Source: Paremcibacter congregatus (GTDB lineage Bacteria; Pseudomonadota; Alphaproteobacteria; Sphingomonadales; Emcibacteraceae). From it: a stretch of 64,000 bases of DNA. The first letter of the stretch is position 1. Each line of letters opens with the position of its first letter. A program made the position numbers and the translations under genes. The stretch covers positions 2,139,501-2,203,500 of the forward strand of contig NZ_CP041025.1 in the NCBI RefSeq assembly GCF_006385135.1, in the 5' to 3' direction. Below the pieces are notes generated by a model, which was not told the DNA's origin, made no database searches, and worked only from the letters and a program-made list of their open reading frames with translations. Below, in pieces: positions 1 through 64,000 of this stretch.

Positions 1-451
1 ATAGATACCCGACGCCCCGGACCCCTTCAACTTTCAATAAAGAAGAACCAACGACCCCGTTCAACAAACGCCCTGTCTGATGACGGTGAAGGATATCTTC
101 CAAAGCCCGATGCGGTTCGGAATGGGCGGCCCCCAGGTTTTCCGCGACGATATTGTTGTCACCCGCCGGCAGCACAGCCAAGGGAATATCCATATCCTTG
201 AAACGTTCATTCTCTACGATATGTTCAAAGGTTGCCGAGCTCAGGGCCCGATCCCCCAAAATGACAATCGCATCGACATGGGCTTGCTTGAACCGCGTCA
301 GGGCCTCGGAAATATCTTTGTGCTTTTCCACCTCATAGTGAAAAATACCCGACCCCTGAGCAATGACCGCACGGATCTTATCCATTGCGCCCGTCTCGGT
401 AAAAGAGGACGGGCTGCTCAAAATTGCGATTAATCCCAAACCTGATCCCAC
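1..451 (-). CDS. diacylglycerol kinase catalytic-domain-like protein (partial, 3' end outside window)
   Basis: The minus strand is open from a GTG at 451 to the window edge, giving about 150 residues. The reading resembles the N-terminal nucleotide-binding half of DAGK_cat/YegS-type lipid kinases: a beta strand (GLIAILSSPSS), a helix, then VDAIVILGDRALSS and PLAVLPAGDNNIVAENLGA at the places where the family has GGDGT and LPxGTxNDFAR. Both signature loops are altered (GDR for GDGT, GDNN for GTxN), so it may be a divergent or inactive member. The family phosphorylates diacylglycerol, ceramide or related lipids at the membrane. It is divergent from lptF, so 452-612 must hold both promoters. The open frame continues upstream of the GTG without a stop, so the start is uncertain. 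Confidence 0.55.
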   Translation of the reverse strand, partial: MGSGLGLIAILSSPSSFTETGAMDKIRAVIAQGSGIFHYEVEKHKDISEALTRFKQAHVDAIVILGDRALSSATFEHIVENERFKDMDIPLAVLPAGDNNIVAENLGAAHSEPHRALEDILHRHQTGRLLNGVVGSSLLKVEGVRGVGYL

Positions 452-612
452 TCGTTTTCTGTATTCAAATCTTCTTTTGCCGTAAATAAACCACAAATTA
501 TTGTGATTTAGCAGAAAATTATGTTCCTTTTGACTATATTCTTCTATACCAAAAGCTATAGGGGGGAAACTAGGCGAAATCCAGACCAAAAGCGACCGAA
601 TACTAAAAAAGT

Positions 613-1788
613 ATGTTAAAAAAGATCGATAAATATATCCTGCGCGAGACAATCGTTCCTCTGCTCGTCACCCTGGGGATCTCGGCTCTCCTGCTTTTGC
701 TCGAAAAAATGCTCAGCCTGTTTGATTTTGTCATCAATCAGGGCGGTCCGATTGATATTGTCTGGCGCATGCTCGGTAATCTGATGCCGCAATATCTCAC
801 TCTGGTTCTTCCGCTGTCCATGTTTCTCGGTGTATTACTCGCCGTGCGCAAACTGGCCCTGAACAGTGAACTGGACGCCTTGCTCGCCACTGGCTTCAGT
901 CTTAACCGGCTGGTGCAACCAACTTTGTATATCGCCCTGTTTCTGCTGGTGGTCAATGTGATCGTTGTTGGTTTCGTGCAGCCGTACAGCCGCTACACCT
1001 ATCAGGAACTGGTCTTTGATATCCGCAGTGGCGCCCTGGGAGCCAGTATTAAAGCCGGAGAATTTAATGACCTTGGCGACGGTTTAACCTTGCGGATCGA
1101 AGAATCCCGGGAGTCAGGCCGCGAGTTGATCGACATTTTCGCCCAGAAGGAATCCGACGACGGCCGAATTCAGTCGATCAGTGCTGAAAAAGGCAATTTC
1201 TTTATCTCGCCCGACAAACGTTTCATGATCCTGCGCCTGCACAATGGCACTCTGATTGACCTGGATATGGTTCAGGGCCGGCCCAATATCGTCCTTTTCG
1301 AGCTTCACGACCTGCCTCTGGATGTGCCCAATTTCGCCCAGTTCCGCGACCGGGGCGAAGAAGCCAAGGAAATGACCATCACAGAACTGTGGAACGCCCG
1401 GAACAGCGACGACCCAGCCGTGATTGCAACTATTCATTCCCGAACCGCCCGCGCCCTGTCCATTTTGATCGTACCTTTTCTGGCTATCCCTTTGGGACTT
1501 GTCGCCAAACGTTCCGGACGAGCGCTAGGTATTACGGTCGGGGTTGTTATCCTGCTGGTTTATCATAAAGTTCTCGAATTTGGGCTTAATTTTTCCTCTA
1601 TGGGAGACGTGTCTTCCTGGCTGGTTATCTGGCTGCCCACGCTATTGTTTATGCTGCTGACGGCGCGGCTCTATTACATCGGCGCTTATAAAGTTGGCGG
1701 AATGCCGCTCAGACGCATTGAAATCATCTATGATGTCACCGTCAGCGCCCTCAAAAGCATGATCACCCGTCTCAAAGCGGTAAGTTAG
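613..1788 (+). CDS. lptF: LPS export ABC transporter permease LptF
   Basis: The 391-residue protein is of the YjgP/YjgQ permease family. It has an N-terminal helix after DKYILRE, two more helices in the first 125 residues, a periplasmic beta-jellyroll-like middle (about 130-270) and three C-terminal helices from about residue 275 (SILIVPFLAIPLGL). LptF pairs with LptG in the inner membrane and, with ATPase LptB, lifts lipopolysaccharide onto the LptC-LptA bridge. Length and architecture are normal. lptG follows 9 bp after the stop, so the two are one transcription unit. There is no obvious strong Shine-Dalgarno; ATG 613 is the first start and matches the usual N-terminus. Confidence 0.93.
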   Translation: MLKKIDKYILRETIVPLLVTLGISALLLLLEKMLSLFDFVINQGGPIDIVWRMLGNLMPQYLTLVLPLSMFLGVLLAVRKLALNSELDALLATGFSLNRLVQPTLYIALFLLVVNVIVVGFVQPYSRYTYQELVFDIRSGALGASIKAGEFNDLGDGLTLRIEESRESGRELIDIFAQKESDDGRIQSISAEKGNFFISPDKRFMILRLHNGTLIDLDMVQGRPNIVLFELHDLPLDVPNFAQFRDRGEEAKEMTITELWNARNSDDPAVIATIHSRTARALSILIVPFLAIPLGLVAKRSGRALGITVGVVILLVYHKVLEFGLNFSSMGDVSSWLVIWLPTLLFMLLTARLYYIGAYKVGGMPLRRIEIIYDVTVSALKSMITRLKAVS

Positions 1789-1797
1789 GAAAGGCAT

Positions 1798-2925
1798 ATG
1801 GAAAGATTTATCAAATATTCCAATCGCCTCGGCGGCATGCTTAACCCGGGCAGTCTGGATCTTTACCTGGCGAAATCTTTTGCCAGCCGCTACATCATTA
1901 TTTTGCTCGGGCTTGTCGCCACCTTGCAGATGCTGGACCTGTTGTCTGAATCCGACAACATACTCGCCGGCGAAGGCGCCGTCACAGGCGATCTATGGCA
2001 TTATGTGACTTTACGAGTCCCGACACTTCTGTCTCTGTTTTCCCCTTTTGTCGCCCTGCTCGCGGCCATAATGTGTCTTGCCGGCCTGAACGTTCATAGT
2101 GAAATCGTCATTATGAAGGCCGCCGGCTGGTCCGCCTTTCGCATCATCACCCCCCTGATTTTGATGTCATTGCTGATTGCCAGCCTGCATTTCGTCTTTA
2201 CCGAAACCATATCGGTCAAAGCGCGGGCGGAATTGCGCAACTGGAAAGAAAATAATTACGCCGCAGACCTTCCCCCGGCCCCGGACACGGTCTATGACGC
2301 CTGGGTCAATGACGGCAATAATCTGATCAAGGCCGAAAGCGCCAGCCGCAACGGCAGTATTTTGTTGCTCGACAAGGTCACCCAGTATATCCGCGACAAA
2401 GATCTGCGAATTACCTCTTTGATCCGGGCCGACTTTGCTGTTTATCGTGATGGAAAATGGAAAATGTTCGAGGTCAAGGAATTCGATATGCGGACCTCAA
2501 AAGTGACCCCGATGGAAAACCTGGTTTGGGAAACCGACATCCCGCCGGAAAGGTTCATCGCCCTGGCCCTTAAACCGGACCAGGTCAACCTGCAACGTCT
2601 GCGCAGCGCCATCGCCCAGTTAAAAACCGAAGGGCACGACACCGCCAGCTTTGAGACCATGCTGCATCAGAAATTTGTTGGCCCGCTCAGCACCCTGCTG
2701 ATGCCCCTTCTTGCCGGTCTTGCCGCTTTTGGTCTGCACCGGGGAGGTGGCCTGTTTGGTCGTATCGCCCTTACCGGTGCTCTGGGATTTGGCTATTTCG
2801 TCATCAACAACCTCTTTGCTGCCCTCGGGCAATACGGCGCGGTGCCGCCCGCTGTTTCCGCCTGGCTGCCTTTCACATTATTTTTTCTGATCGGGATAAG
2901 TTTCATCCTGGTCACCGAAGAATAA
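1798..2925 (+). CDS. lptG: LPS export ABC transporter permease LptG
   Basis: This is the second YjgP/YjgQ permease, 375 residues, in the standard order after lptF. The first helix follows LDLYLAKSFASRYIIILLG (about 21-45), with helices near 70-90 and 105-130, a periplasmic domain to about 280, and three C-terminal helices beginning LSTLLMPLLAGLAAF. It forms the other half of the LptB2FG extraction complex that moves lipopolysaccharide from the inner membrane to the periplasmic bridge. An AGGAA-like Shine-Dalgarno overlaps the end of lptF just before the ATG. A small hairpin (arms GTCACA/TGTGAC, 2936-2952) lies after the stop and could slow transcription into the next gene. Confidence 0.92.
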   Translation: MERFIKYSNRLGGMLNPGSLDLYLAKSFASRYIIILLGLVATLQMLDLLSESDNILAGEGAVTGDLWHYVTLRVPTLLSLFSPFVALLAAIMCLAGLNVHSEIVIMKAAGWSAFRIITPLILMSLLIASLHFVFTETISVKARAELRNWKENNYAADLPPAPDTVYDAWVNDGNNLIKAESASRNGSILLLDKVTQYIRDKDLRITSLIRADFAVYRDGKWKMFEVKEFDMRTSKVTPMENLVWETDIPPERFIALALKPDQVNLQRLRSAIAQLKTEGHDTASFETMLHQKFVGPLSTLLMPLLAGLAAFGLHRGGGLFGRIALTGALGFGYFVINNLFAALGQYGAVPPAVSAWLPFTLFFLIGISFILVTEE

Positions 2926-2981
2926 CCGCATCATCGTCACACTGCCTGTGACCACATATAAAAAATGGGTGAGAAACGTAA

Positions 2982-4127
2982 ATGACCACGACTGTACTCG
3001 TCAAAGAAGTATCCACGAAGCAGGAGCTGAAAACTTTTGTTGCCTTGCCGGCGCAGCTTTTCAAGGACGATCCCAACTGGGTCGCACCGCTAACCATGGA
3101 ACGTATGGAAATCCTGGACCCTAAAAAAAATCCATACTTTGAACACGCCCGCGCCAAATTATGGATCGCCTATGAAAACGGTGTGCCCGTAGGGCGCATC
3201 ACGGCCCAGGTTGATGATCTGGTGGAAAAAAAATATGGCGAGAAGATCGGCCATTTTGGCTTTTTCGACTGCGTCAATGATCAGGTGGTTGCCAATGCCC
3301 TGCTGGATCAGGCGGTTGAATGGTTAAAATCAGAAGGCCGGGAAAAACTCATCGGCCCGTTTAGCCTGTCCATCAACGAAGAAACCGGCCTGTTGATCGA
3401 AGGGTTTGATACGCCCCCCAGTTTAATGATGAATCATGCCCTGCCCTATTATCAGGAATTGCTTGATACCTATGGTTTGGAAAAAATTAAGGACCTCTGG
3501 GCTTTCTATCTGAAATTTGATCAGGAAGTTTTGCCGCCAACCATCCAGAAACTGATCACCCGCAGCATGAGAGACGGCAAGGTTAGACTGCGCAAGATCA
3601 ATATGAAAAATTATGAGGAAGACCTGAAAACCATTCTCGACATCTATAATGATGCTTGGGCGGACAACTGGATGGCCCTGCCCTTCACAAAAACCGAGCT
3701 AAATAAGGCCGTCAAGGATATGAAGCTTCTGATCCGTGAGGATTTCACCTATATCGCTGAATATGACGGCACACCCATGGCCATGATGGTCACTCTGCCC
3801 AATCTCAATGAAATTATCGCCGATATGAAAGGAAAACTCTTCCCCTTTGGCATTTTCAAGTTGCTGTGGCGGCTTAAGTTGAACCCCCGCTACAAGACCG
3901 TGCGCGTGCCCCTGATGGGCGTGCGCAAGGAATTTCAGAACACCGCCGTTGGCGGCGCCATGGCCTTTGCCCTGATTGAAGAATGCCGGGTTAGCGCCGC
4001 TGCCGCCGGCTGCACCCATGCGGAGCTTTCCTGGGTGCTGGATGAAAATACCCGGCTGTCTAAAATGCTGGAAACCATTGGCTGTTGGCGATATAAAAAA
4101 TATCGGATGTTTACGAAAGATCTATAA
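2982..4127 (+). CDS. long GNAT-fold N-acetyltransferase-like protein
   Basis: This 381-residue soluble protein belongs to a family of long GNAT-like proteins common in Alphaproteobacteria and of unknown substrate. An N-terminal GNAT-like half (about 1-150; ARAKLWIAYENGVPVGRI is a typical strand-turn-strand) is followed by a second half containing VRVPLMGVRKEFQNTAVGGA (about 306-325), the place of the acetyl-CoA pyrophosphate loop, and the C-terminal strand AELSWVLDEN. It lies 56 bp after lptG on the same strand, which may mean co-transcription, but nothing links it functionally to LPS export. The fold assignment is fairly safe; the acceptor is unknown. Confidence 0.7.
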   Translation: MTTTVLVKEVSTKQELKTFVALPAQLFKDDPNWVAPLTMERMEILDPKKNPYFEHARAKLWIAYENGVPVGRITAQVDDLVEKKYGEKIGHFGFFDCVNDQVVANALLDQAVEWLKSEGREKLIGPFSLSINEETGLLIEGFDTPPSLMMNHALPYYQELLDTYGLEKIKDLWAFYLKFDQEVLPPTIQKLITRSMRDGKVRLRKINMKNYEEDLKTILDIYNDAWADNWMALPFTKTELNKAVKDMKLLIREDFTYIAEYDGTPMAMMVTLPNLNEIIADMKGKLFPFGIFKLLWRLKLNPRYKTVRVPLMGVRKEFQNTAVGGAMAFALIEECRVSAAAAGCTHAELSWVLDENTRLSKMLETIGCWRYKKYRMFTKDL

Positions 4128-4202
4128 CGCGACATACTCTTGCCACAGGTCACCTTTACAAAAGAACGACATTTAAAATTCAGATAAATCGGACAAGAAT
4201 AA

Positions 4203-4862
4203 ATGACTGATCAACCACCTCTCATTGCTGACAAGACTTTTCTCCAGCGGGTGAGAACCTATTTCATCACTGGGCTCGTCGTTGCATCCCCAGTGGGGAT
4301 TACCATTTATATTGCGTTGGCCTTCATAGATCTGATTGACCGAAACATCAAACCTTTGATCCCCGCGGTTTATAACCCCGATACCTATCTGCCCTTCCCC
4401 TTGCCGGGCATTGGCCTGGTGTTTCTTTTCCTGTTGCTCACCCTTTTGGGATTCCTGGCCGCCAACTTTATGGGCCGGACACTGATCCGCATCGGAGAAA
4501 AAATACTGAACCGCATGCCGGTCGTCCGCAGTGTTTATAATACCCTGAAACAAATCTTTGAAACGGTAATATCCGAAAACAAGGGCAGCTTTCAGGAAGT
4601 TGTTCTGGTCGAATATCCCCGTAAAGGCCTTTGGGCTATCGCCTTTATTTCCGGCGACAACACCGGAGAAATTCAAAGCAAACTGCCTGAAGATGTGATT
4701 AATGTCTTCCTGCCGACCACGCCGAATCCAACCTCTGGTTTTCTGCTGTTTGTGCCGAAGAAAGATATCATCATCTTAAACATGACCCCCGATCAAGGCG
4801 CGAAATATGTCATATCCGCCGGATTGGTTGACCCCAGCAGTCTGCCAATAAAGGATATTTAA
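4203..4862 (+). CDS. DUF502 family integral membrane protein
   Basis: This is a 219-residue membrane protein with two helices in its first half (YFITGLVVASPVGITIYIAL, about 19-40, and LPGIGLVFLFLLLTLLGFLA, about 65-90), followed by the conserved RxPVVRSVYNTLKQ stretch and a soluble C-terminal region containing VEYPRKGLWAIAFISG and LPTTPNPTSGFLLFVP. These are hallmarks of DUF502, whose biochemical role is not established. Length is typical. Its stop lies 4 bp from that of recG, which is convergent. Confidence 0.85.
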   Translation: MTDQPPLIADKTFLQRVRTYFITGLVVASPVGITIYIALAFIDLIDRNIKPLIPAVYNPDTYLPFPLPGIGLVFLFLLLTLLGFLAANFMGRTLIRIGEKILNRMPVVRSVYNTLKQIFETVISENKGSFQEVVLVEYPRKGLWAIAFISGDNTGEIQSKLPEDVINVFLPTTPNPTSGFLLFVPKKDIIILNMTPDQGAKYVISAGLVDPSSLPIKDI

Positions 4863-4866
4863 GTCA

Positions 4867-6960
4867 TCACCCTGAGGTCAGATATTTAACACCTTCATCG
4901 CGTTCAAACAGATAAAGCAGAACCCTGAGCGCCTGTCCCCGCCCGGATTTCAGTTCGGGGTCTTTCTCCAGTATCATGCGCGCATCGTCGCGGGCCATGG
5001 CGATCAGGCTTCCCTGTTCCTCAAGACTGGCCACCCGGAAGTTTGGCAGACCGCTCTGACGCGTCCCCAGAAGTTCCCCCGCACCGCGCAGGCGCAAATC
5101 TTCCTCTGCAATCAGAAATCCGTCTTCGGTTTCGCGCATGATCTTCAGGCGCGCCTTCGCCGTCTCGCCACCAAGCGTACCATAGAGCAACAGGCAGGTC
5201 GATTTATCAGCCCCACGTCCTACCCGGCCACGAAGCTGATGTAATTGCGACAGGCCAAAACGTTCGGCATGTTCAATCACCATGATCGTCGCTTCCGGTA
5301 CATTGACTCCGACTTCCACCACGGTGGTCGCCACAAGGATATCAAGATCACCGCCGGCGAACTTCGCCATCACCTGATCTTTTTCCTTTGGTTTCATCTT
5401 GCCATGCACCAGCCCGACCCGGGTCCCGAAAACCTGTTCCAGGTGGCGAAAGCGTTCTTTCGCCGCCGCCAGATCCAGAACTTCGGATTCCTCGACCAGA
5501 GGACAGATCCAGAACACCCGGGTGCCAGTCGTGATCGCCCGGCGAATGCCCTGAACCACCTCATCAAGTCGGTTTAAAGGAATAGTTCGCGTATCAATGG
5601 GTTTGCGACCCGGTGGTTTTTCATCCAAGCGCGAGGCGTCCATATCTCCATAAGCGGTCAAGGTCAGAGTGCGCGGAATCGGAGTCGCTGTCATCGCCAG
5701 AACATCCATTGCCGCCCCGGCGCGCCCCTTTGCCGACAGGGCCATACGCTGTTCCACCCCGAAACGATGCTGCTCATCAATCACCACAAAGGCGAGGTCA
5801 TGATAGATCACATCCTTCTGGAACAACGCATGAGTGCCCACCAGAATATCAATCTCCCCGGCGGCAAGGTCGGTGAGCAAAGCGGCCCGCGTCTTACCCT
5901 TGTCACGCCCGGTGAGCACGGCAACCCGCACATTCAGATTTTCCGTCATTTCCAAAAGACTGTCATAATGCTGCCGAGCGAGAATTTCCGTCGGCGCAAT
6001 CATCGCCCCCTGTGCGCCATTCTCGACCGCCGTCAACAGGGCCGCCAGCGCAACTACCGTCTTGCCGCTGCCTACATCCCCCTGCAGCAGGCGCATCATG
6101 GCATAAGGCGCCGCCAGATCCTGCTCAATCTCTGCCAGACTACGCTGCTGCGCCCCAGTCAGTTGATACGGCAAATGCGCGACCAGTTGATCTTTAAGCT
6201 TGCCAGTGGGTGTGAGCGACCGTCCTTTTTTCTTTTTTACCTGACGGCGCATGATTTCCAGCGCCAGTTGATTGGCAAGAAACTCATCATAGGCCAGTCG
6301 CATGCGCGCCGGGGATGAGGTCAACAGGTCACCCTGGCTTTCCGGGCGGTGGGCGGCTTCGACGGCTGCCCGCCAGCTCGGCCACTTCTCCCGTGCGAGC
6401 AAACTTGTGTCCTGCCATTCCGGTAGGTCAACCAGGCGTTCCAGCGCTCCGCCAATGATCTTCGCCATCACTTTGCCGCTGATGCCGGCTGTCAGGGGAT
6501 AGATCGGTTCGACTTTTGGAATTTGATCCCGCTGATCCTGGCGCAGCATATAATCCGGATGGGTCATCTGCAGTTGCCCATTGAAAATTTCGACCTTGCC
6601 GCTGATCAGCCGCAGCTCACCCTCCGGCAATTGCCGTTGAATATAGTCTCCCTTGGCGTGGAAAAAGATGATCTGCATCTGACCCGTGGCGTCATGACAC
6701 CATACCCGGTAGGGCCGACGGCTGCCCCGCAGCGGCGCATCATGTTTGTCGATCGTCACTTCACAGGTCACCACGTGATCATATGTGATCTCGCCCAGTT
6801 TCGGCATCGCCCCGCGATCGATCATATCCACCGGCAAATGCCAGAACATATCCAGCACCTTGCGTCCGACAATTTTTCCAAGCAACGTGGCGATACGTCC
6901 CCCTACCCCCGGCAGACTGACAGTATCGGCGAAAAATGGATATAATATTTCAGGGCGCAT
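4867..6960 (-). CDS. recG: ATP-dependent DNA helicase RecG
   Basis: The 697-residue protein has full RecG architecture: an N-terminal wedge/OB domain that grips branched DNA (about 1-230), then two helicase lobes. Visible motifs are GDVGSGKT (Walker A, about 294), the DEQH box in VVIDEQHRFG, TATPIPRT (motif III) and QLRGRVGRG (motif VI). RecG regresses stalled replication forks and branch-migrates Holliday junctions in the cytoplasm. It is divergent from sdhE-mfd with a short shared upstream region (6961-7048), an arrangement seen repeatedly in Alphaproteobacteria. The ATG at 6960 agrees with the family N-terminus. Confidence 0.96.
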   Translation of the reverse strand: MRPEILYPFFADTVSLPGVGGRIATLLGKIVGRKVLDMFWHLPVDMIDRGAMPKLGEITYDHVVTCEVTIDKHDAPLRGSRRPYRVWCHDATGQMQIIFFHAKGDYIQRQLPEGELRLISGKVEIFNGQLQMTHPDYMLRQDQRDQIPKVEPIYPLTAGISGKVMAKIIGGALERLVDLPEWQDTSLLAREKWPSWRAAVEAAHRPESQGDLLTSSPARMRLAYDEFLANQLALEIMRRQVKKKKGRSLTPTGKLKDQLVAHLPYQLTGAQQRSLAEIEQDLAAPYAMMRLLQGDVGSGKTVVALAALLTAVENGAQGAMIAPTEILARQHYDSLLEMTENLNVRVAVLTGRDKGKTRAALLTDLAAGEIDILVGTHALFQKDVIYHDLAFVVIDEQHRFGVEQRMALSAKGRAGAAMDVLAMTATPIPRTLTLTAYGDMDASRLDEKPPGRKPIDTRTIPLNRLDEVVQGIRRAITTGTRVFWICPLVEESEVLDLAAAKERFRHLEQVFGTRVGLVHGKMKPKEKDQVMAKFAGGDLDILVATTVVEVGVNVPEATIMVIEHAERFGLSQLHQLRGRVGRGADKSTCLLLYGTLGGETAKARLKIMRETEDGFLIAEEDLRLRGAGELLGTRQSGLPNFRVASLEEQGSLIAMARDDARMILEKDPELKSGRGQALRVLLYLFERDEGVKYLTSG

Positions 6961-7048
6961 GCGTTTATAATTGATTCACGTTGGTAATTTTCCTATCACT
7001 AGGGTACTAGCATATTACACAAAAAACCCACAGTGGATAATCGCGATT

Positions 7049-7366
7049 ATGCCTTCATATGATTCCCCCGGATTTATTGAACCTGCCTTTGACAGACAAG
7101 ACTCTCTGGAAATCCGCCGCAAGCGACTTAAATTCAGAAGCGCTCACCGGGGCATCAAGGAAGCTGACATTCTGCTCGGCCATTTTGCCGATATGCATCT
7201 TGATCAGTTAAGCCACGATGAACTGGATCGTTATGAAACGCTGCTCCGGGAGCCGGACCTGAAAATTGTCGCCTGGATCACCGGAGACACACCGGCGCCG
7301 GATCATCTACAGAATGATATTATGGACCGCCTGAAAGCCCTGGATTACCTTAAAGTCATCAAGTGA
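7049..7366 (+). CDS. sdhE: succinate dehydrogenase assembly factor SdhE (FAD assembly factor)
   Basis: This 105-residue protein of the YgfY/SdhE family promotes covalent flavinylation of the succinate dehydrogenase subunit SdhA. The diagnostic RGxxE motif is present as RGIKE in the segment FRSAHRGIKEADILLGHFAD, followed by the all-helical core ending YETLLREPDLKIVAWITG. A longer open frame starts at 6971, but the residues before ATG 7049 do not resemble the family, so I take 7049. The gene overlaps the GTG start of mfd by four bases, implying translational coupling. An sdhE-mfd pair opposite recG is a common alphaproteobacterial arrangement. Confidence 0.88.
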   Translation: MPSYDSPGFIEPAFDRQDSLEIRRKRLKFRSAHRGIKEADILLGHFADMHLDQLSHDELDRYETLLREPDLKIVAWITGDTPAPDHLQNDIMDRLKALDYLKVIK

Positions 7367-10300
7367 ATAAATTCGACCAGTTCATAAAGGCGGAAGTACC
7401 GCTGCAGATCGCCCAGACGCCTGAAGGCATGGATGCGCTTTATCTCACACAGCTGCTGTGCGAGGCTGAAGGTGGTCCGGAGACCATCCTGCATATCGCC
7501 CGCGATGATCACCGCATGAGTAATATCGCTGAGCTGGTTCATTTTTACGCACCAGACGTCGAAGTATTAAGCTTTCCCGCCTGGGATTGCCTGCCTTACG
7601 ACCGGGTTTCTCCTAATCCCGATATCAGCGCCCAGCGTATGACCACCCTGCATCAATTGACCAAAGAATCTCGTGGCCGCAAGCGACTGGTAATCACCAC
7701 CGTCAATGGCGCCAGCCAGAAGATCCCTGAACGCGACACGCTGCGCGGCCTGTCCTTTTCCGCCAAAACCGGCGACCGGATCGATCTGGAACAACTGACG
7801 GCTTTTCTCAGTCGCAACGGTTACAGCCGATCCAGCACCGTGATGGAGCATGGCGATTTCGCCATTCGCGGCGGCCTGATCGATATTTTCCCGTCGGGCC
7901 AGGAAGATCCGGTTCGAATTGATCTCTGGGGCGACACCATTGAAAGCATCCGCGCTTTCGACGCCATCAGTCAGCGAACCGCCGATGATGTGGACGTCCT
8001 CTCTTTGGTGCCGATGAGCGAAGTGATCCTTGACGAAGACAGCATCCGGCGTTTTCGCGGCTCTTATGTGCGTGAATTCGGCACGGTCCGTGGTGATGAC
8101 CCTCTCTATGACGCCGTAAAAGAGGGCCGCAAACATCAGGGCATGGAACATTGGCTGCCCTATTTCCATTTTAAACTCGAAACCATATTCGATTATCTGC
8201 CCAACTGCCCGGTGACCCTGGACAGTCTGACGACGGAAGCCTTTCAGGACCGGCAAACCGCGGTTAAAGACTATTACCAGGCCCGCCTTGAGGCCTTTCA
8301 GGCCAGCAAGAAAAGTGGTGGTAACAGCCTTAGTCCCTATAAACCTCTGCCGCCGGAACTTCTGTATCTTCCAGGATCCCAGTGGCGAACCACTCTCGAA
8401 GAGCGCCGCGCCCACCAGTTCGCCCCCTTCAACGCCCCGCCCGACAGCAACCATATGGTCCTTGACGGTCGGGTGGGCCGTGACTTCGCCCCGGAACGCA
8501 ACGATCCCAAGGTCAATGTCTATGACGCCCTGCGCCAGCATATCGTAAAGCGCCACCTTGACGGCCAGAAGGTCCTCATCGCCTCTTACAGCGCCGGATC
8601 CCAAAACCGTCTGACCGCCGTGCTAAAAGAACATGGCATGGCCAATCATCAGCTGCTCGGCAGTTGGGCCGCGCAGTCGGCCCTGCCGAAAGACGTGATC
8701 GGCCTGATGATCCTGCCGCTGGAACATGGCTTTGAAACAGAAACGCTGACTGTGATCGCCGAGCAGGACATTCTCGGCGACCGGCTGGTGCGCAAGGTGC
8801 GCAAATCCCGCAAGGCCGAGAATTTCATAAGCGAAGCTTCTGCGCTGACCCCCGGTGATCTGGTGGTTCATATGGATCACGGCATCGGGCGTTATGAAAA
8901 TCTGATCACCATTGACGTAAATGGTGCTGCCCATGACTGCGTGCATCTCACCTATCAGGGCGGTGACAAGCTTTATGTGCCGGTGGAGAATATCGAAATC
9001 CTCAGCCGCTATGGCTCCGAAGGCTCTGATGGCCAACTTGACAAGCTCGGCGGCGTTGCCTGGCAGGGGCGCAAGGCCAAACTGAAACAGCGTATCCGTG
9101 ACATGGCCGATGAACTGATCAAGGTCGCGGCCCAGCGGGCATTGCGTAAAGGCACGGTAATACAGCCGCCGGAAGGGTTGTATGATGAATTCTGCGCCCG
9201 GTTCCCCTACTCCGAAACCGATGACCAGTTGCGCGCCATTGCCGATGTTATTGACGACCTGAACAGTGGCAAGCCCATGGACCGTCTGGTCTGCGGCGAT
9301 GTGGGCTTTGGCAAGACCGAAGTGGCGCTCCGCACCGCCTTCCTTGCCGTCATGGGTGGGTTTCAGGTGGCGATCATTGCGCCAACCACCCTGCTCGCCC
9401 GCCAGCATTACAAGACCTTTGTCGATCGCTTCAAAGATCTGCCGGTACGTATTGGTCATCTATCGCGTCTGGTGACGGCAAAGGATCAAAAGGCGACCCG
9501 GGAAGAATTGGCCCAGGGCACCTGCGAGATCGTTATTGGCACCCACGCCTTGCTCGGCAAATCAGTGCATTTCAAGAACCTTGGCATGATCATCATTGAT
9601 GAAGAACAGCATTTCGGCGTGGTCCACAAGGAACGCCTGAAAAAGATGAAGCATGACGTGCACGTGCTGACCCTGACCGCGACACCGATTCCGCGCACCC
9701 TGCAGCTCGCCATGAGCGGTATGCGCGGCCTGAGCCTGATCGCCACCCCGCCGGTGGATCGTCTGGCCGTGCGTACCTTCGTCCTTCCTATGGATGCTCT
9801 GGTCATCCGCGAAGCCCTGATGCGGGAACATTATCGCGGTGGCCAGAGTTTCTATGTTTGTCCCCGCGTGTCTGACCTGAAAGAAATAGAAGACCTTCTG
9901 AAAGAACATGTGCCAGAGGTCAAAACCGTGACTGCCCATGGTCAGATGGCCCCGACCCAGATCGAAGACATCATGAACGCCTTCTATGACGGCAAATATG
10001 ATGTGCTAATCTCGACCACCATTGTCGAATCCGGTCTCGACATCCCGACCGCCAACACCATGATCATTCACCGGGCCGATATGTTCGGCCTGGCGCAGCT
10101 TTATCAGTTGCGGGGGCGTGTCGGACGGTCGAAAATCCGCGCCTATGCCTATATGACCTTGCCACCAAAGCGCCTGCCCACGGCCCAGGCCGAAAAACGT
10201 CTGCAGGTGCTCCAGACGCTCGACACGCTCGGTGCGGGCTTCACTTTGGCCAGTCATGATCTTGACATTCGCGGGGCGGGTAATCTTCTTGGCGAAGAAC

Positions 10301-10866
10301 AGTCCGGCCACATCAAGGAAGTCGGCATGGAGCTCTACCAGCAAATGCTGGAGGAAGCCGTCGCCAGCGCCCGCGCCGGCATCACAGATGATGAAATCAG
10401 CGGAGTCTGGTCGCCACAAATCAATGTGGGCGCGGCGGTATTGATTCCGGAAAGCTATGTACCGGACCTGAACCTGCGCATGTCACTCTATCGTCGTTTG
10501 GCCGATCTGGGCGGGCGTCAGGAAATCGATGCTTTCGGCGCTGAACTGATCGACCGTTTTGGTGACCTGCCGGAAGAAGTCGAACATCTTCTAAAAATCA
10601 TTCTGATCAAGCATTTCTGCCGCCTGGCGGGAATAGAAAAGATCGAAACCGGACCGAAGGGCGCAATTGTTTCCTTCCGCAATTCCAGTTTCGCCAATCC
10701 GGCAGGGTTGATTGATTTTATCAGCCAACAGTCCACGATCACAAAACTGCGCCCTGATCACCGGCTGGTCTATGTCCGTAAATGGTCAAAAATAGAAAGT
10801 CGCCTGCAAGGTTCCCTCAATCTCGCCCAGGCGCTGGCCAAGGCCGCCCGCTTGCCAGGCCAATAG
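7363..10866 (+). CDS. mfd: transcription-repair coupling factor Mfd
   Basis: This is a full-length 1167-residue Mfd. Order: UvrB-homology region (residues 1-about 350, including GDFAIRGGLIDIFP), the RNA-polymerase-interaction domain near LTPGDLVVHMDHGIGRYENL (about 505-525), the RecG-like translocase with GDVGFGKTE (about 645), DEEQHFG and TATPIPRT, QLRGRVGRSK (about 920), and the C-terminal TRCF domain from about 1000. Mfd displaces RNA polymerase stalled at lesions and recruits UvrA. The start is GTG 7363, overlapping the sdhE stop. Two long open frames on the opposite strand (7567-8604, 8623-9459) are compositional shadows. Confidence 0.97.
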   Translation: MNKFDQFIKAEVPLQIAQTPEGMDALYLTQLLCEAEGGPETILHIARDDHRMSNIAELVHFYAPDVEVLSFPAWDCLPYDRVSPNPDISAQRMTTLHQLTKESRGRKRLVITTVNGASQKIPERDTLRGLSFSAKTGDRIDLEQLTAFLSRNGYSRSSTVMEHGDFAIRGGLIDIFPSGQEDPVRIDLWGDTIESIRAFDAISQRTADDVDVLSLVPMSEVILDEDSIRRFRGSYVREFGTVRGDDPLYDAVKEGRKHQGMEHWLPYFHFKLETIFDYLPNCPVTLDSLTTEAFQDRQTAVKDYYQARLEAFQASKKSGGNSLSPYKPLPPELLYLPGSQWRTTLEERRAHQFAPFNAPPDSNHMVLDGRVGRDFAPERNDPKVNVYDALRQHIVKRHLDGQKVLIASYSAGSQNRLTAVLKEHGMANHQLLGSWAAQSALPKDVIGLMILPLEHGFETETLTVIAEQDILGDRLVRKVRKSRKAENFISEASALTPGDLVVHMDHGIGRYENLITIDVNGAAHDCVHLTYQGGDKLYVPVENIEILSRYGSEGSDGQLDKLGGVAWQGRKAKLKQRIRDMADELIKVAAQRALRKGTVIQPPEGLYDEFCARFPYSETDDQLRAIADVIDDLNSGKPMDRLVCGDVGFGKTEVALRTAFLAVMGGFQVAIIAPTTLLARQHYKTFVDRFKDLPVRIGHLSRLVTAKDQKATREELAQGTCEIVIGTHALLGKSVHFKNLGMIIIDEEQHFGVVHKERLKKMKHDVHVLTLTATPIPRTLQLAMSGMRGLSLIATPPVDRLAVRTFVLPMDALVIREALMREHYRGGQSFYVCPRVSDLKEIEDLLKEHVPEVKTVTAHGQMAPTQIEDIMNAFYDGKYDVLISTTIVESGLDIPTANTMIIHRADMFGLAQLYQLRGRVGRSKIRAYAYMTLPPKRLPTAQAEKRLQVLQTLDTLGAGFTLASHDLDIRGAGNLLGEEQSGHIKEVGMELYQQMLEEAVASARAGITDDEISGVWSPQINVGAAVLIPESYVPDLNLRMSLYRRLADLGGRQEIDAFGAELIDRFGDLPEEVEHLLKIILIKHFCRLAGIEKIETGPKGAIVSFRNSSFANPAGLIDFISQQSTITKLRPDHRLVYVRKWSKIESRLQGSLNLAQALAKAARLPGQ

Positions 10867-10996
10867 ATTGCATCTTTAACAATTCTTAATAAAATATTAG
10901 AAGACCCGGCGTATCCTTTTAAGAAGAATCGGGAGAAGAATATTCTTACGCAGCTTTTTGGCGCCGGAATAGGATTCTTGTAATGGAAAGGGTGAT

Positions 10997-11395
10997 ATGT
11001 TTAAAGCCATACAGACCAGCGTATCAGGATTACTTGCCTCGACCGCCCGCGCAAATACGGCGGCCAGTAACATTGTTAATTCACAGGTTACATCAACGCC
11101 CTTCTCCCCCAATACAGGCACGACACAGTCTCCCGGGTTTACACCGCAACGACTTCAACAAACAACTACTGCCTACGGAGGTGTCCGGACAACCAATGTG
11201 CCTGTCTCTCCGGCCAGCCTGTCTGTCTATAATCCCTCGTCACCACTGTCCAATGAACAGGGCCTGGTCGATGTCCCCAATGTATCCTTCCCGGTTGAGA
11301 TAGCCGAATTGCAAAGAGCCAAGCATGCCTATGCCGCCAATGCCAAAATGATCAAGGCCCTGGATGAGACGGCTCAAGTTCTTCTGAAAAGTTAA
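10997..11395 (+). CDS. solitary flagellar basal-body rod-like protein
   Basis: This 132-residue protein starts with the classic rod/hook N-terminal helix and motif (MFKAIQTSVSGLLAST, then ARANTAASNIVN, equivalent to the ANNxAN motif of FlgB/FlgC/FlgG) and ends with a C-terminal rod helix (VDVPNVSFPVEIAELQRAKHA, continuing to KALDETAQVLLKS). It is about FlgC length, but the middle is a low-complexity Ser/Thr/Pro-rich linker. No other flagellar gene is nearby. It may be an accessory rod component exported by the flagellar type III system, or an orphan. A good Shine-Dalgarno (GGAAAGGGTG) lies just before ATG 10997. Confidence 0.72.
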   Translation: MFKAIQTSVSGLLASTARANTAASNIVNSQVTSTPFSPNTGTTQSPGFTPQRLQQTTTAYGGVRTTNVPVSPASLSVYNPSSPLSNEQGLVDVPNVSFPVEIAELQRAKHAYAANAKMIKALDETAQVLLKS

Positions 11396-11613
11396 AATCA
11401 TCTTCTTAAGGTTTTATAAACCCTATTATATTAACGTTATAGAATATATAGAACCGGTATCATGATAGCGGCACAAGAAGGGTGAACATCAAATTTTCAT
11501 AATGAAAATAATAGCTTACATTAATATTATATTTATAATTACTGTTGCAAACTTGCATATCAATGTTTAAGTTTTCTTGATAGTAATATTGAGTAGAATA
11601 TAAAGAATTTTTT

Positions 11614-12729
11614 ATGGCGACAAGCGAACCCAAAATAGATCAGGAAGTATCAAACCTTCTTAAACTCGCCCACGGGAAAGAAGCTGGTGGTCGTACTGTA
11701 CTCTTCAGCACCATTACAGACCTCCTGGAACGCCGCCACAACGACCTGTCAAAAACTGAACTCGCTTTAATGTCGGAAATCCTCTCCAAGCTGATCTCCG
11801 ATGTCGAAATGAATATCCGCACCAAGCTGGCGCATAAATTATCCTCGCAAGAAGATGCACCTCTTGATCTGGTTATACTGCTGGCCAATGATCAGATTGA
11901 AGTGGCCAAACCTATTCTCGACCTGAGCACCCTTCTTTCGGACGACGATCTGATCCGCATTATCCGTCACAAAACGGCTCAACACCAATTGAGTATCGCG
12001 AGTCGCAAGCACCTGTCCTCCGGTGTCTGCCGTGAACTGATTTCAATCGGGAACACCAAAACGCTGGTGACCCTTCTGACCAATCATGATGCGCAGATTG
12101 ATAACACATCCCTTGCTGCTCTGGTGGAAAGATCCAAGGAAAGTGTTCCCATTCAGCCGCCGCTTATTGAACGCCCTGACCTGCCGAAAGAAATGGCGGC
12201 AAAAATGTATCAATGGGTCTCGAACAGCCTTCGCGAATCCATTCTGACCAATCTTAACCTGAGTGAAGATGAGCTGTCCAAGCTTCTCGATTCAGCCATT
12301 TCAGACGTCAGCAATGAAGAAGTAGACACGATTACGCGGGAAAAATCGGAAATCCTTCTGGTCAATAAACTTCACAAGGCCGGTAAACTGCAGCCTTCCT
12401 TCCTGATGAAAAGTCTCAATCAGGGACAATCTTCATTGTTTGAAATTGCCTTCTCGAAACTGATTTCCGTTCCCCGTAAAATCATGCGGTCGTTTCTTTA
12501 TGACCGGGGACCGGATGCGCTCGCGGTTTCCTGCTGTGCAGCAGGTATTGATCAGAGCGTTTTTCTGACGATTTATAAACTGACCCGGGAAGCCAAAGAC
12601 ATGAATACCACGCTTTCCGACCATGAAACAGCGACCGCTTTCAGCTATTTCCAGAAAATGGATAAAAAACGCGCCCAGCTAACCATTCAAAAATGGGTTG
12701 CAGAAGCCACCGGCGCCCCTATATTCTAG
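11614..12729 (+). CDS. DUF2336 domain-containing protein
   Basis: This 371-residue, mostly helical, soluble protein matches DUF2336, a family nearly restricted to Alphaproteobacteria. Typical features are the early GRTVLFSTITDLLERR segment, the LMSEILSKLISDVEMNIR helix, and HEAT-like repeats in which each unit ends with a phrase like DLVILLANDQIEVAKPIL. No catalytic motif is visible. Members are often found beside signalling or cell-cycle genes, and a helical-repeat scaffold role is the usual guess. A second copy lies at 15310-16479 on the other strand. The 218 bp upstream is AT-rich and probably carries its promoter. Confidence 0.82.
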   Translation: MATSEPKIDQEVSNLLKLAHGKEAGGRTVLFSTITDLLERRHNDLSKTELALMSEILSKLISDVEMNIRTKLAHKLSSQEDAPLDLVILLANDQIEVAKPILDLSTLLSDDDLIRIIRHKTAQHQLSIASRKHLSSGVCRELISIGNTKTLVTLLTNHDAQIDNTSLAALVERSKESVPIQPPLIERPDLPKEMAAKMYQWVSNSLRESILTNLNLSEDELSKLLDSAISDVSNEEVDTITREKSEILLVNKLHKAGKLQPSFLMKSLNQGQSSLFEIAFSKLISVPRKIMRSFLYDRGPDALAVSCCAAGIDQSVFLTIYKLTREAKDMNTTLSDHETATAFSYFQKMDKKRAQLTIQKWVAEATGAPIF

Positions 12730-12810
12730 TCATAACAAAATTCACTCTTTTACCGCAGGGCCAAACCGCCTAACATGCATCTTACGCAAAGGTGATTATG
12801 ATGGAAGATA

Positions 12811-13587
12811 ATGATGATAGAAAATGTCCGGAAGATCGCCCTCGCCGCCTCTGATACAGACAGCGCCCAGGAAGCCGCAGACGCGTTAAAAGAATGCTAT
12901 GACTTTGTTCCCCTGGAGGAAGCCGACGTCATCGTTGCCTTGGGCGGGGATGGGTATGTTCTTCATCTTATTCATGAAATTATCCCTCATAAAGCCTCTA
13001 TCTTCGGCATGAACAAGGGAACTGTCGGTTTTCTTCTCAATGATTTCAAGGTCGAAAACCTGCTGGAGCGCATCAATGCCTCGACCTCCGTCACCTTGCA
13101 TCCTCTGCGCATGACGGCTTACACAGAAGACGATAGCAAGGTCGAAGCCCTGGCAATGAATGAAGTCTCTCTGCTGCGGCAAACCCGGCAAACCGCTAAA
13201 ATCAGAGTTTCCATTGACGGAAAGGTCCGTATGGAGGAACTGGTCTGCGACGGTATTCTGCTGGCCACTCCAGCCGGCAGCACCGCCTACAACCTGTCCG
13301 CTCATGGACCTATCATTCCCATGCGGGCTGAAATCATGGCCATGACGCCGATCAGCGCATTTCGACCGCGTCGCTGGAAAGGCGCCCTGCTGCCACAGAA
13401 TGCGAAGGTTACCTTTGAAGTGCTCAATCCGGAAAAACGTCCTGTCAGCGCCGTGGCGGATACAAAAGAAGTCCGCCATATCAAAAGAGTGGATATCGAG
13501 CAGGATCGCACCATCAAGATAAACATGCTGTTCGATCGGCACCATACGCTTGAAGAACGAATCCTCAACGAACAATTCATTTATTAG
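12811..13587 (+). CDS. nadK: NAD(+) kinase
   Basis: The 258-residue cytosolic enzyme makes NADP from NAD and ATP. Diagnostic motifs: GGDGY (family GGDG) near residue 45, FGMNKGTVGFL (NxGxxGFL) near 67, NEVSLLRQ near 110, and TPAGSTAYNLSAHGPI near 155, which binds the nicotinamide ribose. Length is usual for alphaproteobacterial NadK. A GGAAG Shine-Dalgarno lies six bases before ATG 12811. Its stop is 14 bp from that of the convergent histidine kinase gene. Confidence 0.93.
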   Translation: MMIENVRKIALAASDTDSAQEAADALKECYDFVPLEEADVIVALGGDGYVLHLIHEIIPHKASIFGMNKGTVGFLLNDFKVENLLERINASTSVTLHPLRMTAYTEDDSKVEALAMNEVSLLRQTRQTAKIRVSIDGKVRMEELVCDGILLATPAGSTAYNLSAHGPIIPMRAEIMAMTPISAFRPRRWKGALLPQNAKVTFEVLNPEKRPVSAVADTKEVRHIKRVDIEQDRTIKINMLFDRHHTLEERILNEQFIY

Positions 13588-13601
13588 GAAATTAGGTGGC
13601 G

Positions 13602-15308
13602 TTAACTACATAAGTTAAAGGTTACGGTAAATTCCGACCCCTCATTGACCACGCTTCTCAGTTCAATATCTCCGCCCATTTGGCGGGCCAGATGTTGCGA
13701 TATGTGCAACCCGAGGCCCGTGCCTTCTTCTGTACGGGAATATATATTATCCGTTGCCTGATGGAATTTTTCAAACACCAGTTCCTGCTGACTTTCCGGA
13801 ATGCCAATGCCTGTGTCCCAAACCGTTACATTGACCATATCGGTCCCTGCTCTGGTAACGCGCACGCCGATTTTGCCGTGTTCCGGTGTAAATTTGACCG
13901 CATTGCTCAACAGATTGACAAAGATCTGTACCGCGCGACGTTCATCGGCATAAATATAGCAATTCTCGTCAACACGGACATCGGAAATGTCCAGATGTTT
14001 GCGGTTCGCCCGCAGAACGATCAGGTTTTGTGCTTTTTCAACGATTTCCCGCAATGACACTTTATCGCAATCCAGCTTGATTTTTCCGCTTTCCAAAACA
14101 GCAACATCAAGCACATCATTGATCAGGTCCAGCAAATGCCGCCCTGCAGACATGATGTCATCACTATAAGAAACATATTGGGCATTCAGGTCGCCGAAGA
14201 CCTTCATTTTCATGGCCTCGGCAAAACCGATAATCGCATTCAGCGGGGTGCGCAGTTCATGGCTCATGGCCGCCAGAAATTCACTCTTGGCCCCAAGGGC
14301 AGCTTCTGACGCTGCAGATGCCATATCAAGCTGAATATTCTTATTGGTCAACTCTTCCAGAGTATTTTCCAATGATTTTTGAACCGCTAGGGTTTCCAGG
14401 CGCGCCTTGTAATTAACCGTGACATCCATGCCAGCCCCACGATAGCCCTGGAACTCACCGGTTTTTGTGTCAAATATCGGAACCCCGCTCAGATGAATAT
14501 AAACCGGCTCTTCATCGGCACCTTCAATCAGAAATAACCTGTCGCGAAAGGGACGCATAGCATCAAGAAAATGTTCGCAGGTTACAATTTTTCCGGTTTC
14601 ACAGGATTTTAATTCCCCGAAATTTTCAAACCGTTTCCCTTTCATCAGAACCGCTGGCTTGCCGGTGATTGCTGTCAGGCGATCTGACACGAAAGTAATT
14701 TTATAGTCCCGGTCAATTTCCCAATACCAATCGGATGTCGCCCTGGCAAAGTCCCGGAAACGTTGCTGCATCAGGCTTTCATGGCCCAAAGACTGCATCT
14801 TTTCTGTACAGTCAACGTAAGTTGCCCCCACTGCAATCACAATTCCATTGTCATCACATACCGGAAAATGCCGAGATCGGTACTGGCGTAATGCGCCGTT
14901 AAGTTTAATGGTTTCTTCGACAGAGACACTTTGCCGGGTCAGTTGGACTTCATTCAGAATCGCCAACAGGCTTTGCGGAAGTTTATTGTCTTCCCCCTGC
15001 TGCGGCGTGACTGATTCCGTATATTCACAGTGGCTGACCAGATCACGATAGCTTTGATTAACATAAACCAGCTGGCCCGATATCGTGGAAATATAAAGCG
15101 GCACCGACTCGTCAAAACTCATATGCGCAATGAGAGACAGGATTTTGTCCTCAATGGTGACCGGTTGTTTCTTGGATTTCTTGGCGGCCGTATGCGGCAA
15201 GCTTTGCACCAGCTGAAGCGGAATGATCGTCTGCTGCTTCAACTTTGGTACCAATCTTTTACCAACAGACTTTACATCTGCTGCATTTTGGTCCGATCTG
15301 CCAAACAT
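13602..15308 (-). CDS. PAS domain sensor histidine kinase (cytoplasmic)
   Basis: The 568-residue kinase has no clear membrane helix. After an unstructured start there are two PAS-like domains (about 65-165, with VPLYISTISGQLVYVNQSY, and about 190-310, with DWYWEIDRDYKITFVSDRL), a coiled-coil linker, the dimerisation/phosphoacceptor box SHELRTPLNAIIGFAEAM and the ATPase domain with N, G1 (DTGIGIP) and G2 (GTGLGLHIS) boxes. It would sense an intracellular cue and phosphorylate a response regulator not encoded next to it. The gene starts one base after the stop of the DUF2336 gene upstream, so the two are co-transcribed and probably translationally coupled. Confidence 0.88.
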   Translation of the reverse strand: MFGRSDQNAADVKSVGKRLVPKLKQQTIIPLQLVQSLPHTAAKKSKKQPVTIEDKILSLIAHMSFDESVPLYISTISGQLVYVNQSYRDLVSHCEYTESVTPQQGEDNKLPQSLLAILNEVQLTRQSVSVEETIKLNGALRQYRSRHFPVCDDNGIVIAVGATYVDCTEKMQSLGHESLMQQRFRDFARATSDWYWEIDRDYKITFVSDRLTAITGKPAVLMKGKRFENFGELKSCETGKIVTCEHFLDAMRPFRDRLFLIEGADEEPVYIHLSGVPIFDTKTGEFQGYRGAGMDVTVNYKARLETLAVQKSLENTLEELTNKNIQLDMASAASEAALGAKSEFLAAMSHELRTPLNAIIGFAEAMKMKVFGDLNAQYVSYSDDIMSAGRHLLDLINDVLDVAVLESGKIKLDCDKVSLREIVEKAQNLIVLRANRKHLDISDVRVDENCYIYADERRAVQIFVNLLSNAVKFTPEHGKIGVRVTRAGTDMVNVTVWDTGIGIPESQQELVFEKFHQATDNIYSRTEEGTGLGLHISQHLARQMGGDIELRSVVNEGSEFTVTFNLCS

Positions 15309-15309
15309 T

Positions 15310-16479
15310 TTATGTCGTATCCTTTATATCTGACATGGCATTTTGGTACCTAAAATCGCGTTGCCAATGTCTTACGGCTACTTTTGCATTTTTAACTTTA
15401 ATGTCATCATACAGCGATACAATCGATTTGACCAGACTAGTCGCACGCGCCCGTCCCCCGGAACGTGACTGCGCGATCAAAAGAAACAGGGAAGCAAACC
15501 GATCACGGTCCACATCCAGTGACTTCATAATAATAGCCAGACTTTCGCCCGTTCTCTCGCGCATGGATCGCCAGATTATTTTAACATCAAGTCCACACAT
15601 CTCGGACAGGGAGGCGACAAAGAGGTTTACCTTCTCCTGTCGCAAACAGTTTTGCAGGAAAAAGGCGTCCAGTTCATCTGCGGCGGCCATTTCCCGGGCA
15701 AGCTTGAGAGCAGCCAGCATCACACTGTCCGTCACCTCATGCTGGCGTAAGGCTGTTTTTGTCGCCATTTCAAGCAGGTCATCAATAACCACATCATCAA
15801 CGTTATAGTCCAACACGATTTTCCGGCGCAAGGCAGCGGAAACCCACCAATACATACGGTGGGCTAATTCAATCGGTAAATCCTGACGGTTCAGAAGAGG
15901 TTCTTGAAAACGATCCACGTTTTTGGATTCGGCAACAAGATATTTCATGGAAAGCTCTGAAATTTCAGCATTTTCGTTACGGATCAAGGCTTCGACAACA
16001 TCCTCGCTACCATGATCAATCAGTTCACTACTGACCTCATCACTAACGTAACTGCGAATCGCAATCGCCATGCGATGAGCATCCGACCGGTTGCGGATTA
16101 TCTCAATCAGGTCTTCATCCTTCAGGACGCTGCTTTTACGCAACATTGGCCCGGCGATGTCAATTGAATCACTGGCCAGTTGTTTCGCAAGATCAGAAGA
16201 AACCTGATCGGCGTTAGCCAAACGGCTGCTCAGTTCTTTTTTTACGGATTTTTCGACAGAATTAATCAACTTTGCCAAAATATCATTCATCAAAGCCCGT
16301 TCATGTTCCGTCAAGCGCCCTTCAGGGGAGAGAAACATGTCTGAAATATTCTCAACCAGTTCATTTCTAGCTGAAATGGACTTCTGCTGAGCCAACAGGA
16401 TAAGATCTGTGGAAGCTATATTAGAATCAAGCATCCCCATAATTGTCAAATCCACCTTATTTTTATTATCGTTTTTCAT
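15310..16479 (-). CDS. DUF2336 domain-containing protein, second copy
   Basis: This 389-residue helical-repeat protein is paralogous to the product of 11614-12729. The two share segments such as ALMNDILAKLINSVE versus ALMSEILSKLISDVE, DLIEIIRNRSDAHRMAIA versus DLIRIIRHKTAQHQLSIA, and the RPDLP/RQDLP...MYxWVS block. It leads a two-gene unit with the PAS kinase, which suggests DUF2336 acts with that kinase, perhaps as scaffold or partner; this is inference. It is divergent from nothing close: 16480-16614 separates it from the end of the P450 gene on the same strand. Confidence 0.82.
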   Translation of the reverse strand: MKNDNKNKVDLTIMGMLDSNIASTDLILLAQQKSISARNELVENISDMFLSPEGRLTEHERALMNDILAKLINSVEKSVKKELSSRLANADQVSSDLAKQLASDSIDIAGPMLRKSSVLKDEDLIEIIRNRSDAHRMAIAIRSYVSDEVSSELIDHGSEDVVEALIRNENAEISELSMKYLVAESKNVDRFQEPLLNRQDLPIELAHRMYWWVSAALRRKIVLDYNVDDVVIDDLLEMATKTALRQHEVTDSVMLAALKLAREMAAADELDAFFLQNCLRQEKVNLFVASLSEMCGLDVKIIWRSMRERTGESLAIIMKSLDVDRDRFASLFLLIAQSRSGGRARATSLVKSIVSLYDDIKVKNAKVAVRHWQRDFRYQNAMSDIKDTT

Positions 16480-16614
16480 TATGTCGAGCCTCTATAAGCT
16501 CTAAAATATGTAATTCTTATATCTACAGTTTGTTAACAAAGCTTAAAAATTGCTGCTAAAAGCCATTTTATTGTCAGACAAAGCCAGAACCCTCTGCTCC
16601 GTCTCTTGACGCCT

Positions 16615-18030
16615 TCATGTACAGCTTTTCTCGTCGCCAGCCCCTTCGAAAGTAATGGTCAGATGTTGCGGGAATGGTGTCCCTGCATTATCCATTTGTC
16701 CCGCCGGCCCTGACGCCCGTTTTAAATTGGGTAGTTTTAGAATTTCTTTCAGAAAAACCGGCATTACGGTACGGGAAATTTGTTCCCCAAAGCACTTGTG
16801 AATTCCTCCTCCCCAGAGGATATACTGGTCAGGCGAACGGGAAAGATCAAAGCGCCCCGGCGACGGAATAACCCAAGGATCAAACATCGCCGACAAATTT
16901 GCGGCAAAGACAAAACATCCTTTAGGGATTTCGCGTTGCCGTAGTGTACCTGCCGCAAGAGTATGATCTTCCGCCGCCCGCCGGAAGATAACCGGATTCA
17001 TCGGATTAAAGCGGAAAGCTTCCACAATATAACGGCTGAGCAGTTCATCATCCCCTGACCGTGCCGCCGCCTGTGCCCCGGCCAAGACCTCTGGCCGCGC
17101 CAGTAGCTGATCCAGAACCCGTGTGGTGGCATTGGAGATCGTAGGCAACATCGCCGTTATCATACCAAGAAAGTTATTTCGAATGCCAAGATTATCCATA
17201 CCTGGCATTTCCGCTGTTTGCAGCTTGAGGCACCGACCCAGGACATCATCGCGCATCTCCCCGTTTTTCTGACGTGCGGCGATCGCCTGGTCTAGATATA
17301 CCCGGCACCCGGCAGAAGCCGTCTGCGCCGCCGCAACGATCTCCGCTTCGTCAGAAAAATCAAAAAAGATATAGTGAAACATGGTATGGGTCCAGTCGAT
17401 CAGAACGTCTTCCGACGGACCCGGCGTACCGAAATAATGTCCCACCAACCGCGCCAGAACCGGTTTCGTCAACGTCCTGGGCACATCAAGTTTACCTTGT
17501 GCCGCGACGAGAACAGATGCAATCTCTGCGGATATAAAAGGCGTGATAATCTCATCAATATCATTGCGATTTGCCGCCAGACGCATATTGGAAACATTAT
17601 TGATATAATCGGGCCCCTCCTGCATCCCCAGAAAGAAGTTGTTTCCTTCTGTCAGCAAAGCCATTTTAGGGGCATAAGTGGTCTGAAAAACCTGATCCAG
17701 ATTCATGACTTCCAAGACATCCTCATAAGCCGTGACAAACGCCGTGGCTGAATTATCATAGGCCGTGACAAATCTCTTGTTCACCACAATGGTTGGTATG
17801 AAGGTGCGCAATACTGCCAAAATCGCCCGCATGTGTTCCGGCCGTGCCAATGTGGCAATCAGCCGGTCCTTGAGCATTCCACGCCCAAATAATGCCTTGC
17901 CCCCCGCCCACAGCAGAGTGAGAAAATTCCACACTCCCCATAAAATTACATACACCGACATCACGAGTTGCCGTGCGATATTAAGTATTCCGCCAAAGAT
18001 CGCCCCAAACAGTCCCGCCAGTTCAGACAT
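16615..18030 (-). CDS. atypical cytochrome P450
   Basis: This is a 471-residue haem-thiolate protein. The proximal loop reads ILWGGGIHKCFGEQIS, with Cys413 as haem ligand and Trp for the usual Phe. ExxR is EAFR (337-340) and the PERF-like region is PGRFDLSR (391-398). The I-helix segment (about 287-303, FLGMITAMLPTISNATT) lacks the acid-Thr pair that activates O2 in monooxygenases, a trait of P450s that rearrange hydroperoxides or use peroxide (CYP74, prostacyclin synthase, fungal Ppo C-terminal domains). A hydrophobic N-terminus (about 5-48) could tether it to the membrane. I use ATG 18030, preceded by AAAAGGCGAC, over an upstream in-frame start at 18069. It sits 13 bp after the DyP gene, last in the block. 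Confidence 0.85.
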   Translation of the reverse strand: MSELAGLFGAIFGGILNIARQLVMSVYVILWGVWNFLTLLWAGGKALFGRGMLKDRLIATLARPEHMRAILAVLRTFIPTIVVNKRFVTAYDNSATAFVTAYEDVLEVMNLDQVFQTTYAPKMALLTEGNNFFLGMQEGPDYINNVSNMRLAANRNDIDEIITPFISAEIASVLVAAQGKLDVPRTLTKPVLARLVGHYFGTPGPSEDVLIDWTHTMFHYIFFDFSDEAEIVAAAQTASAGCRVYLDQAIAARQKNGEMRDDVLGRCLKLQTAEMPGMDNLGIRNNFLGMITAMLPTISNATTRVLDQLLARPEVLAGAQAAARSGDDELLSRYIVEAFRFNPMNPVIFRRAAEDHTLAAGTLRQREIPKGCFVFAANLSAMFDPWVIPSPGRFDLSRSPDQYILWGGGIHKCFGEQISRTVMPVFLKEILKLPNLKRASGPAGQMDNAGTPFPQHLTITFEGAGDEKSCT

Positions 18031-18043
18031 TCTGTCGCCTTTT

Positions 18044-19529
18044 CTAAATCGTAGAAACCGCCTTTTCACTCAAGAGTTTCAAAGCCGTCATACTTGGAAT
18101 AAAAAAATACTCGCCCCCCCTGACCGTGACAAAACGCGGGATGTTACGGCAAATAAAGGGAGGCTTCTCACCTTCTGGATCATTTTGGATAACGGCCTGA
18201 TCTGTACCGTCATTAGCGCCTGTTAGAATATCCTTGTCATTGCTCTGATAGAAATCATTGCCATAGTTAATCCAGAGCTGCTGAACAAACTCAAACTGTC
18301 GCTCAATACTGGCGTTAATCGCCATAAATATGATGCCATGTTCATCTTGGGTCCCGCCCAAGCTTGTCAAACGGGGTCGGCGTCCCATACGGCAGACCGC
18401 GCCTTAATATCCGACGTCGGCTGGTCAATTTCCCATCGAAACCAAGACTGCCTCGCGGGTTCGTACGCCGGACATGAGCCCCGAAAGGACAGGTAGCGGC
18501 GTCTTTGTCTCCGGTATAGTTAAAGTCATTATTGCGCGCGGAATCAGCGCGTATCGACGGGTCTTGTCCATATGGGGATAGCTCCACCGGTGTTCCGTCA
18601 AGCCAACGCCCCGCCATTTTGGCCGCCAGAATTTCCCATCCCTTCGCAGCCGTACCATCGGCATGTCTGTATTTCGACATATCCAGCGTTTTTGCATATT
18701 CCTTACCGGTATCGACCAGATACTTCCGGAAAGACGCCACATTCTGATGCAGCTTGCGATACACCATATAGGTGCCATTATCCGTCAACAAGCGTGGCCG
18801 CGGGGCTTCTGGTATTGCCTGGGATTCATCCGCATGGCCTAGAATAAACTCGCCCGCGGCAAGGGGTACCCAGGACCCGTCGGCCAGTTGCTTACCTTTC
18901 CCGGGAATTTTCATGGTCGCAAGGTCTGTCCCACTGAAGGACGGATTGCCAATACCATCATCAAAACCGAAATGTTCCTTGGCGCAGGGCTTACCATTAT
19001 AGAATAAAACGTTGGCATCCTGCTGCCCGAGAACTTTAATGCCCCCCGTACTGTCACACAGGGATTTTAACGCCTCATGAAAATCATTGAGATGCGCCTT
19101 TTCGCTTTCGGTGATTTCTGTAAGAGAGCTCAGATCATTTACGGTGCGCGCGTTGATGGTCAGTAAAATATCCACATGTTCCTGCCAGCATTCATCCCAT
19201 TGATGCGGGCCGCTTTCCCCTTCATCACCCAAAAGGTGAGCCCGGGCCTTCATGCCTTCCGCAAAAGCCAGAGGGAACTGACGCAGGCTACTTTCATTCA
19301 GACCGATGGCTTTTAATCCCTGATAAGAAAAGGCTATATTCGTCGTAACCTCGGGCTTGCCGCCCTTTTCCCACATTTCCCCCGTGGTAATATGAGGAAT
19401 TATTTTCTTGATAAACTCCCGCGCTTTACCTTCCTCCGTGACCTGGAACATGATATACCGCGCCAAAGGAAACCGATAGGCCTGTACGATATTGCCTTGT
19501 ATGTCAGCAAGCTTTAACATCTTACCCAT
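18044..19529 (-). pseudogene. DyP-type haem peroxidase, interrupted by a one-base frameshift
   Basis: Residues 1-390 (from ATG 19529) carry DyP hallmarks: GFDDG (188-192, distal Asp), the proximal haem His in FGAHVRRTNPR (His352), and RRRILRRGLPYG. The frame then runs into a stop at about 18342. The missing C-terminus (GGTQDEHGIIFMAI, IERQFEFVQQLW, PRFVTVRGGEYFF) continues at once in another frame down to the stop at 18044. Removing one C from the CCC run at 18357-18359 restores a normal protein of about 494 residues. The ATG directly follows the TGA of the preceding gene, and P450 follows 13 bp later. A genuine mutation, a sequencing error or recoding are all possible. DyP enzymes use peroxide to oxidise dyes, lignin or unknown natural substrates. 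Confidence 0.85.
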
Positions 19530-20153
19530 TCAGACTTCCCCATTTTCAAACTGATATGTAACACTCCCCCGCGCCGGGGTCGGTGCCGCCTTATAGGTCT
19601 CCATGAACGCCAGAAATTCTTTTTGTATTTCTGCCGCATCCTTCCCCTGATGTTCCGCGACAAAGGCGCTGAACTCCTGCTTCAGCATCAGCCCCCGCAG
19701 CATATTTTCCACGGTCATGTCATTAATGGCGGCAAAGAAAAAGGTCGTTTTTATCTGACATTTATAAATATATTGCTTCCACTTTTCCCGCCCGGATTCA
19801 ATACCGGGAAAGCCTGTGCAATGGCGCCATATTGCTTCTATTTCTTGCGGAATATGATCGAACATGCTGTCAAGATAGTCGCAGAGATCACCATCGAAGT
19901 TACTGTTGAACCACAAATAGCGGGATTTCAGGTTATCTTCCCGCGCCACGGTGCCCTCAAAAAACACATCATCCATAATTGACAGCCGCGCCAAATGGGT
20001 TTCCGGCACCGAACCAAACAAAGACTTCCTGCCCTGCGGCAATGCCCTGAGATGATCCCGCAGCAGATCGACTCCACAATGCCCCTGAACCATATTATTC
20101 CGGATCGGGCATAGCACGGTCAGTCCATATGTTATCCCGTTTTTATTGGCCAT
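19530..20153 (-). CDS. unrecognised protein, paralog of the next upstream gene (FNSNFDG family)
   Basis: This 207-residue soluble protein belongs to no family I can name. Its core LWFNSNFDGDL, then an acidic helix and IWRHCTGFPG, aligns with LLFNSNFNGTW ... IWNWSVKFPG of the neighbouring gene. Both also start with a ThrxxxPI-type strand (GLTVLCPIRNN versus AINVITPIKPW) and end with a helical stretch. ATG 20153 is chosen because a GGGGAAAA Shine-Dalgarno precedes it; the longer frame to 20195 would overlap the upstream gene. The stop TGA abuts the ATG of the peroxidase gene, implying translational coupling and a shared task, perhaps as substrate-binding or carrier partner of the haem enzymes. 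Confidence 0.7.
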   Translation of the reverse strand: MANKNGITYGLTVLCPIRNNMVQGHCGVDLLRDHLRALPQGRKSLFGSVPETHLARLSIMDDVFFEGTVAREDNLKSRYLWFNSNFDGDLCDYLDSMFDHIPQEIEAIWRHCTGFPGIESGREKWKQYIYKCQIKTTFFFAAINDMTVENMLRGLMLKQEFSAFVAEHQGKDAAEIQKEFLAFMETYKAAPTPARGSVTYQFENGEV

Positions 20154-20166
20154 AATTTTCCCCTTT

Positions 20167-20781
20167 TTAATCCGTAGAAGGTTCCGGCGACACACCCAAC
20201 CGCCCCAGATCTTTCTGAACGGTCAGCAACATTTTATGATAGGCCTTCAGGAAATCATCAGGCAGCATGTCGGCCGCCTCATCCGCAAGCTTGCCTGTCT
20301 GCGCCATAATATTTTTCGCCGCCTTGATGTCATTCACCGCCGCCCCGGGATAAGCGTTATAAAAATACTCCACATCAAGCTGATTGTGGCGAATGTAATC
20401 AATAAAGGGGGCTTCCGGCCGCGATCCCGGGAATTTGACGCTCCAATTCCAGATACTGTTCAACCCATCCGGCAAGACATCTGAAAAGGCGTCAATATAT
20501 TGCACCCAGGTGCCATTAAAGTTTGAATTGAACAGCAGGTAATCGTAATTCAGCTCTTCCCGGGGCTGATCTTCACCAAGGTGAGGAAACTCGCCTTTGC
20601 GGATGATGACCCATCTGGCAAAATGAATAAAAGAAAGATTGACCAGGCGTTCTGTCGCCTTCGGCCAGATACCAACAAACCAAAACAAAGCTTTCTGGAC
20701 AAATGTTGTCCACGGTTTTATCGGTGTTATTACGTTAATGGCATAGGTTTTGCCATTAATATTCACAACCCTGTCTCGCAT
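20167..20781 (-). CDS. unrecognised protein, FNSNFDG family, first copy
   Basis: The 204-residue product is related along its whole length to the product of 19530-20153. Visible landmarks: TYAINVITPIKPW (about 12-24), a hydrophobic Trp-rich segment (ALFWFVGIWPKATE, about 31-44), FIHFARWVIIRKG, the shared LLFNSNFNGTWVQYIDAF (about 81-98), WSVKFPG, and FYNAYPGAAVNDI. No signal peptide, metal motif or known catalytic motif is evident. Thirteen bases separate its stop from the next start, so both are made from one message. The duplication within a peroxidase/P450 operon suggests paired subunits or two related substrates. Confidence 0.7.
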   Translation of the reverse strand: MRDRVVNINGKTYAINVITPIKPWTTFVQKALFWFVGIWPKATERLVNLSFIHFARWVIIRKGEFPHLGEDQPREELNYDYLLFNSNFNGTWVQYIDAFSDVLPDGLNSIWNWSVKFPGSRPEAPFIDYIRHNQLDVEYFYNAYPGAAVNDIKAAKNIMAQTGKLADEAADMLPDDFLKAYHKMLLTVQKDLGRLGVSPEPSTD

Positions 20782-20825
20782 ATGCCTCCACCCTATAATT
20801 TACCGGCTTTTTACCCCGATCCTGA

Positions 20826-21014
20826 TTAGGTATTTAAGAAATAGGCTCCATTAATAATCAGACACACCAGGCCGACAAGGAACGCCTTGACGAATAACGA
20901 CCTGTCATCCGACATGTTGAATTGCACGCTGAAAATAAAGATATAAGCCAATACCACAAACAAAATGATGGCTGTAATTAACCCAAAAAACAGTAACGGC
21001 ATATGGTTCCCCAA
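20826..21014 (-). CDS. small two-helix membrane protein
   Basis: This 62-residue frame consists almost entirely of two hydrophobic helices (LLFFGLITAIILFVVLAYIFIF and FVKAFLVGLVCLIINGAYF, interrupted here by a polar turn MSDDRS). The start could be ATG 21014 or, four codons later, ATG 21002. It lies 44 bp upstream of the first FNSNFDG gene and 106 bp after the hybrid kinase gene, on the same strand, so it probably belongs to the block. No family is recognised; a membrane anchor or small inhibitor for the block's proteins is possible but unproven. Confidence 0.45.
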   Translation of the reverse strand: MGNHMPLLFFGLITAIILFVVLAYIFIFSVQFNMSDDRSLFVKAFLVGLVCLIINGAYFLNT

Positions 21015-21120
21015 CCTGTTCCTCTGTTATATACTTCCCCAAGTATCAAAATCTTTTCCCAAGACTAATATTAGAATACACTGTTTTAGATATTTCTCAA
21101 ATGGTTTTACCACTATGACA

Positions 21121-22911
21121 TTATATCTGCCATTCTTCTCCACGAACCAGATATGTCACCATACTTCTCAATTTAGCCGGTTGTACAGGTTTTTGTAAAA
21201 CAGACAATCCCTTTGTACGTAGTTGCTCCACGACCCGGTCGTCTCCATCCCCTGTCATCACGATACCCGGCAGGGAATGACCATGTAATTCCTCAATGGC
21301 GGCAACGGCCTCTATACCGGACCCGTCCCGTAATATGATATCCGAAATAACAAGGTCTGGATCGAAACCGTCAGTCTTCAGAAAGGCCAGAGCATCCTCA
21401 ATTGTCGTGAAATCCGCAACCTGATGGCCCCAGTGCCGCATGATGCCGCTGATGCTTTCCCGTGACGTATCCTCATTTGTAAGAACAATCGTGCGTGCAC
21501 AGGTATCTCCCGACCAGATGTTCAACTCCGGCGTTTCAGACACCACTTTAGACAAATTTCCTTGCGGAACCCTGATGCTAAAGACCGACCCGATCCCGAC
21601 ATCAGAATGCATCATCAGGGGATGATCCAGCAACCGGCTTAGGCCGTCCACAATCGACAAGCCAAGCCCCAGGCCGCGGCCGTTTTTCTGATGATCACCT
21701 TTGACCTGGAAAAACTCCCGGAAAATATCCTGCCTGTCGGCTTCCGATATCCCGGCGCCGCTGTCTGCGATATGGATCATTACATACGCGCTTTCGACTT
21801 CCCACGAAACATTCACATAACCTTTATCCGTATAGCGCACCGCATTACTGATCAGATTACGAATAATCCGGCCCAACATGTCCTTGTCGCTATAAACCGT
21901 TTGTGAGCACGGTTTGAAGTTAAGCCGCAAGCCTTTCTCTTTGGCCTGCTCACTGAATTCCTGCATGATTTCGACTAAAATTTCATTGAGAATAAAATGC
22001 GTCCGATGCGGTTCAATCCCCCCGGACTCAATTTTAGAGATATCAAGTAGAGACCCAAGAAGATTGCGCAGCGCTTCTGATGTTTGCGCCACTTTTTTGA
22101 CCAAGTCCTGAATTTTGACCGGATTTTTTTCGTGCATCATGGCCTCAACAAAGAATCCCATTGCATGCAGGGGCTGCCTCAAATCGTGGCTTGCCGCCGC
22201 CAAAAACCGTGACTTGGCTTCGTTATTGTCATCGGCGAGACTGCGGGCCATATCCGCCTTGCTTTTTTCGTGCCTCAAGCGTTCAATAAGTTCCTTGTTT
22301 TCCAGAACCAGATTAATCCCTTTCAGGACATTGACCTGGGCCATGCGACTGTTGAACAGATTGACCCCCAGGAACAGAAACAATAAAATACCAATGGCAA
22401 CCAGCATCTCATTCCCGTCGAATAAACAGCGTATTGCAAGCGGCGCAACACAGGGAATGGCATACGCATAATAGGCGGGCTTATATATCGACAGATAGGA
22501 CACGGATCCTGCCACCATGCCACACAACAAGGTCGCGGATAAAATCAGGACGAAGGGATTGTCCGAAATCGGCAGAACTATACCGATAAATCCCCAAATC
22601 ACCCCAGAAACAAAAGAAAACCCAACGAAAAATCGCGCGTGACTGACCACATTATCAACGGTTATCTTTTCACGTTTTACACTGGAATAGTGCCAAAATC
22701 GCACGCCGGAATAAAGCGCCACCCCGGCAAACCATAACAACGGAATTTGATTGGGAACATCCCCGAGAAGGATTACCGCGATAATGCCCGCCGTGACGAA
22801 GTTCAACCCTGTCATTGCGGGGATTTGTTTCACAAGCATCGAGACCTGTTCCACAAAAATATACTTATCTTTTATTCCACCGCCCATACAAGACCCGTTA
22901 TCTAAAAACAC
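21121..22911 (-). CDS. hybrid sensor histidine kinase with C-terminal receiver
   Basis: The 596-residue protein has five or six membrane helices in residues 25-215 with little periplasmic sequence, a coiled linker, the phosphoacceptor box SHDLRQPLHAMGFFVEAM (about 253), the ATPase domain with DSGAGI and GLGLGLSIV, and a receiver domain (about 465-590) with DLVISDIILRDGSG holding the phosphoacceptor Asp. The SHDLRQPLHA box and receiver are typical of NodV/RpfC-like hybrid kinases that sense through or within the membrane. A GTG start (22911) and ATG 22887 are both possible. The response regulator gene ends 37 bp upstream, so they form a pair; the haem-enzyme genes follow downstream. Confidence 0.88.
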   Translation of the reverse strand: MFLDNGSCMGGGIKDKYIFVEQVSMLVKQIPAMTGLNFVTAGIIAVILLGDVPNQIPLLWFAGVALYSGVRFWHYSSVKREKITVDNVVSHARFFVGFSFVSGVIWGFIGIVLPISDNPFVLILSATLLCGMVAGSVSYLSIYKPAYYAYAIPCVAPLAIRCLFDGNEMLVAIGILLFLFLGVNLFNSRMAQVNVLKGINLVLENKELIERLRHEKSKADMARSLADDNNEAKSRFLAAASHDLRQPLHAMGFFVEAMMHEKNPVKIQDLVKKVAQTSEALRNLLGSLLDISKIESGGIEPHRTHFILNEILVEIMQEFSEQAKEKGLRLNFKPCSQTVYSDKDMLGRIIRNLISNAVRYTDKGYVNVSWEVESAYVMIHIADSGAGISEADRQDIFREFFQVKGDHQKNGRGLGLGLSIVDGLSRLLDHPLMMHSDVGIGSVFSIRVPQGNLSKVVSETPELNIWSGDTCARTIVLTNEDTSRESISGIMRHWGHQVADFTTIEDALAFLKTDGFDPDLVISDIILRDGSGIEAVAAIEELHGHSLPGIVMTGDGDDRVVEQLRTKGLSVLQKPVQPAKLRSMVTYLVRGEEWQI

Positions 22912-22948
22912 TTCTCCTCAGGCACCAGCAACCTGACATGACGCACTG

Positions 22949-23569
22949 TTAATATGGTGAAACCAGTCCGTCCTGAAGGGCGGCAAAGGCCGCCTCAGTC
23001 CTATTATTCACTTTTAGTATTTGAAAAATAGCTGAAATATGCACCCGCACCGTATTATCGGCAATGCCAAGGTTCTGGGCGATTTCCTTGTTGGATTTAC
23101 CTTGTGAAATTAATCGCAGGATTTCGCTTTGACGTGTTGTGAGGACAACCTTGGACCGGCTATGATGGTCCGCCCCATACAGTACATTATCCGGCACATA
23201 TCGTCCTCCTTTCAGGATCAGTTGCAACGCCTGAATCATAATTTCACTGCTCAGGGTTTTAGGAATATACCCCATCACACCGAGTTCCAACGCCCTTTTG
23301 ATCAGGTTATAATCATCGGATCCGGATAAAAACACGATCGGGGCACTAGGGTCCAGTCGGCGAAACCCCTGCAGTCCATCCATTCCGGAAATACCGGGCA
23401 GATCAACATCCAGCAAAATAAGATCGAAACCGTCATCTGTTTCCATCAACTTATAGGCATCTTCACAGGATCCACATTCGCGGATGTCCACCACGTCCGC
23501 CAGCTGGCGTAGAACGAACTTCAGGCCGTCTCGGAACAGAACATGGTCATCAACCAGCAAAATCTTCAT
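22949..23569 (-). CDS. NarL/LuxR-family response regulator
   Basis: The 206-residue two-domain regulator has a receiver (1-about 120) with acidic pocket DDH, phosphoacceptor Asp in LILLDVDLPGISG and conserved Lys in YIPKTL, and a LuxR-type helix-turn-helix (about 140-200) with LTTRQSEILRLISQGKSN and NTVRVHISAIFQIL. It is the first gene of the minus-strand block and is followed by the hybrid kinase, its likely partner. It would control promoters upstream of itself or of 21014. The 699 bp before it are noncoding and hold inverted repeats that might be its sites. Confidence 0.9.
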   Translation of the reverse strand: MKILLVDDHVLFRDGLKFVLRQLADVVDIRECGSCEDAYKLMETDDGFDLILLDVDLPGISGMDGLQGFRRLDPSAPIVFLSGSDDYNLIKRALELGVMGYIPKTLSSEIMIQALQLILKGGRYVPDNVLYGADHHSRSKVVLTTRQSEILRLISQGKSNKEIAQNLGIADNTVRVHISAIFQILKVNNRTEAAFAALQDGLVSPY

Positions 23570-24268
23570 TACCGAATCCCTTATCGTCCTGTATTAAACG
23601 GAGCGAATAGCGTTTTTTATATCCTAAAACAAGAATAATAATATGCCTCTTGAACGTTACAGGCGCAATCTTATTTTGTACATTCGGTCAAAAATGTAGC
23701 TATCGCCCCTATTTTACAGCCCATGCGCGAAGCTTATAGTACAAAAAGACTAGAAATCAATTACATTTGTCGTATTTACGCCCTTGCAGAGAGATCATAT
23801 ACTGTCACAGCATTTGGCAACCGCCTTTGCTTCAGGTCCGTTAAATCGGAAAGGCACTCTGGGGGATACTATATTGGGGAATATGGGCAGTTTTGGGGAA
23901 AACGATGAAGGGATGTTACACAAAAATCTGTTGGGGGTCAGATTGAGTGGAACATCCCTTAGCTCGCTCAAGCCTAAGCTCGCTCGAACACCTATTTATA
24001 TAATCCATTTTCTTAACTAATCAAGCCTTCATGTTACAAAAATGTAATATGGGCCATTTTACATCTTTTGCTTGATTAGACTTACCTAAACTTCCACCCT
24101 ATGAATCAGGAACTTAGCCTTTACGCTTATTAAGAGAGCCCCTTGCCGGATTATAAGACATCACTTTCATGCCTGAGAATTCATATAAAGGAATCGCACA
24201 TTTAGATCCGAATCCAAAAATTCAGCAAACGGTCAGGATAACAGGAAAAGGAGTTTTTAAAGGAAGAG
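23570..24268. other. noncoding interval between response regulator and tRNA-Leu
   Basis: No convincing gene is present; the short open frames lack Shine-Dalgarno sites and family resemblance. The interval is AT-rich and contains G-run stretches around 23870-23940, a short direct repeat AGCTCGCTC (23961 and 23977), and a nested set of inverted repeats at 24017-24079. It probably includes the promoter of the response-regulator block near 23570-23700 and the 3' flank of tRNA-Leu. Confidence 0.6.
24017..24079. repeat. nested inverted repeats (possible operator or structured RNA)
   Basis: The outer arms CTAATCAAGC (24017-24026) and GCTTGATTAG (24070-24079) are perfectly complementary. Inside lie TTACA-N4-TGTAA (24034-24047) and an imperfect palindrome with arms ATGTAATATGG and CCATTTTACAT (24043-24065, one mismatch). 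No T-tract follows on either strand, so a simple terminator is unlikely. The palindromes could be regulator sites. Confidence 0.4.
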
Positions 24269-24355
24269 TGGTGCGTCTGGCCGGACTTGAACCGGCAAGA
24301 CCTTGCGGTCGGCAGATTTTAAGTCTGCTGTGTTTACCAATTTCACCACAGACGC
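24269..24355 (-). tRNA. tRNA-Leu (UAA anticodon)
   Basis: On the minus strand an acceptor stem GCGTCTG/CAGACGC closes a class II tRNA of 87 nt including an encoded CCA (24269-24271). The anticodon stem GCAGA/TCTGC encloses the loop CTTAAAA, anticodon TAA, a long variable arm (CGACCGCAAGGTCTTG region) follows, and the T-arm is GCCGGTTCAAGTCCGGC. The combination of long variable arm and TAA identifies tRNA-Leu. Confidence 0.95.
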
Positions 24356-24444
24356 ATAACTCTAGCTGCTCTTTTAATTCTTTTTCAGGGACTGTCAATC
24401 TTTATCTGTAATGACTTATCTGCCCCTAAACCGCTATTTTGGTC

Positions 24445-25206
24445 CTAGAGTTCTGCTTCCCCGTCAAAGCACTCCTTACCGGTTTCCGCGATTTTACCTT
24501 TCAGCATTTCCAGTGCCTGATCCAGGCTTTTTTCCACTTGGGACCGCAGGACAAAGCTCGCGCCGAAACGTTTATGGCGGTAAAAGGGATAGCTGCCCAG
24601 CGCCACATCAGGATAAGCCGCCTCAACCTCGCGCAGTATAGTCGCGAAAGTGCTTTCACCTTCAAAAACATGGATGGCTTTGGAAACCATTTTATCACCA
24701 CCGAATATCCGGTGTTCAAGGTCCAGCAGCATGCTTTGCATCACCACCGGAATACCGGCAAGGACAAAAACATTACCCATTTGAAAACCCGGCGCCGTAC
24801 TGACCGGATTTTTGATTAAGGTCGCCCCTTCCGGGATCATCGTCATGCGCAGGCGCGCCTCTGATATATTGTCCGTCCCATAATGCTGATGCAGAAGCCT
24901 GACAGCTTCCTCACTTTGCACGAATGGCACGTCAAAGGCCGCCGCGACATTTTCCGCCGTAATATCATCATGGGTTGGCCCGATTCCGCCAGTGGTAAAG
25001 ACATAATCGAAGCCACCGCGCAATTCATTGACCGTATTTTGAATCACTTGTGCAACATCGGGGATCACCCGAACTTCAAGCAATTGAACCCCCATGCGAT
25101 TAAGCCAGAGCGCCAGATGGTTAAGATTCGCATCCTTGGTGCGTCCTGAAAGAATCTCGTCGCCGATAATGATCATGGCGGCGGTGACTGTTTTAACCTG
25201 TGACAT
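24445..25206 (-). CDS. competence/damage-inducible CinA-like, molybdopterin-binding-fold protein
   Basis: This 253-residue protein has only the MoCF_biosynth (MoaB/Mog) domain, starting with AAMIIIGDEILSGRTKDANL and continuing with FVFTTGGIGPTHDDITAE-like glycine loops (DYVFTTGGIGPTHDDIT), which is the CinA N-terminal half; the C-terminal nicotinamide-nucleotide amidase domain is absent. Stand-alone versions are common in Alphaproteobacteria and are annotated as competence/damage-inducible protein A or as molybdopterin-binding. The function is probably pyridine-nucleotide repair (ADP-ribose pyrophosphatase type), but is unproven for this form. ATG 25206 is preferred to the TTG at 25227. Confidence 0.85.
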   Translation of the reverse strand: MSQVKTVTAAMIIIGDEILSGRTKDANLNHLALWLNRMGVQLLEVRVIPDVAQVIQNTVNELRGGFDYVFTTGGIGPTHDDITAENVAAAFDVPFVQSEEAVRLLHQHYGTDNISEARLRMTMIPEGATLIKNPVSTAPGFQMGNVFVLAGIPVVMQSMLLDLEHRIFGGDKMVSKAIHVFEGESTFATILREVEAAYPDVALGSYPFYRHKRFGASFVLRSQVEKSLDQALEMLKGKIAETGKECFDGEAEL

Positions 25207-25279
25207 TCGTGCTGGCTTCTTATTCAATTTGTTGAAGTTTATTTGATTCTAAATCGCATTATGACTATACCCTGTCTTT

Positions 25280-25987
25280 ATGAAATTTGAACATAAACTT
25301 ACATCCGGTCGACTGATAAAACGTTATAAACGATTCTTGGCCGATATCCAATTGGACAATGGCGAGATCATCACCGCCCATTGTGCAAATTCAGGTTCCA
25401 TGATGGGGCTAAAGGAAGAAGGCAGTCCCGTCTGGGTCGCCCCACAAACCAATCCCAAAGCAAAATTACGCTATAAATGGGAACTGGTGGAAGCAGACGG
25501 CGCCCTCGTCGGTATTAATACGGCCCTGCCCAATGGTCTGGTTGAACAGGCGATAATTGACGGTACGATCACAGAATTGCAGGATTATCAAAATCTGCGC
25601 CGGGAAATGAAATATGGCGAGAACAGCCGTATTGATATCTTCCTCTCAGGATCGACCACCGGCGACCAGGACTGTTATGTCGAGGTGAAAAGTGTCACCC
25701 TGTCCCGCAGCCCCGGCATAGCGGAATTCCCCGATGCCGTCACCGCCCGCGGTACAAAACATTTACAGGAACTCCGGCAAATGGTCGCCGATGGCCACCG
25801 CGCCATGATGGTCTACCTGACCCAACGCAGTGACTGTCATGAATTCAGGATTGCCGCAGATATCGACCCGGCCTACGCCAAAGCTCTGGAAGACGCCCTC
25901 CAGGACGGGGTTGAGGCCACTTGTTACAGTTGTAATCTCACCCCGAAAGAGATTATAGTAGAAAGCAGAATTCCCATTCGTCTGTAA
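25280..25987 (+). CDS. sfsA: SfsA family DNA/RNA nuclease-like protein
   Basis: The 235-residue protein has the SfsA layout: an N-terminal OB-like part (GRLIKRYKRFLADIQLDNGE, then HCANSGSMMGL) and a nuclease-like domain with the acidic SRIDIFLSG and VEVKSVTLS (E-x-K) motif and FPDAVTARGTKHLQEL. E. coli SfsA was named for sugar-fermentation stimulation and binds DNA; the conserved E-x-K suggests a PD-(D/E)xK-type nuclease. It is divergent from the CinA-like gene with 73 bp between and followed by map after 41 bp. Confidence 0.9.
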   Translation: MKFEHKLTSGRLIKRYKRFLADIQLDNGEIITAHCANSGSMMGLKEEGSPVWVAPQTNPKAKLRYKWELVEADGALVGINTALPNGLVEQAIIDGTITELQDYQNLRREMKYGENSRIDIFLSGSTTGDQDCYVEVKSVTLSRSPGIAEFPDAVTARGTKHLQELRQMVADGHRAMMVYLTQRSDCHEFRIAADIDPAYAKALEDALQDGVEATCYSCNLTPKEIIVESRIPIRL

Positions 25988-26028
25988 AAGAACTACAGAC
26001 CGTAAAACAGGACGGTACCGCAAATACT

Positions 26029-26853
26029 ATGAAATATGTCAAGGCAAGCGAATCTGAAGCCCGCGCCATCAACGCCATAAAACTCTATGCCCCCGAGGAT
26101 TTCGAAGGCATGCGTAAAGCAGGACGGCTTGCGGCCGAAACCCTCGATATGATCACGGAACATGTCCAACCCGGTGTCACCACCGAGGAACTGGACAGGA
26201 TCTGCGCCGAGTTTGTCGCCGAACGCGGGGCCATCAGCGCCCCCCTGAATTATCGCGGATTCCCAAAATCCATTTGCACCTCCATCAACCACGTGGTTTG
26301 TCACGGCATTCCCGGTCCAAAAGTCCTGAAAAAAGGCGATATCATCAATATTGACGTCACCGTCATTCTTGATGGGTGGTATGGCGACACCAGCCGGATG
26401 TTCTATGCCGGCCCACCATCAGTCAAGGCCAAGCGCCTCGTCGACATTACCTATGAATGCCTGATGCGCGGCATTGCCCAGGTTAAGCCGGGCGCCACCG
26501 TCGGCGATATTGGGTACGCCATTCAGACCTACGCGGAAGCCGAACGTTGCGGTGTGGTTGAGGTATTTTGCGGCCATGGTCTGGGGCTGGTGTTTCATGA
26601 CGCCCCCAACATCATGCATTACGGCAATCCTGGCGAAGGCCCGGAACTGAAAGAAGGCATGTTCTTCACCATCGAACCCATGATCAATCTCGGACGCCCA
26701 GATGTGAAGGTGCTTAATGATGGCTGGACAGCGGTCACCCGGGATAAATCCCTGTCGGCCCAGTTCGAACACAGCATGGGAGTCACCAAAGACGGTGTCG
26801 AAATATTCACCCTGTCACCAAAGGGCTTTAGCTGCCCGCCTTATGGCGACTGA
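26029..26853 (+). CDS. map: methionine aminopeptidase, type I
   Basis: This 274-residue pita-bread metallopeptidase removes the initiator Met from nascent proteins. Metal ligands are visible in order: Asp in INIDVTVILDGWYGDTSRMF (both Asp), His in FCGHGLGLVFHDAP, Glu in FFTIEPMIN and Glu in SAQFEHSMGVT. The substrate-pocket segment NHVVCHGIPG is present. There are about 20 extra N-terminal residues before MRKAGRLAAETLD compared with E. coli Map, as in several alphaproteobacterial versions. It lies 41 bp after sfsA and 23 bp before radC, likely one operon. Confidence 0.95.
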   Translation: MKYVKASESEARAINAIKLYAPEDFEGMRKAGRLAAETLDMITEHVQPGVTTEELDRICAEFVAERGAISAPLNYRGFPKSICTSINHVVCHGIPGPKVLKKGDIINIDVTVILDGWYGDTSRMFYAGPPSVKAKRLVDITYECLMRGIAQVKPGATVGDIGYAIQTYAEAERCGVVEVFCGHGLGLVFHDAPNIMHYGNPGEGPELKEGMFFTIEPMINLGRPDVKVLNDGWTAVTRDKSLSAQFEHSMGVTKDGVEIFTLSPKGFSCPPYGD

Positions 26854-26876
26854 TCAGGTAGAAGGTTGGGGTTATT

Positions 26877-27575
26877 TTGGAGGTAGAAAAGAAAAAAGAG
26901 CCACCGCATTTCACCGGGCATCGTCAACGCCTGAAGGATCGCTTTCGCAAAGGCGGACCCGAAGCGGTTGCCGATTACGAACTTCTCGAACTCCTGCTTT
27001 ATAGCGCCATTCCCCGCCGCGACGTCAAACCGCTCGCCAAACAAATGATCGCCCATTTCGGCAGTTTCGCCGAAACGCTCTCCGCCTCTGAAAACCGCCT
27101 TAAGGAAGTTCCCGGTGTCGGTGACACCGTGGTCACCGCCCTGAAACTGGTCGAGGCCGCCGCGCAGAAACTAGCCCTCGGCGCCATTCTCGACAAGCCG
27201 GTCCTCTCCAACTGGAAAGCCCTGACCGATTATTGCCATATCCAGATGGCGCACCAGAAGAATGAACAATTCCGCATTCTGTTTCTGGACCGCAAGAACC
27301 GTCTGATCGCCGATGAAAAGCAACAGAGCGGCACCGTCGATCATACCCCGGTTTACCCCCGTGAGGTGATCAAGCGCGCCCTCGAACTGCATGCCACCGC
27401 CATTATTCTGGTGCATAACCACCCCAGTGGCGACCCGACGCCAAGTCGAGACGATATTGATATGACCAAGCGTATCGAGGAAGCCGGCAAACAACTGGGC
27501 GTCATCCTGCATGACCATTTGATCATTTCAAAGAGCGGTCAGACAAGTTTTAAAACCATGGGTCTGATTTCCTGA
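26877..27575 (+). CDS. radC: RadC family JAB-domain protein
   Basis: The 232-residue protein has an N-terminal helix-hairpin-helix-like region (about 20-95, with [20 protein letters not shown]) and a C-terminal JAMM metalloprotease-fold domain with [14 protein letters not shown] (the HxHx7SxxD zinc signature) preceded by the catalytic-type Glu in [10 protein letters not shown]. Despite its name its role in repair is doubtful and its substrate is unknown. No ATG is available in frame; TTG 26877 is the only reasonable start. The stop overlaps a hairpin shared with the convergent phzF-like gene. Confidence 0.9.
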
Positions 27576-27589
27576 CCTCTGTGGTCAGG
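27571..27589. terminator. hairpin between convergent radC and phzF-like genes
   Basis: A perfect 7-bp stem CCTGACC/GGTCAGG with a 5-nt loop covers both stop codons. There is no clear T-tract, so it may be a weak bidirectional terminator or only an mRNA-end structure. Confidence 0.4.
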
Positions 27590-28439
27590 TGATATGGCGC
27601 GCCTCTCCACTTACCCGAATGGAACTGCCCGGCACTTCCGTGAAGCTCACCCGCAATGAGGAAGGGCTGCCCATATCCTCTCCTTGCAGAATGTCAAACG
27701 AATAGCCGTTATCAGGATCAGCTTCCGGCCAGTTGATATCGCGCAGATATCCGGCCAGCGCCGCCGCCGCCGCGCCCGTTGCAGGATCTTCATAAACTCC
27801 GCCCGAGGCAAAAGCATTGCGGGAATGGAACAGCCCCTCTGCATCGCGATACAAAAGACTAATCGTGGCAAAACTATTTTCCAACATCAACGCCTTCACC
27901 GGTCCAAACTCATACGCCATATTCTCAAGTGTTGGCTTGTCTTTCAGCATCAGGATCAAATGACGCGCCCCGCCAGAGGCGATCCGCACCGGAAACGCGG
28001 GGTCGAGGGCCTCTTTCCCGAAATTAAAATGTTGAAGAAAACTATCCACAAACGCTTCAGAGACATCTTCCGAAGAAGTTTTCGGCGACTGAAGAGCGAC
28101 GAGAAATCCGCCGTTGTCATTCTGCTCGACATCAACCGTGATGTTTCCGTCATTAAGAGTGAGACTGTAGCGCCCTTCCCCGAATTTTTCCCCGAGCAAG
28201 GCCCCCGTGGCAATGGTCGCGTGACCGCAAAAAGGCACTTCTATTTCCGGCGCAAAGTAACGCGTACGCCATCCCCCTTCTTGCGGATAAAGAAATGCTG
28301 TTTCCGAATAGCCGACCTCATGGGCAATGGCCAACATCTGCTGATCCGGCAGCATCGCCTCACTGATCATCACGCCCGCCGGGTTACCGCCTTTATTTCC
28401 CTGGGCGAAAGCTGCAATTCTGTAAACATCACTCATCAT
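27585..28439 (-). CDS. PhzF family epimerase/isomerase-like protein
   Basis: This is a 284-residue protein of the DapF-like two-lobed PhzF fold. Motifs: GNPAGV near residue 19, the catalytic-type Glu in YSETAFL (about 48), FCGHATIATG (about 72) and the second-lobe DPATGAAAAALAGYL (about 230). PhzF of pseudomonads isomerises a phenazine precursor, but most homologs act on unknown metabolites, and no phenazine genes are near. Two adjacent ATGs (28439, 28436) follow an AAAGGAAT Shine-Dalgarno; the longer open frame to 28502 adds a stretch unlike the family. Confidence 0.88.
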   Translation of the reverse strand: MMSDVYRIAAFAQGNKGGNPAGVMISEAMLPDQQMLAIAHEVGYSETAFLYPQEGGWRTRYFAPEIEVPFCGHATIATGALLGEKFGEGRYSLTLNDGNITVDVEQNDNGGFLVALQSPKTSSEDVSEAFVDSFLQHFNFGKEALDPAFPVRIASGGARHLILMLKDKPTLENMAYEFGPVKALMLENSFATISLLYRDAEGLFHSRNAFASGGVYEDPATGAAAAALAGYLRDINWPEADPDNGYSFDILQGEDMGSPSSLRVSFTEVPGSSIRVSGEARHIT

Positions 28440-28676
28440 TTTATTCCTTTGCTTGGGTATGGAACAATAGTAGGGAAAAGTGCCCGCGCTGACAAACACC
28501 AATAAATAGGCCTGTGGATTAGAGATACTTATTTATACAGAGGAATTAAAGTGAACCATTCACTGCGAATTTAAAACAATCGTTTTAAAACTGTTGCATT
28601 TTTGGTAGACTTGAAAAGCAGGCAACGACGTCACGACGTCAAAGGTCCGCAGGATGTGATCAGCAGGAGACACTCT

Positions 28677-30332
28677 ATGAAGGCCTATAGACCCAGAAGC
28701 AATCTCACCACCCATGAAGTTCATAATCAGCCGGAACCACTGTGCGACTATAACCTGTATCTCACCGACCAACCTGTGCAGGACGCCTTCACCCGCTTCG
28801 GAAAAGCCTCTGCAGGCGCACGGCTAACGGCCTTCGGCGCCCTGCTCGGCAGTGATGACATCCTAGCCCAGGGGGACCTGGCCAACAAACACCTTCCTGA
28901 GCTGAAAAGCTTTGACCAGTTTGGCAACCGCATTGACGAAGTCGAGTTTCATCCCGCCTATCACAAAATGATGCAGATCGGCAGCAATGCCGGCATTTCA
29001 TCCATCGCCTGGCAGGACGACGAAGCGGATCAGGGTCATGTCACTCATGCCGCCCTCGAATACCTCCAGTATCAGGTCGAAGGCGGCACCTGTTGCCCGC
29101 TGACCATGACCTATGCCTCTGTGGCGGCGTTACGGCATCAGCCTGATATTCTGAGCCAATGGCTGCCGGGCATTCTCTCCTGCGAATACGATCCCCGCTC
29201 CCTGCCCGCCGATCAGAAAACCGGTCTGACCATCGGTATGGCTATGACCGAAAAGCAGGGCGGGTCCGATGTCCGGACCAACAGCACCACGGCAACCGCC
29301 ATTGGCGACAATATGTATGAACTGCTGGGTCATAAATGGTTCTGCTCCGCCCCCATGTGCGACGCCTTCCTCACCCTTGCCAACACGGATCAGGGTTTGA
29401 GCTGTTTTCTCGTGCCGCGCTGGCGTGAAGATGGTGATCGCAACAGCCTCCAGATCATGCGCCTGAAGGACAAGCTCGGCAATAAATCCAATGCATCAAG
29501 CGAGATCGAATATCACCATGCCCAGGCGCGAATGATCGGAGCCGAGGGCCGCGGTGTCGCCACCATCATAGACATGGTGCATCACACGCGGCTCGATTGC
29601 TGCCTCGCGCCCATCGCCCTGATGCGGCAGGCCCTCAGTCAGGCGGTACATCATTGCCGCCAACGCACCGCATTTCAGAAGAAACTCATTGATCAACCCG
29701 TGATGCAGGCGGTGCTCGCGGACCTTGCGGTTGAGGTCGAAGCGGGGGTTCTGACATTTATGCATATCGCCCGCAAATTTGATGACAGCGCGGAGAATTC
29801 CGACGCCAGAACCTACGCCCGACTGGCGGTGGCGGTGGCCAAATACTGGCACAACAAACGCTGCCCCAACTTTGTCTATGAGGCGATGGAATGCCTTGGT
29901 GGCGCGGGCTATGTGGAAGAAAGCATCCTTCCCCGCCTTTACCGCGAAGCGCCCCTCAACAGCATCTGGGAGGGAGCGGGCAATGTGATCTGTCTTGATA
30001 TCTTGCGTACGCTGCAGAAGGAACCCCGGGCCCTCGAACTCTATTTCGCGGAGCTCACCCCGGCGCGTGGCACGAACAAGCATCTGGATCGCGCGGTTTC
30101 CCGTCTGAAAGACCTGCTGAAATCCGGTGACAATCATGAGCCACAGGCGCGCCGTCTGGTGGAACAGATGGCGCTCTGCCTGCAAGGCGCACTGGTCGTC
30201 CAATTCGCGCCCACGCCTGTCAGCGATCTTTTCTGCGCCACGCGGCTGGGACAGGACTGGGGCCATGCGTATGGGACAATCCCGCCACGCCACGCCGTGG
30301 ATCAGGTTCTTTCCCGCGTCTGGCAGGATTAA
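28677..30332 (+). CDS. AidB-like acyl-CoA dehydrogenase family protein
   Basis: The 551-residue flavoprotein is closest in pattern to E. coli AidB rather than a catabolic dehydrogenase. It has the AidB-type N-terminus (VHNQPEPLCDYNLYLTDQ), EVEFHPAYHKMMQ, GMAMTEKQGGSDVRTNST, LKDKLGNKSNASSEIEYH and ECLGGAGYVEESILPRLYRE, and the extra C-terminal domain (from about 430) that AidB uses for DNA binding. AidB is part of the adaptive response to alkylating agents and binds FAD. No ada or alkB gene is adjacent. ATG 28677 with CAGGAGA upstream is chosen over the in-frame start at 28602. Confidence 0.9.
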   Translation: MKAYRPRSNLTTHEVHNQPEPLCDYNLYLTDQPVQDAFTRFGKASAGARLTAFGALLGSDDILAQGDLANKHLPELKSFDQFGNRIDEVEFHPAYHKMMQIGSNAGISSIAWQDDEADQGHVTHAALEYLQYQVEGGTCCPLTMTYASVAALRHQPDILSQWLPGILSCEYDPRSLPADQKTGLTIGMAMTEKQGGSDVRTNSTTATAIGDNMYELLGHKWFCSAPMCDAFLTLANTDQGLSCFLVPRWREDGDRNSLQIMRLKDKLGNKSNASSEIEYHHAQARMIGAEGRGVATIIDMVHHTRLDCCLAPIALMRQALSQAVHHCRQRTAFQKKLIDQPVMQAVLADLAVEVEAGVLTFMHIARKFDDSAENSDARTYARLAVAVAKYWHNKRCPNFVYEAMECLGGAGYVEESILPRLYREAPLNSIWEGAGNVICLDILRTLQKEPRALELYFAELTPARGTNKHLDRAVSRLKDLLKSGDNHEPQARRLVEQMALCLQGALVVQFAPTPVSDLFCATRLGQDWGHAYGTIPPRHAVDQVLSRVWQD

Positions 30333-30418
30333 CCCCCTTTAGCGCCAAAACATCTTGTATTAGGAGAGGAAACCATATAAAAAGAACATAACAGGAACAT
30401 ATCACTAGAGAAGGTCAA

Positions 30419-31051
30419 ATGAGTTTACTAGCTTATCTTGAAAAAAATTTCTTTACCAGGCAGGAAATGTTGCAGAAAACCGGCCTGACGGCGGGTGAAT
30501 TTGACCATTTGCAGAAGGCGCAACTGATCCCCCGGCCGTCCTACGTTACGGAAACCAGTGTATCCTGCAGTTCTTTTTTTGGTCCCTTTTCGGAAAGCCA
30601 GATCATTGAATATTATGCTAGAGACTCTGTGTCCTGGGTAAAACTCGCCAATAAACTCGCAACCGGCCCCGTTGCATTCCGTCTTTTCAAGCAACGCTAT
30701 CAAGCTAAAATATCCCGCCTGAATGACTTGGGGTACCTTTCTGACCATCCCAAGGTCACAAGCGGGTTGGATCAGCATATTGTCGAAGAATGGCAGCATT
30801 TCCTCGACGGCATTTATGGTCTTTGCACCACCACCGGCCTGCCGGAAGAAATCGCCGCCAAGGAACTGGCCATCACCATCATCAAGGCTTTCCTTGAAAA
30901 GGAACCCTTGACGGAAGACGACCGGCGGCAGCTTAAAAACGCCGTGGATTTACTCGATGATGTCAGCGCTCCCTTCGCCCCCCATGAGATCGCCAAAAGC
31001 TCTCGCCAGCGTCTGATTAATGACGTACACGAGACTTATGCCTTGGCTTAA
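30419..31051 (+). CDS. hypothetical helical protein, DUF6058-like
   Basis: This 210-residue soluble protein starts MSLLAYLEKNFFTRQEMLQK, a winged-helix-like N-terminus in which a short helix-turn segment (TGLTAGEFDHLQKAQLIPRPSYV) recalls MerR-type or DUF6058 proteins. The remainder is helical (LANKLATGPVAFRLFKQRY; LPEEIAAKELAITIIKAFL). DUF6058 members have been tied to natural-product biosynthesis regions, but nothing here supports that. A good Shine-Dalgarno (AGAGAAGG) precedes ATG 30419. It lies 86 bp after aidB and 120 bp before purB. Family assignment is tentative. Confidence 0.55.
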   Translation: MSLLAYLEKNFFTRQEMLQKTGLTAGEFDHLQKAQLIPRPSYVTETSVSCSSFFGPFSESQIIEYYARDSVSWVKLANKLATGPVAFRLFKQRYQAKISRLNDLGYLSDHPKVTSGLDQHIVEEWQHFLDGIYGLCTTTGLPEEIAAKELAITIIKAFLEKEPLTEDDRRQLKNAVDLLDDVSAPFAPHEIAKSSRQRLINDVHETYALA

Positions 31052-31171
31052 GTCAGTGATTTGACCAATTGATCAAAAGATTATCCCCCTCCGCACCGGG
31101 AAAGCCTTGTTCCCGGCGACATTTCCTGTTAAATCCTGCCCCATACAGTAATCCAAAGACAGGTGAGACAG

Positions 31172-32470
31172 ATGATTCCACGTTATTCCCGCGAAGTCAT
31201 GACTTCCATTTGGGAGCCACAATCCAAATTCCAGATCTGGTTTGAAATCGAAGCCCACGCATGTGATGCACTGGCCGAACTGGGTGTTATCCCGAAGGAA
31301 AGCGCCAAAATCATCTGGGAAAAAGGTAACTTCGATATTGATCGTATTGATGAGATCGAACGGGAAGTCAAACATGACGTCATCGCCTTTCTCACCTCTC
31401 TCGCCGAATATATCGGCCCGGAAGCCCGCTTTGTCCATCAGGGCATGACTTCTTCTGACGTGCTCGACACTTGCTTTAATGTGCAGCTGGTCAAAGCTTC
31501 CGACATTCTGATTGATGATATGGAAAAGCTTCTTGAAGTCATCAAACGGCGCGCCTTTGAACATAAAATGACCGTCTGCATTGGCCGCAGTCATGGTATC
31601 CATGCCGAACCCGTCACTTTTGGCCTGAAAATGGCCGAATGTTACGCTGAAATGGACCGTAACCTTGAACGCCTGAAAAACGCCCGCAAGGAAATCGCCA
31701 CCTGCGCCATTTCCGGCGCCGTCGGCACTTTTGCCAATATCGATCCACGGGTCGAAGAACATGTAGCGAAAGCCTTAGGCCTTGAAGCAGAGCCGGTTTC
31801 CACCCAGGTAATCCCGCGTGACCGTCACGCCATGTTCTTCGCCACGCTCGGAGTTGTGGCAAGCTCCATCGAGCGCATCGCCACTGAAGTTCGCCACCTG
31901 CAGCGCACAGAAGTTCTGGAAGCCGAGGAGTTTTTCTCCAAAGGCCAGAAGGGGTCCTCCGCCATGCCCCACAAACGTAACCCGATCCTGACCGAAAATC
32001 TGACCGGTCTGGCCCGTCTGGTGCGCGGTATGGCCCTGCCGGCGATGGAAAATGTCGCCCTCTGGCACGAACGGGATATCTCCCACAGCTCGGTGGAACG
32101 CATGATTGGCCCGGACGCCACCGTGACCCTTGATTTCGCCCTGGCGCGCCTGACCAATGTCTTGGACAAGCTGGTGGTCTATCCGGAAAACATGCAGGCC
32201 AATATGGACAAACTCGGCGGACTGCATAATTCGCAACGCGTTCTCCTCGCCCTCACCCAGGCGGGTGTCAGCCGCGAAGACAGTTATCGTCTGGTGCAGC
32301 GCAACGCCATGAAGGTTTGGGAAGAAGGCGCCGACTTTGCCACGGAACTGAAAGCCGATCCGGAAGTCTCCTCCCGTTTGTCCGACGCGGAAATCGACGA
32401 CAAATTTGACATGGGCTATCACACCAAGCATGTGGACACCATTTTCACACGGGTGTTTGGCGAAGCCTGA
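31172..32470 (+). CDS. purB: adenylosuccinate lyase
   Basis: The 432-residue enzyme of the fumarase/aspartase superfamily cleaves SAICAR and adenylosuccinate to fumarate plus AICAR or AMP in purine synthesis. The superfamily signature is GSSAMPHKRNP with the catalytic Ser loop; the catalytic His lies in GRSHGIHAEPVTFG, and TSSDVLDTCFN binds substrate. ATG 31172, preceded by AGGTGAG, is the likely start; a GTG three codons upstream (31163) forms part of that Shine-Dalgarno. A strong hairpin follows the stop. Confidence 0.96.
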   Translation: MIPRYSREVMTSIWEPQSKFQIWFEIEAHACDALAELGVIPKESAKIIWEKGNFDIDRIDEIEREVKHDVIAFLTSLAEYIGPEARFVHQGMTSSDVLDTCFNVQLVKASDILIDDMEKLLEVIKRRAFEHKMTVCIGRSHGIHAEPVTFGLKMAECYAEMDRNLERLKNARKEIATCAISGAVGTFANIDPRVEEHVAKALGLEAEPVSTQVIPRDRHAMFFATLGVVASSIERIATEVRHLQRTEVLEAEEFFSKGQKGSSAMPHKRNPILTENLTGLARLVRGMALPAMENVALWHERDISHSSVERMIGPDATVTLDFALARLTNVLDKLVVYPENMQANMDKLGGLHNSQRVLLALTQAGVSREDSYRLVQRNAMKVWEEGADFATELKADPEVSSRLSDAEIDDKFDMGYHTKHVDTIFTRVFGEA

Positions 32471-32482
32471 TCTCCTTTCAAA

Positions 32483-32516
32483 CATACCCCCGGAGAAGTT
32501 TATTTCCGGGGGTATG
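32483..32516 (+). terminator. transcription terminator hairpin after purB
   Basis: A perfect 12-bp GC-rich stem (CATACCCCCGGA / TCCGGGGGTATG) with a 10-nt loop begins 12 bp after the purB stop. It is followed by CCCCTT rather than a T run, so it is an intrinsic-like terminator without a good U-tract. Confidence 0.7.
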
Positions 32517-32617
32517 CCCCTTAATCGCAAAAACCTGCCTCTCTGCAGCAATTTACTCCCCCTCACTACTCTGCGCCGCTAAATTTAAGTCATCACCTTA
32601 ATCAGCGGAGCCCTCTC

Positions 32618-33223
32618 ATGACCCGACGTCCCAAACACTCGCTTAGCCTCGTAACCCTTGGCATGTTCGCCACCGTCTGCAACCCTGCCGCTGCAAGCAA
32701 TAAATATGATTCCCTTCTGACGCAGAATAGTTATCAGATCGAACAGGAACGCGCCCAGGCCGAACAAGACAGAACCACAGCCCAGGCAGCGGAGGCCCAT
32801 GCAACGCGCAACAGTTACCATGACGAACAGGCCCGGGATATTGCAAAAATGGCTATTCTGGCCGCACAGGACGCATTAAGGCAAGCGCAGGAGACCCTGC
32901 ATGCGCTGGAAAAAGAAGAACAGGAAATCATTGATTCATCCAAATCAGGTGTCAAAGCATCCCTGAAGGAAGCCGAAAGAGAGTTGCAGGAAGTTGAAAC
33001 AGAATTGCGGCGCTTTAACACCACCGAATTTGAACGAGACTTTAAAGACCTTAAACGCCGCCTTCAACAAGCTGTCGAGGAAAACAAGATATCTCAGGAA
33101 GAAGTTGATCAGATGATCAGCCATATGCAGGAAATACATAAAACCGCCCTGGCCGATGCGCGTAACGCCTTGCTTGAGGTCCGCCTCTCTTTAGAACAAC
33201 TGCGTGAGGAACACAAACATTAG
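32618..33223 (+). CDS. periplasmic coiled-coil protein of unknown function
   Basis: This 201-residue protein has a signal peptide (basic MTRRPKH, hydrophobic core, cleavage probably after NPAAA near residue 27) followed by almost continuous Glu/Gln/Ala/Arg-rich heptads (EQERAQAEQDRTTAQAAEA ... LEKEEQEIIDSS ... EVETELRRFN). No globular domain or lipobox is seen. It is a secreted coiled coil, perhaps a periplasmic scaffold; no named family is recognised. It stands alone between the purB terminator and the solute-binding gene. The ATG at 32618 has GGAG upstream. Confidence 0.65.
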   Translation: MTRRPKHSLSLVTLGMFATVCNPAAASNKYDSLLTQNSYQIEQERAQAEQDRTTAQAAEAHATRNSYHDEQARDIAKMAILAAQDALRQAQETLHALEKEEQEIIDSSKSGVKASLKEAERELQEVETELRRFNTTEFERDFKDLKRRLQQAVEENKISQEEVDQMISHMQEIHKTALADARNALLEVRLSLEQLREEHKH

Positions 33224-33403
33224 GCCGTTCCTATTTCTACGCCGACGTGTCGTCAAAAACAGGACCACTTGACCGGATAGCTGTCACACGACTGGCCAAA
33301 GGATACATCCTATGGTACCTTGAAAAACACGAGGTCTGATGCACCTTCATTGAAGGCCATATCAGCCAAGCTGTTATTTAACAATGTTTTTAGCGGTACA
33401 TGA

Positions 33404-34237
33404 ATGGAAAATAAAAGGGGCTTCTGGATATATATTTTCTTTTTTATCCTACTTGTTACGTCCTCTTCCCACGGTGCGGAAGACCAGAAAGACCTTGTTG
33501 TGTATCATACCAACAACCCACCTTGGGGTTCTCAGGATAGAAATAACGGTTTTATTTTTGATATTGTAGAGCAAGCCTTTACCCGTGCTGATCTACCGCA
33601 CCGATCGCCCTTTCTTCCCTGGAAACGCGCCCAAATGGACGTTATCAATAAAGGCGGTCATTTTATGGCCCCCCTTACCCGCCTTAAGCAGCGCGAAAAT
33701 AATTATATCTGGGTAGCGCCAATTAATATTTCAAAACTGCATTTGGTCACCAATGACAAAACCCTGCACCAGAAAAAATGGCCGGAGCTTCTTGATATTC
33801 CCGTTGTCGCCCGCCGCGGTTCTCCCGCAGAATACAAGCTGCAAGCTTTGGGATTTAAATATATAACCACCGTTGAGAATGAAACCGTCGCCGCCCGAAT
33901 GTTCACCGGAAAACATCTGCCGCTCTGGATGCAACGTGGTCTGCCCGGTAGCTGGGCCTATCATGTTATAGGGGGGGATAGTGGAAGTTTATACACCGTC
34001 GCAGAATGGAGTACCCCTCTACAATATTTGGCAACCTCTAAAAAAACACCACCGGACGTCGTGGAAAAACTGCGCAAGGTTCTGGTGCAAATGCGAGAAG
34101 AAGGCGAAATGGACAGGATCAAACGCGCCTATTTCCCCTTCCCCCTCGCCTGTGATCTTTTGCTCGGATGCACAGAAGGTCATCCTCCCTCTTTCAGAGG
34201 ACCGTTCTCGATACCAAAAGATTTCAGGATCCGCTGA
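33404..34237 (+). CDS. periplasmic solute-binding protein, family 3-like
   Basis: The 277-residue protein has a signal peptide (FWIYIFFFILLVTSSSHGA, cleavage near residue 25) and the two-lobed SBP_bac_3 layout: VVYHTNNPPWG at the start of lobe 1, GFIFDIVEQAFTRADL, LPWKRAQMDVINKGGHF, then hinge and LLDIPVVARRGSPAEY. No transporter permease is adjacent, so it is an orphan binding protein, possibly working with the chemotaxis receptor encoded convergently 15 bp away. The C-terminus has a Cys-containing tail (CDLLLGC) that could form a disulfide. The ligand is unknown. Confidence 0.75.
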   Translation: MENKRGFWIYIFFFILLVTSSSHGAEDQKDLVVYHTNNPPWGSQDRNNGFIFDIVEQAFTRADLPHRSPFLPWKRAQMDVINKGGHFMAPLTRLKQRENNYIWVAPINISKLHLVTNDKTLHQKKWPELLDIPVVARRGSPAEYKLQALGFKYITTVENETVAARMFTGKHLPLWMQRGLPGSWAYHVIGGDSGSLYTVAEWSTPLQYLATSKKTPPDVVEKLRKVLVQMREEGEMDRIKRAYFPFPLACDLLLGCTEGHPPSFRGPFSIPKDFRIR

Positions 34238-34252
34238 AAAGGACCGCTTTCC

Positions 34253-36037
34253 CTAGCTTGTCATTTCCTGCCGCACCGCCGACAGAAAGACGGAAGTCAC
34301 ATTTTTCATCTTGTCGGTTGCCTGTGTGATCGTCGCTGCAGTTTCCGAGACCTCTGCAGAAGAATTCAGGGTATTTTTCACACCTGTCGCAACCCCGGTC
34401 ACATTTTCACTCACATCCTGGGTCCCGACAGCGGCTTCCTGCACGTTACGGGAAATCTCATCCGTTGCCGCCCGTTGCTCATCAACGGCAGAGGCTACAC
34501 TGGAAACGGTTTGCGCCGAAGAATCGATGCTTTGACGGATCCGTTGCATGGCCTCACTGGCTTGGGCGGTTTGTTGCTGTACCGTGCCGATCTGTAACCC
34601 AATCTGGTCAGTCGCCTGGGCAGTCTGGGTCGCCAGACCCTTGACTTCAGACGCAACAACCGCAAATCCTCGTCCGGCCTCACCGGCCCGGGCCGCTTCG
34701 ATCGTCGCATTCAGGGCCAGAAGATTGGTTTGCTTGGCAATATCATTGATCAACTCAACAATCTTGCCGATTTCACCAGAGGATATTGTCAGATCATTCA
34801 TGATCGTTTCAGACATCGTCGCGATTTCAACCGCTTCCTTGGAATGGTTGGCGGACAGCCCCATCTGACGACCAATCTCGGCAATACTATTGCCCAGTTC
34901 CTCTGTCGCCGCAGCAACCGTTTCCACATTGGCACTTGATTCTTCAGCGGCTGCCGACACCGCTGCCGAACGTTCCTGGGTTGAGTTTGCCGTTTCAACC
35001 AGCATCTTCGCTGTACGGGACAGGCTCTCGTCGGCATTCGCCACAATAGCAAGCGCTTCCTGAACTCCGGAATCAAAACTGGCAATCAGGGCTTCAATGG
35101 TCGCAACTTTTTTCTCCTTGACGGCTGCTTCCCGTTTTTGGCGTTCAAGTTCCGCCTGCTGCGCAGCGCGATCCTGTTCGACCTTATCTTTCTCCGCCGC
35201 TTCCGCCCTGTGGCGTGCTTCCTCGGTTTCCTTTTCCAGACGCAGTCTCTCTATGGCGTTTTCCTTAAAGGTATTCACCGCGCCCGCCATATGGCCAATT
35301 TCGTCTTCATATGTCATGCCGGGAATTGCAACACTGTTGTCACCATCCGCCAGTTTCAACATGGCACTGGTCATATCCCGGATAGGAAATGCCATGAACC
35401 GGATAAATAACAGCCCGGCGCACAGGGAGAGGCCGATCACCAGAATATTGGAGATAATTGATATAATATTCACGGAAGAAATCGCTGTTTCCAAAGTTTC
35501 ACGCGCCTCTTCCGACAGTATTTCACTTTTTTTCTCAAAAGCCCGCTGCTGCTCTACGATATCATGAAATAAGATTCCGGGCCTTTCCGTTGCTTCGATC
35601 GCCCGGGCTTCATTAACCGTCATATAGCTGGCGGTTAATCGAACCTGCCGGTCCGCATATGTTTCTTGCCATGTCCGGGACAGGACAACAATTTCTTGCA
35701 TCGCTTTTTCGAGTTCAGGGTAAACCGTCAACAAAGGTTGTAACCTTTGCACCGACGTCGCAAAAATTTCTTTCTGCGCTTGATATTCAGTTACAGATCC
35801 ACGGTCACTCGCCACCAGAAGGTAAAGGATGGCCTGACGTTGCTTGTTAAGACTGTCCATCGCCTCTGTCGAGACAGAGCGAATATGCATAATATGTTCC
35901 GTGTTAAGATGGGCCTGCTCCGCTGAGCGGGTATTCATAAATGTAACTAAAGATGCGATCAAAGTGATCGAAATAAGAACCGCAAAAATAGCAATTACTT
36001 TGCCTGGAATACTCCAGCGTTTGACAATAGTGAGCAT
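34253..36037 (-). CDS. methyl-accepting chemotaxis protein
   Basis: The 594-residue receptor has helix 1 (about 12-32, [18 protein letters not shown]), a periplasmic helical sensor of about 160 residues, helix 2 (about 192-215), a HAMP domain ([19 protein letters not shown]), a long charged coiled coil and the MCP signalling hairpin with [21 protein letters not shown] at its tip. It signals through CheA/CheW, which are not in this window. ATG 36037 follows AGAGGTAGCAGG; the longer frame to 36070 overlaps the upstream gene. The upstream periplasmic protein gene ends 4 bp before, suggesting that the two cooperate. Confidence 0.92.
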
Positions 36038-36041
36038 CCTG

Positions 36042-36641
36042 CTACCTCTTCGTTGTTCTGCGACGATCAAGCTCTGTTAAGTTTATTTCGACGGTAGCAG
36101 CCCCTATGGACTTGCCCTTAGCATTGACCAACGTCAGATTAAGTTGTGCACGCCAGGTTTGTGTTGCTTCGTGAAGTTCCGGCTCGTCAATAAAGATCGC
36201 CTTCGGGCCCACATCATATGTTTTCTGGAATTTCGCTTCATCACCTTGCCAGTAATCCGAGGTAATAGAACTCTGCCCTGCATTCAGGCCTTTTTTATTA
36301 ACCACAAATATTTCCGTGAACAGGCCACCGGAAATTGCCTGAATTTGCGTCAGGTAAATCGACAGCGGATTATTCAGGGTGGAGGCAATCAAGGGCTGTT
36401 GATTGTCATTACGTTCGGCCCGCCATTGCTTATCCAGCTTCAGGATATCTGCCTGGCCAATCTCTTCATAGCGTTGGTTTTGGGAATCCAGAGTGATCCC
36501 GACCACTGGGGCGCTCAGCCAGCTTTTGACCTGTTCAATCACGGTCGCATCTATTAATAATTTGTCTGGTTTTGCGTGTGCAGAACTGGCCGCCCCTAAT
36601 AAAAGCGCTCCAAAACCAATAACCCGCAATATCTGTAACAT
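36042..36641 (-). CDS. secreted PDC-sensor-like protein encoded with the chemotaxis receptor
   Basis: The 199-residue protein has a signal peptide ending ASSAHA (cleavage near residue 24). The mature part reads like a single Cache/PDC ligand-binding domain: [54 protein letters not shown] and [18 protein letters not shown] are typical Cache helices and strands, but no membrane anchor follows. It is a free periplasmic sensor module just upstream of, and nearly overlapping, the receptor gene, so it may bind ligand and dock on the receptor. ATG 36641 is chosen; the frame can be extended to a TTG at 36650. Confidence 0.65.
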
Positions 36642-37280
36642 GTTGCCCAACTTTCTCTGTAAATCAGCATTTGATTATACAAGAATAGATTAAGCAAATA
36701 TTAAATTTTCACTATATAAGATATTATTAAAATATTGTTTTTGACAAAACCTTAATGACGGCAAAAGCATCTTGCCGCCCTGAGGTACTTCAGATCAAAG
36801 AAGATGAATTCTGAGTACTACCCTGATGAGCAGAAGAGAAAGACACCCACATGTGACCTGCATAGCCTTCATTATACCCGGCGATACTGAGGGAAAGCAT
36901 AATCATAATTTTAATAGTATTATGTGTCATCGGACAACTCTTGAAAATTCTGCATGGTCTTTAATGTGTTTAAGATAAAAGCTGATACCCGAAAGAACAA
37001 ACATGACTTTTACCTAACAGCCATGCATATAGAGCATAGCTCAGCACCAAGACATACGATTAACGCTCAATTATTAGCTTATCGGGTGACGGGGAAATTT
37101 CATTCTCGGGAACGCCGTGAGAGAGGGATCATTGACCCGTCAATTATGGAATTCCGCAGCACATCATTGGCGGGAAAAATAAATGTCATTTTTTTTAATT
37201 TTTAGGTTGGCAGGATAAAAAACTGAATGTATAAGGGCCCTCGTCGGAACGATAAACTGTTTCGACGATCAGGTGACTGA
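36642..37280. other. noncoding interval before tRNA-Asn
   Basis: AT-rich DNA holding the promoter of the MCP unit. A 46-codon minus-strand frame (36790-36930) begins with a hydrophobic stretch (IKIMIMLSLSIAG) and might be a small secreted peptide, but it has no strong Shine-Dalgarno, so I do not call it a gene. An imperfect hairpin with 10-nt arms (37241-37250 and 37259-37268, one mismatch) sits just before tRNA-Asn and may belong to its upstream control region. Confidence 0.5.
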
Positions 37281-37356
37281 TCCCCGATAGCTCAGTTGGT
37301 AGAGCAGTAGACTGTTAATCTATTTGTCGCAGGTTCGAGTCCTGCTCGGGGAGCCA
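37281..37356 (+). tRNA. tRNA-Asn (GUU anticodon), island insertion site
   Basis: A 76-nt cloverleaf including an encoded CCA (37354-37356). The acceptor TCCCCGA pairs with TCGGGGA, the anticodon loop CTGTTAA gives anticodon GTT, and the T-arm is GCAGGTTCGAGTCCTGC. The 3' half also encodes, on the opposite strand, the last residues of the recombinase, so the tRNA end is the apparent attachment boundary. Confidence 0.96.
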
Positions 37357-38904
37357 CTTCTCAAAACGGTCGGAATTTTGGATTCCGGCCTTTTTACTTT
37401 GGATGTCGTTAGCTACTGTTTCTGCTAATAAATCAAAGGGTTGTTTGAATTCAGCATACAGTTTTCCGTTCTTCCAAGAACAGTTCGATAATATGAAATC
37501 GAGCATCTTTGACTTCTCCTCTGGAGGCTGTTTTTCGAACAAAACATGCGCATCCTTGGCCAAACGGAGTAATTCTATGCCGTCTTCCATGTAACTTTCA
37601 TCAGCCTCATTATAAAGCTCCATATCCCTGAAACAGCGCTCCTTTTCTTCACTCCATTTAATATGCATTCTGTTATAGAATTTTTCTGTAACTTTTCCAT
37701 CAAGCTTGTCGATATACATCTCATCAAGACGCCTTTGGAGGCGCCCACGCTCTTTTTCCAGATTTTTATATGATTCTGTTTGTGCTCGTACTTTATCTGA
37801 GCAACTGTCTTTCAAGGCCTTTCTAATCCATTCAAAAACTTCATCGTCAAACCGGAGTTGTTTCAGAAGTGCTGTAAAATGTTCCTCCAAAACTTCTTCT
37901 CTTGTATAGGGTTCATCGCATTTTCCCTTATATCCACTACAGTGATAATAGATATATTTCTTCTTTTTAATCTCAGCTACCATGGCACAGCCACAATGTC
38001 CACATGTCACAAGACCTGTAAAAGCAAAGTTATAGGATGACCCCCTTATTTTAGACGCATTCCGCCCATCAAGAACGCCCTGCACCCTCTCCCAAAGGAC
38101 AAATGGGATCAAAAGCTCATGACTGCCCTTGTAGAGCTTCCCCCGCCATTCGAACACCCCCGTATAGAGGCGGTTACGGAGGATCTTGTGGATAGAACTC
38201 GTTGGAACCGGTTTTCCACTCTTGCGAAATATTAAACCTGCCTGCCGCGCCTTTTCACTAACCTGACGAAGAGAATAGCGGCCCGTACAATACCATTCAA
38301 ATAAACAGGTGATCATAGGCCCAAGTACGGGGTCAGTCTCAATGATCCTCTTGCCATTTTCTCCTGCAACATTCAAATAACCAAGGGGCGCGAATGAAGG
38401 CCAAACCCCTTGTTCCGCCTTTTCTATCATGCCCTTCCGGGTTTCTTCCGAAAGATTGTCGATATAGTTTTTCGCCATCAGAACCTTGATGCCATGCATG
38501 AACTTTTCAGAGGAACGAGAGTCCTGTGCAAGGACGGTTCCCTCTTTGGCAAAATGAATTTCAATATCTAACTCATCAATGGTTACCCAGTCTTTGAGGT
38601 TTCTGTATAGCCTGTCCGTTTTTTCAACAAGCAAGGCTTTAACCCTTTTGTGACGCCGCAGATAATGGACCATTTTCTCAAAGTTAACCCGGCCGCTCCG
38701 TTTAGCGGTTTCAATGTCCACATATTCTTCGGTAATCTTAATATTTTCCTTTGCCGCATATTCTCTGAGTAATTTGAGCTGCGATGGAATTGAATACCCC
38801 TCCCTCTCCTGCTCTTTTGATGACACACGTGCATATAGTACTGCACTAACGGTATCATAATCCGGGAGTTTATTTTTCATGTATCTGCTTGAATTTCTAT
38901 TCAT
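37315..38904 (-). CDS. large serine recombinase (integrase/resolvase type)
   Basis: The 529-residue protein has an N-terminal resolvase domain with the catalytic Ser28 in LYARVSSKEQ, the conserved GMTSSEKF-like region replaced by SRSSEKFMHGIKVLMA, a Recombinase domain (about 170-290, KIIETDP-type start GYLNVAGENGKR), a zinc ribbon (CGHCGCAMV ... YYHCSGYKGKC) and a C-terminal coiled coil. It catalyses site-specific integration and excision by double-strand cleavage through a Ser-DNA link. Its frame runs into tRNA-Asn, ending LPEQDSNLRQID with the TAA in the anticodon loop region, so the C-terminal tail is tRNA-derived. AAGGAG lies 8 bp before ATG 38904. Confidence 0.92.
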   Translation of the reverse strand: MNRNSSRYMKNKLPDYDTVSAVLYARVSSKEQEREGYSIPSQLKLLREYAAKENIKITEEYVDIETAKRSGRVNFEKMVHYLRRHKRVKALLVEKTDRLYRNLKDWVTIDELDIEIHFAKEGTVLAQDSRSSEKFMHGIKVLMAKNYIDNLSEETRKGMIEKAEQGVWPSFAPLGYLNVAGENGKRIIETDPVLGPMITCLFEWYCTGRYSLRQVSEKARQAGLIFRKSGKPVPTSSIHKILRNRLYTGVFEWRGKLYKGSHELLIPFVLWERVQGVLDGRNASKIRGSSYNFAFTGLVTCGHCGCAMVAEIKKKKYIYYHCSGYKGKCDEPYTREEVLEEHFTALLKQLRFDDEVFEWIRKALKDSCSDKVRAQTESYKNLEKERGRLQRRLDEMYIDKLDGKVTEKFYNRMHIKWSEEKERCFRDMELYNEADESYMEDGIELLRLAKDAHVLFEKQPPEEKSKMLDFILSNCSWKNGKLYAEFKQPFDLLAETVANDIQSKKAGIQNSDRFEKWLPEQDSNLRQID

Positions 38905-39334
38905 TCCAATAACTCCTTGAATGTGGCTAATTCTAATAGATAAAATGACCTCTCAAATTTTGAAATTTTAGTATTGAGACAGGTCCGGCGATAACTTCCA
39001 TCACTCACAAACTTTTCAGAAGATACTATGCATCTGATACTTGCCACCCATGGTAACTATAATATTAAAAACATCAACCCTGGCTAACAATATGAAATCC
39101 ATCATTTTGCCTTAATATGTCTTTCAAGAACAAATTTTACGCCCCAAATATGTCCAAAATATAGCAAAGGTTTTCGCTTTTATACCGTAAAATTTCTCCA
39201 AATTGGCTCTATTTTTAATATTTCTATTAAGTTCGATTTGCATCTCATTTGGGGTTTTTCCAATTTTGCGTCAAAAAAGAGGGTTATTGTATGAAATTAC
39301 CTCCCAATTCTCCTAAAAAAAATCATTTGACCTT
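38905..39334. other. AT-rich noncoding stretch upstream of the recombinase
   Basis: Nothing resembling a gene was found on either strand. It presumably holds the recombinase promoter near 38930-39000. Confidence 0.6.
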
Positions 39335-39409
39335 CTACAGAGTTTGTAATGCCATAAACTTTTCTGGCCATGCTGATGGGAATGGATCAGGTTTTGATGT
39401 GTCGCTCAT
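39335..39409 (-). pseudogene. truncated 24-codon frame behind leader repeat copy 1
   Basis: ATG 39409 follows AGGAGAAAACC at ideal spacing, exactly as the gene at 41204-41395 follows repeat copy 2. It encodes only 24 residues (MSDTSKPDPFPSAWPEKFMA, then LQTL and a stop). It is either the 5' remnant of a plasmid-type small gene or a leader peptide. Confidence 0.4.
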
Positions 39410-39600
39410 GGTTTTCTCCTATGTTTGAGTTGGTGCAATATTTTCAAGAATGCATAGGAGAGGAAGTTCAAGGTCTATTTTGGCACGCGAGGAAGTCGCT
39501 TGCGGCGGGGAAAAAAGACCTTGAAATTGTTCAGGCATCCTTAACTTTGGCACCGGTAACGAGAACAGGGGAAAACTCTGAGAAAGGTCATCAAAGGCCA
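39410..39600 (-). repeat. leader repeat, copy 1
   Basis: About 190 bp, diverged but clearly alignable over its full length with 41397-41583 and in the same orientation. In both copies the end next to the ATG is nearly invariant (27 identical bases ending AGGAGAAAACC in sense orientation). The middle has GCCGCAAGCG, which forms a perfect GCCGC-AA-GCGGC palindrome in copy 2. It looks like a mobile 5' regulatory leader. Confidence 0.75.
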
Positions 39601-39742
39601 ATTCAAGATACGCTCATCTAGCCTCTGATCCTGTGAAAGAGGCCGCCACTTTAGTGGCACAGAGCATTTCTCAGTCTACTTCTGCACCCTCCGCCCCTAA
39701 TTATATAACTTTTTTGATGTATTCTCCCGCCATTTATGTTAT

Positions 39743-39760
39743 ATGATGATTATGCATCAT
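39743..39760 (+). promoter_or_regulatory. inverted repeat upstream of the Xre/RES antitoxin (possible operator)
   Basis: ATGATG-N6-CATCAT lies 24 bp before the TTG start, beside a TTATAT -10-like element. Xre antitoxins usually repress their own promoter by binding inverted repeats here. A small hairpin (GCCACT/AGTGGC, 39645-39658) is further upstream. Confidence 0.35.
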
Positions 39761-39783
39761 TTAATGCCAAGGAGGATATTCAT

Positions 39784-40140
39784 TTGACGGCTCTAACTAT
39801 TGAAGAAACCAACGATGAACTTGTTCTGGCAAAGGCTGTTTTAAAAACAGCCAAAGCATTGGGTTTAACGCAGGAAGAACTCGGTCAAATATTAGGTCGG
39901 GACCGTACGTCTATTGCACGCGGTCTAAACCCTTCCAGTAAGGCGGGAGAACTGGCCCTCTATCTTATTCGCTGTTACCGCTCTTTATTTGTTGTCGTCG
40001 GCGGAGAAGCGGAGAATATCAAACATTGGTTTACCACCATGAACCACCATACAAATGGTGTCCCCAAAGAACAGGTGAAGAATATTCAAGGTCTTGTCCA
40101 TATTCTTGAATATCTGGATGCCATTCGTGGAAAAATTTAA
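39784..40140 (+). CDS. Xre/MbcA/ParS family antitoxin
   Basis: The 118-residue protein has a helix-turn-helix region (LGLTQEELGQILGRDRTSIA) and the MbcA/ParS toxin-binding C-terminal domain (ALYLIRCYRSLFVVVGGEAENIKHWFTTMN ... VHILEYLDAIRG pattern, split here). It neutralises the RES toxin encoded downstream and is expected to autorepress. I choose the TTG at 39784 because AAGGAGG sits 7 bp upstream; an in-frame ATG at 39736 lacks a Shine-Dalgarno. The gene overlaps the toxin gene by 14 bp. Confidence 0.85.
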   Translation: MTALTIEETNDELVLAKAVLKTAKALGLTQEELGQILGRDRTSIARGLNPSSKAGELALYLIRCYRSLFVVVGGEAENIKHWFTTMNHHTNGVPKEQVKNIQGLVHILEYLDAIRGKI

Positions 40141-40885
40141 TCTTCCCTCAATAGACCTGATTAAAACGGCAATTGTTTCCAAAATTAGGGGTATCGCTTG
40201 GCGTGTTGTGGAAAGTCAGGAAGAAATTGCCACACTGGAACTTGTTGATACGCTGGAAGAACAAGCAATTTTAGAAGGGCTTCTTGAGAAATCCAAGCCT
40301 CCTCTCCCTGAGAACTGTCGTGATCTGGACTATTTATTAGCAACCCCCTTTCGTTATCCCCCCTTAAAATGGGGTTCCCGATTTGGGCGCAAACATGAGC
40401 CTAGTCTTTTTTATGGCTCAGAAAATATTCCAACGGCCCTCGCAGAAACAGCCTATTACCGGGTTTTATTCTGGACAGGGATGGCGGAACCTCCCCCGTC
40501 TGGCACACTTAAAACACAACATACGATTTATTCTACAAAATATGACTGTTCGGCTGGATTATATTTAAACAAGCCTCCTTTTGAAGAATATCAGGACTTG
40601 CTCCAGCATCCTCAGGATTATAGTGGATCACAGAAACTTGGCACGATCATGAGAGAATTGGGTGTAGACGGCTTTCAATTCATCTCCGCACGCTGCCCTA
40701 ACAAGGGTTTGAATATTGCACTTTTTACCCCTTATGCACTCGCCGCAAAACGACCAGATGAAAAGCAGAACTGGATATGTGAAACTTCTGAACAGCATAT
40801 TATGTTTAGCGGACAAGGGGTTTTATTTAAATTTAACGTCGAAGGTTTCCAAATTGACGGGAAAGCCCCCCTACCCGCCAGCTAA
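40127..40885 (+). CDS. RES domain toxin (NAD-degrading)
   Basis: The 252-residue toxin has the RES signature: the Arg in GIAWRVVES, the segment SRFGRKHEPSLFYGSENIP and, after it, TALAETAYYR (RES families use R-x(n)-E-x(n)-S, with these Arg and Glu residues). RES toxins, paired with Xre-type antitoxins, deplete NAD+ and stop growth. At 252 residues it is longer than the shortest RES toxins, with an N-terminal extension of about 25 residues. The start is GTG 40127 or ATG 40118, inside the antitoxin gene, indicating translational coupling. Together they stabilise the island. Confidence 0.85.
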   Translation: MEKFNLPSIDLIKTAIVSKIRGIAWRVVESQEEIATLELVDTLEEQAILEGLLEKSKPPLPENCRDLDYLLATPFRYPPLKWGSRFGRKHEPSLFYGSENIPTALAETAYYRVLFWTGMAEPPPSGTLKTQHTIYSTKYDCSAGLYLNKPPFEEYQDLLQHPQDYSGSQKLGTIMRELGVDGFQFISARCPNKGLNIALFTPYALAAKRPDEKQNWICETSEQHIMFSGQGVLFKFNVEGFQIDGKAPLPAS

Positions 40886-40911
40886 CAGACTGCACAGGGC
40901 GATCTTCTGAA

Positions 40912-41151
40912 TTACCCAACGGCTTCACTGGTCAGAATATGAAAGATCCTTAACTGTACCCGTTCATGATCTTCATCGAATTCTTCCCGGTTACCCTCTT
41001 CAAAATTGGTTCTCAGATCAGCCATATAGTCATCAATAGCAGCTTGTGCCTCCGTGATGGTTGTAAAAGTTTCCAGTTCGTCACCCTCATGCCAGCAATT
41101 GACCCAGCCTTCACATAAAGTATCTGTTCTAATGTCATAGGAGTTTGTCAT
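40912..41151 (-). CDS. small acidic plasmid-type hypothetical protein
   Basis: This 79-residue protein (MTNSYDIRTDTLCEGWVNCW, then HEGDELETFTTITEAQAAID) resembles small proteins common on alphaproteobacterial plasmids and conjugative islands near anti-restriction genes: a short strand pair followed by an Ala-rich helix and an acidic tail. Function unknown. ATG 41151 follows AAAGGAAAT; the longer frame to 41265 runs through the neighbouring gene. It is second after the 63-residue gene, with 52 bp between. Confidence 0.65.
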   Translation of the reverse strand: MTNSYDIRTDTLCEGWVNCWHEGDELETFTTITEAQAAIDDYMADLRTNFEEGNREEFDEDHERVQLRIFHILTSEAVG

Positions 41152-41203
41152 GATATTTCCTTTCAGGAAAGGGCCACAGAATTGATCTGCAGCCCTGTTG
41201 GGA

Positions 41204-41395
41204 TTATTTATCATCATCGCTTTTGGGCGTTCTGAGGGTGATCTTTCCAGAAACCGGTACGGCATAAAGGACTATATTGATGCCTTTGTTGTCACTATGG
41301 CTCCAAGCGGCACCGACAGCGTTCCAGATGGACTTTTCATCTTTACCTTCAGAAACGTCGTAGGCAATGTAATTAGGTTTTGTTGAGTTAGGCAT
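41204..41395 (-). CDS. small plasmid-type hypothetical protein
   Basis: This 63-residue protein (PNYIAYDVSEGKDEKSIWNAV, one residue per position, followed by GAAWSHSDNKGINIVLYAVP) matches in pattern a small conserved protein often seen on rhizobial and sphingomonad plasmids, with a beta-rich core (GAAWxHxDxKGxNIxL ... SGKITLR). Function unknown. Its ATG at 41395 follows AGGAGAAAACC, part of leader repeat copy 2. It forms a two-gene unit with 40912-41151. Confidence 0.65.
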   Translation of the reverse strand: MPNSTKPNYIAYDVSEGKDEKSIWNAVGAAWSHSDNKGINIVLYAVPVSGKITLRTPKSDDDK

Positions 41396-41396
41396 T

Positions 41397-41583
41397 GGTT
41401 TTCTCCTATGTTTGAGTTGGTGCTAGACCTTCAAGGATGCGAACGGGGGGAATTGCAAAATCTATTTTGGGGCGCGAGGAGCCGCTTGCGGCGGGGAAAA
41501 TTGACCTTGAAATTCCTCAAGCATCCTTACTTTGGCACCTGTAACGAATACAGGGATAAAACCTGAGGAATTTCATCAAGGCC
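41397..41583 (-). repeat. leader repeat, copy 2
   Basis: About 187 bp directly upstream of the 63-residue gene and alignable with 39410-39600. It carries the Shine-Dalgarno and a perfect GCCGC-AA-GCGGC palindrome. The rest of the interval to 41758 shows nothing recognisable. Confidence 0.75.
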
Positions 41584-41758
41584 TTGAATTTGAAACGATG
41601 ATTTTAGGAAAATTATAATAGTCTGAGGGTCTGAAAGTCTTCCGGTGTTGAGTGGCACGAGCGGCTGTTCGGCAAAACTGAGTTTTACAAACAAGCCCCA
41701 CAATCAAACGAGACTGATTAACCCAGGCGACTGAGATAGGACCTATTTAGGCTCAAGA

Positions 41759-42367
41759 TTACTCGCACAACTTTAATTCAGATTTATAAAGGGCTCTAAC
41801 CCATTTAGGTATATTATCACTGGTCTTTACAATTTTGCCCTGGTCAAAACCTACGGATACTTCCAAAGATTTATTCCATCTTGAATTATCATAAATAAAT
41901 ACTTTGTCGGCCTCAAGAACCGCACGACGGATTAATTCCTGATTTCGTTCATATCTTTGCCGAATTTTTTCTTCCGGCACATTATGACCGCCCTCTTCAA
42001 CCCGGCTCTTAACACGTGCTACGGATAAATTTGGACTGTGAACATTAATATGAACAACGACAATCTGAAATCCGCTCGCCTTGGCCTCAGTAATTAATTT
42101 CAATTTTGAAGAATGAGAAAAAGTGGTCTCGGTAATAAAACTTTTTTTGTTGGCAAGTAATTCCTGACGCCTCTGTTCTGCAATTTCTGCAGCTTTATAA
42201 GCCGCCACCATGGAATTATCTTTCAACTCGCTGCGCTGGATAATGTCCGCATTGATAAAGGGCGTGCTTATCAGCATCGGCTTCATCTTTATTTCATAGA
42301 AGGTTGATTTCCCAGCACCATTGGGACCAGCGATCACATATAGGGTGGGTTTTCTCTTATTGGCCAT
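41759..42367 (-). CDS. zeta-toxin family kinase
   Basis: The 202-residue P-loop kinase has Walker A in VIAGPNGAGKSTF (about 12-24), FINADIIQRSEL (Asp in the substrate-binding position), the FITETTFSHSSKL segment typical of zeta/PezT-like kinases, RVKSRVEEGGHNVPEEKI with the ATP-binding Arg, and FIYDNSRWNKS. Classical zeta toxins phosphorylate UDP-N-acetylglucosamine and block cell-wall synthesis; this shorter proteobacterial type may have another target. The antitoxin gene lies 8 bp upstream on the same strand. Confidence 0.87.
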   Translation of the reverse strand: MANKRKPTLYVIAGPNGAGKSTFYEIKMKPMLISTPFINADIIQRSELKDNSMVAAYKAAEIAEQRRQELLANKKSFITETTFSHSSKLKLITEAKASGFQIVVVHINVHSPNLSVARVKSRVEEGGHNVPEEKIRQRYERNQELIRRAVLEADKVFIYDNSRWNKSLEVSVGFDQGKIVKTSDNIPKWVRALYKSELKLCE

Positions 42368-42375
42368 ATTGGTTC

Positions 42376-42714
42376 TTATTTATAAATAAGATTACCTTCT
42401 TCATCCTCACCTACCCCCAAGCCAGCTTTTTGACGCTTTTCAAAAAATACTCTTTCTGCGTCACTGGTTTCTTCCAGTGCACTGAAGATTTTTTCATCAA
42501 AAATAACACCCTCTTCAATCGAAAGATTATCTGCATCAAACTTACCAGCCAGTGCTGCTTTTATTCGGGTATAATCAAATGAAGGGGATTGTTCAATGGC
42601 TTGGCCAATACGCAGCCAATGTTCGGCTTGTTTTGCAACAGACCGTCTTAATAATTTTGCTTCAAAGCGCACATCTTTTACAATATCGTCCGCAAGCTTG
42701 ATCGATTGACCCAT
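42376..42714 (-). CDS. ParD-like antitoxin of the zeta toxin
   Basis: This 112-residue protein begins with a ribbon-helix-helix-like region (MGQSIKLADDIVKDVRFEAK, then LLRRSVAKQAEHWLRIGQAI), as in ParD-family antitoxins, followed by a C-terminal segment likely to wrap the toxin. It precedes the zeta gene by 8 bp, the standard antitoxin-toxin order. ATG 42714 with GGAG upstream is preferred to a start at 42732. Confidence 0.78.
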   Translation of the reverse strand: MGQSIKLADDIVKDVRFEAKLLRRSVAKQAEHWLRIGQAIEQSPSFDYTRIKAALAGKFDADNLSIEEGVIFDEKIFSALEETSDAERVFFEKRQKAGLGVGEDEEGNLIYK

Positions 42715-42843
42715 TAAAAACTCCAAAATCATTCATGGTGGCATTATGCCACCTCTTGAGAGTATGAAAATGAAAACAGAAAGTCAACTGAAATATGGCT
42801 ATTACGCCTCATACTCAAGAGAACAGATGCTCAAGTGTCGATA

Positions 42844-43070
42844 TCACAAACCATCGTTGGGTTTCCAGGCCGGTTGTGCGTCAAAGGTTGGAACCGCTTC
42901 ATCCATAATGTCCCAGGGCTTGCGGTTTCGGGCAAAAACAGTCACATCTGGCTCAAACCGTGAAGAATCGTCCAATGTACCAAGTGTGATCGTTAAATAT
43001 TCTTCTGCGCCGCTATTCCGTCCGTAAAGAGAGCTGCTGCAGGCGGTGGAGTGTCTACTGACAAGCCCCT
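42844..43070 (-). pseudogene. 3' fragment of a GFA-family (glutathione-dependent formaldehyde-activating-like) gene
   Basis: The minus strand encodes about 70 residues ending at TGA 42844-42846: ACSSSLYGRNSG, then LTITLGTLDD, TVFARNRKPWDIMDE and PTFDAQPAWKPNDGL, the C-terminal half of a GFA/CENP-V zinc enzyme. An in-frame TAG lies just upstream near 43068 and the zinc-binding N-terminal half is missing, so this is a truncated remnant. Confidence 0.6.
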
Positions 43071-43313
43071 AGAATTTTAAGACACCTTGCGCTACACAAT
43101 GAAGCAAGTCCACTTAAAAGGTGGATCACTTAATGGGGGCATGTCAGGGCATTTGCCTCAGTGGTTTTCCACTCATCTGTCGCCGATGCAAAATCGAGCC
43201 ATTCTTTCACAAAATCAACAGGACTAACATAATCATCAAGATTGCCCTTTGGCGTAAAATGTGAACGGTATCCAGTTTCATTTCAGATAGAGTACGGCCT
43301 ACTATAATCAGGC
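43071..43313 (-). other. decayed sequence, possible transposase or gene remnant
   Basis: A minus-strand stretch (43130-about 43275) reads HFTPKGNLDDYVSPVDFVKE followed by WLDFASATDEW and a stop. It has no start or flanking context; it looks like the C-terminus of a lost gene, possibly a transposase. Nothing else is seen before the RND gene. Confidence 0.3.
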
Positions 43314-46300
43314 TCATACCTTCGTTACCCCAGCAGTAACCTCTAACTCAGCTACTTCCGCATCCTTCCATGCTTTGAAATCATAATGGATCGCATGCAG
43401 CGCAGGAATCAACAACAGCACTACAAAGGAAGAAACAACGGTACCAAAGCTGAGCGCAATTGCGAACGGCACAAGGAACAGCGCTTGTTGGGATGTTTCA
43501 AACAGCATCGGCAATAGGCCAACCGTCGTCGTAAGCGATGTAATCAGAATTGGCCTGAACCTGCTGATCGACCCCTCAATAATGGCCTCTCTATATTCAA
43601 TACCAGTTCTGATCAAGTCATTCATTCTGCTGGTTAACACCAAGGATCCATTCACCACCATGCCCGCAAGCGCAATCATGCCAAACATGCTATTCGACGT
43701 CAAACCATAACCCATGATAATATGCCCTGCTACTGCTGCCGCCATACAGTAAGGAATGGTCATAATTACAATGAACCCCTGTAAATAACTGCGGAACAAG
43801 GACGCCATAAGTGCAAACACCACCACACTGACAATGCCAAGCCCCATACCAATCATGCTCATTGTCGAATAACCGCTTCTACTGCTAAAGCTCCCTCTTA
43901 GCCCAGCCTGCAATCCAGGGTATTTCGCTTTCAATGCAGGAAGAATATTCTCAGTAAGTTCGCGCTTCGCCAGACTCTCACTGCCCGCAGCCATATCCAT
44001 TACACCACCAACATATATATTTCTACGGCCATCTTCACGTCTGATATCTGTAAACGTCCGAGAGTATTCAATATCAGTTGCTTGAGATAATGGAAGTTCT
44101 ACACCAGAAGGTGATCTCACCACGAAATTTTCAAGATCATTTAAGGAGTTGCGCTCTTGCACAGGCAACCGTACCCAAACTTTTACCTGATGACTATCTC
44201 TAAGCATGCGTACGGCTTCAGCACCAAAGAAAGCTGCACGTAATTGACGTCCAAGTTCATTCTCCGTAAAACCAAGGGACGTGGCTTCATCCGTAAGCGT
44301 GTATCGCAGTTGTTTTTTACCTTGCGCCAAACCGTCTGTAACATCGACAAGACCTTCAATCGTTTTCATAGTTGCGGCAAGTTCCTTAGCGGCGGTTTCC
44401 AAAACAACATTTGAGGAATGCCTCATATCCACATAGACGCCGGAGCCGCCGCCAAAGCTTGCCAAAAAGTCAAAGACAAGCGAATGCGCCTCAGGCACAT
44501 CCCCGGCCTTCTCACGCCACAAGCGAACGAAATCATTTTGGTCAAATTCGCGATGACTTTCGCTCACAAGTTCAAAAGTCACGCTGGAATAAACTGAGTT
44601 ATATAGGCCTGCTGAAACGGACCGGCTCTCAACATCATCAAGTGATCCGAGTTCCTGAATCGCGGAAACTCCTGCGGCTTCGATATTTTCTGAGATAGTA
44701 ATAAGGTCTTCAAAGGACGCATCGGCAGGCATCGTCAGTTTAGCACTCACCCGGTCTGATGGTATTTGCGGGTACCAGTGAAAGTCTATCCGATTGGATT
44801 CGAACCACGCGGCGATAAGTATCAGGCCACCCGTAAACAACACAACAGTGATATAACGGTGATCAATGGCCCAGGTCAGCGCCTTCCTGAATTTAATGTC
44901 GCGAAAACGATCAAGACCATTGGCAACATGCTCACGGAATAATAGCGTACGCTGAAGTGGCTTGAGAAAATTTGGCCATTTCCGCTTTTTATCTTTTGCG
45001 TTCAGGTGTGCTGGCAAAATAAACAGGGCCTCAATCAGCGAAACCGTGAACACCACAACTGCGACAATAGGCAAGGACTTCATATACTGCCCCATATCAC
45101 CCGGGAGCATTATCAGAGGAATGAAGGCAATGATATTGGTGCCAACAGCAAATATTACCGGCAAGATCATGTCATTGGCGCCCTCGACGACAGCGTCTCG
45201 AACGGATAGCCCCTGCTGTCTCTTTGCATGGATACTCTCGCCGACAATTATCGCGTCATCTACCACGATACCAAGGGTCATAATAAAGGCAAACATCGAG
45301 ATCATATTGATCGAAACATCAAGGTAATACAATATCGAAAAAGAACTAATAAACACCACCGGAATGGATACCCCCACCCAAAATGCAAGCCTTGGATTTA
45401 AGAAAAGTCCGAGAGTTAAAACTACGAGAAGTAAGCCGACCATACCATTATCAATAAGCATGTCCATGCGTTCACTATATTTCTCGGTACGTTTGCTGGG
45501 CAGGTCCAACTTTAGTGTATCAGGCAACGTCGAACTCAGGTCTTCGACATATTGATGAACCCGGTTCGCCAATTCCATTGCGCGAGAATTTTTCGATTGA
45601 TAGACATATACTATCATGCCAGGGGCACCATTGTAGCTAAAAAACGACGTATTTTCTTCAAAGCCACTACGAATGGTGCTTACATCACCAAGTGTCACTT
45701 GAGAGCCATCACTGTCAGTCTTTAGCGGTATATTCTTGAACTCCATTCCGTACTCACGACGGCCTTCAGTGCGCAGGATATATTGTCCGTCAGTGGTTTC
45801 CACATCCCCGCTGGGAACATCCTTTGCAGCGTCGCCAACACGCTGTGCCACCTCGGGCAACGTTACATTCAGTGATCTCAGTACAGACTGCGGAATTTCA
45901 ATGCTAATCTCAGGATCCTTGTTGATCTGCGGTAGTACCTGGATCACCCCCTCCATATGTAAAAGATCACTTTTAATCCTGTTTACCAAGTCATGAAGCA
46001 CCTTCTCAGGGACATCGCCTGATATACCAATAGTAGTGAGCCATCGAGCATCATCATCGAGGCGTATGTTTGGTCGTTCAGCATCCGTTGGGAAGGAAGT
46101 AATAATGTCCACCGCATTACGGACATTCTGCAACACCCGATCAAGATTCTCACCACCCTCTATATCTACATATACATTTGCAAATCCTTCACTAGCCGTT
46201 GATCTGATACGATCGAGGCCCTCCACAGATTGTAAGCTTGCTTCGATCGCAAGAATGATATTTTCCTCAACTTCTTCTGGACTTGCCCCGGGGTAGGACA

Positions 46301-46499
46301 TGGAAACAATGACCGTAGCGAAGGTATAATTGGGCTGGATCTCCTGTCTGATCTTCTGCATGAAGAAGATCCCGCCAATAAGCATCAACAGCATAAGAAG
46401 ATTTGCGGCCACATGGTTCTGCGCCATCCAGTTAACAGGGTTGAATTTATTATAAATCTTTTTTTTCACGATGTTGTTCCAATTTAGGGCGACATCCAA
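43314..46499 (-). CDS. RND efflux transporter permease subunit (AcrB/MdtB superfamily)
   Basis: This 1061-residue inner-membrane antiporter has 12 expected helices: one after NPVNWMAQNHVAANLLMLLM, a large periplasmic porter loop, a helix bundle including IMTLGIVVDDAIIVGESI (two proton-relay Asp), and a repeated second half ending at ALHAIHYDF. It pumps substrates through the adaptor and outer-membrane factor encoded upstream. The overall sequence resembles the AcrB/CusA-type group lacking obvious metal-binding Met clusters, so drugs or lipophilic compounds are more likely than metals; this is inference. Gap to the adaptor gene 86 bp; order outer-membrane factor, adaptor, permease. Confidence 0.93.
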   Translation of the reverse strand: MDVALNWNNIVKKKIYNKFNPVNWMAQNHVAANLLMLLMLIGGIFFMQKIRQEIQPNYTFATVIVSMSYPGASPEEVEENIILAIEASLQSVEGLDRIRSTASEGFANVYVDIEGGENLDRVLQNVRNAVDIITSFPTDAERPNIRLDDDARWLTTIGISGDVPEKVLHDLVNRIKSDLLHMEGVIQVLPQINKDPEISIEIPQSVLRSLNVTLPEVAQRVGDAAKDVPSGDVETTDGQYILRTEGRREYGMEFKNIPLKTDSDGSQVTLGDVSTIRSGFEENTSFFSYNGAPGMIVYVYQSKNSRAMELANRVHQYVEDLSSTLPDTLKLDLPSKRTEKYSERMDMLIDNGMVGLLLVVLTLGLFLNPRLAFWVGVSIPVVFISSFSILYYLDVSINMISMFAFIMTLGIVVDDAIIVGESIHAKRQQGLSVRDAVVEGANDMILPVIFAVGTNIIAFIPLIMLPGDMGQYMKSLPIVAVVVFTVSLIEALFILPAHLNAKDKKRKWPNFLKPLQRTLLFREHVANGLDRFRDIKFRKALTWAIDHRYITVVLFTGGLILIAAWFESNRIDFHWYPQIPSDRVSAKLTMPADASFEDLITISENIEAAGVSAIQELGSLDDVESRSVSAGLYNSVYSSVTFELVSESHREFDQNDFVRLWREKAGDVPEAHSLVFDFLASFGGGSGVYVDMRHSSNVVLETAAKELAATMKTIEGLVDVTDGLAQGKKQLRYTLTDEATSLGFTENELGRQLRAAFFGAEAVRMLRDSHQVKVWVRLPVQERNSLNDLENFVVRSPSGVELPLSQATDIEYSRTFTDIRREDGRRNIYVGGVMDMAAGSESLAKRELTENILPALKAKYPGLQAGLRGSFSSRSGYSTMSMIGMGLGIVSVVVFALMASLFRSYLQGFIVIMTIPYCMAAAVAGHIIMGYGLTSNSMFGMIALAGMVVNGSLVLTSRMNDLIRTGIEYREAIIEGSISRFRPILITSLTTTVGLLPMLFETSQQALFLVPFAIALSFGTVVSSFVVLLLIPALHAIHYDFKAWKDAEVAELEVTAGVTKV

Positions 46500-46585
46500 C
46501 TATTGGGGTGCCTCATTTACGGCTTAGTTTATTGATTACGCAACACGTCTTACTGCACAGAATCTGATCTTGAGCCTGTATTTTT

Positions 46586-47776
46586 CTACATGCGTGGTCC
46601 GCGCATAAACCGGTCATTTCGGTAACGGGTATTCACTTTGGTACCCGGTGCCACACCTGCAACCCGGCTCACAATCATTCGATCATTATTCTCAAGATTT
46701 GGTAAAATGATAATACTATCAGGCATTTCCCAAAGGACCGTTGCGGCCCGCACTTGCAGCTTGTCCTCGACATCCACAACATAGAGCCTGTCATTATCAA
46801 GAAGCGCTCTTCTCGGAATTTCAAAAGCACCATTAACCGCACCAGCATCTAGGGTCGCTTCTACGTGGCTGCCAATCAATAAGGAGGGTTTTCCTGTTCT
46901 ATTAGCAGAATAAAGTGGATTTAACACCTCAACTATGGCCCCTCCCATACGTGTTGTTGAAACCAAATTAGCCCTGAGACCCACAATTTCGCCCTGATAT
47001 TCATGGCCATTTGATTTGATTGTGACAGACGCGCCAACTTTTTTGCTTGTTTTGCTGTGTAGTCGCCCCATGTGCTTTTGCTGTACCCGTAGTTCCACCC
47101 AAAACTTATCCGCCCGTGCAAGCTTGCCAGTCACAGTACCTGACAGGAGAACCTCACCTATTGCAGAAGAGGTTTCAAGAACTAGCGCGTTATACGGTAA
47201 CCTTAGCTTTGTGCGAGCCAGCGCAAGCGCCGCCCGGTCATAGGCATTTTGCGCAATCGCTTGCTCTGCCTCAAATTGCCTTAACTGCGGTTTCCTGAGC
47301 GCAAGGGCCTTTGACGTTTCATCAAAGGAAAAATCTCCCTCAAGCAGATTAAACTCCTCTTTCGCAATCTGCTGCTGCCCTTTTTCAAGTGCTACTGATG
47401 CCATAGCTCTAGCAAGCTTTGCCTCGGCTTCCCTCAGTGCAAGTTCATAGTCAGTCGCCTCAATCTGAATGATAGGTTCACCGGCAGGGATCATGCCGCC
47501 CGGCCTAAAACTTGGATGGATAGCGATAACTTTGCCACCTACTTGCGGTCGAAGTATCACTTCCTGTTGTGCAGGCCCCACAAGACCCTGCGCTTGTACG
47601 GTCACGTCATAAGAACCTGTTGTCAGGTCCATAATCTCAACCATAGGTGCGATATATTCTGCCGGCTTACGCTTACTTTCTGGCGCAGTCGTAATGAGCG
47701 CGTAAGAAACAACAACGAAACTAGCCGCCAACGCTACCGGCAAGACAGCCCGTGTTTTTAGCCATTTTTTTACCAT
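46586..47776 (-). CDS. RND efflux periplasmic adaptor subunit
   Basis: The 396-residue membrane-fusion protein has an N-terminal anchor helix (AVLPVALAASFVVVSYALI, about 11-29), a lipoyl-like half (GSYDVTVQAQGLVGPAQQEV) that reappears after a helical hairpin (about 125-215, with ALREAEAKLARAMASVALEK), then beta-barrel and membrane-proximal domains. It links the RND pump to the outer-membrane factor in a hexameric tube. It lies 30 bp after the outer-membrane factor gene and 86 bp before the pump gene. Confidence 0.92.
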   Translation of the reverse strand: MVKKWLKTRAVLPVALAASFVVVSYALITTAPESKRKPAEYIAPMVEIMDLTTGSYDVTVQAQGLVGPAQQEVILRPQVGGKVIAIHPSFRPGGMIPAGEPIIQIEATDYELALREAEAKLARAMASVALEKGQQQIAKEEFNLLEGDFSFDETSKALALRKPQLRQFEAEQAIAQNAYDRAALALARTKLRLPYNALVLETSSAIGEVLLSGTVTGKLARADKFWVELRVQQKHMGRLHSKTSKKVGASVTIKSNGHEYQGEIVGLRANLVSTTRMGGAIVEVLNPLYSANRTGKPSLLIGSHVEATLDAGAVNGAFEIPRRALLDNDRLYVVDVEDKLQVRAATVLWEMPDSIIILPNLENNDRMIVSRVAGVAPGTKVNTRYRNDRFMRGPRM

Positions 47777-47806
47777 TATAAATTCCTAATCTGTAGAAGT
47801 CACAAG

Positions 47807-49207
47807 CTATGAGCTTTCTGCAATAATCTGTCCGCCCATGGCGGTATGAAGTTTAATCTGAGCGCGCAACAAGCTGGATTGCAAAGTCAGCAAAGACCGC
47901 TCTTGTTGTTGAATGGTGCGCATTGCGGTCAATACCAGGAGGTAATCACTGGCACCGAACCGATAGCGGCGTTCTGCAGCAGCGTGTAAGTTACGAGCAT
48001 TTTCCAGCCTTGCTTTCGCTAACGCATATTCTGTTATCCGACGTTTTTCTTCAGCGAGTAATCCATTCACTTCGACCACAGCGTTAAGCCATGCCTCGAT
48101 GTAGATCGTTCCCGCGCGTTCCCGCGACGCGCGCCGCGCTTTGATAGCGGCACGCTTAACACCGCCATCAAAGAAAGTAAAAGCAGCAGAAAGTGTGCTG
48201 GAAATAATAGAGGAAATATCACCAGACTTAAGCGTGGCAATCGCTGAACTGGAAAATTCAAAGGAGGGCAAGCGATCCTTAATAGCACTGGATAGTTGAC
48301 TATCCGCAGCATCAACGCCTGCTTTTAACGCTCTCATATTCGGGCGGCTCCCCAGTAGCCCTATCGGCGTTACCACCACTTCTATTTCAGGAAGAACTGG
48401 CAGTTTTTGAAATCCATTTGTCGCAACATTTCCAGGCAAGGCACCCATAAGCAGCGAAAGACGATCAAGGGCACCTTGTCTTTCCGCGACGAGACGAGGG
48501 GTTTCCTGTTCCAACGATGCAACAAGGTCGCGCTGCTGCAACACGTCCACGATGTTTGCTTGGCCTTTGGTATACCTATAGGCCGTAAGCTTATATGATG
48601 TCCTGCTTGTTTCAAGCTGTGCTTTATTAAGAGACTGTAACTGGCTCTGCTCTGCGGCATCAACTACAGCAACAACCACATCCCGCATGACCTCTATGCG
48701 GGTATTTTCCAGTTCCTCTCTGGTCTGTTCTACCTCGTAGGCTGCGGCACGCCTACGGACTTTTATTTTGCCAAACAGATCAATCGGAATACGTAGATCA
48801 ACCGAACCACTTGAAGACTGACTGGTGCTGGCCGCGACACCACTGTTTTCATTTCCCGCACGCGTTCTTGTCGTTTTAACACCAATATCCACTTTGGGCA
48901 TAATCCCGGCGTCAATACTCTTCATATTAGCTATTGCCTCGCTGTACCGTGCTTCGGCCACTTTAATTGCCGTATTATTTTTAAGTGCAATTTTGGTTAA
49001 CTGACCGATTTCTGATGTGACCGTAAGCGCGGTTAGCCCATCTTCGATATATCCATCTACATGCTGGACGGGATAAACCTCATTCCCCTCAGAAATTCTG
49101 GATGGCATTACCCAAGGTTTGTTCTCCCCAACACTGCCCGCACAGCCCGTGAGAACAAATATGGAAATAAAAATAATAGGCCCTATTTTTACCTGTCGTT
49201 TAATCAC
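47807..49207 (-). CDS. TolC/OprM-like outer-membrane efflux lipoprotein
   Basis: This 466-residue outer-membrane factor has a lipobox (FVLTGCAGS, lipidated Cys22) and two repeats of the OEP domain with long coiled coils (IALKNNTAIKVAEARYSEAI in the first; LARKAVL-type region replaced by LKAGVDAADSQLSS in the second), and GASDYLLVLTAMRTIQQQE near the end. It forms the trimeric outer-membrane exit duct of the pump. It is first in the operon, with its promoter in 49208-49470, shared with the divergent regulator pair. Confidence 0.92.
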   Translation of the reverse strand: MIKRQVKIGPIIFISIFVLTGCAGSVGENKPWVMPSRISEGNEVYPVQHVDGYIEDGLTALTVTSEIGQLTKIALKNNTAIKVAEARYSEAIANMKSIDAGIMPKVDIGVKTTRTRAGNENSGVAASTSQSSSGSVDLRIPIDLFGKIKVRRRAAAYEVEQTREELENTRIEVMRDVVVAVVDAAEQSQLQSLNKAQLETSRTSYKLTAYRYTKGQANIVDVLQQRDLVASLEQETPRLVAERQGALDRLSLLMGALPGNVATNGFQKLPVLPEIEVVVTPIGLLGSRPNMRALKAGVDAADSQLSSAIKDRLPSFEFSSSAIATLKSGDISSIISSTLSAAFTFFDGGVKRAAIKARRASRERAGTIYIEAWLNAVVEVNGLLAEEKRRITEYALAKARLENARNLHAAAERRYRFGASDYLLVLTAMRTIQQQERSLLTLQSSLLRAQIKLHTAMGGQIIAESS

Positions 49208-49342
49208 ACAGCTCCATCACAATTTATTTTAATCTTTTGGCCACACTTGCTTGACGCACAAAATTTTTCACTCACATTCAAACAATGTCAGCGGATCATA
49301 CAAACTGAGACCGTAAAAAGTATGTCACCCGTCGCACAAAAA

Positions 49343-49387
49343 TGTATCAAACTGTCCCGAAGTGCCTACCTGACACAGTTTGATACA
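49343..49387. promoter_or_regulatory. 13-bp perfect inverted repeat between the efflux operon and its regulators
   Basis: Arms TGTATCAAACTGT (49343-49355) and ACAGTTTGATACA (49375-49387) flank a 19-nt spacer. It lies 83 bp before the response-regulator start and 135 bp before the outer-membrane factor start, so it is positioned to act as a shared operator. Alternatively it forms an RNA hairpin. Confidence 0.55.
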
Positions 49388-49470
49388 AATTACTGACAAT
49401 GGGGAGGCGACAAAACCCGCCAAGCGTTCTATATATAAGGTGCGTCCATAAAATCTACGTGCAGAAAAAG

Positions 49471-50193
49471 ATGACAAACAACCAAGCCCATATACTTGTT
49501 ATTGATGATGAAAAAGACATCAGAGACCCACTTGCCAAATATTTGAGCAAGCATGGTTTTCGGACAACTGTTGCGGCAGACGGCAAAGAAATGGATCAGG
49601 TGCTGGCGACATCAAGTGTCGATCTTGTCGTTCTGGATATTATGATGCCTGGCGAAGATGGGCTTAGTATTTGCCAGCGGTTGCAAGAAACATTACAAAT
49701 ACCGGTTATTCTTTTAACGGCCCTGACTGAAGATACCGACCAAATTGTCGGGCTAGAGCTTGGTGCTGATGACTATGTAAACAAACCTTTTAATCCGCGG
49801 GAGCTGCTCGCACGGATTAAATCCGTTTTGCGCCGCAGCCAGATGCTACCTCGAAGAACGCGGCAATCAAAAGGATTAGTCAAATTTGACAGGTGGCGTT
49901 TTGATTTCTCATGCAGGGAAATATTGGGGCCGGACGATGTCGCCATTCGGTTAAGTTCCGGCGAGCACCTGCTGTTGATCTCCCTCCTTGAGCACGCGGG
50001 CATCACTCTCAGCCGAGATCAACTGCTAGACCTGACAAAAGGCCGGGAAGCTCAGCTTTTTGACCGGAGCATTGATAATCAAATCAGCCGTTTACGGCGC
50101 AAGCTAGAAACAGACCCCAGGAACCCACTGATCATTCTGACCCAGTGGGGTGGCGGTTATGTGTTTGCAGCCGAACTGGAGTGGGTATCATGA
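49471..50193 (+). CDS. OmpR/PhoB-family response regulator
   Basis: The 240-residue regulator has a receiver with the acidic pair in VIDDEKD, phosphoacceptor Asp in LVVLDIMMPGEDGLS and Lys in DYVNKPFNPRE, followed by the winged-helix effector domain (about 135-240, with REILGPDDVAIRLSSGEHLL and DNQISRLRRKLE). ATG 49471 directly follows AGAAAAAG; the frame to 49399 adds unrelated residues. It overlaps the kinase gene by ATGA and is divergent from the RND efflux operon, which it very likely controls. Confidence 0.93.
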   Translation: MTNNQAHILVIDDEKDIRDPLAKYLSKHGFRTTVAADGKEMDQVLATSSVDLVVLDIMMPGEDGLSICQRLQETLQIPVILLTALTEDTDQIVGLELGADDYVNKPFNPRELLARIKSVLRRSQMLPRRTRQSKGLVKFDRWRFDFSCREILGPDDVAIRLSSGEHLLLISLLEHAGITLSRDQLLDLTKGREAQLFDRSIDNQISRLRRKLETDPRNPLIILTQWGGGYVFAAELEWVS

Positions 50194-51563
50194 AGTTATT
50201 CTCTCGCCTTATACCTAAAAGCATGACTGGACAGATGATCGCCATTCTTACTCTAGCACTTACATTATTGCTCGCGACCTTTACAATTCTTGAGTTCTTA
50301 AAGAACGACACTGCAATAGAAACGGCACAAAAATCGGATACCTTAGACAGGCTCAAGAGAATCAAACCTATACTTGAAAATATAGAAGCGGAGCAGCTTG
50401 AAAATTTTTTTACTTTCACATCATCCTGTCATGAAGGTTATACACTGACTGATAAACCATTTGACTTTCACGGTACTACTGAAGAAACCAATCAGCTCGA
50501 GATGCGGATCGCTCAGGAACTGCCTCTTGATGAAAGTCTGATATTGGTCGGCCAAGCTCGTCTCACTCAAGACAATTTTTCCTATAAACTATGTAGCCCG
50601 TCTGAAATCGACCTGCCAATGGATGGTATCGTTATTAGTATAAAACTCCGTTCGGGCAAATGGTTTAACACTGAGGTTCACCCACATGAGTGGCATGTAC
50701 AGTATATAATCGACTGGATTATGTGGTCCGGCAGTGCCTTTTTTATCATCGGAGGTACCGCAATTTTCTTTATGCGTCGCTTAAGTAAACCGCTCAACAA
50801 TTTGACCAACGCAACACAAAGCTTTGGTCGAGGCCTGAATGTTTCTGAAGTAGAAGAAAGCGGACCTCCGGACGTAAAACGGGCGATAGAATCCTTCAAC
50901 GCAATGCAAAAACAGGTAGCGGATGAAATTACAAAACGCACGAACACACTCGCGGCCATAAGCCATGATGTACGTACCCCGCTCACGGCGCTCCGTATTA
51001 AAGCTGAGTTGATTGATGATTTAGACATCCGGGAAGACTTGATTTCAAGCATTAATAAGATGGAAAAAATCACCACCTCCGCGTTAGAATTCCTCAGAGG
51101 GGAAAGTCGCACTGAACCCATGCGGAATGTGGACCTAAGCGCATTAGTGGAAAGCGAATGCCTCGATTTTTCAGAATTAGGCCAGAAGGCCACCTTCATT
51201 GGCAAACAAAATATCCACTATACATGCCGCCCAGACGCCCTTGCCCGAGCCATACGTAACCTGATAGAAAATGCCCTCAAGTATGCGGGTAGTGCTCGTG
51301 TTGACCTGCAGCTCGGGACTGACTTTGTGAGCATATCCATTTCAGATGATGGCCCGGGTATCCCCCACGATAAGATTATATGTGCTCTTGAACCTTTTGA
51401 ACGCCTTTCAAAAGCGCGGGAAAGTAATCAAGGTGGGTTTGGCCTAGGCCTCACTGTTGCCAAAGCAATTTCTGAGGGTCATGACGGCGAACTTATTTTA
51501 ACAGCAAACAAACCAACAGGGTTGATTGCAACTATCCAACTACCAAAGGTGGGGCAATTTTAA
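50190..51563 (+). CDS. EnvZ-type sensor histidine kinase
   Basis: The 457-residue membrane kinase has helix 1 (MIAILTLALTLLLATFTIL, about 15-33), a periplasmic loop of about 125 residues with a Cys pair, helix 2 (about 172-195), HAMP, the phosphoacceptor box AAISHDVRTPLTALRIKAEL and the ATPase domain with DDGPGIP and GGFGLGLTVAKAI. It partners the regulator upstream (ATGA overlap) and probably senses envelope stress or pump substrates. It is followed with no gap by a fragment of a different kinase. Confidence 0.93.
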   Translation: MKLFSRLIPKSMTGQMIAILTLALTLLLATFTILEFLKNDTAIETAQKSDTLDRLKRIKPILENIEAEQLENFFTFTSSCHEGYTLTDKPFDFHGTTEETNQLEMRIAQELPLDESLILVGQARLTQDNFSYKLCSPSEIDLPMDGIVISIKLRSGKWFNTEVHPHEWHVQYIIDWIMWSGSAFFIIGGTAIFFMRRLSKPLNNLTNATQSFGRGLNVSEVEESGPPDVKRAIESFNAMQKQVADEITKRTNTLAAISHDVRTPLTALRIKAELIDDLDIREDLISSINKMEKITTSALEFLRGESRTEPMRNVDLSALVESECLDFSELGQKATFIGKQNIHYTCRPDALARAIRNLIENALKYAGSARVDLQLGTDFVSISISDDGPGIPHDKIICALEPFERLSKARESNQGGFGLGLTVAKAISEGHDGELILTANKPTGLIATIQLPKVGQF

Positions 51564-51707
51564 ATGCTTATTGACACTACAAAACAGGAAGGGTCCGGTA
51601 TTGGCCTAAGTCTATCCCGGCAAATTATGCTCGCTCATCACGGTAGCATTAGTTGCCACAATAACGATATGGGCGGCGCCTCATTTCGACTAATTTTTAA
51701 AAGCTAA
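51564..51707 (+). pseudogene. 3' fragment of a second histidine kinase
   Basis: Starting directly after the kinase stop, 47 residues read TTKQEGSGIGLSLSRQIMLA, then HHGSISCHNN and GGASFRLIF, ending in TAA. This is the G2 box and last strand of a HATPase_c domain of the NtrY/YfhK type (the kinase at 61128 has KHGSGIGLVLCRQIIEAHKG at the same place). The rest of that gene is missing, so this marks a recombination junction at the right edge of the efflux locus. Confidence 0.7.
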
Positions 51708-51850
51708 TTCTAAGATTTATAATTTATTTCTTTGGGTCGATGGGGCCAGTCATATATGACCATACATGACAGAGCCCTTAATACTATTCATGCATGATAG
51801 TTGATCGATTGACACCAACTGATTGTAGTCTTGTGGTTGGCATGTTTAAA

Positions 51851-52273
51851 CTATTCCAGCTCAACCCACGTTGCAATTTTATTAGCGATACGCCATTTAC
51901 CTTCAACCTTTAGGATAAGCATATAGTCTGTATAAAGACGATCATTCCATTCTATTTCTACTTTTACCATTGCGGAACGGTCTGTAGAATCAATTTTTAT
52001 AATCCGTCCATAACGGGGGACGACCTTTCCTTCTTCAATTCGAGAGATGTAATCTGGTCCTTTACGGCGCAATAACTCCCCACTACTTCCCAGCCATTGA
52101 ATTTCCAAACTTGGTAGAAATGCCTCCTCTACAAGCTGTGGCTTACCTTGAGACGTCCCATCAAGATATTTTTGAACAACAACGCTTATATCATCTAATT
52201 CTGTATTTTTTTGCCCGCAAGATACTAGGCTAAGTCCAAATACTATGATGATAATAATTCTAAATACTTTCAT
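51851..52273 (-). CDS. small lipoprotein with NTF2/lumazine-binding-like fold
   Basis: The 140-residue protein has a lipoprotein signal (IIIIIVFGLSLVSCGQ, Cys19) and an NTF2-like domain: VVVQKYLDGTSQGKPQLVEE, FLPSLEIQWL, and the paired C-terminal strands VKVEIEWNDRLYTDYMLILK and WRIANKIATW. These are typical of Lumazine_bd_2/SnoaL-like proteins, usually small-molecule binding. It stands alone among decayed sequences. Its ATG (52273) has AAAGGAG upstream. Confidence 0.72.
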   Translation of the reverse strand: MKVFRIIIIIVFGLSLVSCGQKNTELDDISVVVQKYLDGTSQGKPQLVEEAFLPSLEIQWLGSSGELLRRKGPDYISRIEEGKVVPRYGRIIKIDSTDRSAMVKVEIEWNDRLYTDYMLILKVEGKWRIANKIATWVELE

Positions 52274-52690
52274 TTTTATCTCCTTTATTCATTTCGGCAT
52301 GGATGTTTTACTGTGCGTGGTAGCCAATAAAATTCGTATAATTTATGCACTGCTTTTAACACTTAGAAATATTACGATTGACACAGTGTTTGCAGAGCAA
52401 TGATCTATCGGCACCGTATATTGTATACAACATTGCCTCTGGCGTGCTCCCATAGAGTGGTCCACTACTTAAGTTAGGCTTTTAGCGCTTGCCGTCCTGC
52501 TGTGGCGGCGGCAATGTAGTGTAGGGCTAAACAGTAGAACAAGTCATCCCATTATTTGAATTGCCCCGTGTTTGATAATACCATTGGTATTCATCCAACG
52601 GCTGCGGAGGAGTTTGTTATCATGCGTGAGTCCGTAACTTGATGTTAGGAAATAGATTCATTGTCGCGACAATCCTCGTCTTCGAGTTAT
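52274..52690 (-). mobile_element. decayed insertion-sequence-like remnant
   Basis: A minus-strand reading ending at TAA 52474-52476 gives FYCLALHYIAAATAGRQALK, which resembles the extreme C-terminus of IS5-family transposases (cf. RFKQWRRIATRYDxLAxxYLAAVxLAA), here with an in-frame stop and no intact upstream part. A short palindrome AGTGGTCCACT (52456-52466) sits just past the stop. The rest of the interval shows no gene. Confidence 0.4.
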
Positions 52691-53046
52691 AAATGGGTGC
52701 GAGAGAGAAGCTTTGGTGGCTTTTTGGCTAAAGTTTTTACAAAAAGCAAGCGATTCTTTTACAAGGCCCTTAAAGGTTTCATTATCGCAGTCTAAACCGC
52801 CTATCATTCACCATCCCTCCATGGGTTTCCCGGCAAAATCCATCACCCTCAATCGCCATATTTTTTGCTTAAAAGCTCAAATTTATCGACACCAAGCCGC
52901 ACAATTAGGTCGCATTGATTGATGCCCGCACGCATATTTCCATGGAGTGAATAGCTAAATCCACCGAACATGCGGGTTTCTTCTGTACTGGGTATATTTG
53001 CCATAATAGGCATCAATCGGTCGGCGACATCCTGATTAAAAGCCAC
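52691..53046 (-). pseudogene. TfoX N-terminal-domain gene, broken
   Basis: From ATG 53046, 65 residues match a TfoX/Sxy N-terminal domain (RLMPIMANIPSTEETRMFGG, then FSYSLHGNMRAGI and LIVRLGVD), stopping at 52849. The expected continuation RVMDFAGKPMEGW follows in a shifted frame and then, past a TGA, DNETFKGLVKESLAFCKNF. One frameshift and at least one stop separate the pieces, so the gene is inactive. Intact TfoX-domain proteins are linked to competence regulation. Confidence 0.6.
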
Positions 53047-53203
53047 AACTCCACTTCCTCATTGTTGTGTGTATAATTCTAAATAAAGTAGTATGAAGCC
53101 CCAGACTTCCTAAACACCTTTGAGCTTTAATTCTCTTAAAAAGAACATAACACGTGACTTAGAAGTTAATATAGCACCCATAAAATAGCGTCAAGTGAAT
53201 ATT

Positions 53204-53256
53204 GATACGATTTTCGTATTGATTTTTGAAATAATCGATGATATGGTTTTCGTATC
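53204..53256. promoter_or_regulatory. two operator-like palindromes upstream of the catabolic operon
   Basis: ATACGATTTTCGTAT (53205-53219, perfect 6-bp arms) and GATATGGTTTTCGTATC (53240-53256) are variants of one motif repeated 36 bp apart, ending 31 bp before the first gene of the operon. The operon encodes an HxlR regulator, the obvious candidate to bind them. Confidence 0.5.
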
Positions 53257-53287
53257 AGATAGATTTGTTTATTTTGAAAGTCAGGCT

Positions 53288-53884
53288 ATGATACAACACA
53301 CAAAAAAGAACCGTTTATGTCATTTAAATCCTCCCTACACTCAGGAAATATCCTCGGCACTTCAATTCATAAAGCCCAAAAACAATGACATTGATACCCT
53401 CAAATTGTTTCGTACTTTTGTAAAGAATTTACCCTTAACAACAGTTATGGGAGAATTGGGTAAATTTTTCTTATCAGCAGGTCAGAACGAGGGCGCATCC
53501 TTTGATTTACGTTCCCGTGAAATTGTTATCGTTAGGGTAACAGCACGCTGCCATTGTGAATATGAATGGGGGGTACATATCGCAATGTTCACAAAGAAAG
53601 CGAAACTCACGACTGATCAAACATATTCCCTTGTTCATGGAGATAGCGGCGATACATGCTGGTCATCTCTGGATGCCGCCCTAATTAATATGGTGGATGA
53701 CTTTCATGATACCGGCACCCTGCGTGACGAAACATTTACTTTATTAAGTAATCATTTCACAGAAACGCAATTGATGGAATTTTTCATCCTTGCCGGCTGG
53801 TATCATGCCATTTCATATTTTGCCAATGGCGCAAAAACCGAACTGGAAGACTGGGCAACGCGTTTCCCCAAAAAGGTCAAATAA
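53288..53884 (+). CDS. carboxymuconolactone decarboxylase-like protein
   Basis: This 198-residue all-helical protein is of the CMD/AhpD superfamily. The conserved region is DLRSREIVIVRVTARCHCEYEWGVHIAMF, abbreviated here as LRSREIVIVRV ... CHCEYEWGVH: the Cys-x-Cys with following Glu and His lies where family members place CxxC-x3-H. It may be a decarboxylase/hydrolase or a redox protein. The first of five genes that nearly abut. The frame opens at 53195, but the operator palindromes lie in that stretch and ATG 53288 fits the family N-terminus better. Stop and next start overlap (TAATG). Confidence 0.75.
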   Translation: MIQHTKKNRLCHLNPPYTQEISSALQFIKPKNNDIDTLKLFRTFVKNLPLTTVMGELGKFFLSAGQNEGASFDLRSREIVIVRVTARCHCEYEWGVHIAMFTKKAKLTTDQTYSLVHGDSGDTCWSSLDAALINMVDDFHDTGTLRDETFTLLSNHFTETQLMEFFILAGWYHAISYFANGAKTELEDWATRFPKKVK

Positions 53885-56412
53885 TGGCTATTGTAACTTC
53901 ACATAAATCGCCGCTTGATGGTGTGCGCATCATTGACCTTGGGGGTCATTTGGCTGGACCGTTAGCTGCGATGTTATTGACTGATCAGGGAGCCGAAACC
54001 CTCCGGATTATCTCTCCGAAAAACTCGAATGTTGATCATCCTATTAACGCTATTTTGAATCGAGGAAAATTCGAAATTCCTCTTGATCTGAGAATTGATA
54101 CTGATCGCATGATACTTGATTCTTTCATGCAAGAAGCAGATATTTTTATTGAAAATTACGCCCCCGGTGCCATGAGCCGTTTGGGACTGGATATCTCCTA
54201 CTTAAAAGAACGTTTCCCCAAATTGATTATCATCTCCTTACCTGGCTTTACATCAGATGAAGAAGATAAAAAAGATCTAAAAGCCTATGAAGGAATCATC
54301 GCGGCCATGACAGGTCAATATACGGATATTCACGCGGTACGAAATTTATTTGGACTGGATCCTGTTTATACTTCTCTTCCTATAGCCTCAGTCTACGCTT
54401 CAATACATGCCGCAACAGCCGCAGTTCTAGCACTCAACAATAGAGCAGCTAGACAAGGAGCAGGGCTTCATATTGAAGTCCCTTTGGCAAGTGCCGCGCT
54501 TACCGCCATGTCTAGTATTTATATGGATATTGAGCAGGCTCCAGCACGATATGATGCACCACGACTACCCTTTTTCTTAAAGAAAATTATTCTTCCGTTA
54601 AATCGAAAATTTGTCGCCAGAGGGGGCGATAACCGTCAACAAAAATTCCTAAATATTGCCCGAAAATCATATCCAGCTTTAATGACCAGTTATACCTGTA
54701 TGGATGGTGAAGTTTTATATCTTTTTGCTATTGATAACTCAAAGATTGTAAAAGCGCTGTTTACTGAGTTGAAAATTACTGACGAGTTAAAGAATGCTGG
54801 TCTAGTCTTTTCCAATCCGTATCAAAAGGATTTAAGCAATAACCTTTCAGAGACAAGCAATCTTTCAAAAAAATGGCAAAAAAATATTAAAGCCCTTGTC
54901 ACCAAAGAGCTCTCCAAAAAAACAGCTCAAAAGTGGGAAGAACGATTAAATAAAATCGGAATACCTTGTGTGCGTCAACGGACAACACAAGAATGGATTA
55001 ATAGTCCAGAATTAAAAAAAGCTGGCCTTGCTATTGAAATCAATGACATTGAATTGGGCAAGATCATTCAACCTGGACTGCAAGTATGGCTCACCAATTT
55101 TTCTAACACATATAAACAACCGATATCACGGTCAAAAAAATATCAGAAGCTTAATTGGAACCCAAAAAAATATCACGGTGCATACCATTATCGTCCCTCA
55201 GTGGATCAGTCAGACCATACAAAAATCAATGCATCAAACTGGCTAAAAGGTGTAACTGTTATTGATTTATGCTCTATGGTAGCTGGCCCTGTGGCCGGAC
55301 GCACAATGGCAGAATATGGGGCTCGTGTAATCAAGGTAGAAACACCTATGCCTAACCATGGTCCACGTATGACATGCTGGTATGGAATTGATGGCAATCA
55401 GGGAAAAGAAAGTATTCTCCTCGACCTCAAAACATCAGAGGGACAGGATGCCCTGAAAAAAGTTCTCCGTACAGCAGATATCCTTCTGACCAATCATCTA
55501 CCTGATGCAATGAGCCGTATGGGCTTATCAGAGGCCGAAATATACAAGATTAATCCGAAAATTCTGTATGCCCGCGTGAATGCTTATAACGGCCCACAGA
55601 AAGGTCCATGGGATACCCGGGTAGGTTATGATCCTGTTTTACAAGCTGCGTCAGGAATCATGAAACGTTACGGTGATCCAAATCAACCTGAATTACATGC
55701 AATAGCCTCCTGCGTTGATGCGTTAACGGGTTATTCTGCCGCTTTCGGCATGGCCTTGGGACTATATTGCAAATCTAAAGGAGAGAATCTTTTCTCGATT
55801 GGGACTTCACTTGCCGCTTCCGCAAGCCTTATCCAGCTCCCTTTTGCTTTTTTCCCTTCCGAACGAAAAAGGCCGGAAGCTTCAGGCCAGCTATCAAAAG
55901 GAGAAAATGCATTCTACAGGCTTTATCAAGCAATTGATGGGTGGGTTTTTCTGGCCGCCCCCAATGCGACCTTATTCCAGATCCTGTCTCTACTGCAAAA
56001 AACACACAAACATCAAAATACAATATCCGATAATGAGGCAGCCAAGATAATTTCAAATACGCTCAAGAAAATGAAGAGGCAGAAAATATTAGCTATGTTT
56101 AAGAAAGCCGGCTTATCCGCAGCGCCAGTAGACAAAATTCAGGATATGAAAAATATACTTTTGACAGCTCCGCAAACAGATAGTTTACAACTTATTGAGC
56201 GCATCATTCCCGGACTTGGCAAAGTACAATCAATACCGGCCCTTCAAACCCGAGTGGAAGGGCAAATGTTGGGAATTCTTCCTCCTGCTGAGAAGCCCGG
56301 TTCTTCAACGACACGAATATTGAATGAATATGGCATGGATGCAGATGAGTTGATCAAAAGAAACATTGCCGCAAATGAAATTTGTAATGAATATTTACCG
56401 GGTAAAGTCTAA
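53884..56412 (+). CDS. tandem class III CoA-transferase (CaiB/BaiF-type), fused double domain
   Basis: The 842-residue protein contains two CoA-transferase family III modules. Module 1 starts GVRIIDLGGHLAGPLAAMLL (about 14-33), with NYAPGAMSRLGLD near 100. Module 2 starts GVTVIDLCSMVAGPVAGRTM (about 440) with NHLPDAMSRMGLSE near 540 and RVGYDPVLQAASGIMKRYG near 575, carrying the likely catalytic Asp. At the matching place module 1 has KAYEGIIAAMTGQ, with Glu for Asp. These enzymes move CoA between carboxylic acids. Fused doubles of about 800 residues occur in degraders; the substrate here is unknown. The ATG overlaps the previous stop. Confidence 0.85.
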   Translation: MAIVTSHKSPLDGVRIIDLGGHLAGPLAAMLLTDQGAETLRIISPKNSNVDHPINAILNRGKFEIPLDLRIDTDRMILDSFMQEADIFIENYAPGAMSRLGLDISYLKERFPKLIIISLPGFTSDEEDKKDLKAYEGIIAAMTGQYTDIHAVRNLFGLDPVYTSLPIASVYASIHAATAAVLALNNRAARQGAGLHIEVPLASAALTAMSSIYMDIEQAPARYDAPRLPFFLKKIILPLNRKFVARGGDNRQQKFLNIARKSYPALMTSYTCMDGEVLYLFAIDNSKIVKALFTELKITDELKNAGLVFSNPYQKDLSNNLSETSNLSKKWQKNIKALVTKELSKKTAQKWEERLNKIGIPCVRQRTTQEWINSPELKKAGLAIEINDIELGKIIQPGLQVWLTNFSNTYKQPISRSKKYQKLNWNPKKYHGAYHYRPSVDQSDHTKINASNWLKGVTVIDLCSMVAGPVAGRTMAEYGARVIKVETPMPNHGPRMTCWYGIDGNQGKESILLDLKTSEGQDALKKVLRTADILLTNHLPDAMSRMGLSEAEIYKINPKILYARVNAYNGPQKGPWDTRVGYDPVLQAASGIMKRYGDPNQPELHAIASCVDALTGYSAAFGMALGLYCKSKGENLFSIGTSLAASASLIQLPFAFFPSERKRPEASGQLSKGENAFYRLYQAIDGWVFLAAPNATLFQILSLLQKTHKHQNTISDNEAAKIISNTLKKMKRQKILAMFKKAGLSAAPVDKIQDMKNILLTAPQTDSLQLIERIIPGLGKVQSIPALQTRVEGQMLGILPPAEKPGSSTTRILNEYGMDADELIKRNIAANEICNEYLPGKV

Positions 56413-56447
56413 TATGATGCTACGAAAAATTAAGAGAAAAAAACACA

Positions 56448-56798
56448 ATGAAGAAAATAACGACTCCCTTGCCGGGAAGGTCAGTCAAGGGATCACAAAG
56501 TGGTCGACCAATTATGGCGGCTCTCAACCTATTAAGCCGACGATGGGTTCTGCGTATAATATGGGAATTGCGAGATGGGTCTTGCGGTTTTCGGGAAATA
56601 CAAAAAAAATGCGACAGAATGTCCCCGGATACGCTTTCAACACGTTTGTCAGAACTGAAAGAAGCTGGGATCGTTTTTTCAAACGAGGAAAACGCTCTTG
56701 CCCTAACTCCATTGGGCAAAAAGCTTGGCCCAGCTCTTTTGGAACTGGACAGTTGGTCTCAAGATTGGGCAGAAATTATAGGGCAGGAAAAGGCCTAG
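56448..56798 (+). CDS. HxlR-family transcriptional regulator
   Basis: The 116-residue winged-helix protein follows the HxlR pattern: MAALNLLSRRWVLRIIWELR, then GFREIQKKCDRMSPDTLSTR, LSELKEAGIV and LTPLGKKLGPAL. The family usually has a single N-terminal Cys; here the only Cys residues are in the DNA-binding part, so classical thiol sensing is uncertain. As the sole regulator in the operon, it probably senses the pathway substrate and controls 53288 onward through the palindromes at 53204-53256. It lies 35 bp after the CoA-transferase gene. Confidence 0.85.
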   Translation: MKKITTPLPGRSVKGSQSGRPIMAALNLLSRRWVLRIIWELRDGSCGFREIQKKCDRMSPDTLSTRLSELKEAGIVFSNEENALALTPLGKKLGPALLELDSWSQDWAEIIGQEKA

Positions 56799-56864
56799 AG
56801 TTCAACAAACCTGAAAACCATGTGACGGTTTCGGCAACATTACGCGCTAATGGGGAGTCCTCCC

Positions 56865-57743
56865 ATGCCACTTGAAGATAACCAACTCACAGCACTACAC
56901 GCCCGGTACCCTTTAAAGCGGGCCGCTATAACAGGGGCCGCCAGTGGCTTAGGCCAAGCATTAGCACTCGAGTTATCTCGTCACGGCTGGGGGCTTTTTT
57001 TAAATGATGTGGATGAAACTGGCCTTATTAAAATTACCAAAAAATGTCAGGAAAATGGCAGTACTGTATATTCCTACCCCTTTAATGTTTCCCATTATTC
57101 TGATTTCTCAAAAGCCGTCGACGATTTCCTAAAACAAACAGGGGGAATAGACCTTGTCTTCACCTGCGCCGGAATTGGGGTGGGTGGTCCGTTTCTAGAC
57201 ACGAAACCTGAACATCTGGCTGAAGTAATTGATGTTAATCTGATGGGAACAATTTGGGCCGGAAAATTATTTTTGCCTGCAATGACACAAGTAAAACGTG
57301 GACATTTTATCACAATCGCAAGCGCTGCTGCTTATCATGCCATGCCCTCTCTATCGGGATATTCAGCATCGAAGTCAGCCGTGGTTCAATTAAGTGAAAC
57401 ACTCCGCTCGGAAATGAAATCCAGCGGTGTCGATATCACTGTCAAAATGACAACATTTTATACTTCATCTATTGCGGAACATACCAGAGGTACAGAAGAA
57501 GACCGAGAAAAGGCACGCTCCCTCGTGCAAATGGCACCATGGAGTTCAGAAGAAGTGGCTGAAGCTCTACTTTTGCATATTCAGAAAAGAAAATTTTATA
57601 TGGTGGCTCCACTACAAGCTCGGATCTTATGGCGCTTTAAACGCCTTTTTCCAGAATTATATCTCAGGCTGATGCCTAATCTGTTTGCCAAACTAGAAAA
57701 TAAATTATTGGCAACAGCCAAAGAAAGAAATCAGAGGACATAA
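56865..57743 (+). CDS. short-chain dehydrogenase/reductase
   Basis: The 292-residue Rossmann enzyme has the TGAASGLGQALA nucleotide loop (about 22-33), NDVDETGL (Asp favouring NAD over NADP), the CAGIG motif (NAG variant), the catalytic Ser in ITIASAAAYHAM and YSASK (Tyr-x3-Lys). A C-terminal extension of about 45 residues (LQARILWRFKRLFPELYLRL) is hydrophobic-basic, as in SDRs acting on lipids or steroids near membranes. ATG 56865 follows GGGGAGT; the frame from 56850 includes that Shine-Dalgarno. The stop overlaps the ligase start (TAATG). Confidence 0.88.
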   Translation: MPLEDNQLTALHARYPLKRAAITGAASGLGQALALELSRHGWGLFLNDVDETGLIKITKKCQENGSTVYSYPFNVSHYSDFSKAVDDFLKQTGGIDLVFTCAGIGVGGPFLDTKPEHLAEVIDVNLMGTIWAGKLFLPAMTQVKRGHFITIASAAAYHAMPSLSGYSASKSAVVQLSETLRSEMKSSGVDITVKMTTFYTSSIAEHTRGTEEDREKARSLVQMAPWSSEEVAEALLLHIQKRKFYMVAPLQARILWRFKRLFPELYLRLMPNLFAKLENKLLATAKERNQRT

Positions 57744-59662
57744 TGGTTAAAGGTATTTCAACATTTCAGGATATTCAAAAGCTTGAAACCCGCCCTCTGG
57801 AGAGCCTTGAATTACCTCATTCAATTTTGGATGGAATTAGACACGGATCGACAATCTGTCAAAACCGCGATGCTTTAACTTTTTTACCTAACCCATATCA
57901 TACTTTAGATATATTTAAATGGAGCTATACTGACCTAATTGAAGAGATTACCCAGGCGGCAAAAGGGTTTTTAGCTATATCAGAAGATAAAAATCCAGTT
58001 ATTTCCATGCTCTTGCCAAATCTACCAGAAACCTATTTCTCCTTGTATGGTGCACAATCTGTTGGGCAGGCAAACCCAATAAACCCGCTATTGGAGCCAG
58101 AACAAATTAAAGATATTATGCAAGCTGCCCACACGAATATACTCGTTACTCTTGCATCCCTCCCAGGGACTGATTTATTCGAAAAAGCTGTTAAAGCTTG
58201 TGAAAATTTACCAAATGTCAAAACAATCATCACAGTTGATCCAACTAAATATGCCAGAGGCATTAATTCGATTGCTGGATCATTGATTTCTAAAATAAAA
58301 ACCCGTGCCAAAGACATCAAAATTGTTCCTTTTTCCAAACTTGCCAAAATTGGTCTTCATTTAACACTTCCCATAAGAAAATGGGATGATAGGGGGGCAC
58401 TATTTCATACCGGCGGGACTACGGGTGCGCCTAAAATAGCTCAGTTAACCCATGGAAATCAGATTTTTATCAGTTGGGCAGCCGCCACCAATCGTTTTAT
58501 GGAAGAAAATAAATCCATCTTTTGTGGCTTGCCCTTGTTCCACGTTAACGGAGCTTTGATTACCGGGCTAGTTTCATGGATGAATGGTGCAACAGTATTT
58601 TTAGGGCCAGCGCAGGGTTTTCGCACACCAGGTCTTATTGAAAACTTCTGGTCAATCATTGAAAGTCACAAGATCGGTGCCTTCAGTGCTGTGCCGGCAA
58701 TCTTTCAAAAATTGTCGGAAATACCTGCTGACAAATATGATATTTCTTCAATTGAATTTGCCATATGTGGCGCCGCGCCTATTTCAAAAACTACTTTTAA
58801 AAATTTTCAATCCAATACATCTATTCTCCTATTGGAAGGATATGGGTTTACAGAGGGAGCCTGCATATCGAGTATAAGTCCAGGATATGGGGAGCAACGG
58901 GTGGGTTCTGTAGGTTTAAAAATACCCTATCAAGACATTACAGTTTTTAAGGAACTGAAGAATACGGGGGCTTTTCATCCCGTTGAAACAAACCAAATTG
59001 GCATCATCGGTGTTACGGGCCCAAACGTCTTTCAAGGATATCTGAGTTCTGACGATAATCAGAATATATGGATCGAATGGGATGGTAAGAAATGGTATAA
59101 TACTGGTGATATGGGACGGCTGGATCAGGAAGGTTACCTCTGGTTAACTGGAAGGAAGAAGGACCTGATCATTAGAGGTGGGCATAATATTGATCCGATG
59201 ATTATTGAGAATGGGTTAATTTGTCATCCCTTGATCGAATCTGTTGCAGCAATCGGATCGCCTGATCCTGAAGTCGGTGAGATTCCGGTTGCCTATGTCA
59301 TAGTGAAAGAAGGGAAAAGTTTGTCTGTAAGAGACATGCTTGACTTTGCTCAGACCGTCATTCCAGAAAGAGCTGCCATACCCAAACATATAGTGATAAT
59401 TGATCAAATGCCACTAACAACAATAGGTAAAATTTTTAAACCTGCTCTTATAGAAAAGGAATTAAAAAGAGTGTTAAGTGGTCTATTGGCAAAAAATTTA
59501 AAAAACGACAATCATAAAATATTAATCAGCAAAGACAAAAAGCTTGGCCACCAAATTTATATAAGGCCCTCTCATACTGCATGGTCGAATGAAACTTATT
59601 TAAGGATCAAGAAAATATTGGACCAATATGCCTTAAATATTAACTTGCAAAAAAATATTTAA
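57743..59662 (+). CDS. acyl-CoA synthetase / AMP-dependent ligase
   Basis: The 639-residue adenylate-forming enzyme has the P-loop HTGGTTGAPKIAQLTH (about 213-228), ICGAAPISKTTF, LLEGYGFTEGACISS (A5), WYNTGDMGRLDQEGYLWLTG with GRKKDLIIRGGHNIDP (A7-A8 hinge), and the catalytic Lys in TTIGKIFKPAL. It activates a carboxylic acid to its CoA thioester. About 50 extra C-terminal residues follow the usual end. With the CoA-transferase, SDR and CMD-like protein it forms a degradative route through CoA esters; the substrate is unknown, and a terpenoid, steroid or aromatic acid would fit. Confidence 0.9.
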   Translation: MVKGISTFQDIQKLETRPLESLELPHSILDGIRHGSTICQNRDALTFLPNPYHTLDIFKWSYTDLIEEITQAAKGFLAISEDKNPVISMLLPNLPETYFSLYGAQSVGQANPINPLLEPEQIKDIMQAAHTNILVTLASLPGTDLFEKAVKACENLPNVKTIITVDPTKYARGINSIAGSLISKIKTRAKDIKIVPFSKLAKIGLHLTLPIRKWDDRGALFHTGGTTGAPKIAQLTHGNQIFISWAAATNRFMEENKSIFCGLPLFHVNGALITGLVSWMNGATVFLGPAQGFRTPGLIENFWSIIESHKIGAFSAVPAIFQKLSEIPADKYDISSIEFAICGAAPISKTTFKNFQSNTSILLLEGYGFTEGACISSISPGYGEQRVGSVGLKIPYQDITVFKELKNTGAFHPVETNQIGIIGVTGPNVFQGYLSSDDNQNIWIEWDGKKWYNTGDMGRLDQEGYLWLTGRKKDLIIRGGHNIDPMIIENGLICHPLIESVAAIGSPDPEVGEIPVAYVIVKEGKSLSVRDMLDFAQTVIPERAAIPKHIVIIDQMPLTTIGKIFKPALIEKELKRVLSGLLAKNLKNDNHKILISKDKKLGHQIYIRPSHTAWSNETYLRIKKILDQYALNINLQKNI

Positions 59663-59695
59663 GATATTGATCCAGCTTTTTATATTTCTAAAGAG

Positions 59696-59722
59696 CGTCA
59701 CAAACGCATTATCCTGATCGTC
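59696..59722 (+). promoter_or_regulatory. ECF41-type promoter
   Basis: CGTCACA (59696-59702), then exactly 16 bp, then CGTC (59719-59722), 41 bp before the ATG of the AhpD-like gene. The published ECF41 consensus is TGTCACA-N16-CGTC, so only the first base differs. It should be the autoregulated promoter of the two-gene unit. Confidence 0.7.
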
Positions 59723-59763
59723 TTGTTATTAATAGAGTCATGAATATCTAAAAGGAGAAAATA

Positions 59764-60198
59764 ATGTCGGATAGTGAATATGAAATTAAATATGAAATTG
59801 AAATCCCAGATGTACTACAGGCCCTTGGTGCAGTTGAGGGGGCCATAGCCGAACATAGTGTCGACAGAAAGCTACTACATCTTGTAAAATTACGTGCGTC
59901 CCAGATTAACCAATGTGGCTATTGTATCAAACTACATACCAAAGAAGCCCGGCAGGACGGCGAAAGTAATGAAAGACTGGACCGGGTTATCGCCTGGCGC
60001 CATGTGGATGACTTCAGCGATAGTGAAAAAACCGCATTTGAATGGACGGAAGCCCTGACCCAACTTGATAAGAATACAGACTATGAGACCTTGAGACGCA
60101 CACTTAAAATGTATTTTACCGATTCTGAAATCAGTATTTTGACCGCGATCATAACCATGATAAATTTATGGAACAGGTTTCAGATATCAAAACACTAA
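59764..60198 (+). CDS. AhpD-like carboxymuconolactone decarboxylase family protein
   Basis: This 144-residue all-helical CMD/AhpD protein carries the redox motif CGYCIKLHTKEAR (CxxC-x3-H), as in alkyl-hydroperoxidase D, and so is likely a thiol peroxidase or disulfide reductase rather than a decarboxylase. It is the usual partner gene of ECF41 sigma factors and is presumably their main target. AAAGGAG precedes ATG 59764 and an ECF41-like promoter lies at 59696-59722. Its TAA overlaps the sigma-factor ATG. Confidence 0.87.
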   Translation: MSDSEYEIKYEIEIPDVLQALGAVEGAIAEHSVDRKLLHLVKLRASQINQCGYCIKLHTKEARQDGESNERLDRVIAWRHVDDFSDSEKTAFEWTEALTQLDKNTDYETLRRTLKMYFTDSEISILTAIITMINLWNRFQISKH

Positions 60199-61112
60199 TG
60201 ATGAATGATCAGAATTCTTTAGATATATTTAATAATTCCAGCCCCACACTTATGGGGCTAGCTTACCGGATCTTAGGGTCAACTTGCGATGCGGAAGATG
60301 CCGTTCAGGATACTTATCTCAAATGGCAAAAAGCCGATAGGGGGGAAATAGAAAACCCCACCGCATGGCTAACAACGGTATGTACGCGTCGTTGCATAGA
60401 TATACTAAGGGCCTCCCATAAATCACGCGTAAATTATATCGGTACCTGGTTACCGGAACCTCTCCAGACTACAACAGGTCAATCAGCCGAAGACAAACTA
60501 GAATTAGGGTCAACCTTAACGACTGCATTTCTGCTGCTTCTCGAGAGACTAACCCCGAAAGAAAGAGCGGCCTATTTATTACATGAGGTGTTTGATACAA
60601 GCTATACTGATATTGCGAATACGCTTGAGATCAAGGAGGCGAGTTGCCGTAAATTGGTCTCCAGAGCCCGAGGCCATATCAATCAATCTAAAGCGAGATT
60701 TAAAACGCCAATTGACAAACAGAAAGAGCTTTTAACCGCATTCCAGCAGGCTCTCCATAATGGAGACACGGCTAATTTAAGTATGTTATTATCCAATGAT
60801 ATTGAACTCAGCGCGGACAGTGGCGGTAAAGTCATTGCGATCCGGGGCATCATACAGGGCAGTAATAATATCCTTAATTTCATCTCGGAAGTTTTGAGCC
60901 CAGCCTGGCAAGAATATAAATTAATTACATCCGAAATAAACAACAATCTTGGCCTGATGCTTTATCACAATGGTGTGTTAACCGGCACGGTGTCTTTCAC
61001 TTATAATATAGATTGTAATGTTAAGGATATATACATCATGCGAAACCCTGATAAATTAAAAACTTTACGGAATCCAGAATTAGAAAAGCACGCCAGAAAG
61101 GGCATGAGGTGA
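60198..61112 (+). CDS. ECF41 group RNA polymerase sigma factor with fused SnoaL-like domain
   Basis: The 304-residue factor has sigma2 (about 10-75, DAEDAVQDTYLKWQ), the group-specific WLPEPL (84-89), sigma4 (about 105-165, LTPKERAAYLLHEVFDTSY) and a C-terminal SnoaL/NTF2-like domain. That domain contains DSGGK (207-211, for the group's DGGGK) and ends with NPDKL (283-287). In ECF41 the domain replaces an anti-sigma factor and both motifs modulate activity. The start ATG 60198 overlaps the AhpD-like stop (TAATG). An in-frame ATG at 60168 also exists. The inducing signal is unknown. Confidence 0.92.
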   Translation: MMNDQNSLDIFNNSSPTLMGLAYRILGSTCDAEDAVQDTYLKWQKADRGEIENPTAWLTTVCTRRCIDILRASHKSRVNYIGTWLPEPLQTTTGQSAEDKLELGSTLTTAFLLLLERLTPKERAAYLLHEVFDTSYTDIANTLEIKEASCRKLVSRARGHINQSKARFKTPIDKQKELLTAFQQALHNGDTANLSMLLSNDIELSADSGGKVIAIRGIIQGSNNILNFISEVLSPAWQEYKLITSEINNNLGLMLYHNGVLTGTVSFTYNIDCNVKDIYIMRNPDKLKTLRNPELEKHARKGMR

Positions 61113-61127
61113 CGCGCAAGGACCCTA

Positions 61128-62465
61128 TTAGATACCATCAATTATCAATGGAATTTCAATAGTTACATTGCAGCCTAAAGAATTTGTTTGGTTAGTTATG
61201 GATAGGCGGCCCTTGTGCGCCTCTATAATCTGCCTGCAAAGAACCAAGCCAATGCCCGAGCCATGTTTTTTGGTGCTATAAAAAGGGATGAATAAATTGT
61301 CCGAATTATTTATTCCACAACCTACGTCACAAATTACAAGTTTAAAGAAATACTCTGTATTGTACCACTCAACTCTTATAACGCCCTTAGGGTTTGTTTG
61401 TGACATAGCCTCATTAGCGTTCTTGAATATGTTAATCAACACTTGCTCAAACTGGACTGGGTCAATAAACAATTGAACATCCACTTCTGTTTCTATAACA
61501 ATTGATTGATCTTTAAACAGAACACAAATTTTCTCGAGCAACTCAAGAATTGAAACCATTTGTTTTTTAGGTTCAGGTAATTTGGCTAATTTCCTATAGC
61601 TATCGACAAATTGTCTTAGGCCATTGGCACGCTCTGATATAATTGTTAAACCTTCGATTAAGTCTTTATTATTTTCAGTACTGTGTCCTTGGCGCTTAAT
61701 CAATCGGTTCAGAGTCTGGCTAATTGATGCAATGGGGGATAAAGAATTGTTGATCTCATGACTGATTACTCTGACCAGATTTTGCCACGCTTTTCTTTCT
61801 TCATCACGCAAAAGAGTTCGCACATCGGTAATAAAAAGTAACTTATGCTGTATGCCGCCGTCACGAAATTCTTCAACATGTATATTGAAACGCCCTTGTT
61901 GATGTCCCAATGATAATTCAACGGCTTCGTGCCTGCCACTTGAAAAGTTATGCACAAAAGTAAGTTGTTCCATCAACTTGTCATTTAAATCAGCTTGATC
62001 AAGCCATAATAGTTTTTTTGCTGCGGGATTAGAAAAATTAATTTTATTTTCTTCATTCAATGCAATGATAGCCACATCGATATGTTCAATGACCGTATGT
62101 AGCAGATGTTGGCTTTCAACTGACTCCCACCGTTGCTGGTTCAAGCGAGCTGCTAGCCCATTAATAGAGACGATCAATTCACCCAATGCGCCATCACTCT
62201 GATCGGAGCGAGCCCTTAAGCTATATTCGCCCTGTATCATGGCATCTAATAAATTACTTAAGCTTCTAAATTGATATGTCGATTTTTGATATATTCTATG
62301 ATTGGTATAAATAACCAATATGCCGCCTATGAATGCCGTCAGCAGGATTAACCAAATAGAGATATCCGCATAAATCATCACCCACAACAAAAGCAACAAC
62401 AGCGGAACTGATGCAATAAGTGATAATAGGGTCAATTGTGCTTCAAAGGGCCTTTTTTTTTGCAT
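61128..62465 (-). CDS. NtrY-like sensor histidine kinase
   Basis: This 445-residue kinase has two N-terminal helices (about 12-30 and 34-52) with almost no periplasmic loop, HAMP-like and PAS regions (VIEHIDVAIIALNEENKINF), the phosphoacceptor box VISHEINNSLSPIASISQTL and an ATPase domain with CDVGCGI and KHGSGIGLVLCRQI. The HEINN box is characteristic of NtrB/NtrY-type kinases that partner sigma54 activators. Its partner gene lies 55 bp upstream. The system has no adjacent target gene in this window; the stop is 15 bp from that of the sigma factor. Confidence 0.9.
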   Translation of the reverse strand: MQKKRPFEAQLTLLSLIASVPLLLLLLWVMIYADISIWLILLTAFIGGILVIYTNHRIYQKSTYQFRSLSNLLDAMIQGEYSLRARSDQSDGALGELIVSINGLAARLNQQRWESVESQHLLHTVIEHIDVAIIALNEENKINFSNPAAKKLLWLDQADLNDKLMEQLTFVHNFSSGRHEAVELSLGHQQGRFNIHVEEFRDGGIQHKLLFITDVRTLLRDEERKAWQNLVRVISHEINNSLSPIASISQTLNRLIKRQGHSTENNKDLIEGLTIISERANGLRQFVDSYRKLAKLPEPKKQMVSILELLEKICVLFKDQSIVIETEVDVQLFIDPVQFEQVLINIFKNANEAMSQTNPKGVIRVEWYNTEYFFKLVICDVGCGINNSDNLFIPFYSTKKHGSGIGLVLCRQIIEAHKGRLSITNQTNSLGCNVTIEIPLIIDGI

Positions 62466-62520
62466 ACCGCTTCTGTGGGCTCATATGGCTCATTTCTTTA
62501 TTATGGATGACAACAGATAA

Positions 62521-63906
62521 TTAATTTTTTGATTTTTGTAATTTACGATAAAAAGCACTTCTACTCAACCCTAATGATTTTGCAGCTTCTGATGCCTCAC
62601 CTGCAAAATAAGTCAATCTCTTACCGATAATATCCTCTTCAATTTCACTAATTGTCCTGAGATCAGTCTTCACATCAGAAAAGGTATCTGTTTGCCCCCC
62701 ATCAATTAATGTGATGAAATTTAATCCAAGATCTTGGACTTGGATGCTCGATTTTTGACATAAAATTTGCGCTCTTTCCATTACATGATTTAGCTCTCTT
62801 ACGTTGCCCGGCCATGGGTAGGATTTAAGCGCTGATTCAGCGGAACTATCAATAGATAAGGTGGGTTTAGAATATTTTTGGGCGACTTTTTTTAAAAATG
62901 AATTGGCTAATGGAATGATATCTTGGCTTCGGTGCCGCAAGGGCGGTATTTCAATTTCAATAGTATTAATGCGATATAATAAATCTTTACGAAACTTTCC
63001 CTCCTTAACGGCCGCGTTTAAATCTGAGTTGGTTGCTGTTATCAATCTAATATTAACGGTTTGGGTCTTACTTGAGCCGACCTTTTCAAACTGACTGTCT
63101 TCTAAGACGCGCAAGAGCTTTCCTTGCTGTGAATAGGGTGTATTGGCGATTTCATCAAGAAGTAACGTACCTTCATCCGCTAATTCAAAACGGCCAATTC
63201 TGGTCGATTTAGCATCGGTAAAAGAACCTTTCACATGTCCAAACATTTCGCTTTCAAAGAGCGATTCTGTGACTGCCCCCATATTGACAGATATTAGCTG
63301 CGCATTCCTTCTGCTTGACAAGTCATGGAGGTAGCGCGCAAACATGCTTTTCCCCGTCCCATTTTCGCCAGTGAATAAAACGCTCACATCACTATGTGCC
63401 ACTTGCTTTAAGGTTTCTAACACTGGTCTGATAGCTTCCGACCTGGCAATAATATCACCATTTGAACTCACTTCTTCTCGCAACAATTGATTTTGCCGGA
63501 ATAATTTTTGAGACTGTTTCTGACTATTTGCTAATTGAGTTTGGTTTTTGATAATGGCAAGAAGTCTATCATTTTCCCATGGTTTTTGGATGAAATCATT
63601 AGCACCATTTTTCATGATACTGACTGCCACTTCGATCGTGCCCCAACCCGTCATTACGACGATAGGAACCAATTCATCCATTTCCCGAATAGAGCTGATT
63701 AATTTTAATCCTTCATTGCCTGAAGTTGTATCCAGAGAATAATTTAAATCCATTAAAATTAATTCGAAATCCTCCCTCCGAAGAGCCTGCAAAGCTTGTT
63801 CAGGAGAATTAACAATTACAGGTGTATAGCCTTCTGATTTAAGCAACATGCTTAAAGCAGAGAGTACATCTGTATCATCATCAGCGATAAGAATATTTTG
63901 GTTCAT
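62521..63906 (-). CDS. NtrC-family response regulator with variant sigma54 loop
   Basis: The 461-residue regulator has a receiver (Asp in LILMDLNYSLD, with a Lys in FIQKPWE), an AAA+ domain with Walker A TGENGTGKSMFA, Walker B GTLLLDEIANT and the sigma54-contact loop as GSFTDA instead of GAFTGA, then a Fis-type helix-turn-helix ending EAAKSLGLSRSAFYRKL. The loop variant is known in some activator lineages, so it may still work with sigma54. Adjacent downstream is its NtrY-like kinase. Target promoters are unknown. Confidence 0.92.
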   Translation of the reverse strand: MNQNILIADDDTDVLSALSMLLKSEGYTPVIVNSPEQALQALRREDFELILMDLNYSLDTTSGNEGLKLISSIREMDELVPIVVMTGWGTIEVAVSIMKNGANDFIQKPWENDRLLAIIKNQTQLANSQKQSQKLFRQNQLLREEVSSNGDIIARSEAIRPVLETLKQVAHSDVSVLFTGENGTGKSMFARYLHDLSSRRNAQLISVNMGAVTESLFESEMFGHVKGSFTDAKSTRIGRFELADEGTLLLDEIANTPYSQQGKLLRVLEDSQFEKVGSSKTQTVNIRLITATNSDLNAAVKEGKFRKDLLYRINTIEIEIPPLRHRSQDIIPLANSFLKKVAQKYSKPTLSIDSSAESALKSYPWPGNVRELNHVMERAQILCQKSSIQVQDLGLNFITLIDGGQTDTFSDVKTDLRTISEIEEDIIGKRLTYFAGEASEAAKSLGLSRSAFYRKLQKSKN

Positions 63907-64000
63907 TGTTTGACCATACCCATAAGAAGAAGAAACTTCAAATCAAGAAGCAAAGATGATATTTTGCCAAATTCATCATTTTATCATTTTCCAAACATCT

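Follow-up and report, generated by a model that had tools for sequence, protein, structure and literature searches.

The last four genes of a seven-gene block in the window, i.e. the whole stretch of 64,000 nucleotides analysed here, form a conserved module that is strongly supported by sequence comparison and widespread in distant bacteria. It combines two paralogous proteins, para1 and para2, with a DyP-type peroxidase and a second haem enzyme, which is a cytochrome P450 in the window and a catalase-like protein in some other loci. These components may act as one multi-enzyme module for the two-step oxidation of unsaturated lipids, a reading to which we assign a probability of about 0.5. Its recurrence, together with giant proteins that carry all components in one chain, suggests an undescribed bacterial machine for lipid oxidation. 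More tentatively, and with a probability short of even, the module could represent a new kind of bacterial oxylipin synthase, in which DyP takes the role of a cyclooxygenase-type enzyme or lipoxygenase, assisted by barrel-like partners and an interchangeable P450 or catalase-like isomerase. The block comprises the following features:

22949..23569, minus strand: LuxR/NarL-type response regulator, 206 aa (Pfam Response_reg 2.7e-23, GerE 2.5e-19)
21121..22911, minus strand: hybrid sensor histidine kinase with receiver domain, 596 aa, C-terminal part NahK/ErcS-like (Pfam HATPase_c, HisKA, Response_reg)
20826..21014, minus strand: small membrane protein, 62 aa (58 aa from ATG 21002), seen as an ORF with a hydropathy peak of 2.93
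20167..20781, minus strand: para1, 204 aa, FNSNF(N/D)G family, predicted dimeric alpha/beta-barrel-like fold
19530..20153, minus strand: para2, paralogue of para1 (26% identity); ORF from 20195, likely start ATG 20153
18342..19529, minus strand: DyP-type peroxidase, first frame with premature stop (Pfam DyP_N 1.1e-13; catalytic Asp, His, Arg)
18044..18388, minus strand: remaining, C-terminal portion of DyP, read in the +1 frame (TIGR01413 2.1e-07 to the C-terminal end of the profile)
16615..18030, minus strand: cytochrome P450 (Pfam p450 1.2e-09); ORF from 18069, likely start ATG 18030

The original prediction of seven same-strand genes between 23569 and 16615 holds for strand and protein types, but a frameshift interrupts the DyP gene. 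The predicted spacing of 0–13 bp within the last four genes was recovered as gaps of 13, 0 and 13 bp, measured from ORF ends to the second in-frame starts of para2 (ATG 20153) and P450 (ATG 18030). DyP is not the single open gene it was thought to be: its ORF (19529–18342) stops, and the last ~105 residues carry on in the +1 frame (18388–18044), with a frame overlap at 18342–18388. In the nearest relative, locus L038, DyP is one open frame of 494 aa through this site; a DNA alignment places one extra base in the window gene, whose C-terminal part is 71% identical to the DyP C-terminus of L038. A programmed frameshift is disfavoured because this nearest relative is uninterrupted at the site, and the shift may be a sequencing error or a recent mutation. 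If it is real in this strain, the DyP step is broken here.

DyP peroxidases are best known for their action on dyes and lignin, while their natural substrates are unclear. By its domains and catalytic residues, the DyP subunit qualifies as a member of this group, with a TIGR01413 match of 3.3e-20 for the window protein that lies under the curated cut-off. The alignment columns that we take to be catalytic, i.e. the Asp of the GxxDG motif, the proximal His and the distal Arg, are kept in 69/69, 70/70 and 68/69 of the rows with letters, respectively, across 71 loci, and all three lie within the first frame of the window gene.

For the wider comparison, 72 loci were collected by para homology and their genes located by profile searches; this count leaves out L126 (H6) and the plasmid records H7 and H8, and it includes close relatives that are not independent (L100/L122, L103/L104, L101/L102/L123/L124 and L039–L042). 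The search for the same gene set in other genomes, which had been proposed as a check, was strongly positive. DyP adjoins or is fused to para in 71 of the 72 loci, the remaining one running off its contig, and P450 is present in 42, in each case beside or fused to the core. Across phyla, para, DyP and mostly P450 stay linked in altered orders, so that content is constant while order varies: P450 comes first in L039–L042 and L061 and lies on the opposite strand in L022–L025 and L066. Several loci encode fusions, namely DyP–P450 (L011, L063), para–DyP (L065, L070, L102, L123, L124), DyP–catalase-like (L119) and, in seven loci (L099, L103–L108), P450–para–para–DyP as one protein of 1,400–1,500 residues, exemplified by Pararhizobium qamdonense WP_276121424.1. 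No identity was found for the last ~470 residues of the L070 fusion. The module has a patchy distribution, occurring in 12 of 387 genomes of the class.

P450 is not a constant partner: of the 30 loci without it, eight carry a catalase-like protein instead and 22 neither enzyme (some of these end at a contig end). By this comparison, the conserved unit is para plus DyP, and its second enzyme, where there is one, is either a P450 or a catalase-like protein. The proposed two-haem-step route resembling fungal Ppo enzymes gains from the same data, as the conserved grouping and the single-chain DyP–P450 and P450–para–para–DyP proteins provide Rosetta-stone support for two haem steps. That independent oxidative genes lie together by chance or are only loosely clustered is very improbable. 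The 22 loci without a second enzyme and the absence of conserved regulators beside the core would fit it, but for para plus DyP it is contradicted by the near-invariable presence of DyP, the shuffled orders and the repeated one-chain fusions.

The upstream regulatory genes behave differently from this core. All seven genes are syntenic in L038, with a response regulator 68%, a histidine kinase 46% and a small membrane protein 37.5% identical to those of the window (the window kinase matches NF041832 at 2.1e-94, under the curated cut-off). L038 is the only one of the 72 loci in which regulator, kinase and small protein adjoin the core; no comparable kinase or regulator lies next to it in the other 71, and similar proteins are found further off in L010, L025, L066, L105 and L106. 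The regulator was hence rejected as part of the conserved unit beyond L038, and the idea of a signal-controlled module gives way to that of local regulators.

As predicted, para1 and para2 have no recognisable family: neither reaches a Pfam or NCBIfam cut-off, and the best Pfam match among 38 para family members is E 0.0059, in one member. Searches of PDB sequences with both profiles gave no match below E 0.1, and a sequence relationship of para1 to any solved structure was therefore discarded. Structure prediction, likewise suggested as a check, yielded AlphaFold models (pLDDT 84.2 for para1 and 80.6 for para2) that point to dimeric alpha/beta-barrel-like folds. In VIA, the para1 model resembles L-fucose mutarotase (Z 7.6, rmsd 3.4, 102 aligned) and the para2 model matches the same fold (Z 8.5, rmsd 2.7, 100 aligned). 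ABM, TcmF2 and mutarotase entries top both lists; further down, that of para1 also contains some helical rows. These similarities are modest, with VIA Z near 8 and a best Foldseek E of 0.034, none reaching 0.001. The barrel domain of DyP was dropped as nearest fold, being absent from the best 50 rows of each VIA list. In several alphaproteobacteria, para2 carries a hydrophobic insert, as seen by eye.

The window P450 scores 37.9 bits against a Pfam cut-off of 22.8 and has an N-terminal hydrophobic segment (hydropathy 1.92). Among the 42 module P450 rows with letters, the haem-ligand Cys is kept in all. The I-helix lacks the acid–alcohol pair of monooxygenase-type P450s: the oxygen-activating acid is replaced by Pro in 38/42, the window included, which agrees with the predicted I-helix character of hydroperoxide-rearranging P450s. 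Of the other four, L062 and L065 have an Asp, which looks canonical, while L120 has Ala and the DyP–P450 fusion L063 has Gly. The adjacent Thr is kept in 35/42, so that the P450 may still use O2. According to PMC13049297, the SRS4 motifs of fungal 9-AOS also contain a Pro. In a comparison for kinship with the hydroperoxide-isomerising CYP74, CYP8A and fungal DOX-CYP P450s, the closest named sequences among the best 60 of 133 PDB matches, many of them generically named, are P450s of bacterial biosynthesis, CxnD and PikC among them; no special kinship to the fungal enzymes was seen in these matches. The HxCxG form of the Cys loop was dropped as a sign of DOX-type P450s, since bacterial P450s generally show it according to PMC13049297. 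An unsystematic look at the annotated subset of loci revealed no ferredoxin or reductase gene adjoining the cassette.

In the eight P450-less loci, the catalase-like protein lies beside the core in seven and is fused in one. Pfam Catalase is above cut-off in L097, L112 and L114, while L115–L119 are assigned through BLAST links to L112 or L118 only, and the L115–L118 proteins gave no Pfam match at the thresholds used. P450 and catalase-like proteins alternate more than once, with at least four changes among the rows of a tree that was built by a quick method with long-branch warnings and without L005, L010, L098 and the window DyP C-terminal part. The same two families supply the two kinds of haem enzyme known to rearrange fatty-acid hydroperoxides, with CYP74 and fungal DOX-CYP on the P450 side and the catalase-related lyase acting after Nostoc 10S-DOX on the other (PMC13049297).

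The para barrels may hold or serve DyP, as a scaffold, cyclase or isomerase, while DyP would use H2O2 or O2 to make or handle a lipid peroxide or radical. The membrane-anchored P450, or elsewhere the catalase-like protein, could then rearrange or cleave the peroxide without a redox partner to give an oxylipin-like product. While the sequences themselves show the module, its fusions, the kept active-site residues and the exchange of the second enzyme, the lipid substrate, this order of steps and the part played by para are inferred. Some neighbouring genes favour a lipid substrate. A lipoxygenase lies near one locus only (L021; PF00305 6.6e-08, PDB 15-LOX 8.7e-10), against a base rate of 1/289 alphaproteobacterial genomes. 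PF03098 animal-type haem peroxidases occur near three (L021, L026, L119), that of L119 with fatty acid alpha-oxidase as best PDB match (8.3e-57). Patatin genes, whose products may free the acyl chain, are found in five (L026 and L039–L042, the latter four from one genus). Such an adjacent lipoxygenase or alpha-dioxygenase-like peroxidase might be the peroxide maker where DyP is not. The 12 module genomes searched contain no PF00305 match (a silent control; the search detects PF00305 in G835), and 11 of them, the window's genome included, no PF03098 match. There, the peroxide must therefore come from DyP itself, an unusual role for DyP, or from an outside source. The Rhizobium para–DyP loci are surrounded by nuclease, heparin lyase, CHAT and S8 peptidase genes rather than by lipid genes. 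An oleate-hydratase-type (MCRA) match among 74 flanking ORFs has no part in the lipid argument.

Lipid-peroxide defence, in which DyP reduces and the P450 or catalase-like protein decomposes hydroperoxides under oxidative stress with no dedicated signal produced, is a less likely explanation. It could account for the pairing of a haem peroxidase with either second enzyme, for the choice of a catalase-like protein in particular, and for the presence of KatG and Fur genes close to the module in Granulicella. But the patchy spread and elaborate fusions fit a specialised pathway better, and neighbouring lipoxygenase or PF03098 enzymes would produce rather than remove peroxides. We also consider it rather doubtful that the module tailors secondary metabolites, with para as a polyketide cyclase- or ABM-like protein and DyP and P450 coupling aromatic or terpenoid substrates oxidatively. 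The predicted para fold, which matches TcmF2 cyclase, a polyketide decarboxylase and ABM proteins, and the biosynthetic P450s among the sequence matches are in line with this idea. Yet a common fold gives no proof of function, no synthase gene was noticed in the annotated subset of loci or among the best 25 of 72 neighbouring Pfam families, and the non-core neighbours that do recur are lipid-related or oxidoreductases.

If two-step lipid oxidation is correct, a specific set of physiological partners would be defined for DyP peroxidases, and bacteria would have their own counterpart to the eicosanoid and jasmonate routes, assembled from different enzymes. That a P450 has repeatedly been exchanged for a catalase-like protein in one genetic setting would then amount to a natural experiment on how hydroperoxide chemistry converges. 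With the one-chain versions, a single expressed protein is enough for a direct test of the idea.

Among known systems, the module DyP belongs to the DyP-type peroxidases (PF20628/PF21105, TIGR01413) but differs by its para and second haem enzyme partners, a partnership for which no paper was found in a literature search. The para proteins share their predicted fold with dimeric alpha/beta-barrel proteins (ABM, TcmF2-like cyclases, mutarotases), but they lack a sequence family match, are ~200 aa long and end in a helical part. In the bacterial system of Nostoc linoleate 10S-dioxygenase with its catalase-related hydroperoxide lyase (Brash 2014, as described in PMC13049297), a PF03098 enzyme has a catalase-like neighbour, a pairing also present in L119; that account describes no DyP, para or P450 alternative. 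Coral fusions of a lipoxygenase with a catalase-related allene oxide synthase or hydroperoxide lyase (PMC5617202) also join a catalase-like haem domain to an oxygenase and share the proposed logic, in that one enzyme makes and the other rearranges the hydroperoxide, whereas the catalase-like domain of L119 is joined to DyP instead. The fungal dioxygenase–P450 fusions (linoleate diol and allene oxide synthases, Ppo) likewise carry a P450 on the same polypeptide as a haem peroxidase-type domain, as do L011, L063, L099 and L103–L108, and the I-helix of fungal 9-AOS is similarly non-canonical; their partner, however, is a COX-family PF03098 dioxygenase rather than DyP (PMC13049297). Moreover, the module adds the para proteins, and the window has separate genes in a genome without a PF03098 match. 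The best reading is that the module works like the fungal dioxygenase–P450 fusions, although the protein families that make it up are different ones.

The original prediction of a seven-gene same-strand block was borne out by ORFs and profile searches on the minus strand at 23569-16615, where genes for a LuxR-type regulator, a hybrid kinase, a small membrane protein (clear membrane helix, hydropathy 2.93), two paralogous FNSNF(N/D)G-family proteins (para1 and para2), a DyP haem peroxidase and a P450 (hydrophobic N-terminus, 1.92) are present. The last four, i. e. the module, are separated by 13, 0 and 13 bp, given second in-frame starts for para2 and the P450. While the gene set stood, DyP as one open frame did not, since its ORFs span two frames that overlap at 18342-18388:

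19529-18342 and 18388-18044, minus strand, DyP in two reading frames

In the nearest relative (L038; genome G016, same family), all seven genes are kept in unchanged order and DyP is one 494-aa frame. DNA alignment with this locus places one extra base in the window, a +1 frameshift, at 18342-18388. All three catalytic residues lie upstream of the break, which may reflect an assembly error or a lesion. DyP is likewise split across frames on a Rhizobium ruizarguesonis plasmid (L098, 7017-10006) and is short at the N-terminus in an acidobacterial MAG (L010, 3549-4577). Directly downstream of the window P450, a DUF2336/SpbR-like protein (15310-16479) and a PAS histidine kinase (13602-15308) follow on the minus strand; the plus strand encodes another protein of DUF2336 size (371 aa) at 11614-12729.

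Across 72 loci collected by para homology (26 + 5 + 12 + 19 + 10 plasmid regions) and scored with para, DyP and P450 profiles, para is adjoined by or fused to DyP in 71, the exception (L068) stopping at a contig end, and a P450 adjoins or is fused to this para-DyP core in 42. Each of the 26 first-set loci has a pair of para genes; lone para domains occur in, among others, L063, L097, L102, L114, L115 and L117. Gene order varies from para-para-DyP-P450 (window, Acidobacteria) to P450-para-para-DyP (L039-L042, L061), and the P450 is encoded on the opposite strand in L022-L025 and L066. Fusions comprise DyP-P450 (L011, a MAG, and L063), para-DyP (L065, L070, L102, L123, L124) and single-chain P450-para-para-DyP proteins of 1,408-1,535 aa by ORF calls (L099, L103-L108), among them one annotated 'cytochrome P450' (1,423 aa) on a complete plasmid (L099) and one in a one-contig genome (L107). 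The L070 fusion (6926-10534) also carries a C-terminal region of ~470 aa without assigned family. Judged from sequence, the module itself can be regarded as established, and co-location, reordering and fusion of its components are strong evidence for a shared function.

Its distribution is patchy, as few related genomes match: para1 matches were found in 7 of 118 kin genomes, and the para profile hit 12 of 387 class and 24 of 397 phylum genomes, the window's own included each time. None of 15 listed same-genus genomes, several of them incomplete, had a para1 match. Searching genome contigs with para1 gave 26 loci, which going by record titles belong to Acidobacteria, Gemmatimonadetes, alphaproteobacteria of several groups and one Solirubrobacteraceae bacterium; 13 plasmid records matched as well. 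The para proteins received no Pfam or NCBIfam assignment and no PDB relative by sequence. Their AlphaFold models (pLDDT 84.2 and 80.6) resemble dimeric alpha/beta-barrel proteins such as mutarotases, TcmF2 cyclase and the ABM family (Z up to 7.6 and 8.5), which would tentatively place them near this fold; Foldseek on the para1 model gave no match at E 0.001.

Where the P450 is missing, a catalase-like protein may occupy its slot, adjoining the core in L097, L112 and L114-L118 and fused to DyP in L119. Those of L097, L112 and L114 exceed the Pfam Catalase cut-off; the remainder are tied by BLAST to L112 or L118. In the 'HAK' stretch, aligned with catalase by eye, L112, L115 and L117 have His, and L116, L118 and the L119 fusion Asn. 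Neither enzyme was detected in 22 loci, of which L005 and L068 end inside the cassette. Eight genomes of P450-less loci could be searched for a P450 elsewhere: one contained a strong same-clade match (G833, 2.2e-108), two weak ones, and five no P450 of the module's clade at E 1e-20. On a DyP tree of 69 rows (quick method, long-branch warnings), the slot changes state at least 19 times, or at least four if P450 and catalase-like rows alone are counted. P450-less para-DyP on Rhizobium/Sinorhizobium plasmids (L101, L102, L123, L124, L126; fused in L102, L123 and L124, with L126 outside profile scoring) has nuclease, heparin lyase, CHAT, S8 peptidase or restriction genes for neighbours; the core may be employed differently there.

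Extra neighbours are varied. In a Tabrizicola MAG (L021), the opposite strand immediately upstream encodes a lipoxygenase (PDB kin 15-lipoxygenase, 8.7e-10) and a PF03098 peroxidase, and the top PDB match of the L119 PF03098 peroxidase is a fatty acid alpha-oxidase (8.3e-57). L119 also holds a second catalase-like gene; within 3182-11390, a para-para protein accompanies the alpha-dioxygenase-like peroxidase and a pair of catalase-like domains, one of them fused to DyP. In L026, a GMC oxidoreductase, a PF03098 peroxidase and a patatin precede para1 on the same strand; a patatin precedes the P450 in L039-L042, GMC oxidoreductases occur in L116 and L118, a RoxA-like cytochrome lies near L113, and the Granulicella module lies near KatG and a TonB receptor. 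Lipoxygenase was detected in none of the 12 searched module genomes (control genomes were also silent) and PF03098 in one, so these neighbours are occasional; among 289 alphaproteobacterial genomes the counts are 1 and 22.

For the module's role, we favour a two-step lipid-peroxide pathway, at roughly even odds (about 0.5). Peroxide defence is an unlikely alternative reading of this peroxidase-containing module, and tailoring of a secondary metabolite is about equally doubtful. The lipid-peroxide pathway is suggested because the rare extra neighbours either generate fatty-acid peroxides or set acyl chains free, because most P450 members have lost the I-helix acid, and because P450 and catalase-like proteins, alternating as second enzyme, are the two haem families known for fatty-acid hydroperoxide rearrangement. 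Weighing against it are the scarcity of lipoxygenase and PF03098 in module genomes and the gene surroundings of the Rhizobium plasmid and Granulicella versions. A literature search, with most subscription journals outside its coverage, found no paper on DyP-P450 or DyP-catalase-like pairing.

The DyP catalytic columns are conserved across 71 loci (Asp 69/69, His 70/70 and Arg 68/69 rows with letters; Gln in L097). In the P450 alignment (43 rows including the window; L008 cut short), the Cys is kept in 42/42. The acid position holds Pro in 38, Asp in two (L062, L065), Ala in L120 and Gly in L063, followed by Thr (35), Gln (6) or Val (1); L120 and L121 are divergent. Hydroperoxide-cleaving P450s that need no redox partner are reported, and Pro likewise occurs in SRS4 motifs of fungal 9-AOS (PMC13049297).
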